Source: Muricea muricata (Eukaryota > Cnidaria > Anthozoa > Malacalcyonacea > Plexauridae). From it: 64,000 bases of DNA. Made by a program: the position numbers and the translations under genes. The notes beneath the pieces were generated by a model that saw only the letters and a program-made list of their open reading frames with translations, was not told the DNA's origin and ran no database searches. Every line of letters begins with the position of its first letter. Within the stretch, counting starts at the first letter, position 1. Below are positions 1-64,000 of the stretch, piece by piece. The stretch covers positions 1,989,001-2,053,000 of the forward strand of contig OY979723.1 in the NCBI GenBank assembly GCA_963855995.1, written 5' to 3'.

Positions 1-3000
1 TCAATCCATGTACCAATATTGTTGTTCACTTTCTCATGAATTTTTTGGTCAATTTTTTTTCTAGCTTCTGCTTCTAATTTTAGACTTGAACCATGGTTAT
101 ACCACTATTGAGAAATACACCGAGTTCAATTCCTAATTAACGTACACTTTTATTTGTACTGGATATCCCTACCACTTCTAAACTGTTCGTCTTAGAGGTC
201 CAGCAAGAAAAACCTGTTATTACCAGTGTTACTACGGGAGGAACCTAAACTAAACTAACTTTACTTATACTGGATAGCTCTATCAGTTCTAAACTGTTCT
301 TCCTAGAGGTCCAGTAAGGATCATCTCTTATTGATCGAGTGTTACTACAGGAGAACCTAAACTAAACTAAATAAAACTCGATAACTCTTACAGGATCACT
401 ACACTTACTCGTTCATAATAAAATAAATATTTTTTTAAAGCTTCTCTCGCTTTCACACCAGAACATTCATTCGCTACTTGGGGATTTTCTTTATACATAC
501 TGCACTCATAGTATTCTCGATTGTGCTCAGTCCAGTTTCTCAAACACATCCAACAAAATTCTACGAAAAACAAAATTGGAAAAAATATCTTTCGATTTTA
601 GCTACTAATGAAATAATCCATGAGAAAGACAGAAAGGAGATCACAACCGCAGATGAGGTAATATATGTGATGAAGATCATCTTAATTTAACTATACCTAG
701 GCAGTGCAGGCTTAATAAAAAAAACTTTATCTACCATTAATTTTTTCTGCCCGAAAAACGTCAATTCTTAAAAAAGAGGTTCGCCAATTGAATGTTAAGA
801 TGGGTATTTTTTTAAACTAAGATATAAAGCACACGAGAACAACCGACCTGTATCTGATTTACAAACTCAACAAATCAGATATAGATCGGATGAGAATGCT
901 TTAAAACACTCAAAGATCATGTCTTATTGGATAGAGCCCCTTTCACACGATCAAATTTTTTTAAATATATTTCATGTGTCAAATATTTCTGACCATGTAA
1001 ATAAGGAATTTTCGACAAATTTGTCAAAATTCCCAATTTACATGGTGAAAAACATGTCTGCCAAACGTTGGGATCCTAGGTAGCGGCACTACCTGCAAGT
1101 GTGCCTGAAGCCAACTGAGATCCTTGGTCGCAAACTAACAAGTGCTGTGTGGTTTGACTCATTCAAGCAAAGTGGGCAAATTTGAACAACAACTGCAATT
1201 TTTTTTGGCTACCTGCAAAAATTCCAAATATACAGGTGAAAAACATTTGACACATGGACCAGGTTGGATAAAGCGTTCCCATGGAAATATTTCTTTCCCG
1301 TTTGTAATTAAATCATACATACCGTGTTTGCATTTATAACATTGCTGAAAAAGAAAGGTTTAAATGCTTAACAATTAAACTTTTGATAAAAACAAACCCC
1401 GTTTAAAATCCGCAAACTTGCACGTTTTTACGCGCCATATTTACCATGTGATTGCATCCACCATTTTTCTCAATGCAGATCATACACTTCGGGCACTACA
1501 AAAAGAAACAGAGCTAGTAACTGACAAAATCCTAAGATGCCTCCCAACTTACATAATTCAAAACGATTATACACAGTAATTACTGTACGTCTTTGGTGTT
1601 GGCTTGAATGTAATTTGCAGTCTCCGAATCGTCGTGGCATTTCGTTAACCATTTCTTGATCAGAACGCAATCTAAAAGGGGACGGAATCAGTGGGCAAAA
1701 TTGCATGGTTTAAAACAATTGTAATAACTTGGCCGCCATCTTTGAAGCAAAATTAAACGCCGCCATTGATAACCAGGAGCCGCAAAACCCATCCATTTTC
1801 AAACGCTATTTTCCACTCCAGAAGACTGCCCTTTTAAACCTGTTTTAAATTGAAGATCTTTCAGACTTAAAACAGGGTTAAAAGGGCGCTATTCTGGGTT
1901 TGAAACAGCGTTTGAAAATGGGTGACTTTTGCTCATCAGTGGCGGCTTTCAAGTTGGCTTCAAAGATGGCGGCCAAGTTGTCGTTGCAAATATAATTATA
2001 AGGAGTTCACTGGGATAGACACATACCTGCAGGAGCGTGATAGTCCAGTCCGCATTGAAAACTAAACAAAAACGTACCAGTACGTCGTACAGTGTGTATC
2101 AAAAAAGGATAATCGAAATTTTGAGTGCGCTAACGCGATCACTACTTAATCTACAGAAATCATTCTTTCAGAGTCGGAAAGACCGGGTTTTTAGCTTTCG
2201 ACTGTCACCATGTTTGTGAAACGTGAAGAAAAATTGAGCAAATACAAATCAAATAAAATAACCGATCGAAATCGCACATTTTCACCTTATTCTCGAAGAT
2301 GCATTTAAAATTTTACCTTCCGAGCTAAAATTTGTCAATTTTAATTCCCAAATGGGATTAAATTTCAACAGATTTTCAATACATGCGATTTTGACCCTCA
2401 GTTATTATCTGATTCCCACTTGCTCAATTTTCTGACTACGGGGTGTTTCAAAAAAGACGAAACAGAAATTCGGCAAAGTGTCACTCATACATTAATATTC
2501 TGGGTTTAGCGAGCTAATTTTTACATCGCAAAAAAGAGGAGTTTACTTTCTAATGATACTTTTCTTGTATCCTAACAACAGGAAATGACCAAATACACTT
2601 CAAATTATAACTCACTCTTTGGAATTCAATGGACATGCGACGTGTGATAGCCTGTTGGATTTGTGTCTCGTTTTTTGAAACACACCCAGTGTACATCGTA
2701 AACGTGGATCCCGTTTACATCTGGATTGCTATGTAGTTTTTCAGGTCTACGGATCCATTCACGAGGTGCTTACATTGCACAGCGCAGCGACTGTCAATAC
2801 ACGAAGCACAACCGTGATACTACCAATCTCACTTTGTGATTGTTTGACCGAGCTTGGCTATTAAAATAAAAGTAATATATTTTTTATCAGCTTATTGATA
2901 AAAACCTTTAAAGTAAATGTAACATTCGTTGTTAAATTTTTGGTAACATACTTAGTTTCTGAAATATTGAAGGACAAATGACATTAACCATCCGTCATCT

Positions 3001-6000
3001 TGTTTTACAATGAGGTCTATTTTACTGACGTCACAACCTGGGTTGACAGTATAAAACTTGCTCTCCATTATTCAAATTTGAATGATAATTTCTTCACACT
3101 GCGCAATTTACGTAAGACGCAGAAATTTAGCTGGATTTCAACATTCAACATACTTGTTAGGGGAAGCATCCATACTCAACTTGCCACGAGAAACGTCAAT
3201 TTGACGTTTGTGGGTGTGTGGGTTATTTTCTTTGACGTTTTGCCCGTGGCAAAATGATATAAAGATGTTTCGTATAATGTATAATTCTATTTGTAATATG
3301 CACTTTTATTAAAACTGATATACGCGACACAAACTTGCACAATATTTTTTGTAATCAAGGAATATACAAAACAAACAAGCTTCCTTATTTCGCCAGACGG
3401 TAAATTCAAAGTCATATATTTATATTGAAAAAAACATGATAAAAAATCCAGCATTCACCTTGTTTTTTTGTTGCCACGGATTGACGTTTCTAGGGTGGGT
3501 GGGTGGATATGAAAAAGAAACGTCAAATTGACGTTTTTCGTGGCAAGTTGAGTATGGATGCTTCCCCTTAACCGCTTTTTTCCACGATGGCGGATGAGTA
3601 GTGGCATTGTCTTTCTTTGTCCTTCAGTATTTTAGAAACTAAGCATGTTATCAAAAAATTGACAAGACGTGTTACGGTTACTTTTAAGGTTCTTAACAAT
3701 AAGCCTTTAAAAAAAAATATATTGCTGTTTCCCTTCAATGGCAACGAGGGAGCAAGTTCAATCAAATTCTTTACAGAAAGAGTTAACAAGAGAATTTTTG
3801 TCAGATTCAAGTTTCCTCGGATACAAAGTTCGACCGCAAACTTTTCCGAGTTCATGATCTATCGGTGATAATGTTGTTTCGGATTCATGATCTATCGGTG
3901 ATAATGTTGTTTCGGATTCATGCTCCTCAGGGCAAACGGTAAAACGAATAAGATATCAAAACATCTTTTGCCCTAGTGTAACCAATGACATACCAGAATG
4001 TCGTCTTGCATTTCGAACACTCTGTACGTTTCGCTTTGCAAGATTCCGCCTTAACAATCGCCGAGCAATCAGCGCCAGGACACCATTGAAATAGCGGATG
4101 AGTCTAGATTAAAATACATTATATGTCGAACCCAATAAAAAATTTGGCAATGAACCGTATGCTATCTAGATAAGTACATCTCAAAATTAATAATTAATTA
4201 CATTAATAATTCATGAGCAAATTAGCGAATGAACTCGCCCCAATTCGTCACATGATTGACGTTGGATAACTCAAGGAAACACGCTAAAAATCATATACCA
4301 TCACTGCTGTTACATCAAAAACGGTTTTCATCTAATAACTGAAATCCTAATTACAAATTCATCCTAATTACTCCCTCTTCGCTCATGTTCAAATGATCAA
4401 GGTCTGTAATAAATTCTACACGCCCTACACATGTCTTACAATGGACTATAGAAATTAACTTACAAAAGCAGGAAGTAGAATACTTATCTCCATTGTTCAC
4501 AAAGACAAAAACAAATTACTTTCATAGGTCCCGGGCGTTAGCGCTTAATAAATTGAACAGCCAATGAAATGTTTTCGTTTGAGATGTTATGTAAACAACT
4601 CGTTTCTCGTGTTTCATCAGGGGAACCAAACACTCAAAAACACCGTTTTCTCGTGTTTGGATCCCCTGATGAAACACTCAAACTCGTTGTTTACATATAA
4701 CATGCAGTGCATCCCAACAAAGGCTACCCTTTGCAAGAAGTAATTCTTGCCTATACAGAGATTTTTTATGCTTACGTTGCGATTTAATTGAATTTGTTTT
4801 GCCAAAATAACACAGAATGGACTAATTTGGGAACTAAAACATCCAAATTCGAACACGCGACGCTAATACTTGACTTCGAAGAGAAGCCTTTTTGTTGGGA
4901 GACGCTGTACTTGATTATTACCTTAATCTGATCGTTCAAAAGAGATAGTTTGAACCTTTTGTAATCTTCAGCGTTCAGTTTGAGACTCAGAACATTGTCT
5001 GAGCCGACTAGGACATCGCACTTCATACATTCCATATCTGAAAACCAGAATGAACAGAAAAAAGAGACAATCGATGTCAATTTTAAAAAACTGTGATCTA
5101 TTGACAACATCAAATCGACCAAATAACATTTGAAAACGTTCGAACTAAAATTTTGGAAGGGGAGGTCAATATTTTTTGTGTTTTGTCTAATTTATCTCTT
5201 TTAAAAACAACCTGATTTGGAAAGAAATTTGTTTGGTAGAACCTGAATATACGAGAATATTTCCCCCTCCCCGCCAATAACAGAGTTCTGATAGAATATT
5301 ATTTTGTCTTTGATCCCAACATGGCTTAAACGTGCAGGGCGAGAATTTTTAAAATTTACGAAATCTTACGTAAAGCGACGCCATTTTGAAGCTGAATTCT
5401 AACATGACTTATCCAACAATTGTTACAAAACGTGTGACCACATTGCATGACGAACTCCAACGACGTGTTGATACGTTGAAAACAAACTTCGCACTCTTTG
5501 GCTGGCTAAAACAGACGCATGCAAGGCACAGTTATACAGGAAGAGAGATGAGAATCTACCATTAATGGCTGGCAGCAGAAACATAAGGCAGCATGAAGCC
5601 TGCTGCAAACGAGAGCTAACAACTGACCAAAAGTTCTTTATGCCTCTTAAGCCTCGTGCAAGTTTTTCTCACGTACCAAAGATGTTTGATGCGAGAGAAA
5701 AGGTTACATGAAAAACAAAATCGGCTCAGCTAAATAGGCATAAGCAGCTGGTCATGTCTAAAGAGGATAGACGAGAGGTAGGCTTTCAAGATGGCGGCTG
5801 TTTTTCAAGATTCTTAAAACGAGAACGTATCAACAACCTAACATTTATATCATTCCCAAGGCTCACCCTAACCTTACCCTGAACCTAATCCTAATTTAGG
5901 AATGCTATAAACGTCTGGTTGTTGATTTTTTCTCGTTTTAAAAATTTTAAAAAACATCCGCCATCATGAAAACCTACCTCTCGTCCATCCCCTTTAGCCA

Positions 6001-8117
6001 TGACCATAAGCACCTGTTGCTTTCAACCAATAGTTCTTGTGTGCGGCAAGCTTAAGGTCAAAGAAAAGACGAAACAATTGCGAGAGACACATAATTATGA
6101 ATAAGCACAAATTTAAATTTAAAGCCAGTTTCACTAGCCAGAATGCAAAATCTTTATTGTTTCACATTCCTAGTTACCTTTAAGGTGGGAAGAGCTTTCT
6201 TTGGTATTAATTTCGCTTCAGTAAGCAAAGCTTTGTGGTCAGCATTATATCTAAAAGGGCAAAGTTAAGTTGAGTTGAGCTAAGGAAATACGTTACTAAT
6301 TGCACTTAATTTACTTTTGAGTCGGTTTTCTTTGATGTACCGCGGGTTGTATGTAGGTTATTTACCTTGAATAAATAATTAGATCAAAGTTGTGGAAAAA
6401 TCTCGACGAATCTCGACTTAAATTGTTTAAAGTCAAAAGATTCTGTTAGAAAACCTCTTCAAAAATAAATTAAGTTAGTTAAATACCTCGAAAGTCGGGA
6501 TGTATGTCTTTTACAGCCCTCGGACGCTGTGCGTCCTCGGGGGCTGTATGTGACATACATCCCTCCTTCTCGGTATATACAGTAACTCTAACGTAACATT
6601 TTTCTGTTTTCCTGCCGAGTTTTACATCTATTGGACAATTTACAGCCGTGGCAATTGGAGTGTTCCTAAAATATTGTATCAATTCATTTGCCAACATGAA
6701 CGAATTCATTTGATAAAACATTTGAAAATTTTACAATTTCCTAAATAATTGATCAACTTCCTGTTGAATGCTCCAATCACAGTTGGCTTAGGCACAAGCG
6801 GCCAATCACAACGAAGCAGGAAGTGACCAGAGATGGTCAGATTTGTGAAGTTTGTAAACAATTCCACCAACTGTCAAATCAATTTATTCTAGTGAGCAGA
6901 TGAATTGATGCAATATTTTAGGAACACTTCAATTGCCAAGGCTGTAAAAACATTTTCTGAAAAACCAATTTCCTGAAACGTTCTATCGTCCGTTTTCTGA
7001 ACAAAGCTTTGAAGTTCCTTTGCACCAAATGCTGTGAACTATTAGTCTATATAGTAAATCCAAACTGAAAAATATGCTGGACCACTATGGGGGAATCTAA
7101 TTCAAGTTCTAAACACTTAGACAAAGGCTGAAATCTCTTGTTCTTTATTACATTAATTTGAAAAATAATGCCTATTTCAAACCTTTGTACAATTGTGTCA
7201 ACATCCCAGGAGTAAAGTGTCAGTAATATTCTTGTAACAGATCTTGCTTCCTGTAACCATAAGGTAACCAGAATCATACATGGTTTAGAAGCTTACTTTA
7301 TCTATGCTTTTGTTCACATTTATACAAAAATTGGTACCTACATGTATGTCAACATGCATGTGTCCATTGTATTTTGCCTAAACTACCAATAGCTGCATGT
7401 AGGTCGGCTGTTCATGCATAGCTGGAACAATTGGCCACACTCAACGTCACAGTAGGTTGATTCGATGTAAATACAGTACAATACACAATGTTTTATAATT
7501 ATACAATGTGCAAGAGCTTTTAAAACTGCAATAGAAGTTATCTTAAACTTTATTGTTGGTGCTTCATTGACACGACATTTCAGTTTGAATTGTTTGTTTT
7601 GCCCAATAGATGTCTTACTTTGCATAATGGATTGTTGTTGATTACCAGTTATGTGTCCTGGATGAACAGAATTCTTGAAACACTGACATGATACTGTATA
7701 TAGGTTGAGGACGAAGCAACGTGACCTTACCATTTATTTTCCAAATTGTTTCTTTAAATGTGACATCTGAAACTGTGACATAATAAGCAAGCAAAACGAA
7801 TATTTCAAACCGAAATATCTCGTCAACAAAGTGCAAAGAACTTGCATCACAGTTTTAACAGTTCTTCTGCACAATTCCATAAAAATTTTCATTTCAAAGG
7901 CACTTTAAAATGTGTTGTAAGCAATTTACTTTAAGAGTCTTGGCAGTTTCATCGACAAAACAATCAAGCATATTCTCAGCATCTTCTGGGGTGACTAAAC
8001 GATACTCAAAGTGCTCCGGATCACGCTCCGACTCGTCTTCAAACACAATATCGGTATCATCATCATAATTATAATAATCCTCCGAGTCGCTATCATCTGT
8101 GTTCAAGGATGCGTCTC
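1..8117 (-). CDS. ARIH2: ARIH2-like RBR E3 ubiquitin-protein ligase (partial, 12 exons seen)
   Basis: RING-between-RING ligase: RING1 binds a ubiquitin-loaded E2 and ubiquitin passes through a RING2 cysteine to substrate, usually with neddylated cullin-5. Exons (minus, 5' to 3'): 7930-8117, 7183-7250, 6178-6250, 5370-5505, 4922-5037, 3994-4103, 2027-2061, 1589-1671, 1445-1495, 1323-1344, 409-560, 1-104 (runs off the edge). All joins keep frame at GT/AG borders. Seen: acidic N-terminus; RING1 (CEVC...[10 protein letters not shown]); IBR (CPGADC...[12 protein letters not shown]); RING2 with CPKC and the catalytic Cys in GGCNHM; FCWMC; then the Ariadne-domain start ([32 protein letters not shown]). 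The match to ARIH2 is much closer than to ARIH1. The C-terminal ~110 residues lie outside. The first coding exon is not found: a TAA sits in frame just before the acceptor at 8118 and no ATG precedes the acidic region. An in-frame TTG lies at 8104-8106. Confidence 0.95.
105..408 (+). repeat. ~114-bp tandem repeat family A, two to three units (ARIH2 intron)
   Basis: Degenerate units of the family with the core GATCCAGTGTTACTACAGGA followed by AAACCTAAACTAAAC and CTGGATAGCTCTATCAGTTC. They fill nearly all of the intron between the exons at 409-560 and 1-104. Confidence 0.8.
1323..1344 (-). other. ARIH2: 22-nt microexon of the ARIH2 gene (RING2)
   Basis: Codes QCYKCKH plus one base and supplies the CxxC pair of RING2 between the GGCNHM exon (1445-1495) and the FCWMC exon (409-560). 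It has a good acceptor (polypyrimidine then CAG) and donor (GTATGT). Without it the next exon would be out of frame and two zinc ligands would be lost, so the phase fit is strong support. Confidence 0.88.
1725..1985. repeat. Foldback element in ARIH2 intron
   Basis: Imperfect inverted repeat. The left arm (AACTTGGCCGCCATCTTTGA..., CCATTTTCAAACG) is matched in reverse by the right arm (CGTTTGAAAATGGG, TCAAAGATGGCGGCCAAGTT). The centre is AT-rich. No coding capacity. Confidence 0.8.
3159..3571. mobile_element. Foldback/MITE-like element with ~45-bp terminal inverted repeats
   Basis: Ends read TTAGGGGAAGCATCC and GGATGCTTCCCCTTAA. Each inner arm carries the palindromic AAACGTCAATTTGACGTTT motif. 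It lies in the ARIH2 intron between 2061 and 3994. It has no ORF, so it would be non-autonomous. A TTA/TTAA target duplication is possible but the left flank is not clear. Confidence 0.8.
4590..4700. repeat. Short inverted repeat
   Basis: CTCGTGTTTCATCAGGGGA on the left is mirrored by TCCCCTGATGAAACACTC on the right, with AACAACTCG / CGTTGTTTAC at the outer ends. It lies in an ARIH2 intron. Confidence 0.75.
5755..6005. repeat. Foldback element in ARIH2 intron
   Basis: The arm AAAGAGGATAGACGAGAGGTAGG...AAGATGGCGGCTG is matched in reverse by ATCCGCCATCATG...CCTACCTCTCGTCCATCC. Inner arms share AACGAGAA / TTCTCGTT and CATTTATA / TATAAACG. No coding capacity. Confidence 0.8.
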
Positions 8118-8211
8118 CTTAACAACAATAGAAAGGAACACATCTCTCTTGTAATAATAATAGCCAAATGATTTGAAAAAATCGAAATAGTGAAATTCAT
8201 TACCACAGCAT

Positions 8212-8825
8212 TGAAGAACATCCTAAAGTTAGTGTAACTGCAAAGTTTGGTTGTGAAATGTTGTAAAATGCGTAAAATATAGCCTTGCAAAGTTTGTGAA
8301 TTTTGTATACTTTTTTATATAATAATACGTGTTCATTCTGCATTTTCATTGGTCGCGAGCTGTGTGTTATTAAAGTACACACGCCCAGATGACGTCAACT
8401 GATGGCGTGATCTAATTTAGTTAATTTATTTCGCGGGTCTTCGCATGATTTTTGCCAACTTTATTACAATATAAAACAAATAGATTTCATTTTTTTGTGC
8501 TTCTGTATTGTAATAGATCACAGATGACGCCATAGCATGTGAAGAACAAAAAGTCACGCACTCGACTGCGTCTCGTGCGTACTTTTTTGTTCTTCACACG
8601 CTACAACGTCATCTGTGATCTATTACAGTACAGACGCACGCAAAAATGAAATCTATTTGTTAAATATTGCGCACGGAAAGTTGATACCACTATCCAGAAA
8701 AGGTATCAATTTTCCATGCGTAATACAAAAATATATATACAAAATTCGCAAACATTACATTGTTATATTTTTCACATTTTACAGTGTTTTGCAACCAAAC
8801 TTTGCAGTTTCAGGATGCTCTTCAC
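8212..8825. mobile_element. ~610-bp nested foldback element beside the ARIH2 5' region
   Basis: The outer arms (AACTGCAAAGTTTGGTTG at about 8238; CAACCAAACTTTGCAGTTT at about 8790) and inner arms (8475-8553 against 8575-8662, sharing CACAGATGACGC / CGTCATCTGTG and AAGAACAAAAAGT / ACTTTTTTGTTCTT) form one long imperfect hairpin. It begins about 100 bp upstream of the first ARIH2 exon seen, so it lies in an intron or near the promoter. Confidence 0.8.
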
Positions 8826-9109
8826 GACTTTTACTATTTCGATTTTTTTTTAAAAAGGTGTATTATGCAATCGGTCCATTTGGTGACTGAGATCTAATAT
8901 TCTGTTGGATACATGTACTAACTTTTTTTCATTAACTATTCATAAAATTAAACAGCATAATTAATGCAACTCTCCAGCAAGTACAAACATATTGACCAAA
9001 GTCTTATATTCTATTGGATACATCAACCATTTTATTATTTTAACTATGTGTCTCTCTGCAAGGAATGTTTCTGAAAAAATTGTATGTAGCATGTTTTGCT
9101 AATTAATCT

Positions 9110-9352
9110 ACACAGCAAAAAATGAACAACCTGTTCTGGCCTGATGAAAACAGCAATGAACAATGTTTTGCTGCCCATATTGTTCAATGTTGTCAACAAT
9201 ATTGTTCAGTATTGTTGAGCCTGAATTAGCCTGCAATCAGGTGTAACGATGTTGACCAATATTGTTGACAACATTGAACAATGTGGGCAGCAAAACATTG
9301 TTCATTGCTGTTTTCATCAGGCCAGAACAGGTTGTTCATTTTTTGCTGTGTA
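9110..9352. mobile_element. MITE with long terminal inverted repeats and TA flanks
   Basis: Near-perfect palindrome with arms of about 100 bp. It starts CACAGCAAAAAATGAACAAC and ends GTTGTTCATTTTTTGCTGTG, and TA lies directly outside each end. TA flanks fit a Tc1/mariner-type target duplication. There is no ORF beyond shadows of the arms. Confidence 0.85.
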
Positions 9353-10426
9353 TTGCTTGCATACATGGTTTATGCACAGTTGAGCTACTCATTCCCAATG
9401 TGCCCCAGTGCACACTATTAACTTCACTTGTCAAACACTGCATTGTTTAAGTCATCAATCGGAAAGCTCTTAACACAACTGGTTTATTTGCCCACTCATT
9501 TTCATACAATTTTTGATGAATATAATTCAGATCAAAATTGTGAATGAATTAATTGGCAGCTGATTGTTGTGACGTCGCATGAAAATTTTATACATTCAGA
9601 CAAACACCTGCAAGTCGACCAAGTTAACTACAGTGGCGTTAATCGGCAGAATGCTTGTTCTCAGCTTGTTTTACTCAGCTTGCTTTTGGCCAAGAAATAA
9701 ATAAATGAAAGGACCACTCGATACAAAACCTTTGTGTCCTTACAGATATCATAATTATGCACATTCATTACGTGAGCTCTCGCAAGTCAATTGCATTTCC
9801 TGACAAATTTTGCTATGGGGTAGGGTGTCAAAAAATATAAATTAACATCATCCCACAGTTTTGTGGTGGACTACATTGAATTCACTTATAAAATGAATAA
9901 ATCATGAAGAAAACACAAAAGAAATACATATTAAATAAGTATCATTAAATTGACCAAAGATTTTGCCCTGATTTACATAAATTTTGTGCATAAACTCTAA
10001 CCAAATATATATAATTTATTTCTTGGAGATTATGAAAGAATACAAAAATTTTTATCCCGACATTTTATAAGTACTTATGACAAAGTATACCAACCCGATC
10101 TGTATCTGATCCACAACTGCTCGACATTGGCGCCCGTTTGTAAATGAGATACAGTTCGGCTGCTCATGCTTTAGCTATTACATACAAATATTCCACCTGC
10201 CAGCTGGAAAACCCAGAAATCCAATGCTCAAGATCAGAGAAGTTTAGTAGCAAACATATTGGAATAGACGCATCAAAATACTCTGGCAGACGTTTCTCAG
10301 AAAAATTGCTGTGCCAAAACAACACCTCACAAAATGAGCTTGAAAACTACTAAATGCTTAGAGGTGGCAATCATTAACAATCAAATGATTCTAATTCTAT
10401 TTAACAATTAGATTACGAGCTTGAGA

Positions 10427-10505
10427 TTTCTATGCAGTGATAGTTGATGAGGGCAAAGCCCGAATCAACTATTACTGCATAGAAATCGAGAGCGAGTAAT
10501 CTAAT
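10427..10505. repeat. Short inverted repeat
   Basis: TTAGATTACGAGCTTGAGAT / TATGCAGTGATAGTTGA on the left is mirrored by TCAACTATTACTGCATA / ATCGAGAGCGAGTAATCTAA on the right around a GGGCAAAGCCC centre. Confidence 0.8.
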
Positions 10506-10548
10506 TGTTTTACTAGAATCAGAGGTCCAACATGGAATAGTTATGGGA

Positions 10549-10690
10549 ACCACTGAGTATTTTAATAAAATACAAAAGAACAGTAACTCCAAATAACATC
10601 ATCAGGATGACTAAAATATAGTCGAAATGTAGATTCAATAAAGCTACAAAATGTTATTGGGAGTTACTGTTCTTTTGTATTTTATTAAAA
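10549..10690. mobile_element. Foldback MITE, family shared with 50262-50415
   Basis: Arms read ATAAAATACAAAAGAACAGT and ACTGTTCTTTTGTATTTTAT and enclose about 90 bp with GTCGAAATG. The same ends and spacer words (CCACTGAGTATTTT, GTAACTCC, GTCGAAA) recur in the copy inside the zinc-finger gene near 50.3 kb. Confidence 0.8.
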
Positions 10691-11336
10691 CATGGAATAT
10701 TCAACAAAAAATTTGATTTTTAAGCAATTTTTTTAAAAGAAATCTCTATAAGGAGATGATTGTTTCGCTACTCGCTATCTAACGAGGAATAGATCGCGAG
10801 TAGAGTAACCAATCAAATTACAGCATTTGCAATAGCATACTACTATGATTCTACTAATGATTGTTATTGATGATTAATAATAAACAACAATAATTCATTC
10901 ATTGCCATTTGCCACAGATAATTGATACATTCAATGGGTTGATCACAAAAAAAACACCGTTCAATTTTAAACTTCACACAATCTTACTGATCGATCATCG
11001 AGACAGCTGTAAGAAAATCTAAATTTATTTTAACTACTCGAAATATGGCAAGATGTCAAATGCGTGGCCAAATGTCACCTTCCATTGTATTTTATAATAC
11101 CTTCGGCGGTCTCAGACGACATCGGTTCAAGGATTTATGCTTCACAAACGGTAGAATTTATCCAAAACAGTTCATTTGTACAGTTCCCTTCACATATTTT
11201 CGCTTTTAAAATATTTTTTCCTGTTGAAAATCATCAGTATTTAGACATTAAGTCATACATGTGCAATTCGACCGCGAGGCATAACAAATGTTTACAGGAC
11301 TGGACACTAGTGCAACGTCAAAAACTTCATGTTATA

Positions 11337-11853
11337 CATAATTACAATCTCGTTCCCCGAGCCTGCGATCCCTTGGGAAGGAAACGGAGGCTCTGGGATA
11401 ATCCGTGATCGACATACAAAAAACTGTATGTCGCTTGTACAGCGCATGCTTTGGAAATAAATAGTTCAATAAGACGAAGGGAAGAAGCAGGCATATAAGT
11501 GACTTTCCATAACCAGTAGGCAAGATACAAATCGTGTCTTTCCGGTCGACAACAACAGCCTTTACCGTTCGTATTGACACTCCTTCAATTTGAGATTCTT
11601 CTTACCCAGTCGCTCTAACGCTTCGTCCAACACAGAATTAAATAAACTAATATTTTCTACTGACATTACAAACAAAATAGTAAAAGTACTGTTCCAAAAA
11701 GCTTTAGAAAAAGGCTATTGCGGCTTATTGAATCGCATGCGCAGTACAGGTGACATACAGTTTTTTGTATGTCGATCACGGATTATCCCAGAGCCTCCGT
11801 TTCCTTCCCAAGGGATCGCAGGCTCGGGGAACGAGATTGTACATAATTACTAC
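11337..11853. mobile_element. Foldback element with ~115-bp arms carrying a helicase fragment
   Basis: The left arm (11337-11450) and right arm (11731-11853) are almost perfect inverted copies, sharing CGTTCCCCGAGCCTGCGATC, CCAAGGGATCGCAGG and GACATACAGTTTTTTGTATG. About 280 bp lie between them and hold most of the RecQ-like pseudogene. Confidence 0.85.
11415..11666 (-). pseudogene. RecQ-like DNA helicase N-terminal fragment, frameshifted
   Basis: Reading minus from an ATG at 11664-11666 gives an acidic/Lys-rich lead (LKLKECQYER) that meets a stop. The next frame continues KAVVVDRKDTICILPTGYGKSLICLLLP. DTICILPTGYGKS is the Walker A region of RecQ-type DEAH helicases, and the lead looks like the Q-motif side of the same domain, so the two pieces are joined by a frameshift. 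Similarity ends after about 90 codons, where the foldback arm begins. A truncated, inactive copy captured by a mobile element is the simplest reading. Confidence 0.65.
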
Positions 11854-12242
11854 CACTCGCCCAATGGCCCCTAATGGTGCCTGGACCAATGTCTGGACAT
11901 ATCACGGGACATTTATCATAGTTTGCGAGTGGAAATTGGAACAACGAGAACTTGTGTGGAAATAGCAAAAATAGTGTTCAAAGTCTCTTTCTTTACGTTT
12001 GCAGTAATATTTAGCAGCAGATATAACATCGAGTGATACTTTCGTCAAAGGTCGAGTCATTTTGAAAACGATGCAAAGTCAATAAGAACGTAAAAATAGG
12101 ATTATTTTTCACTTTGGGCCGGCTGTTCAAGAGCAGACTCGCTAAAATTCAAAGCAAATTTTCCAAGGATTTTTGTAAACTTGAATTTTTTAAATCTCAC
12201 CTAGATCGATCGAAGTTTTAATTTTAAAATTTATATTTTTTT

Positions 12243-12505
12243 TTAAAATTTATTTAGCTTTGCCACAAGGGCAGGGTCACCACAACAGCGTGAGCCAATT
12301 ACTGTGGGCCTGTATCCCACCCTGTCAACTTTCCCTGTGGGAGGAAACCGGAGTACCCGGAGAAAACCCACGACTTTCGGCAGAGCGTTGACTTTACTCT
12401 TTTCACATGAGGACTGGGTTCGAGTCCACCTTACTGGGGGTCGAACTCGGAGCCTTAGAGGTGAAAGGCGAGTGGTCTGACCACTACACCACCGAAGCCC
12501 CATTT
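12243..12505 (-). mobile_element. tRNA-derived SINE
   Basis: On the minus strand the head has an A-box-like stretch (GGTGGTGTAGTGGTCAGAC) and a B-box-like stretch (GAGTTCGACCCC) with tRNA-like spacing. It is followed by a body with TTTCTCCGGGTACTCCGGTT and an A/T-rich tail near 12243. It has no tRNA-like acceptor stem pairing, so it is not a tRNA gene. Confidence 0.7.
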
Positions 12506-12704
12506 TCTCAAGTTTTATAAAAGAAAAGGATGTTTGCAATACACATGTTATAAAAGAAGCTTTTTCATTGGTTGTGCGTGCTCAATTGTGTGCTCAATAA
12601 CACGATTGAGCACCGCTAAAAAGCGCGGGATTGTTTCCCCGTTATTTTTGCGTACATTGTATATTATAAAAGCATTTTTCATGAGCTGATGTGCTCAGCT
12701 GAGT

Positions 12705-12920
12705 ACTGCCATTTGCAACTGAGCGTGCACCGTGCGTTTTTTACGTGTTTGTTTCGTATAATGAAACTTGACGTTTATTGGCCAAAGGCCAGTAAGGCCT
12801 GCCTTAGTAACATTGGTACCGCCCATAGCAACAAATTTTGGCCAATAAGCGTCAAGTTTTATTACACGAAACAAACACGTAAAAAACGCACGGTGCACGC
12901 TCAATTGCAAATGGCGGTAG
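12705..12920. mobile_element. Foldback element
   Basis: Arms of about 90 bp: GCACCGTGCGTTTTTTACGT...AAACTTGACG and CGTCAAGTTTTATTACACGA...ACGTAAAAAACGCACGGTGC, around a GGCCAGTAAGGCC centre. The apparent ORFs on both strands (GRKKRTVHAQLQMAV-like) are arm copies, not genes. Confidence 0.85.
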
Positions 12921-13244
12921 TCGGCTAGCGCCTTGGCCAACTCTTGCGTTTTTTTCCTGCTCTCCCAATTTCCGCGTGCTCAATAACTCGACTGAGAACG
13001 CCAACCCATGAAATTGATGAAAACCCAGATTTTAACCCAGGGTTAACGCTGAACCATCTTCGAAAAACCGTCTCTTGGTGATTACAGCTATTCGTCAAAA
13101 CTAATCTATATAACGACCATAAAAACAATTCATTTGTCAAACACAATTCGGTTAAAAATATGTTGCCAAAATTTGGTCCACGATATTAACGGATGACATC
13201 CATTAGCCCTTATGATTAATAGTAAATAACATGAAATCCTCTCG

Positions 13245-16200
13245 TTACCCCGGACTGGGCGGAGGAGTTGGAACATCGGAAACAGAAGATGCGACAGAAG
13301 CTCGACTTGGGTAAGATTCTGCCCTTATGGCACAATCGATGTGTTCTAACCACCTACAAAAGAAAACACATTGCAACAACTCAATAATTCCTTTCATTTC
13401 CACTTTCGTTACTCGTTCATGTTAGCTCAGCCGATAGCTTTCCATATACGGGTAGATTTTTCTAAGTTCCATACCTCGCGCAACCTTTCTCGTGTAATAA
13501 ACATGTTTGCATGACAGAAAACCCAGTAAAATCCACCCGCGCACACGTCCAGCTATCGGTTGAGCTAAGAGTCACGCGTAACTTTTGCTCAGAGGCCGCG
13601 GAACAGGGGGACTAGGGCACGGTGCTCTCCCCCCCTTTTCAAAAATAAGAATACGTGCCCTTTTTTCATTGGCTGTGTGCCCTTTTTGACACTCCCCATC
13701 TATTCACACTTGTAGCAATGTTAGATGAAATAAAAAAGATGATTTGTTTATAAGCGGTCTGCGAATATCACCAGCTGATCTGTCCGTAAGTAAAAGGCCT
13801 GGAACTAGCTATCAAATAGAAATCCATTTTGCTGTTTTTATTCATTTATATCTTTTACTTTCTTACATGAAACTTGTTGAAACTTTGTAATCATGTTTAG
13901 TAAAGTAAATTCTAAGCCTACCAGAAATTTGGAGGCGAAGTAAATTATAGTTGATGAGAAATTTGCTAATTTGGCTCGAAAAATGGATTTCTATTTGACA
14001 ACTATTGCTAGTGCTTTTCCGTTTTTTGAAATCACCTACAAGTATTATGTATATAAATAAATAATTATATATGATTCATCTAGTAAGTGTTAACAAAAAT
14101 ATAATTGAAAACTACACCGTTCATTGCAGCTAATATTTTTTCCATGCATGATTCGCTCATAACGAACAGGCTGTCAGGCTTTAACGCAATGCGATGAAGG
14201 GGAAGGGGGCAAGGAACATAGATACATCCCGTCGTGGCAGGTACCCGTTTGGTGGAGCCCCCTCCCGTGTGTGGCAGGCTTATTAGTACACGAAAGGTAT
14301 AAGTTCTTTCACGACCTAAAACCTCAAAGCGGAAGAACAAGAATAAAGAATACATACTTGTCCATTGTTTCGTCGTTATCTGCTTCGAACTCAAACGAGC
14401 CTCGAATTGCCTTGTGGGAAACTTTAAAAACACGTTTTCCGTTCTTGTCGTTTTCCTCAGTCTGAAAAAACGTAGTAATTGACGGCCCTGTTTGCTAGTG
14501 TTAGAGCAAGCTATATAGGGTAGGGTTATGATCATTTTGTATGCACGAAAGTTCAATCCCAATAAGTTATTGCGATTGTACGTTGTCACTAATCTTTTCG
14601 ATGGGTTGTACATTGTTGCTACAACATAATTATGTAACGTTCCACAAATGCTCATTTTTTTGTGGCAAGCAATATCCTGTGTTCGCTTTAAGTGCTCCTT
14701 TTACTTTCACTTCTGTTCATTTATCAGTAATCCTGCACCTATCGGAAGTCTCTTTCTGATTGGCTGGTACTGGCTGGTACTCCCCTCTTTCTGATTGGCT
14801 GGTTAGGGTTAGGGTGTCATATATTATTGTTAATATTTGATCATTCAGCAAGAACCAATTAGAGGCGGCCTTTCGGTCGGTACGGGTTAGCTTTCATTTA
14901 TTTGTGAAATTCATTTCTAAATTCACTTGTCAAATCACTTACCGAATTTTCATTCACTATTTTGTAGCCGGGCAATGGGATTGTGGTCTGAGCTTTTACG
15001 TCCTACAGAATGAGGAAAATGTTGCTGAAAAGTATTCGCAGTAGTTTATTAAGTATTTTTGAGAAACGTGCCTTGTTTAACTAATTTCGTTAGGTACTCC
15101 AGTTTCCTCCTCAATTAAACATTAGCAAGAACAGTTTAGAAATGATAGCGCTATCTAGTACAAATAAAGTTAGTTTAGTTAAGGTTTCCTGCTGTAGTAA
15201 CACTGGATCAATAACAGATTATCCTTACTGAACCTCTAGGAAGAACAGTACGTTTAGAACTGATAGAGCTATCCAGTATAACTAAAGTTAGTTTAGTTTA
15301 GTTTAGGTTTCCTCCTGTAGTAACACTTAATCAATAAGGGATGATCCTTACTGGACCTCCAGGAAGAACAGTTTAGAACTGATAGAGCTATCCCGTATAA
15401 ATAAAGTTGGTTTAGTTTAGGTTTCCTTCTGTATAAAGAACGTCAACGTTACATGGGGCAGGTTAGGTCACGAGCTTCGTAATGCAGCACAAACCTTTTT
15501 CGCTTTGAAAACATGAAGAGTAAAATCATCCCCCAACATGCACCAACGTTTGGACCACGCCTTTGTGCTGTCCGTTCGAAATTGCAGATAACCGCATAAC
15601 ACAGAATCCGCAAATTTATGAATCTTTGGCTTCCGGCTCGGCTTTGCATCCTCTTTAGTCAAAACTTTGAAACAGTTCATGCACACCCTATTTATTCTGT
15701 TTTTGTCGTACTCCAGGCGCGCTTTATAACTTGAACAGTTATTACAGACAATTTTCCCGCACGCCCGACAATGATGGCGTCTTCGCAGCGTCGTGAAGTG
15801 TGTTGTACATGTCATACACATAGTAACGGCATCATCGCGCACCCAAACAGGAGCGATTTTACCGATGTCGTTTGTCTCGGCTATTGTTACCTAGAAACGA
15901 AAACGGCGATGATGAATGGCTTGCAATAGAATGCAGGAAAAAAGAAAAGGCTGTGTATTAGAGAGATGTCTGTATTAGAGCGATATCTGTATTACCGAAA
16001 TGTCTCTATTAAAGAGATGTATGTATTAGAAAGAGATCCCTGTATTAGAAAGAGATATCTGTATTAGAGAGTTGTCTGTATTGGAGCGATGTCTGTATTA
16101 CAGAGATGTATGTATTAGAGAGATATTTTAGAGAGATGTTTGTATCAGAGAGATATTTTAGAGAGATGTCTGCATTAGAGAGATGTCTACATTAGAAAGA

Positions 16201-19200
16201 TGTCTGCATTAGAAGATGTCTGTATTAGAGAGATGTCTGTATTAGAGAAATGTCTGTATTAGAGAAATGTCTGTATTAGAGAAATGTCTGTATTAGAGAG
16301 ATGTCTGTATTAGAGAAATATCTGTATTAGAAAGATGTGTTTATTAGAGAGATGTGTGTATTAGAGAGATGTCTGTATTGAAGAGGTGTTTGTTTTGGAG
16401 AGGTGGAACATGTTGTAGAAGGATGTCTACATTATAGAGATGACGTCTGTGTCGAAGAGAGGTCTGTCTTAGAGAGATGTCTGTACTAGAAAAGCATATA
16501 AGTCAGATATCTGTATTAGAGAGCTGTTCGTAGAAATGCCGACAGAAAGGTGTCGTGTTAGAAATACATTGCTAATAAAGAGATATAACTACGTCGCCTA
16601 TTGATCAACAATAGACTCTCTAACTGAACACCTCGCCCTCAAAAATATGACCAAAAACGTTAATGCATATTTCAGGCCCTCACCTCACGGCCAAAAGTAC
16701 TGTTTTTTTCGACAGCTTTTTTTATAGCTTCCGTTAAAGTCGACACCCACTTTTCCTTTTGTTCCACAGAAGTAGCTTGAAAATCAGTAACCTTACTCTT
16801 GCTACAAACTCGAAAGACTAGTTCTCGATTTTCCGTTTCCTCGTCTGGTTCCTCAAGATGCGTGGATAAAAGTTCCACAGTTTGTTTTACTTTGTACTTG
16901 CCAGTTGCTGCGACTTTCGTGCAGTAGAACACGGAATCGTTGAACTAAATGTGTGACAACAAAGCAGGCAAATCAGGACGAGCTGGGTTGGATGTGAGTT
17001 GAGGGATCACTTAGATAACAGGACGTAATGAGTTGCAAGCTTTTCAAATCCCCAAACGGGATTTCATGCATCAACATAGCCATGGCAACACGAGTTGAGA
17101 AAGGAAAGTGTGCTCTACGAGACGTTTTGGTGTTTATGTCAAGGTAAAAACAATACAAATGTTGGTGCGCGTTGAAAAGCGAAAGTTTGTATGCGAGTTT
17201 TCTCATGTTTTGTGAACTTGTCAAACGAGAACGAGACTTGTACGAGAGTTGATAAGATTTGTCAAGCAAGCGTTTTTAAGAGAGTTTTGTCAATTATCAT
17301 GTCCTGGTCAAACAAGAACAAGGCAGAGTTGCATAGTAAGAGGTACAGAACAATCGCATTAACTCTCATATATCGACAGTAAACATAATAAGGATAAAAA
17401 TATATAATAGTAAAGGATGATACAAAAAAATCTTTTTCTCTTCACTTACCAAAACAAGAATTCTGGTCATAATTTGCGCATTCCTTGCCGATATCTTGAT
17501 CAATTCACCTTCCATTATAAATTCCTGGAAAACAAAAGATAACATAAAGGTAAATGGCCGGAAAACAACAGTTTGCGAGGTGTTTCAAATTAGAAGAATG
17601 CTAACTTTATCAAAGTTAGGTGTGATTGTTGATCTATCGTCTACCTTGACATAAACTAATGATACATAGATGTGCAACTCGGGGTACTTCTTGACTTAGG
17701 TGGTTGGCTAAAGTACGCCTTAGGTAGACGGCTTCTGGCAAGTACCATAGACAATCCAGAAGACAGGGACTGGAAACGCCAGCTAAAATTTTGATGACAT
17801 CCGTGATGTGCCTGTCACGTAGCAATTACTTAGTTACCACGGTAACAAGTTTTAAAACTAGCATTAAAAACAAAGACAAATGCACGCAGTTTATTGAAAT
17901 TATACCTTTAAAAAACGCATTTTCAGAATTTTGGGACACTACTCGTTGAGTGGCTGTACTAGCAAAGGTAGGTATATTCCAATTTTCATGTATTTATGTT
18001 TTATAGTGATGTTAAATGTACAAGTTGGATGGTGGTGTCGCGAAAATCGCGCACACAGCAACAATTTCAAAACATACTGCCAAAACTAACCCTGTAACAT
18101 AAAACTTAACAAGCTTTCTCTTTGGAGAGGAAGTTATTTCAAATGATAAGATTGTGATCTATCGAATAGGCTATTTTTTATGTGAATTTGGTATTTTATT
18201 CGCCAAAAAATGTTCACTGGATTGGACGGGCAAAATTGAGAATGTAACAAGCCTGTAATGTTTGTTGTCAATGCTTGCTGACAAAACTGACCCTGTAACA
18301 TAAAACTAAACCTGCTTTGTTGGTAGGAATAAAGATTTTTCAAATCACAAGATTGTAAGCTATCGAATAGGCTAATTTTTTTAGTCAGTTAGGTCTTTTA
18401 TGCGGCCAAAACTGTTCATTGAATGTGAGGGGTCAAATTACAAATGCAACAAGACGGCAATCAATTGTAGTATTTATACTTTGGACGTTTGTTGACAAAA
18501 CTAACCCTGCTAGCGAAAACTAAAATAATTTTATGCTTTGTGTTTAAAATATTCGTAATCACAATACTGTAAGCTATCGAATAGGCTAATTTTTTTTGTC
18601 AGTTAGGTCTTTTATTCGATGAGCGCCACGCGAATAAAAACACGCAGCCTTCTCTGAGCTACTTATGGTTACATTTGTAATTTGACCCCTCGCATTCAAT
18701 GAACAGTTTTGGCCGAATAAAAGACCAAACTGACTTAAAAATTAGCCTATTCGATAGCTTACAGTATTGTGATTACGAATATTTTAAACACAAAGTATAA
18801 AATTATTTTAGTTTTCGCTAGCAGGGTTAGTTTTGTCAACAAACTTCCAAAGTATAAATACTACAATTGATTGCCGTCTTGTTACATTTGTAATTTGACC
18901 CCTCACATTCAATGAACAGTTTTGGCCGCATAAAAGACCTATCTGACTAAAAAAATTAGCCTATTCGATAGCTTACAATCTTGTGATTTGAAAAATCTTT
19001 ATTCCTACCAACAAAGCAGGTTTAGTTTTATGTTACAGGGTCAGTTTTGTCAGCAAGCATTGACAACAAACATTACAGGCTTGTTACATTCTCAATTTTG
19101 CCCGTCCAATCCAGTGAACATTTTTTGGCGAATAAAATACCAAATTCACATAAAAAATAGCCTATTCGATAGATCACAATCTTATCATTTGAAATAACTT

Positions 19201-22200
19201 CTTCTCCAAAGAGAAAGCTTGTTTAGTTTTATGTTACAGGGTTAGTTTTGGCAGCATGTTTTGAAATTGTTGCTGTGTACGCGATTTTCGCGACAGCACC
19301 ATCCAACTTGTACATTTAACATCACTATAAAACATAAATACATGAAAATTTGAATATACCTACCTTTGCTAGTATAGCCACTCAACGAATAGTGTCCCTA
19401 AACTCTGAAAATGCGTTTTTTTAAAGGTATAATTTCAATAAACTGCGTGCATTTGCCTTTGTTTTTAATCCTAATTTTAAAACTTGTTACCGTGATAACT
19501 AAGTAATTGCTACGTGACAGGCACATCACGGATGTCCCAATTCGTCATCAAAATTTTAGCTGGCGTTTCCAGTCCCTGTCTTCTGGATTGTCTATGCAAG
19601 TACACAAGAAAGATTTTATAAAGGAATTAGATAGGGAAATGTCAAATAAAGGGTGATATTAAAAAACTTTCCGCTAGATTGCCTAGGTTCACAGAAACAC
19701 ACAAAAAGAAGTTGCCCTGTATATTTCAGACAACAAATGAAGTTATGTCTCTGTCTTGGCCGCTTATAAAACGACGGAAATCATTTTTCTGTAATACATT
19801 TATATTGAAATTCGAAAAAAGGTATTTGCCAGAAATGCGCGTGGATATGACGTAATCTGTGAGACAACGAAATCACAAGCAAAGTATCTCTAGTTGCACA
19901 TCAGTGTATCCTTAATCGATCTATGGCCTTGAGATCGAGTTTATCTTTACATTACTTACGCGACTCGGAGTAACAATGCTGACACCATCGCCAAATTTAT
20001 CTTGCATTTCTAACATCTTCTGAAAGCGCTCCTAAAGAAGAAATTATACTATCTATTGTCATTCATACTCACTTCTTCTTCTATAAACAGGTCTGCAAAC
20101 AGGTTGTCACAAATCTGTTCATCTTCGGTTCCTCTTAACACGTCATGGACCATTCCTTGTTCCTCAGGTGTTTGAACATGTTTGAGACAAGCCGCTAACT
20201 ACTTGTAACAAAGCTTGACTGCATTATTACATACTTATTACTTGGAACAAACAGTGCAAGTAAAAAACATATATTCTTGTTTTTGGTAGTAAGACTTATC
20301 TTTGATACGGTTCCTTACCGTCTTCTTCATGCTCTCATTGGCGTGGTTTGCCGCAGAAGAAATGATCTCCAAGGATTCTGAGAATAAGAAACAACACAAG
20401 TACTACTCGTACTGGTGAAACCCATAATAACGTTCAGCATTTTCTAGTTAAAGTCACTATTTTATCTGTTGCAAGTTCAATATGCCCGGTTTCATTGCTT
20501 CTTTACGCCTTGGCTGTAGAATTTGAAAATCACTATTAGGCTGAAAGCGCTTTTTCGCTTTCGTACAACCGACCTAAGGCATTCAAAAACTGCCTTTATA
20601 ATGACATCAGTAAATGGTAAGACTTTCGTACGTACCGGACGTGTGATCCCCTATCAATTTGGCAGTAGTCATAAATGAAAAAGTTAATAAAAAAGTTAAA
20701 TACTTATGTAACATACTTTTCGACTCTTTCATATCTGGGGAGTCCTCGGGTAATTTTGACACATAATCTAAAATTTAGATACATTAGGTAAATGTTTACG
20801 AGTGCATTTGCTGACATCCAAAGGTTCAACCTGATCCAAAAGAAGACTTTTTAAGGGCTCCTCTGACAGCCACTTTATGAGTCATGCTTGACCACGGAGC
20901 CCCGAGCTACGGTATATTCTGGGGCAAGTTGTATAAAACTCTTAATCACTTTTTAATCACTATTTTGTAGTTAAATAGTGAATAAGTACTAAATACGTTC
21001 TTCTGATTGGTCGACGTTTTCATTAATCACACTCCAGATAACTTTAATCACTTTTTTACACAAGCGGCCCCTGATTTTGCGTCTGTCTCGTACCTGTTAG
21101 CAGAAGTTTGTAGCGCGGAACACGTTGGACTGGGGCGAGCATGTGATGCTCTACTGTCAAGTTGTTACATTCTTTCTCAGTTTTCTAAAAAAAATTGTAC
21201 AGAAACGTGCAAGCTGCAGCGAGTCTGGTGCGCAGGCTTGCTTTCTTGCAACCATCAAACCAGAATGAGTTCTCATCGCTTGCTTGACGATAACAAGTCT
21301 GTTGCAAGTTGCGAACAGCCTTGATGTAAGTCTTTTCATCCACAAGCTTGACGCAAGTTGGTTTAACAACTTGCTGCAAATATTATGTTACATCAGGTAT
21401 GATTTTCACATAGTTGATACAACTTGATGAAGCCAACGGGCTTGATGAAAATTTGCATCAAGTCTGTAAAATCCACAACTTGAAACAAGTTTGTGTCATT
21501 TATTGCTGTACTGTACATAAATATATAGCTTACGCATGTAATTGCTTACGCATATACATGCCGTACTGTATATAAATATGTAGCTTACGCATATGTCTTC
21601 ATCAAATGGGAAGCAGGGCTAATACAGCTACAAATGGGGGGGGGGGTCATTTGGGTAAGGAGCTTAATAGAGAAATGATGGTGTAAATATACATGGGGAA
21701 TGTTCAATCACGCATTACCTGAATATCTTCGATGACTGCAGAAAACTTCGGAGATTTTAGCTTCCACTTTGCTAAACTAGTCATTCCTTGATCAAAATTC
21801 TTGACGTAATCAGCATACATCTGAACAGCATTGATATCGCACGGTCAATTATATATTTTGCTCATGTGAACATGGCTTGGAAGCTCACTTAAAATAAGGG
21901 CTGGCTGCGAGACAGCATTAGCCAATCACATTTAAGGACGCAAACAGAAAATCGCTCAAAACTGCATGTCAACCAATCAGCGTAGCACAAAATCAACGTC
22001 AATTTCACAACAAGCATACTGTCTTGTAATCAGCCCAAAATTTGAAAAAGTCAACGAATTAACTATTATCGTAAACTGCAACAGTCATATACGGATACAC
22101 AGCCTGCACTCGGCCTTTCAATAGCATGTTTCCATATGTAAACGTTGCTGTCACCATTGGTGGTGGATTATAAGCGAGTGTTGTTTAAGTGGCCCCACTT

Positions 22201-25200
22201 ACTGTATAGCCGACGCACTGTAAACAATCAAGACAATTTTATATTCACCATATACCTTTAGAAACGGTGCCAAATAATTGAAAATATCCCCAACTCTGGG
22301 CGTCGTATCCCTGTGAACAGATTAAAAACGTTTTCAGTAAACATTTAAAAAATTGAACGAATACGAATCACATGAAAATCACGAGTCCAAATTTCACACT
22401 TTCACCATTAAGAAAATCGGCCGAAATTTACTCTAATTTGGCAATTAGATTATTTCAGAACCATCCTCACAGATGTGAAAAACTAGATTCAGATTAATCT
22501 GACATTGCAGAGAACAACGAAAAATTCGCTGTCTCGAGCGGGATTCGAACTCACATCTTCGGTCTAGAAACCCGAAGATGCGAGTTCGAATCCCGCTCGA
22601 GACAACGAATTTTTCGTTGTTTTCTGCAATGTCAGATTAATATGAATCTAGTTTGGCAATTAGAATTGACCAATGTATGCCTAGGTAATAAAATTTTGAG
22701 CTCCAGTAGCCACGCTTATTGTTCCTCATTACAAGAGTGTTATTAATGGAATTTTTTATTTTCAGTATTTTCTTATGGTGGAAATATGCGATATCGACCA
22801 ACAAGTTTAATTTAATTCTAATCTTCTAGATTTTTTATAAAGTGTTATAAAAACGATGTGTTTACAAGCTAAAAGCCTGGTCTTACAAACTGTGGAAAAA
22901 TTATTTGTGCTACCAGATGAATAGGGCGCTCTAGAACACCCAAAATTTGATCAACTTCAAACTAACCAGTTCTTCATTCGCTCTTCGAGTTTCGGCAAGA
23001 GAAAATCTCGATGGAATTTGTTAATGGTTGTGATATTTGAAAATATTTCTAGTAAAGCCTCGGCTGGTATGATGCCTTTAGCTCTGCATTCGTTGTCCAG
23101 CCTGAAGTAGAATACCTAAATGCAAGGAGAAAGCAATCGAGATTGATCAAGTGTTCCAACGCGCAAGTTGCAACGACCTGTGGATCAACGCCAGTCTGGC
23201 GCTGTTTCGGTGGCTACGACCTCTTTTTCTTGACAAGTCTGTTGTACCTCACCTAAACTTATTAAGCAACGTGAGTCGTCATACCTCGTCTAAAAGCTTG
23301 AGCGTTTTAACGTATGTTATTTCAGTCGTCAGAATTTCTTTGGCAATATTAAACAATTTCTTCTTGCGAGGATCCAGGAAACCCTACAAAAAAATGAAAA
23401 CGTATCAAAGTCTAAACTGTTGGCACTCAATGCAGGTTGGTAGTGGTCTTGAAATACGCGTCCTTTTGGGGTAAGTTCTGACTAGCGTTTAAAACTTCAA
23501 ATTGTTGGTTCACAGTGTAGGTAGTGGTCTTGAAATACACATGCTTTGTGGTAGATTCTCACTAGTTTAAACTTCAAGCTGTTGGTTCTCAGTGTAGGTA
23601 GTGATCTTGAAATACACGTCCTTTGTGGGAGATTCTCACTAGTTTAAACTTTAAACTGTTGGTTTTCAGTGTAGCTAGTGATTTTAATAAAATACACGTC
23701 CTTTGTGGTAGATTCTCACCAGTCTAACCTTCAAACTGTTTGTTCCCCGTGCAGGTACGTAGTTAATAAAATACGCAACCTTTGTGGTAGATTCTCACTA
23801 GTCTAAAATGTAATAATTTTGCACATTACCAAGTCAGGAATATCATCTAATTCATCAAAAATTATTCTGCTTTGTCGTTTATCTGGCAATGCTTCATCGC
23901 GGTCATCGCTGTCGCTTTCAAACTCATCCGTATCCCATCCATCTTCGTCTTCCTCGTCTTCTTCGTCGCCTTCGATCTTTTCTGCATCAACATCTTCTGC
24001 TTTCTCGGCAACGATAACGCCCTCTTCGTTCACATCTGCCACCGGTTCCGGATCCTCAGCAACATCGTCCGTTTTATCCTCGTGGCCTGCAAAGGAAACC
24101 CGACGTACAAAATGTCTGTTTAGGCAGCGAAAGCTCAAACGTGAAGACTTGCGTCCGCTCATCGCAAAACCCGATCTCGCCAGCTCGGTGCAAGTTGCTT
24201 ATATCCTATTCAAATACAACATTGTGATAATACTCGTGCGAGATAATGTTTGCCGCAAAAGTTTTTTTTCCTAGTTTGCCCACACTGGGAAACATGACAA
24301 AACATTTATCATTGTTACAACATTGAGCAGAGGCCGAGGAAGAGCGGCAAGTGGAAGAGGCAAATATTCAAATATTCCATCATTAATTTCATTTGAAATC
24401 GATTGTTTAAGTTTTTTCAGTCTGTCAACACGAATATTTGAGTTTAGTATTTTTACACAAGTGAACATAAGAAATCCGACGTTGTGATTGGTCCAATATG
24501 ACGTGACATTGCTTTATATCATCACTACAGGTGAATATAACAGCAAAAACAAGTTTACAAAATGGCGATTAGCCACCGTTTTGTTGACAAATTACGAACA
24601 AAGAAATAAATAAAATTAAAATAACTTGTGTAACTCGACTTCGTTTCGGTGAATATTCCCAGATAATCACCGAGCCTGAGGCGAATAATTGTTAAATACG
24701 CTCAATCAACGAAATTTCGCAGCCCCTGTCCGTAAGTGACATTGCTTTTTACACGTTCACAAGCTTGAACAAGCCGTTCACAGAATAGCTTGTAACAAGC
24801 TTGACGAGACTCTCAGACTTGCTACAAGATTGTTCCAACAGGACTGCAGGTACAGTCATGACATAAGAGTGCTGGAACAGCTGTTTACGTGTACGTGACT
24901 ATCTTGATATTAATATACGCCGTGCTTTTAGGCAGTTTTTTTCCACAGCGATATTAACCCAGCAATAGCCGAACTCATTTTGAGCCCGGGAAGCTCGTCT
25001 TGGACGGGAAACGTGTCGGTAACTAAAACCCCGTACGTTCAATGTAAATTTAGGGACGGACAAATATCAACTAATGGACTTTCTTTCCCATTATACGCCA
25101 TTTTGTTTCCTTCCCTTATCTAGGTCCAGACTTTGATTGTGTTGGTGATGAGAAATTCGCTTATACACCAGTCTGAATGCGAGTTTAAGACGAGTTTCTC

Positions 25201-26201
25201 AGCCAGACGAGATTCCCGTCTTAAGGCTGTTTTACAGTTACGCGTTTTTCACAAGTACGTACACGAGCGTAAAAGTCTAAATCAATTTCAATATCACATT
25301 TGAAATGAATAAATATTCTAATGAAAAGAATTCAGCATTCCCCACAAGTTAGCATACTTTAGTGACTCTATTTTTTAAATACAAACTACTTAGAAGGGCT
25401 TAAACTTTTACGTGCGTGTAAAAAACGGACAACTGGAAAGCAGCCTTAAGTTTCCCGTCTCTTCAGACGGACATGTTAGAGGAGAAAGTTGAGAGGAGAA
25501 ACTCTTCTAGTACGCGATGAACAATTTCTACGAGTTTCCAGTCTATAAGACGAGTGCCGTCTGAGACATGAGTCGCGTTCCTAATGTGAATTCAGCTGAT
25601 GAGTCATAGGCTATAAATAGAGATGACGGTAGCCATCTGCCACAAGAACACTTCCACCTTCTTTGCAAATGGCATCATTCCTCTATAAGGACCAGCTTTG
25701 CAAAATACGCAATAAACAATTGCGTTATCTTATAGTAATGCTAATTATTACAGCCTTACCGTTGTGGAAACCATTTTGCTCAGCCTCACATCGATTCTGC
25801 CCAATCTCTTGTTCCGTATTGCTTTCTTCACTTAACGTGCTCGCTCCACGACTCTTTGGTTTCGGAGGAACGCTAGGCGGACTCGAATCTTGACTCTTTT
25901 CGCCATTCTTGCCAAGATTACCCGGTTTTCGTGGTACGGCCGGTTTTCGTGGTAGGGCAGGTTTTGGTGGGGTTTTAGAAATATTAGAACCGGTTTGATG
26001 AGGTTTTGCAGTTTTGCTATCCAGTCTGTCCGGTTTTAAATCCGGCTCATCCGGTTTCCCAGGTTTACCATTCATACATTTGGGTTTACTGTGGTCTGAA
26101 ACGGTTATCAAGTCACTAGAGCTCAGATTTTCGTAAAAGTGTTTGAACTTGTTCACATTTTCGCCCGCTGGTAGTTTGCCAGTGCTGTTGCCTTTCTGCA
26201 T
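13245..26201 (-). CDS. FGD-family FYVE, RhoGEF and PH domain protein (16 coding exons, 793 aa)
   Basis: Guanine-nucleotide exchange factor of the Cdc42/Rac type that links phosphoinositide membranes to actin. Exons: 25760-26201, 23830-24086, 23285-23383, 22967-23115, 22256-22310, 21719-21820, 21094-21184, 20717-20767, 20319-20377, 19960-20031, 17450-17524, 16684-16944, 15495-15890, 14943-15002, 14358-14461, 13245-13353 (TAA). Every junction keeps frame. ATG at 26199-26201 has an in-frame TGA 9 nt upstream. Residues 1-147 are disordered with PxxP repeats ([16 protein letters not shown]). Residues 148-230 are acidic. DH is about 243-435 ([32 protein letters not shown]). PH1 is about 462-565. 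FYVE is about 583-645 with [14 protein letters not shown] and NRVC motifs, all zinc ligands present. PH2 is about 665-770, and the tail is PTPPPSPG. Domain order and length match vertebrate FGD1-4; which paralogue is not decidable. Expected PI3P binding through FYVE is inferred. Confidence 0.95.
13422..13572. mobile_element. Small MITE-like element
   Basis: Terminal inverted repeats TTAGCTCAGCCGATAGCT and AGCTATCGGTTGAGCTAA, about 150 bp in total, no ORF. Confidence 0.7.
15125..15435 (-). repeat. ~114-bp tandem repeat family A, about three units (FGD intron 13)
   Basis: Reverse-orientation copies: TTTAGGTTTCCTCCTGTAGT, AATAAGGGATGATCCTTACT, GATAGAGCTATCC. They lie between exons 15495-15890 and 14943-15002. 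Confidence 0.85.
15955..16560. repeat. 17-bp minisatellite (FGD intron 12)
   Basis: About 30 degenerate copies of GTATTAGAGAGATGTCT in tandem, between exons 16684-16944 and 15495-15890. The copies near 16220-16320 are the most regular. Confidence 0.9.
17170..17335 (-). repeat. Degenerate copies of 77-bp repeat family C (FGD intron 11)
   Basis: Shares AGAGTTT...CATGTCCTGGTCAAACAAGA and GAGTTTTCTCATGTTTTG with the reverse complement of the array at 48535-49100 in the zinc-finger gene. About two worn units. Confidence 0.65.
17746..19595. mobile_element. 1.85-kb near-perfect palindrome (giant foldback) in FGD intron 10
   Basis: The arms run from CATAGACAATCCAGAAGACA at 17746 to TGTCTTCTGGATTGTCTATG at 19595, with the centre near 18660. 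A 69-codon open stretch is translated identically from both arms (18134-18343 minus, 18988-19197 plus), which shows very high arm identity. Each arm also contains internal tandem units of about 200 bp marked by GCTATCGAATAGGCTAA. No coding gene is recognised. It sits between exons 19960-20031 and 17450-17524 and would give a long hairpin in the pre-mRNA. Confidence 0.9.
20073..20198 (-). other. Possible 126-nt cassette exon inside FGD intron 9
   Basis: Open 42-codon stretch on the FGD strand (starts [15 protein letters not shown], ends [10 protein letters not shown]), bounded by TAG at the acceptor side and GTGAGT at the donor side. It is phase 0 at both ends, like the flanking exons (20319-20377 and 19960-20031), so inclusion would keep the reading frame between the DH and PH1 domains. 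The composition looks coding (acidic, no low complexity) but no family is recognised and other FGD proteins have no insert here. It could equally be a captured fragment of another gene. Confidence 0.4.
21190..21490. repeat. AACTTGTTGACAAG-type dispersed repeat, several copies
   Basis: Runs of short words such as GACTTGTTATCGTC, CAACTTGC, ACTTGCTGCAAAT and CTTGATGAAGCCAACGGG between FGD exons 6 and 7. Similar stretches occur at 24760-24870, 31240-31390, 33660-33775, 36130-36290, 36500-36640, 52675-52945, 55760-55810, 56290-56440, 58815-58940 and 59215-59400. Confidence 0.7.
22480..22655. mobile_element. Foldback element built on a tRNA-like B-box motif
   Basis: Arms: AACGAAAAATTCGCTGTCTCGAGCGGGATTCGAAC and its reverse. 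The inner parts repeat GTTCGAATCCCGCTCGAGAC, a T-arm-like tRNA 3' half. The outer part AGATTCAGATTAATCTGACA is mirrored as TGTCAGATTAATATGAATCT. It is related to the element at 55835-56215. Confidence 0.8.
23413..23810 (-). repeat. 77-bp tandem repeat family B, five units (FGD intron 2)
   Basis: Units contain AAACTGTTGGTTCTCAGTG, GTAGGTAGTGATCTTGAAAT and CACGTCCTTTGTGG. They fill almost the whole intron between exons 23830-24086 and 23285-23383. The same unit, inverted, fills an intron of the zinc-finger gene at 49385-49850. Confidence 0.9.
24460..24720 (+). mobile_element. Remnant of a dispersed element with a short gene fragment (copy 1)
   Basis: Shares about 200 bp with 34690-35040: GAAATCCGACGTTGTGATTG, GTCCAATATGACGTGACATT, TTTACAAAATGGCGA, then GTGAATATTCCC and CGAATAATTGTTAAATA ends. 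In this copy the start of the coding fragment is [15 protein letters not shown] then a stop. Confidence 0.6.
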
Positions 26202-29200
26202 TCTTCGTCAAAAGCTACCACCTTCAATTAAGAAGAAATTTACTGGCAATCATCTATGGACGTCGAGGGTGGGGGAGGCTAGGAAAGCTTGGAAATGTTT
26301 GTGCATAAAACTTTTGGACAATACATGTAGTGTTGGTAGAATTGCAAGATTAAAAGTAACTCTCTGGCAGCCAGGAATATTCCTGAGAGGCATAAAGTGT
26401 GGGCCATTACCCCTCAGCTCTTCGGTGTTAGAAAGTCTGTAATTTCTAAGGCTCAGTCTGTGGAAGTTGGACTGATGTTGGCTATTTATTCCTGATAGCA
26501 GTTCTCACAGAAGGCAAGGTATAAAAATATGTGTTCTTTACAACACAAACATGGGTAAAATGGTGTCCCTCCCAATTCTCTTTGCCCATCTTTGTGAAAA
26601 ACAGTTTAATTTACATATTACTAGCTGAGATCTTGGTGATGCAATTGGGCTTTAATTCGCTTTGCAAATGTCAAAGTTTTCATGTATCGGTCAAGCTGTC
26701 AGATTTGATCTCTCCTAGCTGAGCAATTTTTCCGCCACTTACTATGGATTTCCTTGCGCATATATACATAAATTAAAGAATACAATGTAAGTACAGTGTA
26801 TCAGGAAACTGAATGTTAAACAGAGTTAACCTCACAATTTCCCTTTCAATTAGGAAGTTCATCTAGGCATGCACAGACACTTTGAAGTCTCATGCCCTCA
26901 TCAAAAATAAAAGTTCCTTTACATATTTTGACAGACAGAGGTGGGTTTATTGTTTTTAAGCAGCTGACTGTCACTGGCAACATCATAGTTCAAAGTTACC
27001 AACTTCACCCAAATTTCCTGGAAAGAGTCGACAAAAAGGAAATGTTTCCTAGAGTTTCCATCAATGCTTAGTTGCAGAGCATAAACTTACATCAAACAAC
27101 GTTTCCTGGTATGTTAGACATCAGGTATATATTGTCCACTTTCTGTTTATGGACGAAACTGAGACCACCAGAGCTTATCAAGTGACAGCTAGCTGATTAT
27201 AAAGTTCAGTTTAAAGGGGGAGTCACTATGATATTTTAAACCACTTATATCAATTCTAACAGGAAATGAACAATGTTAAAAATATTGCTTAATAAGGTGA
27301 ATGCCAAGCAGTAGGTCTGCAATATGTAACCACACTGTGAAAACATAGAATATTTGACCTTCGCCCTGGAATTAACAGATGTTTAAAGTCTTATTTTATA
27401 ATTACACAAGGCTTAACCTGGCTGCAATGCACAACAGTAAAATATGTTTAGGAATACGTGCAAACTGTGTTTGCAATCACGCTAAAAGCCCTACTACGAG
27501 TTTTAATTAAAAGAAAGTTTGAAATGATAGTGAATTATAAATATATTGAAATGTATATTACCTGAAACACGAATCTTTGGCAACGAATGCGTTGGACCAG
27601 GTCAGCTGGGGTAAGCCAATTAATGGATACATAAATTGTGGACGGAACATTAAAGTGAGAGTTCTGCATGCAATTTTCGACAAAAACAAAACGCAACTAC
27701 TACACCTGCCTTTTTTGGACATGAAGCAGAACTGTAAACTTGCAGCATATTATATTAGTTGACTTGGTTGAGATGCAATAAACACAGATATTGACACGTG
27801 AATTACACAATCGAATATGGTATTAATCGAGAAAAAAAATGAGGTGGAGGTACGAAACGAGTACGAAAACTGGCCAAAAAGGAAGTTGAATTATCATAAC
27901 AATAAATTACCGTGCCGCTAGGCATGAAAGTCAGACTTAACGTGTCCTGCTTGCTTTTTAAGCACAATATACAAGCCATAATGTTCTGAAACCACCTGTT
28001 TCAAACGACTTGTTCTTATACTGAACAAAATATCTAGCATCACTTTTGCTTTTAAAACACCCCAATCAGCATTTTATATATTAGTTTAGCAACTCGAAAC
28101 TTCCGTGTTTACCATTAAATTATTTCAAAAGGAATTAGGTATAAAAGCGAATGTAACAAGCAAATCCGTTTCAAATTGAAAGGCAGCCGAAGCACACCTG
28201 TTTAAGAATTACATGTTCATATGTTGCAAGGAGATTTCGGCCAATATAAAAGTACAATCGTATAAATCAATAGTCATTAAATTCACGAGCAATGGCAGAC
28301 AAACATAAATTTGCTTTGTTGAATACGAAAGTGATTCAAAGTAAACAAAGGCAATTGGCGTGCTTTCCAGCGAGTTTAGGCAGTATAAACGGGTATTATT
28401 GCACAAATATGTGCCATTTACGCATTTATTGCAATCGCCATGTACAAAGCCATATCAAGACAGCTTAAATTACCTTAAAAGTGTGTACACTTCTTTATGG
28501 GCATGTCATTACAACGACTTATTAAATAAACTTATTCAAACAAGGTCCGATTTCAAGAAATTAATAAGAGCTAGACAATGTCCACTAACCTTGAATCTTC
28601 GACAATCTTTGCTGTGTCGTACAGCTCGCCCCAGACAGTATAATATAAACTCGCCTCCAAAGTTAGATATTGTACTTTTCGTCTTTATTCGCGATAAATA
28701 ATTAATCTTCGGGGCTCCAATGTGCCTCTATGGGAAAGTAACATCTTCCTAATGAGCTACGGTACGTGTAAAACTCTCATACACTTGAGAATCAACCTTA
28801 AAAATCATAAAAATTGAATTACAATGCCTCAAGCTTGTTTTCGAGTGCGTATATGAACAGGAAATTGTGACATTCTGAACAATTAGAATTCCCAACCGCA
28901 GTAATTAACCAATCAGAATGCCCTTCCTAAATATGTCGCCATTCATATCCCCCCCCCCCCCCCCCCTTCAGCAATACGCCAACAGTTTATGATGCAAATT
29001 TCCACCAGTTCGACGCTAAATTCAATCACTAAAGAAATCAATAATAAAATAAGCAATAAATCCACAAAAATCTTATTTTAACATCAAAATCTCTCTTTTA
29101 CAGTACAAACTAATAGTACAAGTTTTGTAATACAGTTTTGCTGATTGTATAAAAAAATTTGGGTTCGCTGTGGTTTACACTAGCACTGTACAACAACGAT

Positions 29201-29233
29201 AAACTTCAACTCTGATCTCTACGACAAGATTTC
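26202..29233. other. Intergenic region between FGD 5' end and Tudor gene 3' end
   Basis: Both flanking genes run minus, so the FGD promoter must lie here unless it has upstream non-coding exons. No coding exon or known RNA is seen. A run of about 18 C lies near 28950. The remainder is AT-rich with no strong repeat. Confidence 0.55.
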
Positions 29234-32200
29234 TTAACCTGGATGTACTGTTAGATTCTTTGGCGACACGACCGACTGCAGTTTGGTGCGAATTTTTGAG
29301 GCGGCCTGGTGGGCAAAACCAGATGCGATCATTTGTTCTGTGATGTTTTGCGACTCTTCCTTGTCCGAGCGGAACAGGTTGACATACATTGTTTTGTTTA
29401 TGCTGCAAAATATCAAACAAAATTTTGATCACAACGCTCTTTCTGGATGTTATTCATTATTAATTATTAACCATTAATAATAATCATTAATCATACATGC
29501 ATACATCTGTAAACCCCATATAAATTAATGCAAATCAGTTACAAACACTTATCAAATCCAACGACCTATTTGGTCGTTTTCTAACTGATTTACATATCGA
29601 ACTCATCTTTATGCATTTATTTTACAAGTTGTTTTCAATACTGGCGTGCGTGTTGTGCTGGATACATATTTGTATATCCAATACAACACGACCGCTCGAT
29701 CGTGTAAACATTACATACAGAGATACAAAGTGGTTGCCATACTTACATAAGTAAGTCGTTAACGACACATTTACTTATATTAGTGAATTGTACAAATTAT
29801 GGAACGATAACTCCAGGTTAGGTTAAAGCCAGTGAACTCTATAAATATTGGAGCGATAACTCCAGGTTTGGCCGAAGCCAAGACTGACAATAAAACTTCT
29901 CTAGCAGATATTTTCAAATCAAATCAAATTCAATATCTCGAAAAGTAAGGCAGTTACAAAAATTATATCAAAGAAGTTGTACTGTGACGTTAACTGATCT
30001 TTTTAATGCAATAAAAACACTGTGGGACAAAATGTCGTTTCACACAAACACTTTGATCAATTATGATTACAGTCAAAGAACAACAACGACGAGAACTTAC
30101 ATCGACAAAACTTGACAAACCAACACTTTGTCGTCAACCAACGTCTTGAAGTGTTCTCTGAAAAAATTCAAAATTTGCGGATTTTTTTTTCCATTAGAAA
30201 AGCTTTGTCCAGGGCAAGTTTTGAAGGGCCGCAAATCTTGTGCTGCAAATCTCGAACGTTTAGCGTATCGTTAAAAAGAGAGCTTCGCAATTTCGAAAGT
30301 TGAAGAACGAAACAAAAGGAAACTGATTTGTAATTCGCTTGTTTTGTCGTCAACTTCGTATTTCGTTAAAAAGAAACTGAGTTCATGATGTACCTACGTT
30401 TAAACTCTAGAGAGAGTTTTCGTACTCGTAAAAGTAACCGGATCCTTGTTTTTCAAACATTACGGCTCGACACAGAGATTCCAATGCATAACAAGCATAA
30501 TTCTCATGCCGCTGGGCGGTTTGGGCGAATAAATGCCTGGGTATTCGTTTTGGTGTTATTTTGTGAAGTTTTGACCGTGTTTTGCTCTTGCAATGAGATT
30601 CAATTTATGCAACCGATTTATGAAACTCATTCATCACAATATCGTGATGCTACGGACCACGGTAATAAACGTCCTTAAATTAACTCAAATTTTTCGCTAA
30701 ATTTAAGTCGTTTGTGAAGCAATATAATAAACTGGAAATTGTTTACTACCGGTGAACAAAAGACCTCAAAGTGTGCGTAAAAAACGCGACCAGCGCCTTG
30801 TTTTTCAACAACTTTTCGGCGTTTTATACGCCGGTAATAAACCGCTTTCTCGTTTCTTATGTATTACGTAACACGACCGCCAGCGTTGTAAATAGCACAT
30901 CGAATCGGACAAGAAAACAATCTTGTGTAAACGAGGTGTTTACTCTGACAGTTTCAATGGATTATTGGCTAACCTTGAATCCTCGGTCCAGTCTTCTGAT
31001 TTCGGTGCGATATCGGACAAGTAACATTCTACGGATCGGAACGGCAGATGAAGAAACTGAGGCATGATGGGATAGATATTGGTTCTGTGAATCCACTCTA
31101 CTATTCCGTAATCAACAAACAGGACCTAAAACATTACGAAAACATCTCTAAATGTCAGCCATTTGTTTGGCACCGAACTGACCACATATAATCATAATTA
31201 ATTATACATTGTAATTCTACACAGCCACATACTTGATACAAGTTTTGGATTTTACCGGAATGATGCAAGTTTGTCATCTATCTTGTTGCATCAACCCCGC
31301 TGGCTTCATCAAGTTGCATCAAGTCTGTGAAACTCATACTTAATGGAAAAGTACTTAATATACTTGCTGCAAGTCACTGCTTGTGGATAGAAAGTTTTGA
31401 CAATTAAAAAAGTCACCTTGTATTTCTGATCTTCCTGTTTACAAATTTTCCCTCGGTACCACATATTATCCACAACAGACCTCGTTACCACTAGTTCACC
31501 CTCAGTTGGTGGAATCAACGAACGCTTACGATTGAACATCTTCGAATAAAAATCCCTATGGAAATTTTCAAACAGGTGTAAATAACTCGCAATCTTTGTC
31601 GCAAATCATTTCAGCATCTATACAACCAACAAGTTTTGCATTCTGATAAATTTAGCCGTTACAAATACAGTCAGTTTAGTTTAGGTTTACTCCAGTATAA
31701 ATAAAGTTAGTTTGGTTTAGGTGTCCTCCAATAGTAACATTATTTTAATAAGAGGTAGTCCTCACTGGACCTCTAGAAAGAACAGTTTAGAACTGATAGA
31801 GCTATCCACTATAAATAAAGTTACTTTAGTTTACGTTTCCTCCTGTAGCAATACTGGGTCAATAAGAGATGATCCTCACTGGACCTCTAGGAAAAACAGT
31901 TTAGAAGTGATATTATGATATTGTGATGCTACTCCGAGTGTAAGCCACACTGGGCAGGCTGAAAAATTTGCCTGGCCACAGCGGGATTCGAACCAGCGAC
32001 CTTTGGAATACTAGTGATAGAGCTATCCAGTCTAAAAGTAAGGTTATATATACATACTCCATCTCTTTCATAAGATTATTAAAATCCTTTAGATTTTCTT
32101 CACCAGATGATTCTTTTCCACTTCGATCTAAAAAAATTCCGGATTGGCATCTCACTCCAGTTACACGCATGCAGCTCGCTGGAATTTCTGACGTTCTAAT

Positions 32201-35200
32201 GGTAATAGCCGATCTGCCACCAACAGCCTCCCCCCCCCCCCCCCCCACCAAAACCGACTTCAAAACTTCTCTTGGTTGTAAGAAGCTAAAGAGGAAACGC
32301 TAAGTGTTTGCCTTCCTTTTTACTGCCAAGAAATTTCGCCAATGATGTTGTTAAAAATGTTCATTTGTGATTTCCAGGCTGTTTGGTCCCCGAAAAAGGT
32401 TTAAAAGTCGATAGTTCTATAGACATTGTTGTTTTTGATCAAAATATGTAAATACAAAGTCCTGAAATAAATTTAAAGCGAAGTTACAGGGTTCCAAAGT
32501 AAAGCGTATCAGGTCGTATGAAAGTGTTTCTTTCGCTCGCTCTATCATAGCTTATATGCTCGTTGTCTTATGCTTGTGTTTATGTCACACACTTCACGTT
32601 GTTCTGCCTTTAGTTCTAGCTTGTACTTGTGAATCCAGTGACTAGGCTTAAAGTCTGGGTCATTACTTACTTTTAATAACTTGACTTGTAAGATTTTCAA
32701 CACCATAAGGCAACTGAACCCAAAAATGTGCTGGATTGTATATGGCCGTGATCCTCGCCAAAACAAAAGCACCAATGTCTGGCAATTTGATTGGATTAGC
32801 TGCGGATCCGAATATGAATACCTGGTTTGACACATCTATACAACAAAAAGATGAACAGATGCTGTTTGGCAAGGCATGTCTTACCAACGGAGCATTACAT
32901 ACAAGAAAAGATATTCTGGTGGAAAATACAGTACCCTGGTCGACGTGTTTATCAGAACATTTGCTTCCACGAAAGCAGCCATATTTAGTGCGATAGAACC
33001 GGCAAATCTTGCCACGATCTTCCTCTGAAACAACACAAGAAAAAGTATGCTTTATAAAAAAACTAACTTTATCTATACTGGATAACTCTATCAGTTCAAA
33101 ACTGTTCATTCTAGAGGTCCGACAAGGATCATCTCTTATTGATGCAGTGTTACTTTAGGAGGAAACCTAAACTGAACTAACTTTATTTATACTGGATGGC
33201 AATATCAGTTCTAAACTGCCCTTCCTAGAGATCCAGTGAGAATAATCTCTTATTGATCCAGTGTTATTGGAGGAGGAAACCCAAACTAAACTGAACTCAT
33301 ACTGGATAGCTCTATCAGTTGTAAATAGTTCTCTTGAAAGCTCAAGTATTACACATTCCTTTTTATCCAAGGATAACCTATACTGTTCCTACACATCTTA
33401 CCATATCCTGTGATGGCGACATCCAAGTTATCAGTTTGAACGCTGTAAGCATTTCGAAATGATTGAAAGTCATGTGACATTGGGTCCCATGGGTCCAGTA
33501 GTTGCGAGGTTGGGCTGATCGGGCTGGATGGGGGACTGGGATTTTGTGAAAGCGGTGGTGTCGATGTGACATCTGTTAGACAAAGAAGCATAACTTGAGA
33601 GCTTGCTCATCATAGGAACTCACCTAACGGAGAAACTCACGAGAGACGAGCAAGTCAGTTGACATCTTGCAACAGTCTTGTTATCAACAAGCTGATATCA
33701 GGATGCGCTCGCATGGCTTGCGACAGCTTGTTGACGACAACTGCTGTTGCAAGTTGTCGCACGGCATTTCCGCTATCTTAGTTTAACCCAAACACGGGGC
33801 TTTAACCTGGAGTACCCTTCCAGAGTACTTTCCAGTACGCCGATTGAAAATCAATCCGAATTCGTGTCAACACTTCTTGCCTCCCACGTTTTTGTCTTAC
33901 CTTGCGAGGTTTTAGCTATATCGAGAAGTTCGCTTTCATGGACTTTGACAACAACGTAATCCTCCTCTTTTGTGTCTCTGCTTGCGACCGCTAAACCCTC
34001 CATTTCTGAACCAATTTCTCCATTCGATTGTACTTGAAAAGTGGCCGGAATATCGTCCGCTTGTGTTTCCGAATAGACTTGTTCATTCCAATTTCCTGCA
34101 GCATCAATGTACGAGGCAGAAAATTCACCCGCCTCACTGTAAACCTCGGTATCAAAGTTTTCTGTGGTAGTATTTACAACATCTACAAATTAAAGACTGC
34201 AGTCTGCTTAAAGGAAATTAAAATGAAGAAGTTCAAATCCCTGAAAAATGCAAATATTTAAATCTTTGGGAAAAATATGTGAATTTGTTTTTAAGTTTGT
34301 TGTACGTTTGCATGGTGAATATCAAATTGAATATAATTTTGTGGCAACGCCAGGTAATTTTATCATCGCAAAATATCAACGCAAAGCTTTCGATCCGTAA
34401 GCTCGGATCTTCATCAGTGCTAATAATAATTATTATTATAATTAATAATATAATCATCATTATTATAATTATAAGTTCTAATAATTACTCGCTATTATAA
34501 TTATAATCATTATTATAACATTTATTATTAGCACTGGTGAAGAATTTTACCTAGAATTTTACTTAGAAATTTTCCGATGTAAACTGTATTCATAAAAAAG
34601 TGCATTTTATACATGTTTTACTAAAGAAGTAATATTACAACAATCATTCGCCTCAGGCTCAGTGATTATGGTACATATTTACCTCGACTTCGTCTCAGTG
34701 AATATTTACCATTAGTATTTTTACACAAGTGAATATAAGAAATCCGACGTTGTGATTGGTCCAATATGACGTGACATTCCTTTATATTCACCTACAGGTG
34801 AATGTAACAGTAGAAACAAGTTTACAAAATGGCGACTAGCCGCCGTTTGGTACAAATTACGGACAAAGAAATAAACAAAATTAAAATAACTTCTGTAAAA
34901 ATACTAAAACAATTATTCACCTCAGGCTCGGTGATTTTCGGGGAATATTCACCTCGACTTCGTCTCGGTGAATATTCCCCGATAATCGCCTCGCCTTCGG
35001 CGAATAATTGTTATATAATCACTTGATCGCCTTGGGCGTATAATTGTTAAATATTGACATTGCTACTGTTGTTTAAAGTGTATAACTCCTGAAATATATT
35101 CGCAGTAAAGTTTCAGGGTTCCAAAGTAAAGCGTATCAGGCGGTATCACGGATGTAGCGTTAGCACCATTAGCGCCTTAGAACAGTTGAAAAATGCCAAT

Positions 35201-38200
35201 TCACCATCAACTATAGGTCCTCTAGCAGGAATCTATACCTTGGGTACATGCTCTGATCAATAAGCTACGCGGGGGGACTGGTCAGAATTGTACCGACATC
35301 TGAAAGGCGTAGCTTCGATTCCTGCCCCGGCGGGCCTATGGTTGAAGATGAATTATTCTCGACTGTTCCAGGCTCTAATATCGAGATGTGTATGATTTCC
35401 ATACTTTAGACAGCAGTTACATTCACTTCTGATCCGTTTTTAACACACCTTTTTCGGCGACTTACCGGTTTCACCATCTTTGATCGAATATGACGAGGCG
35501 TACGTTGCTCTAACCATGGCAGCGTTTATGAATACATCTTTATCGCCGCTGACATCGTAAAGATTCAATTTCAGGACGGGGCCCAAATTAGGCAAACTGG
35601 ACACCTCTCCTTGCGAGTAACTAACGATGCTGTTCAACATTGTCGAATCCCACGGCACAACATAACCGACCAATTTGCGAGCATTCATCGTCAAGCTTTC
35701 GAAATATCGCGTGGAATTCTGCGACCAGTTGGGTTTGAGAGTGACTTCCTCGACAGTCGACAAAGTCCGCTCGAAAAGTTCAACCGCAGTGTCGGAAAAT
35801 AACGACGGTTCCCGGTAGCTCTTCGCAATGCCTTCGGAAATCGACGAACGTATCCGATCTCTTGGGTTATCATCTTCATTGTCCAGGAGCATTTCGAACT
35901 GGTCCACATCGCCGATGGGAATTTGGTCCCTGGAGTCTTCATCCCCGCCCGCTACCACGATACCTTTCTCCGAGCATGGTGATCTTCGTTTTCTGCGCGA
36001 TCCTTGTCTAAGAGATGACTTGAGTTTGCTGCCCTCCTCTTGTTCTGATGTCAAGTCTAAAAATAACGACATGCGATCAATGTCAAATAACGATCACTGA
36101 CAGCAGAAACTGCATAGAAAGAGCCAATCACGTAAATAAATCCAACATCTTGCAGCAACTATGTGCCAACAAGTTAAGCTGCGTTCGCCTTGTTTGTCCC
36201 AAGTTGTTAGAGCAAGTCTGAAACTTGCTGCTAACAACTTGTAAGAAGCTTGTCGATATTATCTGACTTCTTGCAAGGTTGTGCAACAGGACTGATACGG
36301 TAACGATGATATAACAACCAAAAATTCATCAATAATTCGTGACGAATACACAAATAAATATCCACGTTGGTTTACACAAAACTAGTTTTGCTGTGACTTT
36401 CTCGGCTTAAACAACTTCTATATTCATTGAAAAATTCTTCGAAAATGAACTCATAAGATGGGTAGCTACAAAGCCTTTTAAAGCCTTACAAAGCCTTACA
36501 TTTAACGATCAATTCGCAGCAAGTCTGTCCACAACTTGCAACAGACTTTTCGTCAGCATGCTGTCGCAAGCCATGCGAACGCATTCTGTTGTTCTTGTCG
36601 ACAAGTCCGTTGCAAGATGTCAACAGACTTGTTTCGTTTTCGTTGTTACGTTTTTGGCTGTGTATAACGATCGTTGACTGTACTTAGAGAAGAAAACCCT
36701 TGAAATGTCGCCGATGCCTTCTGTGGCTCTGACAGAACTTACCATCAAAAACATTCCCATCAAATTCCTGTTCTATGCTGGGGTTCACGTCTGCCAAAGC
36801 ACAACGCACGATCTGAGCTGGCACGGCCATGAACTGCGGTAACAATTCCCTGAGATCTCCGACGCCGACCTGCTCAATGTTACCAAAGTCGATATAGAAC
36901 ACTTCAACCTTGATGTCTTGTTCGCCCAAGTCTCCTGAACGTAGCACAAGGCCTCGGTACCAGTTTCCGTCTGCCGAAAACTTCGCGCAACAGAATTCGC
37001 CGACTCGAGGCGAGAAATTGCTGGAGCCTTGAGATTCCAAATCTGCAAATGAAATGGTATGGTACAGGTTGTTTAAACACGCTAATTCCCACAGTTAAAA
37101 ACTACTAAATTATACTTTTTTCAACACTGTTCTTTTGCTTACATTTTCAAGCAAAACTTTTACGTTTACTTAAGTAGAATTTTTAGTCATTACTTCCACT
37201 TCCACTCAGAAAAAATTCAGGTGTTGCTTTTTACTTTTACTTAAAGTATTTATGCAACGAAATTTCACCCCAAAGTTTTATAGCCTCAGTGTAAAGTTAA
37301 CGTAAAATGGGTTGATAACTTCTTTTACAGAAGTTCATTATTTTTCTTTTTTAGTGAGAAATTTGGCTTTGAATAATATGCAAATATCATACTCATCATG
37401 GTGCATAATGAGTTTTTAGTGCTATAGGAATTTCTCTTACAGTATCCATGATAAATTGCCAAAAGTTGCACTAAAATACAGCAAATCGGAATTTGTAAGT
37501 TATGATTTTGGAATTTTGTTCGACAAAATTAAATTGTTCGAAAAATCTATGTTGTTTTAAAATACATTATGCACAGTGATGTCATAAGTATGATCATTTG
37601 CATATTTTTCAAAGCTAAATTTCTCACGAAAGATGCCAGACAATGAACTTCTGTAAAAGAAGTTACCAACCCATTTTACGTTAACTCTACACTGACGTCA
37701 AAAAACGTCGGGGTGAAATTTCGTTCCATAAACACTTTAAGTGAAAAAATTAAGTAGTTAACTCTCTGGATATTTACTATTCTATGTCAATATTAAAATA
37801 ATACCAACCTTTATAAATCAGGTTCATTTCGGTCATTAAACTGTCCAAGATACCGGCTTCGCTTGAAATGCAATGAACGTAGAACTCTCCTGGGTCGACA
37901 ATATGAGAAACCAGCATAAACACTGATCCATCAGAATCAACTGGAATGCATGGTGGAGGTACACGACATACCACGTTGTCGTCATGGCTACAGGGGGAGG
38001 TCGCTTCGTGGGCACTTGCATCAAATGTGGGCGAAGTTCCATCGTGGAAACCGCTGGTCACAGAAGAGCTTATGACGCTTTCCGTTTTCGAAACCTGGTC
38101 GCTAGGCGACGATGGAGGGCTGACGTCATCACTAGAGCCAGTGCACAGAGACGATGCGGCGCGTATAGCAAATCCCTCGCGTACAAGCATCTCGTGAAGA

Positions 38201-41200
38201 TTACACTCGAGTTTCTGATAGTCAAGATCGCTGGCCGAGCGGGCATGGGGTCGAATGTAAAGCTCCAAAGGAACAGAATTTAGACCAGCCTCATTCTCGT
38301 ACAGAACTGCTTCCAATGTCTCCCCCGACACACGACGTTTGAACCAATCATTGACTGGAAGAAATAATGAATGCTAGAATGACAACTTTCGGGAAGAAAT
38401 TGAAGCTAGAGCCGTATTTCAATTTGAGGTTATCAAAAAGTTTAATAATTAGCTTGAAAACTTCACGACTTTACTCAAGAACATTCAGGAGAAATTTGCC
38501 GTGTTTTACAAAATCTCGGTTTTCTTCGCATTTTTAAGCATTTCTTTCTGGCTTAAAGATTTGGAGTTCGTATACCAAGAGTTTTTGCACCGACATTTAA
38601 TGTTTTTACCTTGATTTAACAAGTAATGCTACGGTTTGTGAACTTATAACTTGACACAGTCTTTTGAAAAAATAGCTTGGAAAAATAATGACACAAACGA
38701 GAACAATGTGAGCTACCTTGGCTTCACCCAAACACGGACTTTTACCTGGAGTTATCTTTCCACATTGGTGCATACAAACCTTTATCTATTTTGACATCTT
38801 CTCTCAATTCCAGACCTCTTAACTGGACACGCAATGCTTGGCACGGCAAGCTCGCGAATTTCCCGTCTAATTCGCGTAACCTTGACAACGGTAAGGTCTC
38901 CGCGTTCCCTTCATCGACGTACAACACACCGACGCTGTTATCTTTACGAGAAACCGCTGTCACTAACGCCCGATACCAGACATCGTCCACTGTGTAACGA
39001 CCACAACATACGTGACCCACTTCAGGAAGGTCTTCGAGACCACCTTTATCGCCAGATTTCGCAAGCTTTGAGAAATGATAACTAAACAAATAGCATTCAA
39101 TAATCCAGTGTTTACTACAGGAGGAAATTTAAACTAACTTTTACATTGGATAGCTGCTAGAGGTTCAGCAAGAATCATCTCTTATTGATCCAGTGTTACT
39201 ACAGGAGGAAACCTAAATTAAACCAACTTTATTTATTCTGGATAACTCTATTAGTTCTAAACTGTTCTTCCTGGACGTCCAGTAAGGATCATCTCTTATT
39301 GATCCAGTGTTACCACAGGAGGAAACCTAAACTAAACTAACTTTATTTATACTGGATAGCTCTGTCAGTTCTAAACCGTTTATCCTAGATATCCAGGAAG
39401 GATCATCTCTTATTGATCCAGTGTTCCTACAGGAGGAACCTGAACTAAACTAACTTTATTTATACTGGATAACTTTATCAGCTCTAAACTGTTCTTTCTG
39501 GAGGTCCAGTAAGGATCATCTCTTGTTGATCCAGTGTTACTACAGGAGGAAACCTAAACTAAACTAATTTTATTATATACTGGAAATCTCTAACAGTTCT
39601 AAACTGATCTTCCGGGAGGTCGAGGGAGGATCATCTCTTATTGATCCAGTGTTACTACAGGAGGAAACCTAAACTAAACAAACTTTATTTACACTAGATA
39701 GCTCATCAGTTCTAAACTGTTCTTCCTAGAGGTCCAGTAAGGATCATCTCTTATTGATCCAGTGTTACTACAGGAGAAAACCTCAACTGAACTAACTTCA
39801 GTTTACTTATACTGGATGGCTCAAACCTTCGCACATACCACATTTTCTCCATAAGTAAATCTAGGTCGTCATTTGTTTTTTGGATCCAAAAATCTTTCGG
39901 ACTGACGATCTCTTTCACCGTGACTTTAACGCATTTGTCTTCTGGAATCTCAAACGCAGGAATCTGTGGACCTGAGCGGAAAAGAATGATCAAAGCTTGA
40001 TAAAAAAATTAACAACGGATAATACTATTATTTCGAAGGTTCCCCAACATAAGCCAGTAAGAAAACATATTGCCATAAGATCAACGTAAATACATAGAAC
40101 TATCGACTCACACCTTTTTCAACGGGTTCTTGGCATTCATTACCCTGTTTCAAAACTTTGCTCTCACAAGGCGTGTCTGTCTGCATCTTGGATTGACCCG
40201 AAATCACAGATGTACTTGAGGTTTTCAGGCATTCTTTGGAAACCGTTTTATTCTGTTTCTGTGGGAATACGACTTCGCCGACGGTTGGCTCTCTCTTTCC
40301 AAAGTCATCCACCACTAACTTAGATTCTCCCAGATCATTTGGTGTTACTTGAGACTTTCCTGTGTCATATTCTTCTTGCTCGCGTGTTTCACTTATTTCG
40401 CACGCTATTTTCAGCTCTTCGCTTTTGTCCGCTTTTATTTCGACATCACTCGACGTGATTTCGGCTTTTTCGTTTCCAGCGAGTGTTATTTTAGCTTCGC
40501 CATCTTCGTTTGCCGTTTCAAAATTTTCTACCGTTTCTTGAGACTTATATTCGCAAAATCCGATTCTTTGCAGACGAACTGTGGTTGGCGAACCGCATTC
40601 CGATCCACTGTCCACCTGAGTTGAGATATTTTTACCGTTCAGTCCTACTAACTCTCCGTTTTCTTCGCCGAAACTACCACGCCGCAAACTGGTAGTAACC
40701 TCTCGCTCCTCCGAAGGTGTACTTAAAGGCAAAGTTGCCATAAATAGTTCGTTGACATAAGTAGTTGAATCTCGGATCTGTTGTGCCGTAATTATATTTT
40801 TGTTATCTTCCTCTTTAGCTCTAGTTTCATTCGCTTTAACAATCTCTGACTTACTAGAATCGTTTAAAAGTTGTAGACTCGACGGCTTTTTAACAAAAGA
40901 CTCACCAATGTCTACTAAATCGAAAACTAAAGAAGCGTCTTCATGGTCTGTTGTTTTTAGAATGGGCGTCTCATTTCCTTTTTCGAGCGAATTGCCAGAG
41001 CATTCTGAAGTGTTAAAAGATCTTTTGCCCGCTTCTTGCTCAATCTGCTGGTCGTTCGGAACGAAACTTTGCCCGCTTTTTAAGTCGTTTAAACAGTAAT
41101 CTCCTTCAGGAATTGTTTCTTTAGGATACGGATTAGAACTTTCCGTCTCAAAATCAATCAAGTCTTTTGCAAAATCGATTGAAGACACTATACTCGGTCT

Positions 41201-42439
41201 TTCGTCTGCTGGCACAGATGTCACAAGCGATTCCGAAGATGAATGCTTCGATTCTTTGCAGATGGGATCGTTTTCATCTGGACTTTTTTCTAAATAGGAA
41301 CAGAGCGAGTATTTTTACAAGAAAGAAGACATTTTTGGGCCATTTCTGAGACGTTCCAAGCAAATTCGAGACATCATGTTAAGTTTCTAAAAACCTACAC
41401 ACAAACTGAACTCTCATGATGGCGCACCCAATACCCCAAAAGGAATATTACAATCATGGATCATATAGAAAATTTCTAACAATAACTTTTTTCATGCGTT
41501 TTGAGTGGCAAAAAAATATTTCTTCAATGAAAGGACACATATAAATTTGGTTCTTCTGAATCTGAATTTATTAAGTCCGGAAACTTTTTGAGATATCACA
41601 CCAAATTTGAAGTCTCAAGCAATTTGAAGACATCGTGTGTGAGTTTCTGAAACACCTCAGATATGTACATTGTAGGAAATAGACCAGAGAAATGATAGGT
41701 GGAATTTTAGAAACTTTTAAAAAACATTTATGAGTGGCCAAAATATTTTTATACCAATAGAATGATGCTTGTTTGCAGCAATTTGTCTGAAAACGTTGGG
41801 AAGTACAACAACAGTTGACTAGATAAAATTTTGGAAAGTTTGTAAAACATTTTCTAAGTTGCTAAAAATTTTTTTTTCATAAAAGATAAGAAACTGCTTT
41901 TTCATATTTGGCCTTAATGGGTTGTCCATACCTTCATGATGTATGGTGGGTGAGAGATCATCTGGGGGTTTGTCATCTTCCTCCGACTCTGCACTCTCTC
42001 CCTCCTCGTCTTCAAGAGACGAAATTGTATCGTTGATCAGCAACAAGTCATCAAGGCATTTTTCCAACTCTTGACTCACAGCACGATACTTGTGAAAAAA
42101 CTTTGTTTTGTTCGTCTCTGCTATTAAACTGTTGCCTGCTTGTGTCACCTGAAGAATCAGATAATACAAACATAAATGATATATAAAGTCAACTAGGATG
42201 ATTGATGTTTAGGCACAAATATAGCACAAAAACATTCTGATGTTTTTCAGGTATGGTTCTCAAAAAGAAAATCATTCTTCCAGACATTGCCAGACCTTAA
42301 TGCCACAAGAAGCAGGACTTACCCCACTAGTGATGCGATCAATAGAATTTTGAATAAATTCCTTCTGTTCATCAATCGCATTTAATTTCTCCTTCACCCT
42401 TCTACGTGCATCGTCCAAAGGCTTTCTTTTTGACGCCAT
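29234..42439 (-). CDS. Multi-Tudor protein with a CCCH zinc finger (16 coding exons, 1591 aa)
   Basis: Probable germ-granule/piRNA-pathway scaffold; Tudor domains of this class bind symmetrically dimethylated arginines of PIWI proteins. Exons: 42323-42439, 41932-42148, 40114-41289, 39839-39971, 38780-39081, 37809-38354, 36743-37042, 35466-36056, 33901-34182, 33402-33572, 32671-33024, 32058-32127, 31417-31555, 30974-31125, 30101-30157, 29234-29402 (TAA). All phases match; the ATG is at 42437-42439. Residues 1-111 are coiled-coil-like, 112-500 acidic and disordered. Tudor 1 is about 505-700 (VWYRALV, VLYVDEGN). Tudor 2 is about 790-1110 (NWYRGLV, VFYIDFGN) with a long insertion before its second SN-like lobe (LNLYDVSGDKDVFINAAM). 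The linker is 1128-1278. CCCH is about 1285-1305 (C-X8-C-X5-C-X3-H). Tudor 3 is about 1335-1575 (MWYRGKI, VLFVDYG, KTMYVNLF). I do not recognise a vertebrate TDRD with this exact order, so no symbol is given. Confidence 0.9.
29925..30060. mobile_element. Partial copy of the foldback family at 57335-57820
   Basis: Shares CGAAAAGTAAGGCAGTT with the reverse of the 57.4 kb element and ends GGACAAAATGTCGTTTCA..AAACACTTT like its right arm. It lies in the last-but-one intron of the Tudor gene. Confidence 0.6.
31670..31915 (-). repeat. ~114-bp tandem repeat family A, two units (Tudor gene intron 12)
   Basis: Reverse-orientation units with TTTCCTCCTGTAGCAATACT, AATAAGAGATGATCCTCACT and GATAGAGCTATCC, beside a SINE at 31925. 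Confidence 0.85.
31925..32025 (-). mobile_element. tRNA-derived SINE fragment (copy 1)
   Basis: On the minus strand: GGTCGCTGGTTCGAATCCCG (tRNA T-arm-like) then CAGGCAAATTTTTCAGC. The same order is seen at 46640-46745 on the plus strand. Only the 3' half of the tRNA-like head is present. Confidence 0.65.
33060..33330 (+). repeat. ~114-bp tandem repeat family A, two to three units (Tudor gene intron 10)
   Basis: Forward units with ATCATCTCTTATTGATGCAG, GGAGGAAACCTAAACTGAAC and ATACTGGATAGCTCTATCAG, between exons 33402-33572 and 32671-33024. Confidence 0.85.
34425..34525. repeat. AT-rich simple repeat
   Basis: Irregular TAATAATTATTATTATAAT tracts in the intron between exons 35466-36056 and 33901-34182. 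No other structure. Confidence 0.85.
34690..35045 (+). mobile_element. Dispersed element with a truncated coding start (copy 2)
   Basis: Homologous to 24460-24720. It contains ATG GCG ACT AGC..., reading [20 protein letters not shown] before breaking. The end regions are inverted-repeat-rich (CTCGGTGAATATTCCCCG; GCGAATAATTGTTA). The peptide resembles the start of DUF3504/tyrosine-recombinase-like proteins common in cnidarian genomes; that assignment is from memory of the family and is uncertain. Confidence 0.5.
35179..35371. repeat. Foldback element
   Basis: The arm AACAGTTGAAAAATGCCAATTC...ACTATAGGTCC...GGAATCTA is matched in reverse by GATTCCTGCC...GGGCCTATGGTTGAAGATGA...CGACTGTTCC. It lies in an intron of the Tudor gene. 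Confidence 0.7.
37245..37742. mobile_element. ~500-bp foldback element in Tudor gene intron
   Basis: The left arm AACGAAATTTCACCCC...GTTAACGTAAAATGGGTTG...TTTTACAGAAGTTCATT is mirrored by AATGAACTTCTGTAAAA...CAACCCATTTTACGTTAAC...GGGGTGAAATTTCGTT. It fills the intron between exons 37809-38354 and 36743-37042. Confidence 0.85.
39110..39825 (+). repeat. ~114-bp tandem repeat family A, about seven units (Tudor gene intron 4)
   Basis: The best array of the family: successive ATCTCTTATTGATCCAGTGT starts at 39291, 39405 and 39518 give a period of 113-114 bp. It fills the intron between exons 39839-39971 and 38780-39081 almost from end to end. Confidence 0.95.
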
Positions 42440-45406
42440 AGTTGTACATGTAATTCTGCAGAAAGTATATATTAGACAATGCTACTTTGTGATACATTAT
42501 GTAAATTCAAAGGAATAGGGAAGTGATTTGATCATATTGCCTCAAAGCTAGAGATTTTAAATTTTCAAAGCTGTCCGAAACTAGATTTATCAGGTTAAGA
42601 CAAAAAATTTTTGGAATTCCAGCCCAATTTGATAGGTTTATGATAAATCACAATAATATTTGGAATAATTTGATGGGGTCAAAATGACAGTGTTACTTTT
42701 TCACATGGCATCTTATTGATATCAATAAAATTTACAACATTTATCCCTTGATACTGATTATATTTAGACATCACTTGAAATTATACTCTGTATTTAGGCA
42801 AAACCATATAATGGGTTTTTCCAGAAAAGACCCATCTGTCCACAGAGGAAACTGAAAATTACCCCTCCCGGTACATCCTATAAAAATTTAAGACATTTTC
42901 AGGTGATCCTGCCCCTCTCTGGATTGCAGAAATTTCCTCCATAGGTGGGTTAGAGATGTTTTTTTGACTGGCTCAATATGCTTTATATATGTAGTCCAGT
43001 ATATCACCCTTATGTCTAGCACACACTGTATAACCAGTCAGCTCTAATCATATTTTATATACTATCAGCATTCTATCATTCTATGACATATAAAGCTGGA
43101 GATATTCACAAAATACAGGATGTTAGTTAGCAAATTTTGGATAATGTTTACTGCCAATAAGCACTGGAGGCAGGAAGGTTTGTCTAGCATCACACAGTTC
43201 AGAATGGGGTATAAGCGTCACAGGTGCAAAAAATGGGATAAAGCATCATGTTATGAAAGGTCCCAAATAGAAAATCCAGCTGGACTTACAAAAAATCTGG
43301 CCAAATACCAGAACTGAAAAATGCCTCCAATTTGGCTAATACGCCTGTTACAATTGAAATCTGGTGCACCCTATAGCCCAGCAAAGATACCTTGTGTGCA
43401 ACTTTGTTGAGCCCTCAAGGGGCTGTTTTTGACAACGTGCCAAAGACGAATTTCAGGCATAAAATGAAAAACAGAAAATTTGATCATTAAGTTTATTGCT
43501 TTGTATCATTTTGCAACCTTGGTAATTGCACGATGATTCAAAATCACAGTAAACGCGCATCGATTTGTTTTTGCTTTGACCCGCATTTCATATGGTACCC
43601 ACCTTCAGCACCAAACCATTCCACGTGGAACAGAACCAAGAGTCTAGTAGCGAATACAATCCAATTTTTTAAGCCTTCAACTCGAATAAAACACTGAATC
43701 CTTCCACGAGCAGGTAAAAAACGATTCCTTATCCTTCGTACTGGGAACAGATGGATTCAAAAACACGAAAATTACACAAAAGTTTCCAAATATTTGTACA
43801 CTTTCCAAGCTTGTTATTGTCAAAAACGCGCAAACACGCGCGAGACACGTGTGCACTGACCTGTATAAACATGATGGACGTCCATTGCCTTTAGGCTGGA
43901 TCCCACGGACTTCTTCCCCGGTATCCTGGCAAACCGAGTGTTTTAGTTTCTGAAAATAAATACGTCTTAAAACAAAAAGTAGATCGATTTTCGGTTGTAC
44001 TCGAAATATTTTACGCAGCTGATTTTACTTTTTGAAGTTTCTCGGCCAAAAGTAAGGATTTAACATACCGGGGAAATATTCCTCGTGGCAATTTCCCCGG
44101 TAATGCAGGAGACTAATTCGCGTTCTTCCTGCCCCCACTTGCAAAGTCTATCTTGATGATTTTAATAAGCAATATTTTCCATTTTTTTGCCAAATTTTAA
44201 TCGTACAACACCGTTGGGGTTTTGGACAATTGCGATCCGCAGATCCATTGTTGCTCTGTTAAAATCGTGAAGTATATTGAAGAAATCGAAACGATCCAGC
44301 GTCCTTCTCAATCAAAACCGGTGGGGTTGACCAATACCAAACAACGAAGGCCGATCAATCGTAAGTACCGACTGAAACATTGCAATTCTGAACTGGAATT
44401 CTTGCGCGCTTTCGTTTAACGAATAGTGTATTTTTCTTTTATATGTTCGAACAATATAGTACGTGTTAAAGTAAGCTTTCATACGACACACGTTTCTAGT
44501 TTTTCTGCTTAAAAATCGCCGTCACCGAAATACGAAATCGTTCTCGAAGGACCGCAGAATTTAAGTGACTTCGGAACGGCTTTGAAAGTCACGCATGCAA
44601 TTTGTAAAAACCGCTGTGTACTACCACGAAAGAGCCATAAAAACTTGTGTGCTAGACGAATAGATGTCGATGGTTAATCCGACAATGTTGCTGCTTTCTC
44701 CAGCGCTTTTACGGGGGGTTTCAAAACAATGCTTCTTGTCCATTTTACCGAAGCGCCATTTTGGCTTTGCTGTGCCCCTCCCGAAATAGCGAATTGTTTT
44801 GAAATTTTTTGATCTGAAAACAATCTTGGCAAATAGATTTCACTTAAAAGTAGGTCTACAGACAATAGTATTTAAAGCGGGGTAGTGTGTAATGTGTTTC
44901 TGGTGATAAAATGTGCAAACAAAATGTCCAAACAAAATGTCCAAAATTTGTGCGAGCGAAACATTCTTTCGAATTCGTCAATTCGAAGGTCTTTGTCGGG
45001 CGGCACAAATTTAGGGACTGTCAGGTGGTGGCAAATTTGCAGGTGACCCACTGAGCTCTAATTGACATGGAGGTTCACATCAAGGTGACGTTAATCTAGA
45101 AAACACCCTTTTAACGTTCGTATCAAGTTGTTAATTTGTTTTTTCCTCTGGCTAAGCCCCTGGTGTGGATGTACAAACTTCATTTCAATAATGAAGTGAA
45201 AGAAGGAAATGGAAGAAATGGATGAAGTGAAAAGAATGAAACAAAAGAACAAAACAATGAAACAAAGAAATGTATTGCATGGTTTCTTTTCGGTGTTTTC
45301 AATGTTTTGTCTCATTTTTTGTTTCACTGTTCCATTTCATTGTTTTGTTTCATTTTGTTCTTTAAAAATGTCTGTTTGACCCATTGTCCTGTTCAAAATA
45401 ATTTAG
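42440..45406. other. Divergent intergenic region between the Tudor and zinc-finger genes
   Basis: About 3 kb between two genes facing away from each other, so it must hold both promoters. A palindrome TACCGGGGAAAT...ATTTCCCCGGTA lies near 44068-44104. A TAG stop lies immediately before the zinc-finger ATG, and AATTTAG before it could be a splice acceptor from an upstream leader exon. No confident coding exon or RNA gene is seen. Confidence 0.55.
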
Positions 45407-48400
45407 ATGGCGACGGAAGAAGAAGCGTACATAATGTCTGACGAACAGTTATTAGATAAAACACCAATTAGTATTGCAATGCATCCCAATGCTGAGATTA
45501 TGTCAACTGCCGAAGCAATGGAACAAGACGAATGTAAGAGTCATTTCTGTCATTAATCCAGTGTTACTACAAAAGGAAACTCTAAAAAGTGAAATTTTTT
45601 TTATTTTATCTGTATCAACTATAAACAGTTCTTCCTAGAGGTCCAGTAAGGATCATCTATTGTTGATCTAGTGTTACTACTGAAGGAAACGTTAGCTAAA
45701 CTAACTTTATTTATACTGGATTGCTCTATCAGTTCTAAACTGTTCTTCCTAGAGGTCCAGTAAGGATCATCTCTTGTTGATCCAGTGTTGCTACAGGAGG
45801 AAACCTAAACTAAACTAACTTTATTTATACTGGATTGCTCTATCAGTTCTAAACTGTTCTTCCTAGAGGTCCAGTAAGAATCATCTCTTATTGATCCAGT
45901 GTTATTACAGGAGGAAACCTGAACTAAACCTTTACTTACACATGAGCTCTATCAGTTCTAAGCATCATCTCTTTTTGATTTAGTATAGGACAGCTGTATC
46001 TAATTAAATGTCTTAATGAGTCCCTTAATTTGTTTTTTACATTTTGAATTTCTCATAAGCTGCAACCTATATTGGAACTACAACCTTGGATTTACTCAGA
46101 CAATTACACATACAGATAACGAAGGGGAGGGCAACCAAATATTCTTAAGTAAACTAATTTTTTGTACTGTACATTTTTGCCACCAACAGCAGGCGATGAG
46201 GAGGAGCTAGATTTGCATGTGTGTGGAAAATGTAAGGCAGAATTCACAAATATACAACATTATGTCGAGCATAAGAGAGGCGCTTGCCCAAAACAAACTT
46301 CTTTGAAGAGCCAAGAATCACCAAGCAAGGTGAGTGATATTTAGTCTTGAATTCAAATCCATTGAATTCCGCCTTGATTCCATTGTACACAAGGTTTTTT
46401 AAGGGTATTTTTAAGACCGTAAAATGCCACCAAAAATTCAATCATCAATGGAGTTTTGAAACTCGATCTCCTCACCAAAGTGCCAAGTTAAAACGAAGTT
46501 GTTTGAGTTAATTTTGTCGCGGGTAGAAATTATTTTTCGACTAGAAAGAATTACGAAAAAATGGTCCGAAACTATTTCACAACACAAGAAAAACTACACA
46601 ATCATCATAGTGATAGTCATATTTCCTTCGAGAAGATTGAGGCTATCACATTCTAAAAATCTAAAGGTCGTACCTTCGATTCCCTCCTAGGCCGGGCATA
46701 ATTTTTCAGCTTGATGTGGTTATAAACTTAGAGTAACAGCACAAATATCGTTACATCAACTTGTGAATGTTTTCTGAATCTTACAGACGTAATTACAGAA
46801 TTGCTCTTGCTATCTTAGGGAAGAAAAAGGTCCGAAACTCCGGGCAAGCAAGTATTGTCCGGTACAGATAACGTCACAGCAATTCTGGAACCTCAGGTTC
46901 AAAGTTTCTGTGAGACTGTTATCGAGGAAGGTGGAATTGTCGTCGAGGCACAAGATTCCGAAGCACACCAAGAGATTATTAAGGCCGCCAGAGCTTCAGA
47001 GAGTCAAAGCTTGCCTGCAGAAAGTACGTTTAGAAAGCTGATAATAAAATGAAACAATCTAATTTGAATTGAATTTAACGTAGATTGACTTTCTATTCCC
47101 TGAAAGATCTTTTAAAACCAACTTTTTTGCAGTTTTTCATTTCCTTTCCTCCGACCTGAGGTATTATAGCTTATTTGAACTTTTTATTGCAAACAATTTA
47201 TGATTTTTCAAAAAATTCATATTACAGCAGCTGTTGGGTACTTGAAACAACCCAAAATTAGTTACATGGGTGTAAGGCATTAATAGTTACGCACGTTTAT
47301 TTTGGCATGGTCTTCAGCTTGAATGACCAAATATAAATAAGGTTAAACGGGAGCTCATTATGCATCGTAACGTCGCATTGCTTGTAATGAAAAGTTCAAA
47401 CAAACTAAAATATCTCACGTTAGAAGGAAGAAAATGGAAAACTGCTGAAGAAGTTGATACACAGTTTTAAAAGGTCTTTTTTAGTGAATAAAAAAATTCG
47501 CGTCATATATCAAGAGGTTACCCTGAAATAAATGTATTAATGTACTTTGTATAAGGTTATTTGTGCACCAATTAACGATTTTACAATGCTTTAAAGGGAG
47601 TATTTCCCCTAATAACATCACTGAGAGGCCGAAAACAACCCCCTGATCCATGCTATCAAAGTATTTAAAAACTTTTTTCAGGTTCAAAACCTGTTCTGAT
47701 CATATTACTTATAAATTTAGCAGATGGATGTCATTTGTATCTCTTAAATTCTGCACTGGCAATTTCGGATGTACCTAACTTCGTCCAAGTTCTGTTCCCT
47801 TACTCATAGTCTCTTACTCAAGGCTATGTCTTAATTGTGAAAAAGCCTTTAAAAATAAGTGTAGTCTTAATTTAAACGACGCCATTTTCTTGAGAACCTA
47901 TCAACACACTTAATACTTCATGAAAAACTTACAAACAAGCCACGAAACTCACCCACCTCATTAAGCTTTCATTAATGTCGCCTTACATTTAAAGCTGTCT
48001 TCGTTTTAGCCGTTTTGACAATTAAGACATGGCCTCAATTTTAGCAAGAGATCATGTTGTTCTATTTCTCTAAATTTGCCTCCTCGTTTTACTTTGTAAC
48101 TTTCAGCAGCATGTAAAGACAAGGAAGAAACAACCGCTGGCCAACTAGAACCAGGCGAAATCGACCCAACCGCAAGCACATCGAGTTCGGGCGACGGTAG
48201 TGCCTTTAAATGCAACGTGTGCAACAAGGACTTCGACCGCCCCGAGAGTTTGGTCGTGCATCAGTTTATGCACAAGAAGTTCCACCAGTGTTGCGATTGC
48301 AAAAGATCGTTTGTGTCAGCGGAGAACCTCAACAAGCACAAGAAAGATTTCAAGCATGTTTTCAAGTGTAAAATATGCCAAGAGGAATTCGCAAGCAAAG

Positions 48401-51400
48401 ATAACTGCAAGTCGCACGCCGCGTCGCACACACGACAACACGAATGCCAGGATTGCAAGAAGAAGTTCTTTACGGATAAAGCTTTGGAGCGGCACCGAGA
48501 AAGGGTCTGAAATGTTATAGATAACACGAGATTTAGGAAACCTCTCATACAAACTCTAGCTTGTCAACTTTCATGCAACTCTTGTTCTCGTTTGACCAGG
48601 ACATGAGAGTTGAGAAAACTCTTATACAAACTCTCGCTTGTCAATTTTCATGCGACTCTTGTTGTCGTTTGACTAGGACATGAGAGTTGAGAAAACTCGC
48701 GTACAAACTCTAGCAACTCAATTATTATGAAATTTCGTCGGCTCTCATACAACTCTTCTTCTCGTTTAACTAGGACAAGAGAGTTAAAAAAGCTATTATA
48801 AAAACTCTCTACTAACTGTCGCTTCTCAACTCTCATGCAACTTTTGCTCTCATTTGACCAGGACATGAGAGTTGAGAAAACTCTCATTCATACAAACTCT
48901 CGCTTCTCAACTCTCATGCAACTCTTGTTCTCGTTTGATAAGGACATGAAAGTCGAGAAAACTCTCATACAAACTCTCGCTTCTCAACTCTGATGCAACT
49001 CTTGTTCTCGCTTGACCAGGGCATGAGAGTTGAGGAAACTCTCACACAAACTCTCGCTTCTCAGCTCTCATGCAACTCTTTTTCGTCTGACCACGTAGCA
49101 TTATAGCCCGTTTCTGAAATCATATATTTATACCTGCTTTTTAGGTAATGCATAACCTGCCATGCGATAAATGCGACAAAATCTGTCGGGATAAGCATGC
49201 GTTGACCAAACATCAGGAGTCTCATCTCAGAGTTAAAAGTCACGTGTGTGATTGGGAAGGCTGTGAACGGGGATTTCGTAGCGCTTCTGAGCTTCTCAAG
49301 CATAGGTAATAATAGAACGTCTGCTGTCTATCGTGCCCATACTTTATTTCAATCTACTTTGGTTAGCTAGGGAAAATCTAAGTTTAGGCTAATGAGAATC
49401 GACTACAAAGGACGTGTATTTCAAGATCGCTACTTACACTGCGAACCAACAGTTTCAAGTTTAGACTAATGAGAATCTACCACAAAGAACGTGTATTTCA
49501 AGATTACTACCCACACTGAGAACCAACAGCTTGAAGTTTAGACTAGTGAGAATCTACCACAAAGAACGTGTATTTCAAGACCACTACCTACACTGAGAAC
49601 CAACAGTTTGAAGTTTAGACTAGTGAGAATCTCAGTGTCACAAAGGACGTGTATTTCAAGATTACTACCTACACTGAGAACCAACAGCTTGAAGTTTAGA
49701 CTAGTGAGAATCTACCACAAAGGACGTGTATTTCAAGATTACTACCTACACTAAGAACCAACAGTTTGAAGTTTAGACTAGTAAAAATTTACCACAAAGG
49801 ACGTGCATTTCAAGATTACTACCTGTGTACACTGAGAACCAACAGTTTAATACAATATCTTGAACACTAACTAAGCTTCTCTTACCCTCCCATAGGAAAT
49901 GTGTACATCTGGGCATCAAAGAGCACAAATGTGCTGAGTGCGGAAGAGAGTTTGCAAGAAAAGACAAACTGAACCGACACATATTGATCCACTCGCCAAA
50001 CCGGCCAACCTTTCCTTGTCCGTTTAAAACATTCACCGGCTGCCAGAAAACCTTCTACCGCAAGGACAAGCTACAACGCCATATCTTCGCCCATTCCAAA
50101 GAGAAACCTTACAAGTGCGAGACGTGTCAGAAGGTGTTTGCGAGAAAGGTAGTGTGTCATTAACCAGCTAAACATGCTTATCAAACCTGTGTGCCGTGAA
50201 GAGACTAATGTTCGTATCTAAACGACAAAAATGATAGAGTGATGCTAGAAATAACCGCGGGGACCACTGAGTATTTTCATAAAATACACAACGGTAACTC
50301 CGAATAAAGGCAACATTATGATTCAACGGACTTTATTTAGACATCATCGGGAATCGAGTCGAAACGCTGAATCATAATGTTGTCTTTCTTCAGAGTTACC
50401 GTTGTTGTGTATTTGATGCTGGAAATATTATTGTTAAAATGCCTTGATTGATTAAATTTGTCGTTGGAAAAAGTATACTTCACACAACTTTTAAGATCAT
50501 AGACTTTCGTCGGCTTTACTCTATGTGTGATCAGTATCATACGATGCTATTTTACTTCACAGGACAACCTCACAGAGCACATGCGCATTCATACGGGAGA
50601 GTTCAAACACCGATGTCCCGTGTGCAACAAAGGGATGGGCGGCCCGAAAAAGCTCTTGCTGCACGTGCGACAGAAACACTCGGGCGTCAACGAAGTCATG
50701 CCCGACAAGCCGACGATGGTTTCCGAGAGCGTGCTATTAGCAACCAGCGTTGCCGCTACCGTGGTCACGTCGGCACCGCCCACGACGACGAGTACCGAAA
50801 GCGCCGACGCTACCGCTGCATCATGGGTACAGGAAAATATCACAGGGCAGGAGTCCGCTCAGAATACTGGGATCGAGAAAGCCGCCGCTAGTCCCGCAAG
50901 TGCTCTTGGGATGTCTGAGCAGTATCAATCTGAACAGTACGTTATATCTCAGTAGTACTTCCAGTATATTTTTCACTCCGTTTCTTTCACTAGAATGAAT
51001 ACATTTTCAAACAGCACTTTTACTTTCGTCCAATGAAAACGATATATTCTCATTACATGAAGTGCTAACCATTTGTCCAGAGACTAGGTTTGTGGTGGTT
51101 TTTGTCAAATTATGTCGACAAAGTCGGAAGCTTTTTGAAATAATTCGGAATGACAACGACCTCGTGTGGTCGTAGCCTTCAAAGCAGTAGTCATCGCGAC
51201 TTGTTTTCTCGTGTAATAACCATCGATATCTCATATACACTAGATAGCGCATCTGTATATCAAAAATTGAAGCCAAAAATCTCAGCGGTATCCCCTCATA
51301 ACAATAGGAGGCGGCCATATTGGTCGTTCCCTCTCGTCAAAAAAAAATGCTACAGAATACACTATACTTTTCTGCATTTGTGTATTAAATACTTTTTAGC

Positions 51401-52534
51401 TTCATAAAAGATGAATTATTGTCAACTTTGTCCATTTTCGCAGTGCAAAATACACAAATTATCATGCTCCGTGGGAACGACCAGCGCCTGCTATTCGGCT
51501 TCAATATCCGGCTGCCCACAGTGTGGGATGCACCATCTAGTGTATTTGAGATGTCTATGGTAATAACCCTATTTCCATATTTCGCTTTCAGAGAACAGCG
51601 TCGCATCGAACAAGGAGCTGACACGATGGAGGAGGTGGATTCGACCAGCGAAGCTCATCACCATCAACCAGAAGTACATCACCATCAGTCAGAAGTACAT
51701 CACCGTCAGTCAGAAGTACATCACCATCAACCAGAAGTACATCACCATCAGTCAGAAGTACATCACCATCAACCAGAAGTACATCACCGTCAGTCAGAAG
51801 TACATCACCATCAGTCAGAAGTACATCACCATCAGTCAGAAGTACATCACCATCAGTCAGAAGTACATCACCATCAGTCAGAAGTACATCACCATCAACC
51901 AGAAGTACATCACCAAAGAGAAGCACCAGATCACCAGCCAGAGGTACATGGTCTTCCCCAAGCCGAAACGCATCACCAGCCAGAATTGCATGGTCACCAT
52001 CAAGCTGAATCTCACCATCAACCAGAAGTACATCACCACCATCATCAGACAGCAGCAGCGGATCACCACCATCAGCCAGAAGTGCAAGGTCACCACCACC
52101 AAGTCGAATCTCACCACCAACCGGAAGTACAACACCATCACCAGCCGGAAGATCACCAAGCGAATGCTCACCATTCAGAACAAGAGTCCAGCTCACAAGA
52201 GATGCAACAACATCAAAACATGATGGAACAAGAACCGCCCCAAGATGCACCACGGGTGGCAGTTCAGCCCCTGGTCGTGGACCAGCCAAACCAGCCACAG
52301 CAGAATGTACCGCAACAGATAATCCTGCAACCTCACACGATGATCATCCCTCCTGCCCAGGGCTCTCCGCCTCGCGTCTCCGTTCATTATCTTGCGCCTA
52401 ACACCACGCCTCAAGCACGTGCTTCGTATCAGCCCGCTGTGCAACAGAACGTGGCCAGCGTGACGCAAAGCGACACCGCACTACTTCATGAGGTGTTGAA
52501 CGAACTTGCCACTAGATCGCTGTTCAATTCTTAA
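45407..52534 (+). CDS. C2H2 zinc-finger protein with His/Gln-rich tail (8 exons, 871 aa)
   Basis: Probable sequence-specific transcription factor. Exons: 45407-45533, 46190-46329, 46819-47023, 48107-48504, 49145-49305, 49896-50148, 50563-50951, 51592-52534 (TAA). All phases match. Residues 1-42 are acidic. An isolated finger ([13 protein letters not shown]...HKRGAC) spans about 50-76. Ten fingers follow at about 180-460: four in exon 4, two in exon 5 (one with CDWEGC), and exons 6-7 with [46 protein letters not shown] and CPVCNKGM. The lone N-terminal finger and the KDKL-type fingers resemble vertebrate ZNF341 and ZFP64; orthology is not certain. Residues from about 578 to 730 are [14 protein letters not shown] heptads and looser His/Gln repeats; the C-terminus is [15 protein letters not shown]. 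If the last intron is kept, translation stops at TAG 50953-50955. Confidence 0.88.
45550..45990 (+). repeat. ~114-bp tandem repeat family A, about four units (zinc-finger gene intron 1)
   Basis: Units with AGGAAACCTAAACTAAACTA, ATACTGGATTGCTCTATCAG and CTAGAGGTCCAGTAAGGATC. The array starts within about 20 bp of the exon 1 donor. Confidence 0.9.
46640..46745 (+). mobile_element. tRNA-derived SINE fragment (copy 2)
   Basis: AAAGGTCGTACCTTCGATTC, then GGCCGGGCATAATTTTTCAG and TGTGGTTATAAACTTAGAGT, follows the same order as the minus-strand copy at 31925-32025. Confidence 0.6.
48535..49100. repeat. 77-bp tandem repeat family C, about seven units (zinc-finger gene intron 4)
   Basis: Units of ATGAGAGTTGAGAAAACTCT, CATACAAACTCTCGCTTCTC, AACTCTCATGCAACTCTTG and TTCTCGTTTGACCAGGAC. 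Starts at 48603, 48680, 48946 and 49023 give the 77-bp period. It fills the intron between exons 4 and 5. Confidence 0.92.
49385..49850 (+). repeat. 77-bp tandem repeat family B, six units (zinc-finger gene intron 5)
   Basis: Units of GAGAATCTACCACAAAGGAC, GTGTATTTCAAGATTACTAC and ACTGAGAACCAACAGTTTGA. Starts at 49471, 49548 and 49625 give the 77-bp period. It is the inverse of the array at 23413-23810. Confidence 0.95.
50262..50415. mobile_element. Foldback MITE, second copy of the 10549 family (zinc-finger gene intron 6)
   Basis: Arms ATAAAATACACAACGGTAAC and GTTACCGTTGTTGTGTATTT. The spacer has CATCGGGAATCGAGTCGAAA. The same CCACTGAGTATTTT start is seen as in the copy at 10549. Confidence 0.8.
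51205..51575. mobile_element. Foldback element in zinc-finger gene intron 7
   Basis: The left arm (GTAATAACCATCGATATCTC, ACACTAGATAGCGCAT) is mirrored by the right arm (ATGCACCATCTAGTGT, GAGATGTCTATGGTAATAAC). It ends just before the acceptor at 51591, so the open frame upstream of the His-rich exon is element sequence, not protein. Confidence 0.75.
51655..51915 (+). repeat. 21-bp coding minisatellite (HHHQ-P/S-EV heptads)
   Basis: About twelve near-identical copies of CATCAGTCAGAAGTACATCAC inside exon 8 of the zinc-finger gene. Third-base and Pro/Ser variants alternate. Less regular His/Gln repeats go on to about 52170. The unit is a multiple of three, so copy-number change keeps frame. Confidence 0.95.
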
Positions 52535-54509
52535 ACTGGTGTATATTAACTACGTGTATATTGTATGCACAGTATAGCTTCTAGTTTTTAGCCAACGACT
52601 TAGGGTTAATGCCACGCCATGCTACGTAAAGCTCAATTTGCCGTTCATGGCAGTCATTTTGTAATACACAGCTACAAGTTTGTTGACGTTGTTAACAATC
52701 TTGCAACAGACTTGTTATCAGCAAGCTGATACCAGGATGCGACCGCTTGTGGACGACAAGCCTGCTGCAAGTTTGTCAACAGACTTGTTGCAAGTTGATT
52801 GTCAAAACTTGTTATCCACAGGCTTCCTGTACGTTTTTTCTACAAGTTGGAACAAGTCTGCAAATGACAAGTTGCAAGAAGCCTGATTTTAACAGGCTTG
52901 TTGCACCGATGAAACTTGAGAAGTTCGTTACAAGTTGTTGACAAGGCGGTAAAATTAAAAGTCTCAAAAACATTTGGATGTTTATATATATCAAAGCAAT
53001 ACTGTACAAGCCCTTGCTATATTAATCTGATTCCGATTGGTAATATATTCCAAGCAAAGTACATTTAACATTAACAGTTTTTGATGAAGTAAAACAGGAC
53101 AAAAACATCGACAAAAGTTCCGCGACACCACATTGTGGTACTAACCCGTGATGACTTGTTCTTATAGACCAAGCTAAGTAGAAAGTCGGCTCTCTGAGAT
53201 CCGTTTGTCATTCTAATGCCGGTAAAAATCCTTGTGTGTTTATATGAGAGACTAGGTGAGATTTAGTCTTTCTAAGCTTTATCGTCCTAAGCTTTACGTA
53301 GTGAAGCTTTATCCAATCTTCAATGTCCAAATGTGTATTAAATAAAACTAATGAAAAAACAAAAGTTAATGGACTGAAGCAGAGGGCAATAAACTTGTAA
53401 TACAACGTTTAGTGTGTTCAATCTAGCATACTTCATATTAACATATGGAACAATAACCTGTCCGCCATGTTCTAGTGCTAGTCCCCTTCTATTCTTTTTA
53501 TCGGCGCGGTTAACATTATTTTGCCAGGATGTGCCACGATTTAATGTTTTTAATTCGATTTTAAAATTAATGTTACGGTTTATGAGCTTATAACTTGGTT
53601 TTTGATGCAGTCTTTGAAAAAGGAAAAATAACCTGGGAAAATGGTATTAAAAATGCCTTGCAACATTTATGGTTTGTTGAACGTCAATGAATTACCCCCC
53701 GTTGGCTTAAATAGAACATAAATACTGGAATAACACCAAGCTTTTGAAGCCGAAATCTAACATGACTCTTCGCAACCTTTTCATTGATATCGGGGTATAT
53801 TTGCCTAACTAAAAGTTAGGAACAGATGGCGGTTTTACCTTGAAAAGAATATTACATCAGAATTTCCTGACAAAACATATATCAGTGCTAAATTGGGTTT
53901 TTTTATGCAAAAACTAACTCTTTTGGGTCGCTTTTATCTCTTGCTAGCTCAATATCGCAGGTATCATATATCATAGTGCTTTTTGTGCCTTTGCGGCCTT
54001 TGAACAAATTAGTATTCGTACGACACAGAAACCTGCGCGGCGCCTCCTTCAGTGATTCACATCTTAAATGCACCTTGGTTTAAACACCAGCAATCACATG
54101 GCATTCTCGAAGAAATCAGACATGCAAATTTAATTGTTTTTATCAAACACCAAAAACCACCCGTTATAATCTGGCTTTCAAGTGATGCTTTTGTTAAATA
54201 TCTGTGTGGAATAACTACCGGCTGCGTCTTAAGACTTTGAATAGAGCTAGTACACGTTAAAATAATACGACATTGAACGCCAACAAAAATCACGTCGAAG
54301 CGACAATAATTAACAACGCATAACGCATCGATGAAATATAATTTAAAAAACCCACGGATCGCTAATGGATGGAGAGACTGAAAATCAATTCGTACAACGT
54401 ACTTGTTAAGGAAACCTTGGAAGTCAATGCAGTTCAAATAGAAAGGGAACAATAACAAAAAAAAGATTGCTAATTTTCATCAGACAATAAATTTACTCCG
54501 CCACTTAAC
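52535..54509. other. Intergenic region between zinc-finger and fucosyltransferase genes
   Basis: Holds the zinc-finger 3' UTR, a cluster of AACTTGTTGACAAG-type repeats at 52675-52945, and the fucosyltransferase 5' region. Open stretches near 54057-54458 (minus) have no recognisable features. Confidence 0.5.
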
Positions 54510-55721
54510 ATGGAGACTCGAGGAACGCTTGGAATTGTATTTTATACCTTGATTGGCATAACATTTATCGGGATCATTTCTCTCGCTTTTGTAATGAAAG
54601 GCAGCAACAACGAAAGCACTTTTGGTTATGAAAGTAGTGCTCTGATGCACAGACATGGCGAAAAACTGGCGTCTCTCAAGCGAAATAGGAGCGTTGTGAT
54701 TTTATATTGGAGTAAGGTGTTCAGTGCTACGCCCGCTGTAAATTTCAACCCGCACGCCTGGCCGTTCTTTTATGCGGGACAAAATTGCCCGACTCCTTGC
54801 GAACTCACAACGGACAAACGACGAGTCCACGAAGCCTCGGCGCTCGTGGTTCACGCGCGGAATACACACGAACTTCCGCCGAAAATTTACAAAAACATAC
54901 CGTGGATTTTGCACGTGAACGAAAATCCCAATTTTACGCCCTCATTAAAAAACGCGCAGATAATGGGACAATTTAATTACTCTGCTACGTACCGCTTGGA
55001 CTCGGATTTTCCTTGCCCGGAATTTCAGAAACCAAAATTAGATCCCCCTGTGCCTTTTGCCGAGAAAACGGGTCTGGTTATTGCAGTATATACTCACTGT
55101 GAGCCCGTACGAACGCAGTACCTTAAAGAACTTATGAAACACATTCAAGTTGACCAATACGGTGCTTGTCTGAGGAACAAACCCGGGTTGATAGCCAATG
55201 GAAAAAAGACATCCAGACGCATGGTCACAGAACTCCAGCGTGGTTACAAATTCGCCATTGCGTTTCCGAACTCAGATTGCGACTTTTATATGACGGAGAA
55301 AATCTATAGCGCGTTATCTGCTGGGTCTGTCCCAATATGGCTTGGAACGGACAGCATTGACGAAGTTCTAAAATGGGGCAATCTTCAACACTCCGTGATC
55401 AAGGTCAAGGACTTCGCCTCCCCGAAAGCCTTGGCTGAATTTTTGCTAAAACTGGCCAAAAACGAGGAGGAATATAACAAGTACCTAAAGTGGAAACACG
55501 AAGGTTTTCAATTCCCAAAGGAGTACTACGAATCGCCGATCGGACAATGGTGGGATGGGTTACCACTGTACTGCAGGGTGTGTATGAGGATTGCTGTTGA
55601 TCCGCAAGGACATCGTGGGTTACCTGTTGATAGATGTGACGGGATGCAAAGAAGGACTGTGGATAAATGGTGGCGTAAAACAGCAAAAAACGCAACAAAA
55701 TCCGGGTCATTAAGTAGCTAG
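54510..55721 (+). CDS. GT10-family alpha-1,3-fucosyltransferase, single exon (403 aa)
   Basis: Type II Golgi enzyme that transfers fucose from GDP-fucose to GlcNAc residues of glycans. Seen: short cytosolic start (METRGT), signal-anchor segment at about 7-29 (LGIVFYTLIGITFIGIISLA), a stem, then the catalytic domain. The acceptor-side motif FNYSATYRLDSD is near 155-166. The GDP-fucose-binding core is near 244-276 (KFAIAFPNSDCDFYMTEKIY, then SAGSVPIWLG). A C-terminal YCRVCMRIA cysteine pair is typical of the family. The length is normal. The ATG at 54510 opens the only frame with a membrane anchor. Subtype (Lewis-type, core-type, FUT10-like) cannot be set by eye. No introns, unlike its neighbours; this is common for alpha-1,3-fucosyltransferases, so a retrocopy need not be assumed. 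Confidence 0.93.
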   Translation: METRGTLGIVFYTLIGITFIGIISLAFVMKGSNNESTFGYESSALMHRHGEKLASLKRNRSVVILYWSKVFSATPAVNFNPHAWPFFYAGQNCPTPCELTTDKRRVHEASALVVHARNTHELPPKIYKNIPWILHVNENPNFTPSLKNAQIMGQFNYSATYRLDSDFPCPEFQKPKLDPPVPFAEKTGLVIAVYTHCEPVRTQYLKELMKHIQVDQYGACLRNKPGLIANGKKTSRRMVTELQRGYKFAIAFPNSDCDFYMTEKIYSALSAGSVPIWLGTDSIDEVLKWGNLQHSVIKVKDFASPKALAEFLLKLAKNEEEYNKYLKWKHEGFQFPKEYYESPIGQWWDGLPLYCRVCMRIAVDPQGHRGLPVDRCDGMQRRTVDKWWRKTAKNATKSGSLSS

Positions 55722-55834
55722 ATAGACAAAACATCTCATACCCTGTCTGCAGGGGTCAACGAGTTGTCCTCGCACTGCTTGTTACACAAGTTGTCAACAA
55801 GTTTGAAACATGTTGCAAAGTAAAACTAGACTCA

Positions 55835-56215
55835 TATTAATCTGAAACTGCAGATAACAACGAAAAATTCGTTGTCTCGAGCAGGATTCGAACTCGCATC
55901 TTCGGGTTGCTAGACCGCTGCTCTACCAATTGAGCTATCGAGTCAACTGGGATTGGTAGCGAGCCTTATCAAATTTAAGAACACGAAATATTTTTGTGAC
56001 GACTTAACGCTTGTCTTTGAGGACGCCAGCCCGCCGTTCCCTTTTTATCCTATTTTTATCCCTATTTATCTCTAAGCTTACCCAAGCTTGCCTGAAAAAC
56101 CTTAGCCTCTGCGCAGGAGAGTGGGACGCGAGTTCGAATCCCGCTCGAGACAACGAATTTTTTGTTGCTCTCTGCAGTGTCAGATTAATATGAATCTAGT
56201 TCTCCATATCTCTGA
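55835..56215. mobile_element. tRNA-like foldback element, larger relative of 22480-22655
   Basis: The left end ATATTAATCTGAAACTGCAG...AACGAAAAATTCGTTGTCTC and right end GAGACAACGAATTTTTTGTT...CAGTGTCAGATTAATATGAA are inverted copies. The left half, read minus, carries a nearly full tRNA-like head (GATAGCTCAATTGGTAGAGC, then GAGTTCGAATCCTGCTCGAG). The anticodon stem pairs poorly, so it is a SINE-type head rather than a working tRNA. Confidence 0.75.
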
Positions 56216-57334
56216 GGATGGTTCTGAAATTGTTCCAATAAAGCTGATACAATCACGGAATAGCAAGTTACGTACACTGTTACAACCTTGTCACGTCAAC
56301 CTTGCAACATTCTTGTAACATTCTTGCAATATTCTTGTAACATTCTTGTTATGACTGTACCAGACTTGTTAGAGCAACCTTGTAATAAGTGCGACCTTGA
56401 TTCAAGTTGTTAACAGCTTGTTCCAAACTTGTTTCGAGCAACTAGGAACAAGAATTTAGTCTTGATCGTGACTATTGTTTCTTTCTAATTCGGTTCATTG
56501 TTCATCAAGACTGCCAGAAATTGTTCAACTGACACATAACAAAAATCTGCTTATAATTCTTTTAAGCGCGGTAAGGTTTCAAGGTTAGACGAGAATTGAA
56601 GTAGGCTGTACTAGACTCGCCTACAGGATTCACATTGCAATTAGAGAGTTTCATGTCTGAGACAAGATTCCTGTCTCTAGTAATGTAAACTTTTTGATAT
56701 TTACATCTGATTTCAGTTTTACATCATTTGTTGAAAGAAAAGAGAGCCCTCTGATAATTCGCATTGGTAAAGGCGGGCAAACATACGAATCATATGTCAA
56801 GACGAACATTGCAATAAAGTTCGTTCTTGAACATCGCGTTGGCGTAGCCAGACTGAGACATAATTACAATACACGTTCTCTGACTAAATATTTTATCAAA
56901 CGAGCTTTCAGCTACCTAACTGACAGTAACTGTAGCCTTGAATGGGTTTACCGAAGGCTGCAGTTAGGTAGCCGCTATGCCTATGTGCTCGAAGGCTACA
57001 GTTAAACATTACACATTCAATTAGCCATTTTGAGCAGTAGTTAGCCCATTACAATGATTCGAGATATGCACGTTCTAAGTCAATACAATTAAGCTATTAA
57101 TATTGTAGACTAATTTTAGTTAGTACTTTAGTTAGCTAAGATGCACTCAGAATGTGCAGAACCGTTATGTAATTTTAATAATTATTATGATGCTATGTTT
57201 TTAGTGTTGACGTTTAGTGCATTTAAACCTTCGTGTAATTAAGTCATACAAGTATCTAGTTTTTTAGTTATGGAATATTTCAATTAATGTAAAACAATCT
57301 ACGCAAAACATGTTAAGCATTCATCCATGTTTAA

Positions 57335-57820
57335 AGTGTTTATGAAACTAAATTTTCTACCACAATGTTTTGATTGCATTGGAAAGATCAGTTAAAATCA
57401 CAGCATAAGTTTTTGAATAGAACTTTTGCAACTGCCTTACTTTTCGACATATTCAATTTTAATAGATACGAAAATAACACAGCCAGTGACGTCACTGTGC
57501 ATAATTACTTTTCAAAAAAGCTTCATTGATTTAAAACGTACTCACGATATAACACTTCAATACCCAGGCCTGGATTTTAAACATAGCATTCACACATGCA
57601 AGTGTAATTTTAGTTATTTTTCATTGTTTTATGCTACAAAATAAGCAATTTAATACAGTATGACGTCGGTGGTTGTGTTATTTGCATATTCTATAAAGCT
57701 GAACATTTCGACAAAAAACGGAGTTACTAAATGGTTATATTGTTATTTTATCTGATCTTTCCAATACAACCAACAAAATGTTGGACAAAATTTCGTTTCA
57801 AAAACACTTTAAACCTAATG
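57335..57820. mobile_element. ~490-bp foldback element
   Basis: The left arm AAAGTGTTTATGAAACTAAA...TTGGAAAGATCAGTTAAAAT is mirrored by TTATCTGATCTTTCCAATAC...AAATTTCGTTTCAAAAACAC. The inner part contains GTGACGTCAC. A partial copy lies at 29925-30060. Confidence 0.8.
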
Positions 57821-58123
57821 CGTACACGATCATTTCTCAACATTTAGAGCCATGTATATATCAACAACATGGGCCCTTAATAAATACTGGCCCTCGCTAG
57901 CAACAAGCACAAATTTAAAAATACAAAAGACTTTAAGAAATGCAGTAAGTGTGCGACATAAGCATCGACATAAGCACACAAACATAAGACAACGAGCATG
58001 AGCCATGGTAGAACAAAAGCAATTGAAAACAAAATTCTTTGAAAAGTTATTCTCTGAAGAGTTGTGTTCCTCGATGTGCTTATGTCGCTATCGAGGACCA
58101 GGTTTTAACGCCCATTTTAGCGA

Positions 58124-61100
58124 TTACACGTTCATAAATATCGCAGAAATCACGGAGAAGGTGAGACTGGCAAAAAGAGCACCAAAGTAACCTCGTTTGG
58201 TCGAGCTGTTGCGAGAAGTTTTGGTCGCTCGTGTGAACGGTAAGCGTTTAACTGCATAGAAAGAAAAAAATTGGTTGGCTTTAATTCCGACGCATGATGC
58301 TTATAGTCTCGCACACGCAGCAATATATAAATATATACCTCGTTGCTTTATATATATATAATTTAAAAAAATAGTATTTACTTGTCATTTAAGTGGTTTT
58401 TTATGAACTTTTTTATAAAGTACGATTTTTGGTTGATATTTGCTTTTCATTTCATTACTTTTGGTATACTTTAGCCAGGTAGAAAAGCTTAAAGGTATTC
58501 TTAAAGCTAAGTCGGGAATGTTAGAATGTGCTTGGCTCAGCCAGGCTATGGCTCAGGGCTGCTACCCAAGGTTTGGTACTTACCACTACCCGAATGAATG
58601 TTCTACTGAATCATATTTTAGTAGTACTTTGGTTTACGTTACATCTTCAGGTACTACCGTTCTTTTACATCAACTAAGCACAACGAAGAGCTCATTTACA
58701 AGAGGTGTGAAACATAAAAACGAAATATCGCAATGATACAATAAGAAAAACTTCACACACCCCCAGGCTCCCAATTCAATCCAAGAAGAAGGAGCTATAA
58801 GCACAAAATTTTTGTGGTGCACAACAAGTTTTGATAGTCAACTTGTAACAAATCTGACGACAACTTGCCACACTTTTCGTCAATAAACTGTCGCAAGCAA
58901 AACGAGAGCATCCTGGTATCGATTTGTCTACACACTTGCAGTTCAGTTGTAATATGCACATTTTAGCAACGTGCGTGTTCGAAATTATACGCCCAGTCAC
59001 TGTGCCATCGTAATCAAGTTTCTATGATCCGTTAATAGACCGTTTCTCTTACCTGTTGAGAACGTTTCACTTGAAAATTCAAACGAGGATGTTGAATTTC
59101 CTCTGCACATTTTCGGTGCACCTGGAACAAGAGCAAGACATCTTGGGGTACGTATGTGCGTCTGAGGGGTGACTGGGTAAACGTCGGTGAGGGGTGGGGG
59201 AGGGGAGGCCTGTTACAATATGTTGAAACAACTTGCAACAAGCCTCAGGAAAACACGTTCTGTAATCAACTCGCAACAAATGTGTTGACAACTTGGAACA
59301 GGCTTGTCGTCAACAAGCTTTGGAAAGTCATTCGAACGCATCATGATATCGGCTAGTTGTTGCAAGATGTTTAAGCAATTTGCAACCAAATCCTTCGCTC
59401 ACCTCTTACACGAAGTCTCAACGTTTTATTCCTGCCCATGCCCAGGCGAGTCTCGGGCACACAAGCATAAGTGCCGCTATTGTCCAATCCGACACGATGT
59501 ATCACAAACATCCCGGAGTTCTTTTGCTTTGTCATCAATTTGCCGTTCTTGTACAATGTATAGTTGAGAATACGCAGTGAAGAATTTCTCTCCATTTCAC
59601 ACAGTATTTTCATATCTTGACATTCCCAAATAACCCCATCCAAAGATCCGACATGATAGAATTCTCGTACCCTTGGTTTTCCTGAAGAAAAAGGATCACA
59701 ATATATCGTACTATGTACGCTCTGATCATAGTTAGAAACAATAAAAGATTATTCATCTCTGGGAAGAACTGCTTAGCACTGATGGAGTTATCCAGTATAA
59801 ATAAAGATGGTTTGGTTTAGGTTTCTTCCTATGGTAACATTGGACCAATGCGAGATGATCCTTACTGAACCTCTAGGAAAAACAGTTTGAACTGATGGAA
59901 TTATTCAGCATAAACAAAGTTAGTTTAGTTTAGGTTTCCTCCTGTAGTAACATTGGATTAATAAAAAGTGATCCTTACTGAATCCCTAGGAAAAATAGTT
60001 TAGAACTGACGTAGTTTTCCAGTGTAAACAAAATTAGTTCATTTTAGGTTTCCTTCTGTGGTACTGGATCAATAAAAGATGATCTTTACTGGACCTCTTG
60101 GAAGATCAGTTCCTGATACAGCTAACTAGAGCCCTGTAGAGAAATATTCTACTTAATACAAACATCAAGATGACTGAATGATGTCTTCATTCTGGGCAAA
60201 ACCTTCATTTCTCATTTAAGATTTGGATAAATTTAAAATTGACGAGAGCTGGGAAGAGTTGGCAGCTAGTCAAACACACAATTACAAGCAAGATTAATTT
60301 AAAATTCTTTCAGTATTAAGCAAAAACGTTATACTTACTGTAAACTTTTATTTGTAAACGCTGTGTGACTGTCTTCATATAGTTTGTAGCGTTGCAGTAA
60401 TACTGACCAGAATGACTCATTTTTATGTTTTTAATTTCCAATACATGGCTTGTCACGACAACTTTAACTTTTTCCCGATTAGAATAATACCAACTGACAT
60501 GAGGTGCTGGTAAACCGCGGACATTGCACACAATTTTAATCAAAGTTTCCTCCAAAACTTCGATGTCGGATAATGGCTGGATCGTTGGTGAAACTAAACA
60601 TGCGGGGTTAAAATTTGTTAGAAAATCGAGTCTTCTAGCATAAAATTAGTCCTATTTCAATGATCAGAATGTTCTGTAGTCATTTCACTGTTTTGAAAAT
60701 CTCACTGTTCTCCATGTCGTCCAGTCAAGATCCAGTGATCAGAATGTTCCATTGTTTCTTCATTGTTGTGGAAATCTCACTGTTCTTCATGTCACCCAGT
60801 CATGTCCCAGTAATCAGAATATTTTAAATACGTGCCTCAAAAAGGCAGACGATTGAAATAAGTTATTGTTACAACTTGAATGCCCTAGGCCTGTCACCCA
60901 CTATCGACATAAACATAAGGAACATAACAACTAACACTATTTCTCAATGGTGGTTAATTAATGCTTAAGAAGCGGCTTTTAATTCCCAACGGAAATTTTG
61001 TTTCAATTTTCTTTTTAAAAAATTACAAACGATACCTCCAACTTTTAACAGAACTTTATAATTCTCTTCTGATCCAGGATAATCGACTCGACATCTGTAA

Positions 61101-63106
61101 AATCCGCTATCTTTAACAGTCACTGCAGTCAAGACTACTGCAGACGAATTGTCAAGAGTAATCCGTCCTGTATAACTTTCGTTGGCGACTTTGAACTGCC
61201 CCTTACTGTAATAAGCTAACGTGGGCATGTTGTCTTCCAAGCGAGTGGAATTTTTGCTGTATTTGAGCTTCGCGAGCAGTGAGTTATGGTCAATAAAGCA
61301 GGCGAACTTGAAGTCAGAATTCACCTCAGCAGTTTTGACCTCAAAGTCAGACACCGAAATTGTCGAAACTACAACAAAACAAGAGAGAATTCCGTCCTAT
61401 AGTAACACCGGATCAATAAGAGATGATCCTTATTGGATCTCTAGGAAGAACAGTTTACAACTGGTAGAGCTATCTAGTATAAAGTTAGTTAAGTTTAGGT
61501 TTCTTTCTGTAGTAACACTGGATCAATATGATCCTTAATGGACCTCTAGGAAGAACAGTTTACAACTAATAGAGCCATCCGGTATAAACAAAGTTAGTTT
61601 AGTTTAGGTTTCCTCCTATAGTTACACTACTGGATCAATAAGAGATGATCCTTACTGGACCTCCTGGAAGAACAGTCTAGAACTGATGGGATATCCAGTA
61701 TAAATAAAGTTAGTTTAGTTCAGGTTTCCTCCTGTAGTAACATTGGATCAATAAGAAATTATCCTTACTGAATCTCTACGAAGAACAGTTTAAAACGGAT
61801 AGAACTCTCCAGTATAAAGTAATTTTAAAGCAGGAAAACTTCTACTTTACACGCCCAACGGTAATTAGTCCATCTCTTTCATAACAATCATTACTACAAC
61901 CTAATTAAAACAATTTGGGCGTAATTAGAAAAAAAATGCTTGAATGAACTCTCAAGAGTCATTAATTTTTAATAATGACTCATAAAAGCCAGTATATTTA
62001 TCATCGAAGCTAATGGATTATTTAGAATAACCTTTAGTGTGGCTGACCAAAATACGTGTATTGGCCCTATAAACACGCATGATACATCCGTTTGAATTGC
62101 GGCATTATGACAGATTTAAAAATAGACAAAGACTCCTTTTTAGCCCTGCAACACAACCACTTCATGCTTCCTACAAAATATGTCAATATGAGACGAGTTT
62201 ACTCTTCACAGGCCCTAGTTTAAAATCTGCAAAGTTATTCAATACAAATATAACTAACTTCGGATATTAACACAAAATTGCAAATATGAACAAAGACAGT
62301 TGACAGTAGCGACTTAACATTCTAAATTTCAAGGATTTTAAAACGACAATGTTACTTCAAACAGTCGTTGCTACGTAGAGGACAATGAAACACCTGCTGC
62401 TCGGAGCTGTACTACTGCCTAAAAAATGTATGCAAAATTTTTGACTTCACATGATGTCTGAGACGAAGGGGAGTGAGTTCAGGTGTTGCAAAGCTCACGG
62501 GAACACTTTAAACAAATTAGACTTCTCGCCCAAGCACGGGCGAAAATTAATGATCCCTAATACCGAAAGCTACAAAAAAGGACAAGAAAAACAGCAAACG
62601 CCTAAAGAACGTCTTATCTGATTACACGCATATAGTTATTACTGTGAAATTTTGAATAAAGCTCCCAATCCGGTCGCCACATAATTCCTTTTTGACTATT
62701 TGTAACAAATTATAAGATAAAAAAAGATGCAAATACGCAGACGAGCCAAGGACGTTTGCCGACGAGGGAAGTGTTAAAGGCAATACGTAAACGCTACAAC
62801 GACAAAGAACTCGATTCCATGTCGATCATTTCACTCAAAATCTAATTTGGTGCCTGGCTGAAATATCGACGAGCAACTTTGGTTCGAAACGGCAAAATTC
62901 TGCTTCATTTTTTTTTGGGCAGTGCATCCCTCGTATTTGGCAGCTGTTTAACGTAATTCAGTACCTTTATCACCAAAGATAAATATATTTACAAAACAAA
63001 CAAAACCGCATAACAATAGCAGAAGATACCTACCTGTCTGGTGATCGATGCAGGACACAACTAGTCCAACAATAAGAGAGATTTTCGCCGAAAAAACTCT
63101 TTCCAT
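58124..63106 (-). CDS. Three-Ig-domain secreted or GPI-anchored surface protein (6 exons, 378 aa)
   Basis: Probable cell-surface recognition or adhesion protein. Exons: 63034-63106, 61036-61368, 60339-60593, 59403-59681, 59053-59121, 58124-58251 (TAA). All introns are phase 1, as is typical for shuffled Ig domains. Residues 1-24 form a signal peptide (KISLIVGLVVSC). Ig1 is about 25-135 (FACFIDHN ... DSGFYRCRV); it lacks the usual C-strand Trp. Ig2 is about 136-220 (IVCNVRGLPAPHVSWYY ... SGQYYCNA), a clear I-set. Ig3 is about 221-313 (ILCEME ... SGTYACV). A short Ser/Thr-rich stalk follows. The end is RNSSTKRGYFGALFASLTFS plus a short hydrophobic tail to the stop, which looks like a GPI signal or a tail-less membrane anchor. 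The last exon is the least certain part, but its acceptor and phase fit. No orthologue is recognised. Confidence 0.82.
59755..60120 (-). repeat. ~114-bp tandem repeat family A, three units (Ig gene intron 3)
   Basis: Reverse units: TTTAGGTTTCCTCCTGTAGT, GATCCTTACTGAACCTCTAG and CAGTTTGAACTGATGGAATT. They lie between exons 60339-60593 and 59403-59681. Confidence 0.85.
61385..61815 (-). repeat. ~114-bp tandem repeat family A, about four units (Ig gene intron 1)
   Basis: Reverse units: AATAAGAGATGATCCTTACT, GGACCTCTAGGAAGAACAGT and AAAGTTAGTTTAGTTCAGGT. The array starts within about 20 bp of the acceptor of exon 61036-61368. Confidence 0.9.
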
Positions 63107-63344
63107 TTTGCAAGCGAAAACAGTGCGAAAGGAGCTGGGAGGCGGCGCTTTTTACATGAAAATGCAAGGACTTAATGACCCTTTGCTTAAAACCGAGATA
63201 GCCTTAAATGTCAAATTAATTCCAGTCGTCGGAGTAGGAGCGCAATGTGGGAGACGTTTTGCAATATCTGGGCGAAAGTACCGAGACAATGAAATGGCAT
63301 GCAAAATAATGAAAGGAATGATCGAGAAGAATGATTAATAGAAA

Positions 63345-63830
63345 AAAAAAACGATTTAGAGAAGAATGACTGAATGAAGAATGATTGACATACGATTGAT
63401 TGACAGAAGAACGATTGAAAGACAAATGATTGAGAAAAAAATTATTGAGAGAAGAATGATTGAGAGACAAATGATTGAGAGAAAACTGAATGATTGAAAG
63501 AAGAATTGTTGAGAGAAGAATGACTGATTGAAGAATGATTGGGAGCTCGACAAGAATGATTGAGGGAATGTTTGCGAGAACAATGATTGAGAGAAGAATG
63601 ACTGATTGAACATTGATTGAGGAAAGAATGTTTGAGAGAAGAATGATTGAAAGAAGAATGATTAAGAGAAGAATGATTAAGAGAAGAATGATTGAGAGAA
63701 GAATGATTGACAGAAGCACGATTGAGAGAAGCACGATTGAGAGAAACACGATCGAGAGCAGATTGATTGAGAGAAGAATAGTGAGAGAAGAATGAATGAT
63801 TGAAGAATGAGTGAGAAAGAAGATTGAATT
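63345..63830. repeat. 15-bp minisatellite
   Basis: Tandem GAAGAATGATTGAGA units (most regular at 63610-63760), upstream of the Ig gene. The long hydrophobic (LLSIILL) open frame on the minus strand and the RRMIE frame on the plus strand are by-products of the repeat. Confidence 0.92.
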
Positions 63831-64000
63831 AATGACAAAAGAATGACAAAAGCAAGTTGCTAAGAGGTAGATATGTCAGTTCGGCAGGGAAAAAAATTTC
63901 AAATGATATTTTTTTATTAGTATATGAAATCTCGTTTTCATGTCGAATTAATATCAGTACAATCATAATGGATACATTGTATAGGAATAATATTTACATG

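Follow-up and report, generated by a model that had tools for sequence, protein, structure and literature searches.

In a 64-kb stretch of the Muricea muricata genome (OY979723.1; hereafter the window, to which all array counts and statistics reported here are confined), one 114-bp unit forms arrays of about 2 to 6.4 head-to-tail copies at eight places in five genes, and six arrays of four further families (units 17, 75, 77A and 77B) are likewise intronic. We favor, with somewhat better than even confidence, the explanation that these are dispersed satellite-like arrays residing in pre-existing introns, which were joined there preformed or have been renewed from a common pool. The sample behind this explanation is small, being eight arrays in one 64-kb window.

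Arrays and the introns that contain them

A profile of the 114-bp unit returned 31 included unit matches, all of them in eight clusters, the remainder of the 64 kb being devoid of such arrays; unit E-values went down to 1e-37, and chance is therefore excluded for these arrays. Tandem Repeats Finder recovered the same eight arrays together with arrays of other units, and three weaker profile matches (E 0.01-0.6) were located at 32010-32044, 31890-31913 and 45960-45986. The profile thus bears out the eight clusters of a unit of about 114 bp listed in the initial annotation, the coordinates of which were accurate to a few tens of bases (Table 1). Both orientations relative to transcription occur, as had been stated, with five arrays sense (A2, A3, A6, A7 and A8) and three antisense (A1, A4 and A5) to their gene, and the phases at which arrays start and end within the unit vary among arrays.

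Table 1. Tandem arrays of the window and the introns in which they lie (fill, the array's share of the intron)
Array	Position	Strand	Orientation to gene	Place	Fill
A1, 114-bp	146..393	+	antisense	ARIH2-like intron 105-408	0.82
A2, 114-bp	15124..15434	-	sense	FYVE/PH gene intron 15003-15494	0.63
17-bp	15943..16576			FYVE/PH gene intron 15891-16683	0.80
77B	17134..17334	-		FYVE/PH gene intron 16945-17449	0.40
77A	23414..23807	-		FYVE/PH gene intron 23384-23829	0.88
A3, 114-bp	31640..31913	-	sense	Between two Tudor gene exons, borders approximate	
A4, 114-bp	33058..33332	+	antisense	Tudor gene intron 33025-33401	0.73
A5, 114-bp, 6.4 copies	39097..39824	+	antisense	Tudor gene intron 39082-39838	0.96
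A6, 114-bp	45534..45963	+	sense	Zinc-finger gene intron 45534-46189	0.66
77B	48539..49095	+		Zinc-finger gene intron 48505-49144	0.87
77A	49381..49848	+		Zinc-finger gene intron 49306-49895	0.79
A7, 114-bp	about 59735..60111	-	sense	Ig receptor intron 59682-60338, phase 1	0.57
75-bp	60658..60823			Ig receptor intron 60594-61035, phase 1	about 0.37
A8, 114-bp	61388..61824	-	sense	Directly upstream of Ig exon with acceptor	

The window, with G+C of 0.34-0.44 along its length, contains a FYVE/PH gene (which we take to be FGD-like), a Tudor gene, a C2H2 zinc-finger gene (presumably ZNF341-like) and an Ig-domain gene, all identified by Pfam and PDB matches, as are a fucosyltransferase that forms a single open frame and an ARIH2-like ligase. 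The sole Rfam match at gathering scores is a tRNA gene at 55873-55944. A 21-bp repeat (12.4 copies, 51656-51915) lies in open frame in the last exon of the zinc-finger gene and encodes His/Gln-rich repeats, and a 15-bp minisatellite (31 copies) occupies 63345-63828, beyond recognised exons.

Splice sites were taken by eye from open frames, and the exon models are approximate; the reading frame was open across the junction in 12/12 joins. A Pfam scan covered 10 of these 12 joined exon pairs. Joining across A5 gave a Tudor score of 93.4 bits, vs. 70.5 for the downstream exon alone, with the profile covered from 2 to 121 of 121, while PH scores rose from 29.7 to 45.3 bits on joining across the 77B array of the FYVE/PH gene and from 19.4 to 28.3 bits across A2. 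The exons joined across A1 provided a gapless 70-residue match to ARIH2. The joins across A4, A6 and the 77A array of the FYVE/PH gene had no Pfam match and are based on open frame and splice signals, and a Pfam match is no proof of the joint for the zinc-finger and Ig joins, since these domains lie mostly within single exons. The donor of the 77B intron in the zinc-finger gene (GTCTGA) is weak. Both splice sites were read for A1, A2, A4, A5, A6 and A7; A8 is probably intronic, to judge from the adjoining acceptor-bearing Ig exon. The initial annotation had assigned all eight arrays to introns of four genes. The number of genes is five, and the intronic placement holds for the six arrays with both sites read and for A3, which lies between exons, with A8 placed provisionally by its neighboring exon.

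In the 12 introns with both splice sites read (that is, with A3 and A8 left out), 4789 of 6659 bp are array DNA. The fill of single introns ranges from 0.37 to 0.96, so the earlier description of arrays that fill introns from end to end is true of the best cases only: it fits A5 (96%) and roughly A1 (82%), but not A2, A4, A6 and A7 (57-73%). In the case of A5, 14 and 15 bp separate the array from the splice sites. The residue, i.e., intron DNA other than array, is 29 to 304 bp across the 12 introns, and the mean nearest gap between array edge and splice site is 42 bp vs. 39 bp for uniform placement within the residue. Array edges are therefore no nearer to splice sites than uniform placement would bring them, and the notable point is the scarcity of other DNA, not attraction to splice sites. 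The median residue was 159 bp in 13 array introns (including that of A3, with its approximate borders) vs. 556 bp in the 27 introns that lack arrays (Mann-Whitney P = 8e-5), a comparison in which missed exons would make array-free introns look longer and in which residue does not equal original intron length if arrays replaced DNA. Further, 12 of the 14 arrays lie in small-residue introns, which represent 6.7% of the DNA that is neither coding nor array (binomial P 6e-13, with the 304-bp limit derived from the same data). The small residue of array introns is a strong pattern within this one window.

On minimal gene models, 13 of the 14 arrays, from five families, are intronic, and A8 is the 14th given an upstream exon; under the same proviso, the earlier statement that none is intergenic holds within this window. 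With A8 counted as intronic, random insertion into non-coding DNA would place all eight 114-bp arrays in introns with P = 0.0044, and random insertion points would do so for all 14 arrays with P = 0.0001, although arrays that share a gene do not count as independent. Tandem repeats of other kinds are present in coding and in apparently intergenic DNA of the window. The intron bias of the eight 114-bp arrays in one window is suggestive, not decisive, and the initially proposed targeting to, or retention in, transcribed DNA is no more than suggested.

Relationships among units and a proposed common source

Units of the 114-bp family are about as similar between arrays as within them: mean identity was 0.840 within (24 pairs) vs. 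0.832 between arrays (186 pairs) for the 21 of 31 units with 95 bases or more, and 1357 of 5000 permutations were as high. A tree of the 24 units of 80 bases or more required 16 array-label changes, against a shuffled mean of 16.4, with 0/21 branches starred, and shared minor variants were not concentrated by array (25/230 pairs; 1146/2000 permutations as high). Neighboring units are therefore not recent duplicates of one another, which suggests that the 114-bp arrays come from a shared pool and were not grown in place. The lack of array-specific clustering also supports a common source, the part of the initially suggested spread by rolling-circle or conversion-like events on which these data bear.

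Units at array ends have diverged further than internal ones (87.5% vs. 92.4% identity to the consensus; 14/10000 permutations), an effect that is weaker with long units alone (197/10000) and weaker still when the first unit of A6 is also removed (526/10000). Renewal of array interiors from the common pool is one reading that accounts for both the absent clustering and the diverged terminal units; a single burst of preformed arrays accounts for the absent clustering alone, not for the diverged terminal units.

Under the favored explanation of satellite-like arrays in pre-existing introns, the source would be a larger homogeneous satellite array that yields short stretches of several units, most probably as circles or broken concatemers, which would be joined into introns. 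Homologous exchange with the source may refresh arrays already in place, and each copy would then decay independently. Replacement or growth would halt at the requirements of splicing, so that in the best case almost no other intron DNA would remain. The intron bias could mean that arrays insert into transcribed DNA or that they are better retained there, two routes between which the data do not separate. A bolder version, which we consider unlikely, is that a few satellites progressively occupy the introns of this genome. The pool, through homologous circle entry or conversion, would keep renewing arrays that overwrite DNA down to the splice signals, turning the introns of unrelated genes into nearly interchangeable satellite copies.

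Array borders and alternative origins

Alternatively, the 114-bp unit might stem from a mobile element (a Helentron/HINE, a MITE or a tRNA-derived SINE) with decayed or short ends, as its central repeat or as a fragment that it carried to each intron, a possibility to which we assign a rather low probability. The borders of the arrays bear directly on it. Among the 16 sides of the eight arrays, compared in both orientations, no common flank was found except for 19 bp of upstream flank shared by A3 and A8 (score 33 vs. a maximum of 26 in 400 shuffles), a match that counts for the mobile-element origin; a carrier element with conserved flanks or ends was rejected, as array sides match at these 19 bp alone. 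No target-site duplication beyond chance was found at the eight 114-bp arrays (13 of the 14 arrays were tested, the 17-bp array being left out); at the 77A array of the FYVE/PH gene, an 8-bp repeat spans the two edges (6/300 shuffles as long) and consists of letters of the array's own unit. This lack of common flanks and duplications, together with the varying start and end phases, argues against a mobile carrier.

The stretch 32010-32044 beside A3 is SINE-like, has 32 aligned bp in common with the 114-bp unit (score 42 vs. a maximum of 26 in 500 shuffles) and contains GGTTCGAATCCC, which we take to be B-box-like. The alignment favors the mobile-element origin and hints at a possible tRNA-derived ancestry of the unit; against this, no tRNA match was obtained beside A3 with Rfam at E up to 5, and self-comparison of the window revealed no second copy of the stretch at E up to 1e-4. 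The many palindromic repeats of the window also count for a mobile element. Among these, near-perfect MITE-like palindromes of 200-500 bp are found at 9109-9352, 1726-1979, 5749-6006, 8467-8669, 12697-12926, 22480-22654 and 37235-37746. An inverted repeat in a FYVE/PH gene intron (17746-19596; arms of about 884 bp, 17746-18618 vs. 19596-18714, with 96% identity and internal repeats) looks like a young foldback element. In a search for relatives elsewhere, exact patterns had 0 matches in viral and prokaryote contigs, which says little, since these collections are viral and prokaryote DNA. Finally, oyster arrays of a similar kind are borne by Helentron-like elements, and these Cg_HINE arrays have 50-100 bp conserved flanks, to which their orientation is fixed (PMC7492417). 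The arrays described here resemble them as dispersed satellite-like arrays of several families, but no such conserved flanks were found around the 114-bp arrays.

Local growth, in which one unit would have been seeded per intron and then multiplied in place through slippage or unequal exchange, is in our judgment quite improbable. Expansion inside introns would account for high fill, and the 77A and 77B units, from two arrays each, group to some extent by array (permutations as high: 85/5000 and 134/5000, respectively), which fits some local growth. However, the 114-bp family has no array-specific similarity on the identity, minor-variant and tree measures, and local amplification is disfavored for this family while it stays open for 77A and 77B.

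We judge it very improbable that the arrays entered exons and thereby produced new introns, in the manner of introners. It counts for such creation that the unit homology of A6 starts exactly at the donor GTAAG (position 45534, unit position 9) and that so little DNA is left beside the splice sites of A5. Either joining at a short match or splicing from a donor supplied by the unit itself would explain the start of A6, the first unit of which is the most diverged long unit (74% to the consensus). The T of GTAAG (unit position 10) is present in 15/15 sense vs. 5/10 antisense units (P = 0.0047 before correction for 112 columns); for the GT pair, the counts are 13/15 sense and 5/10 antisense units. 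The T is the top column but had been inspected before the test and is not significant after correction, so that selection on the donor-like motif was rejected. The arrays do not span their introns between the two splice sites with uniform ends; A6 reaches the splice site on the donor side alone. Against intron creation, three of the eight arrays are antisense, array ends are out of phase with each other and no duplication at the exon joints is evident by eye in 12/12 array introns. Further, the introns of A7 and of the 75-bp array are phase-1 introns between Ig domains, a position held to be ancient. A possible shared Tudor intron position of A3 and A5 was dropped as proof of age because the borders of A3 are approximate. 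Hence, the initial view that this is not simple intron creation by a unit carrying its own splice sites stands on the two orientations, the varied end phases, the lack of target-site duplication and the phase-1 intron of A7, with A6 as an oddity.

Retrozyme-like spread, in which a self-cleaving circular RNA would be copied back into DNA concatemers, would yield preformed arrays with star-like units, and metazoan RNA circles with ribozymes are reportedly on record, but we regard it as highly improbable because Rfam detected no ribozyme in the window at gathering scores, nor any in A5 or the arrays of the zinc-finger gene when E was allowed to reach 5 (so that units with a hammerhead were not found in these searches), and because of the weak consensus fold (-3.7 kcal/mol, covariation term -0.09).

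Comparison with known satellite systems

The TCAST satellite of Tribolium castaneum forms dispersed euchromatic arrays near or in genes, with array units unclustered on trees, and circles with homologous entry have been proposed for it; the 2018 paper gives intron enrichment over all families (P = 0.005), and the 2012 paper gives 29/68 in introns with no intron preference (PMC3411249, PMC5844308). The Muricea arrays are similar in being short satellite arrays in genes with 114-bp units unclustered by array. They differ in that TCAST consists mostly of single repeats, with arrays up to tetramers, whereas the Muricea arrays are multi-unit and occupy most of the intron. A further difference is that no heterochromatic parent satellite is known for the Muricea arrays. 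The 1.688 and Rsp-like satellites of Drosophila also form euchromatic arrays, some of them intronic, and a new satellite was inserted into existing arrays; the Drosophila satellites are X-enriched, and the part of the paper drawn upon does not describe intron filling (PMC7919458). Similar to introners (PMC9860276), near-identical sequence makes up whole introns of unrelated genes here, and the donor of A6 lies inside the unit; in contrast to them, the 114-bp arrays have both orientations, variable ends and tandem units, and no target-site duplication was seen. In Daphnia pulex, tandem-repeat density is highest in introns, which is termed rare in animals, but the units are short, those above 8 bp being much rarer in introns than elsewhere (PMC3152781), as opposed to the long units found in the introns here. 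None of the open-access literature matches listed described cnidarian arrays of long units that fill introns.

As in dispersed euchromatic satellites, a single unit recurs here in short tandem arrays at many separate gene-rich places (eight in 64 kb, in or beside five genes), and units of the 114-bp family are unclustered by array, with 77A and 77B partly clustering. We therefore view the arrays as a variant of dispersed euchromatic satellites, the unusual part being the share of the intron that they occupy. If the pattern fails genome-wide, the unit would be an ordinary dispersed repeat. If it holds genome-wide, it would provide a directly testable case of satellites that prefer, or persist in, introns, and unit phylogeny would distinguish pool delivery from growth in place. 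The pattern would also be relevant to differences in intron length and to the share of an intron that can be dispensed with, A5 being the extreme.
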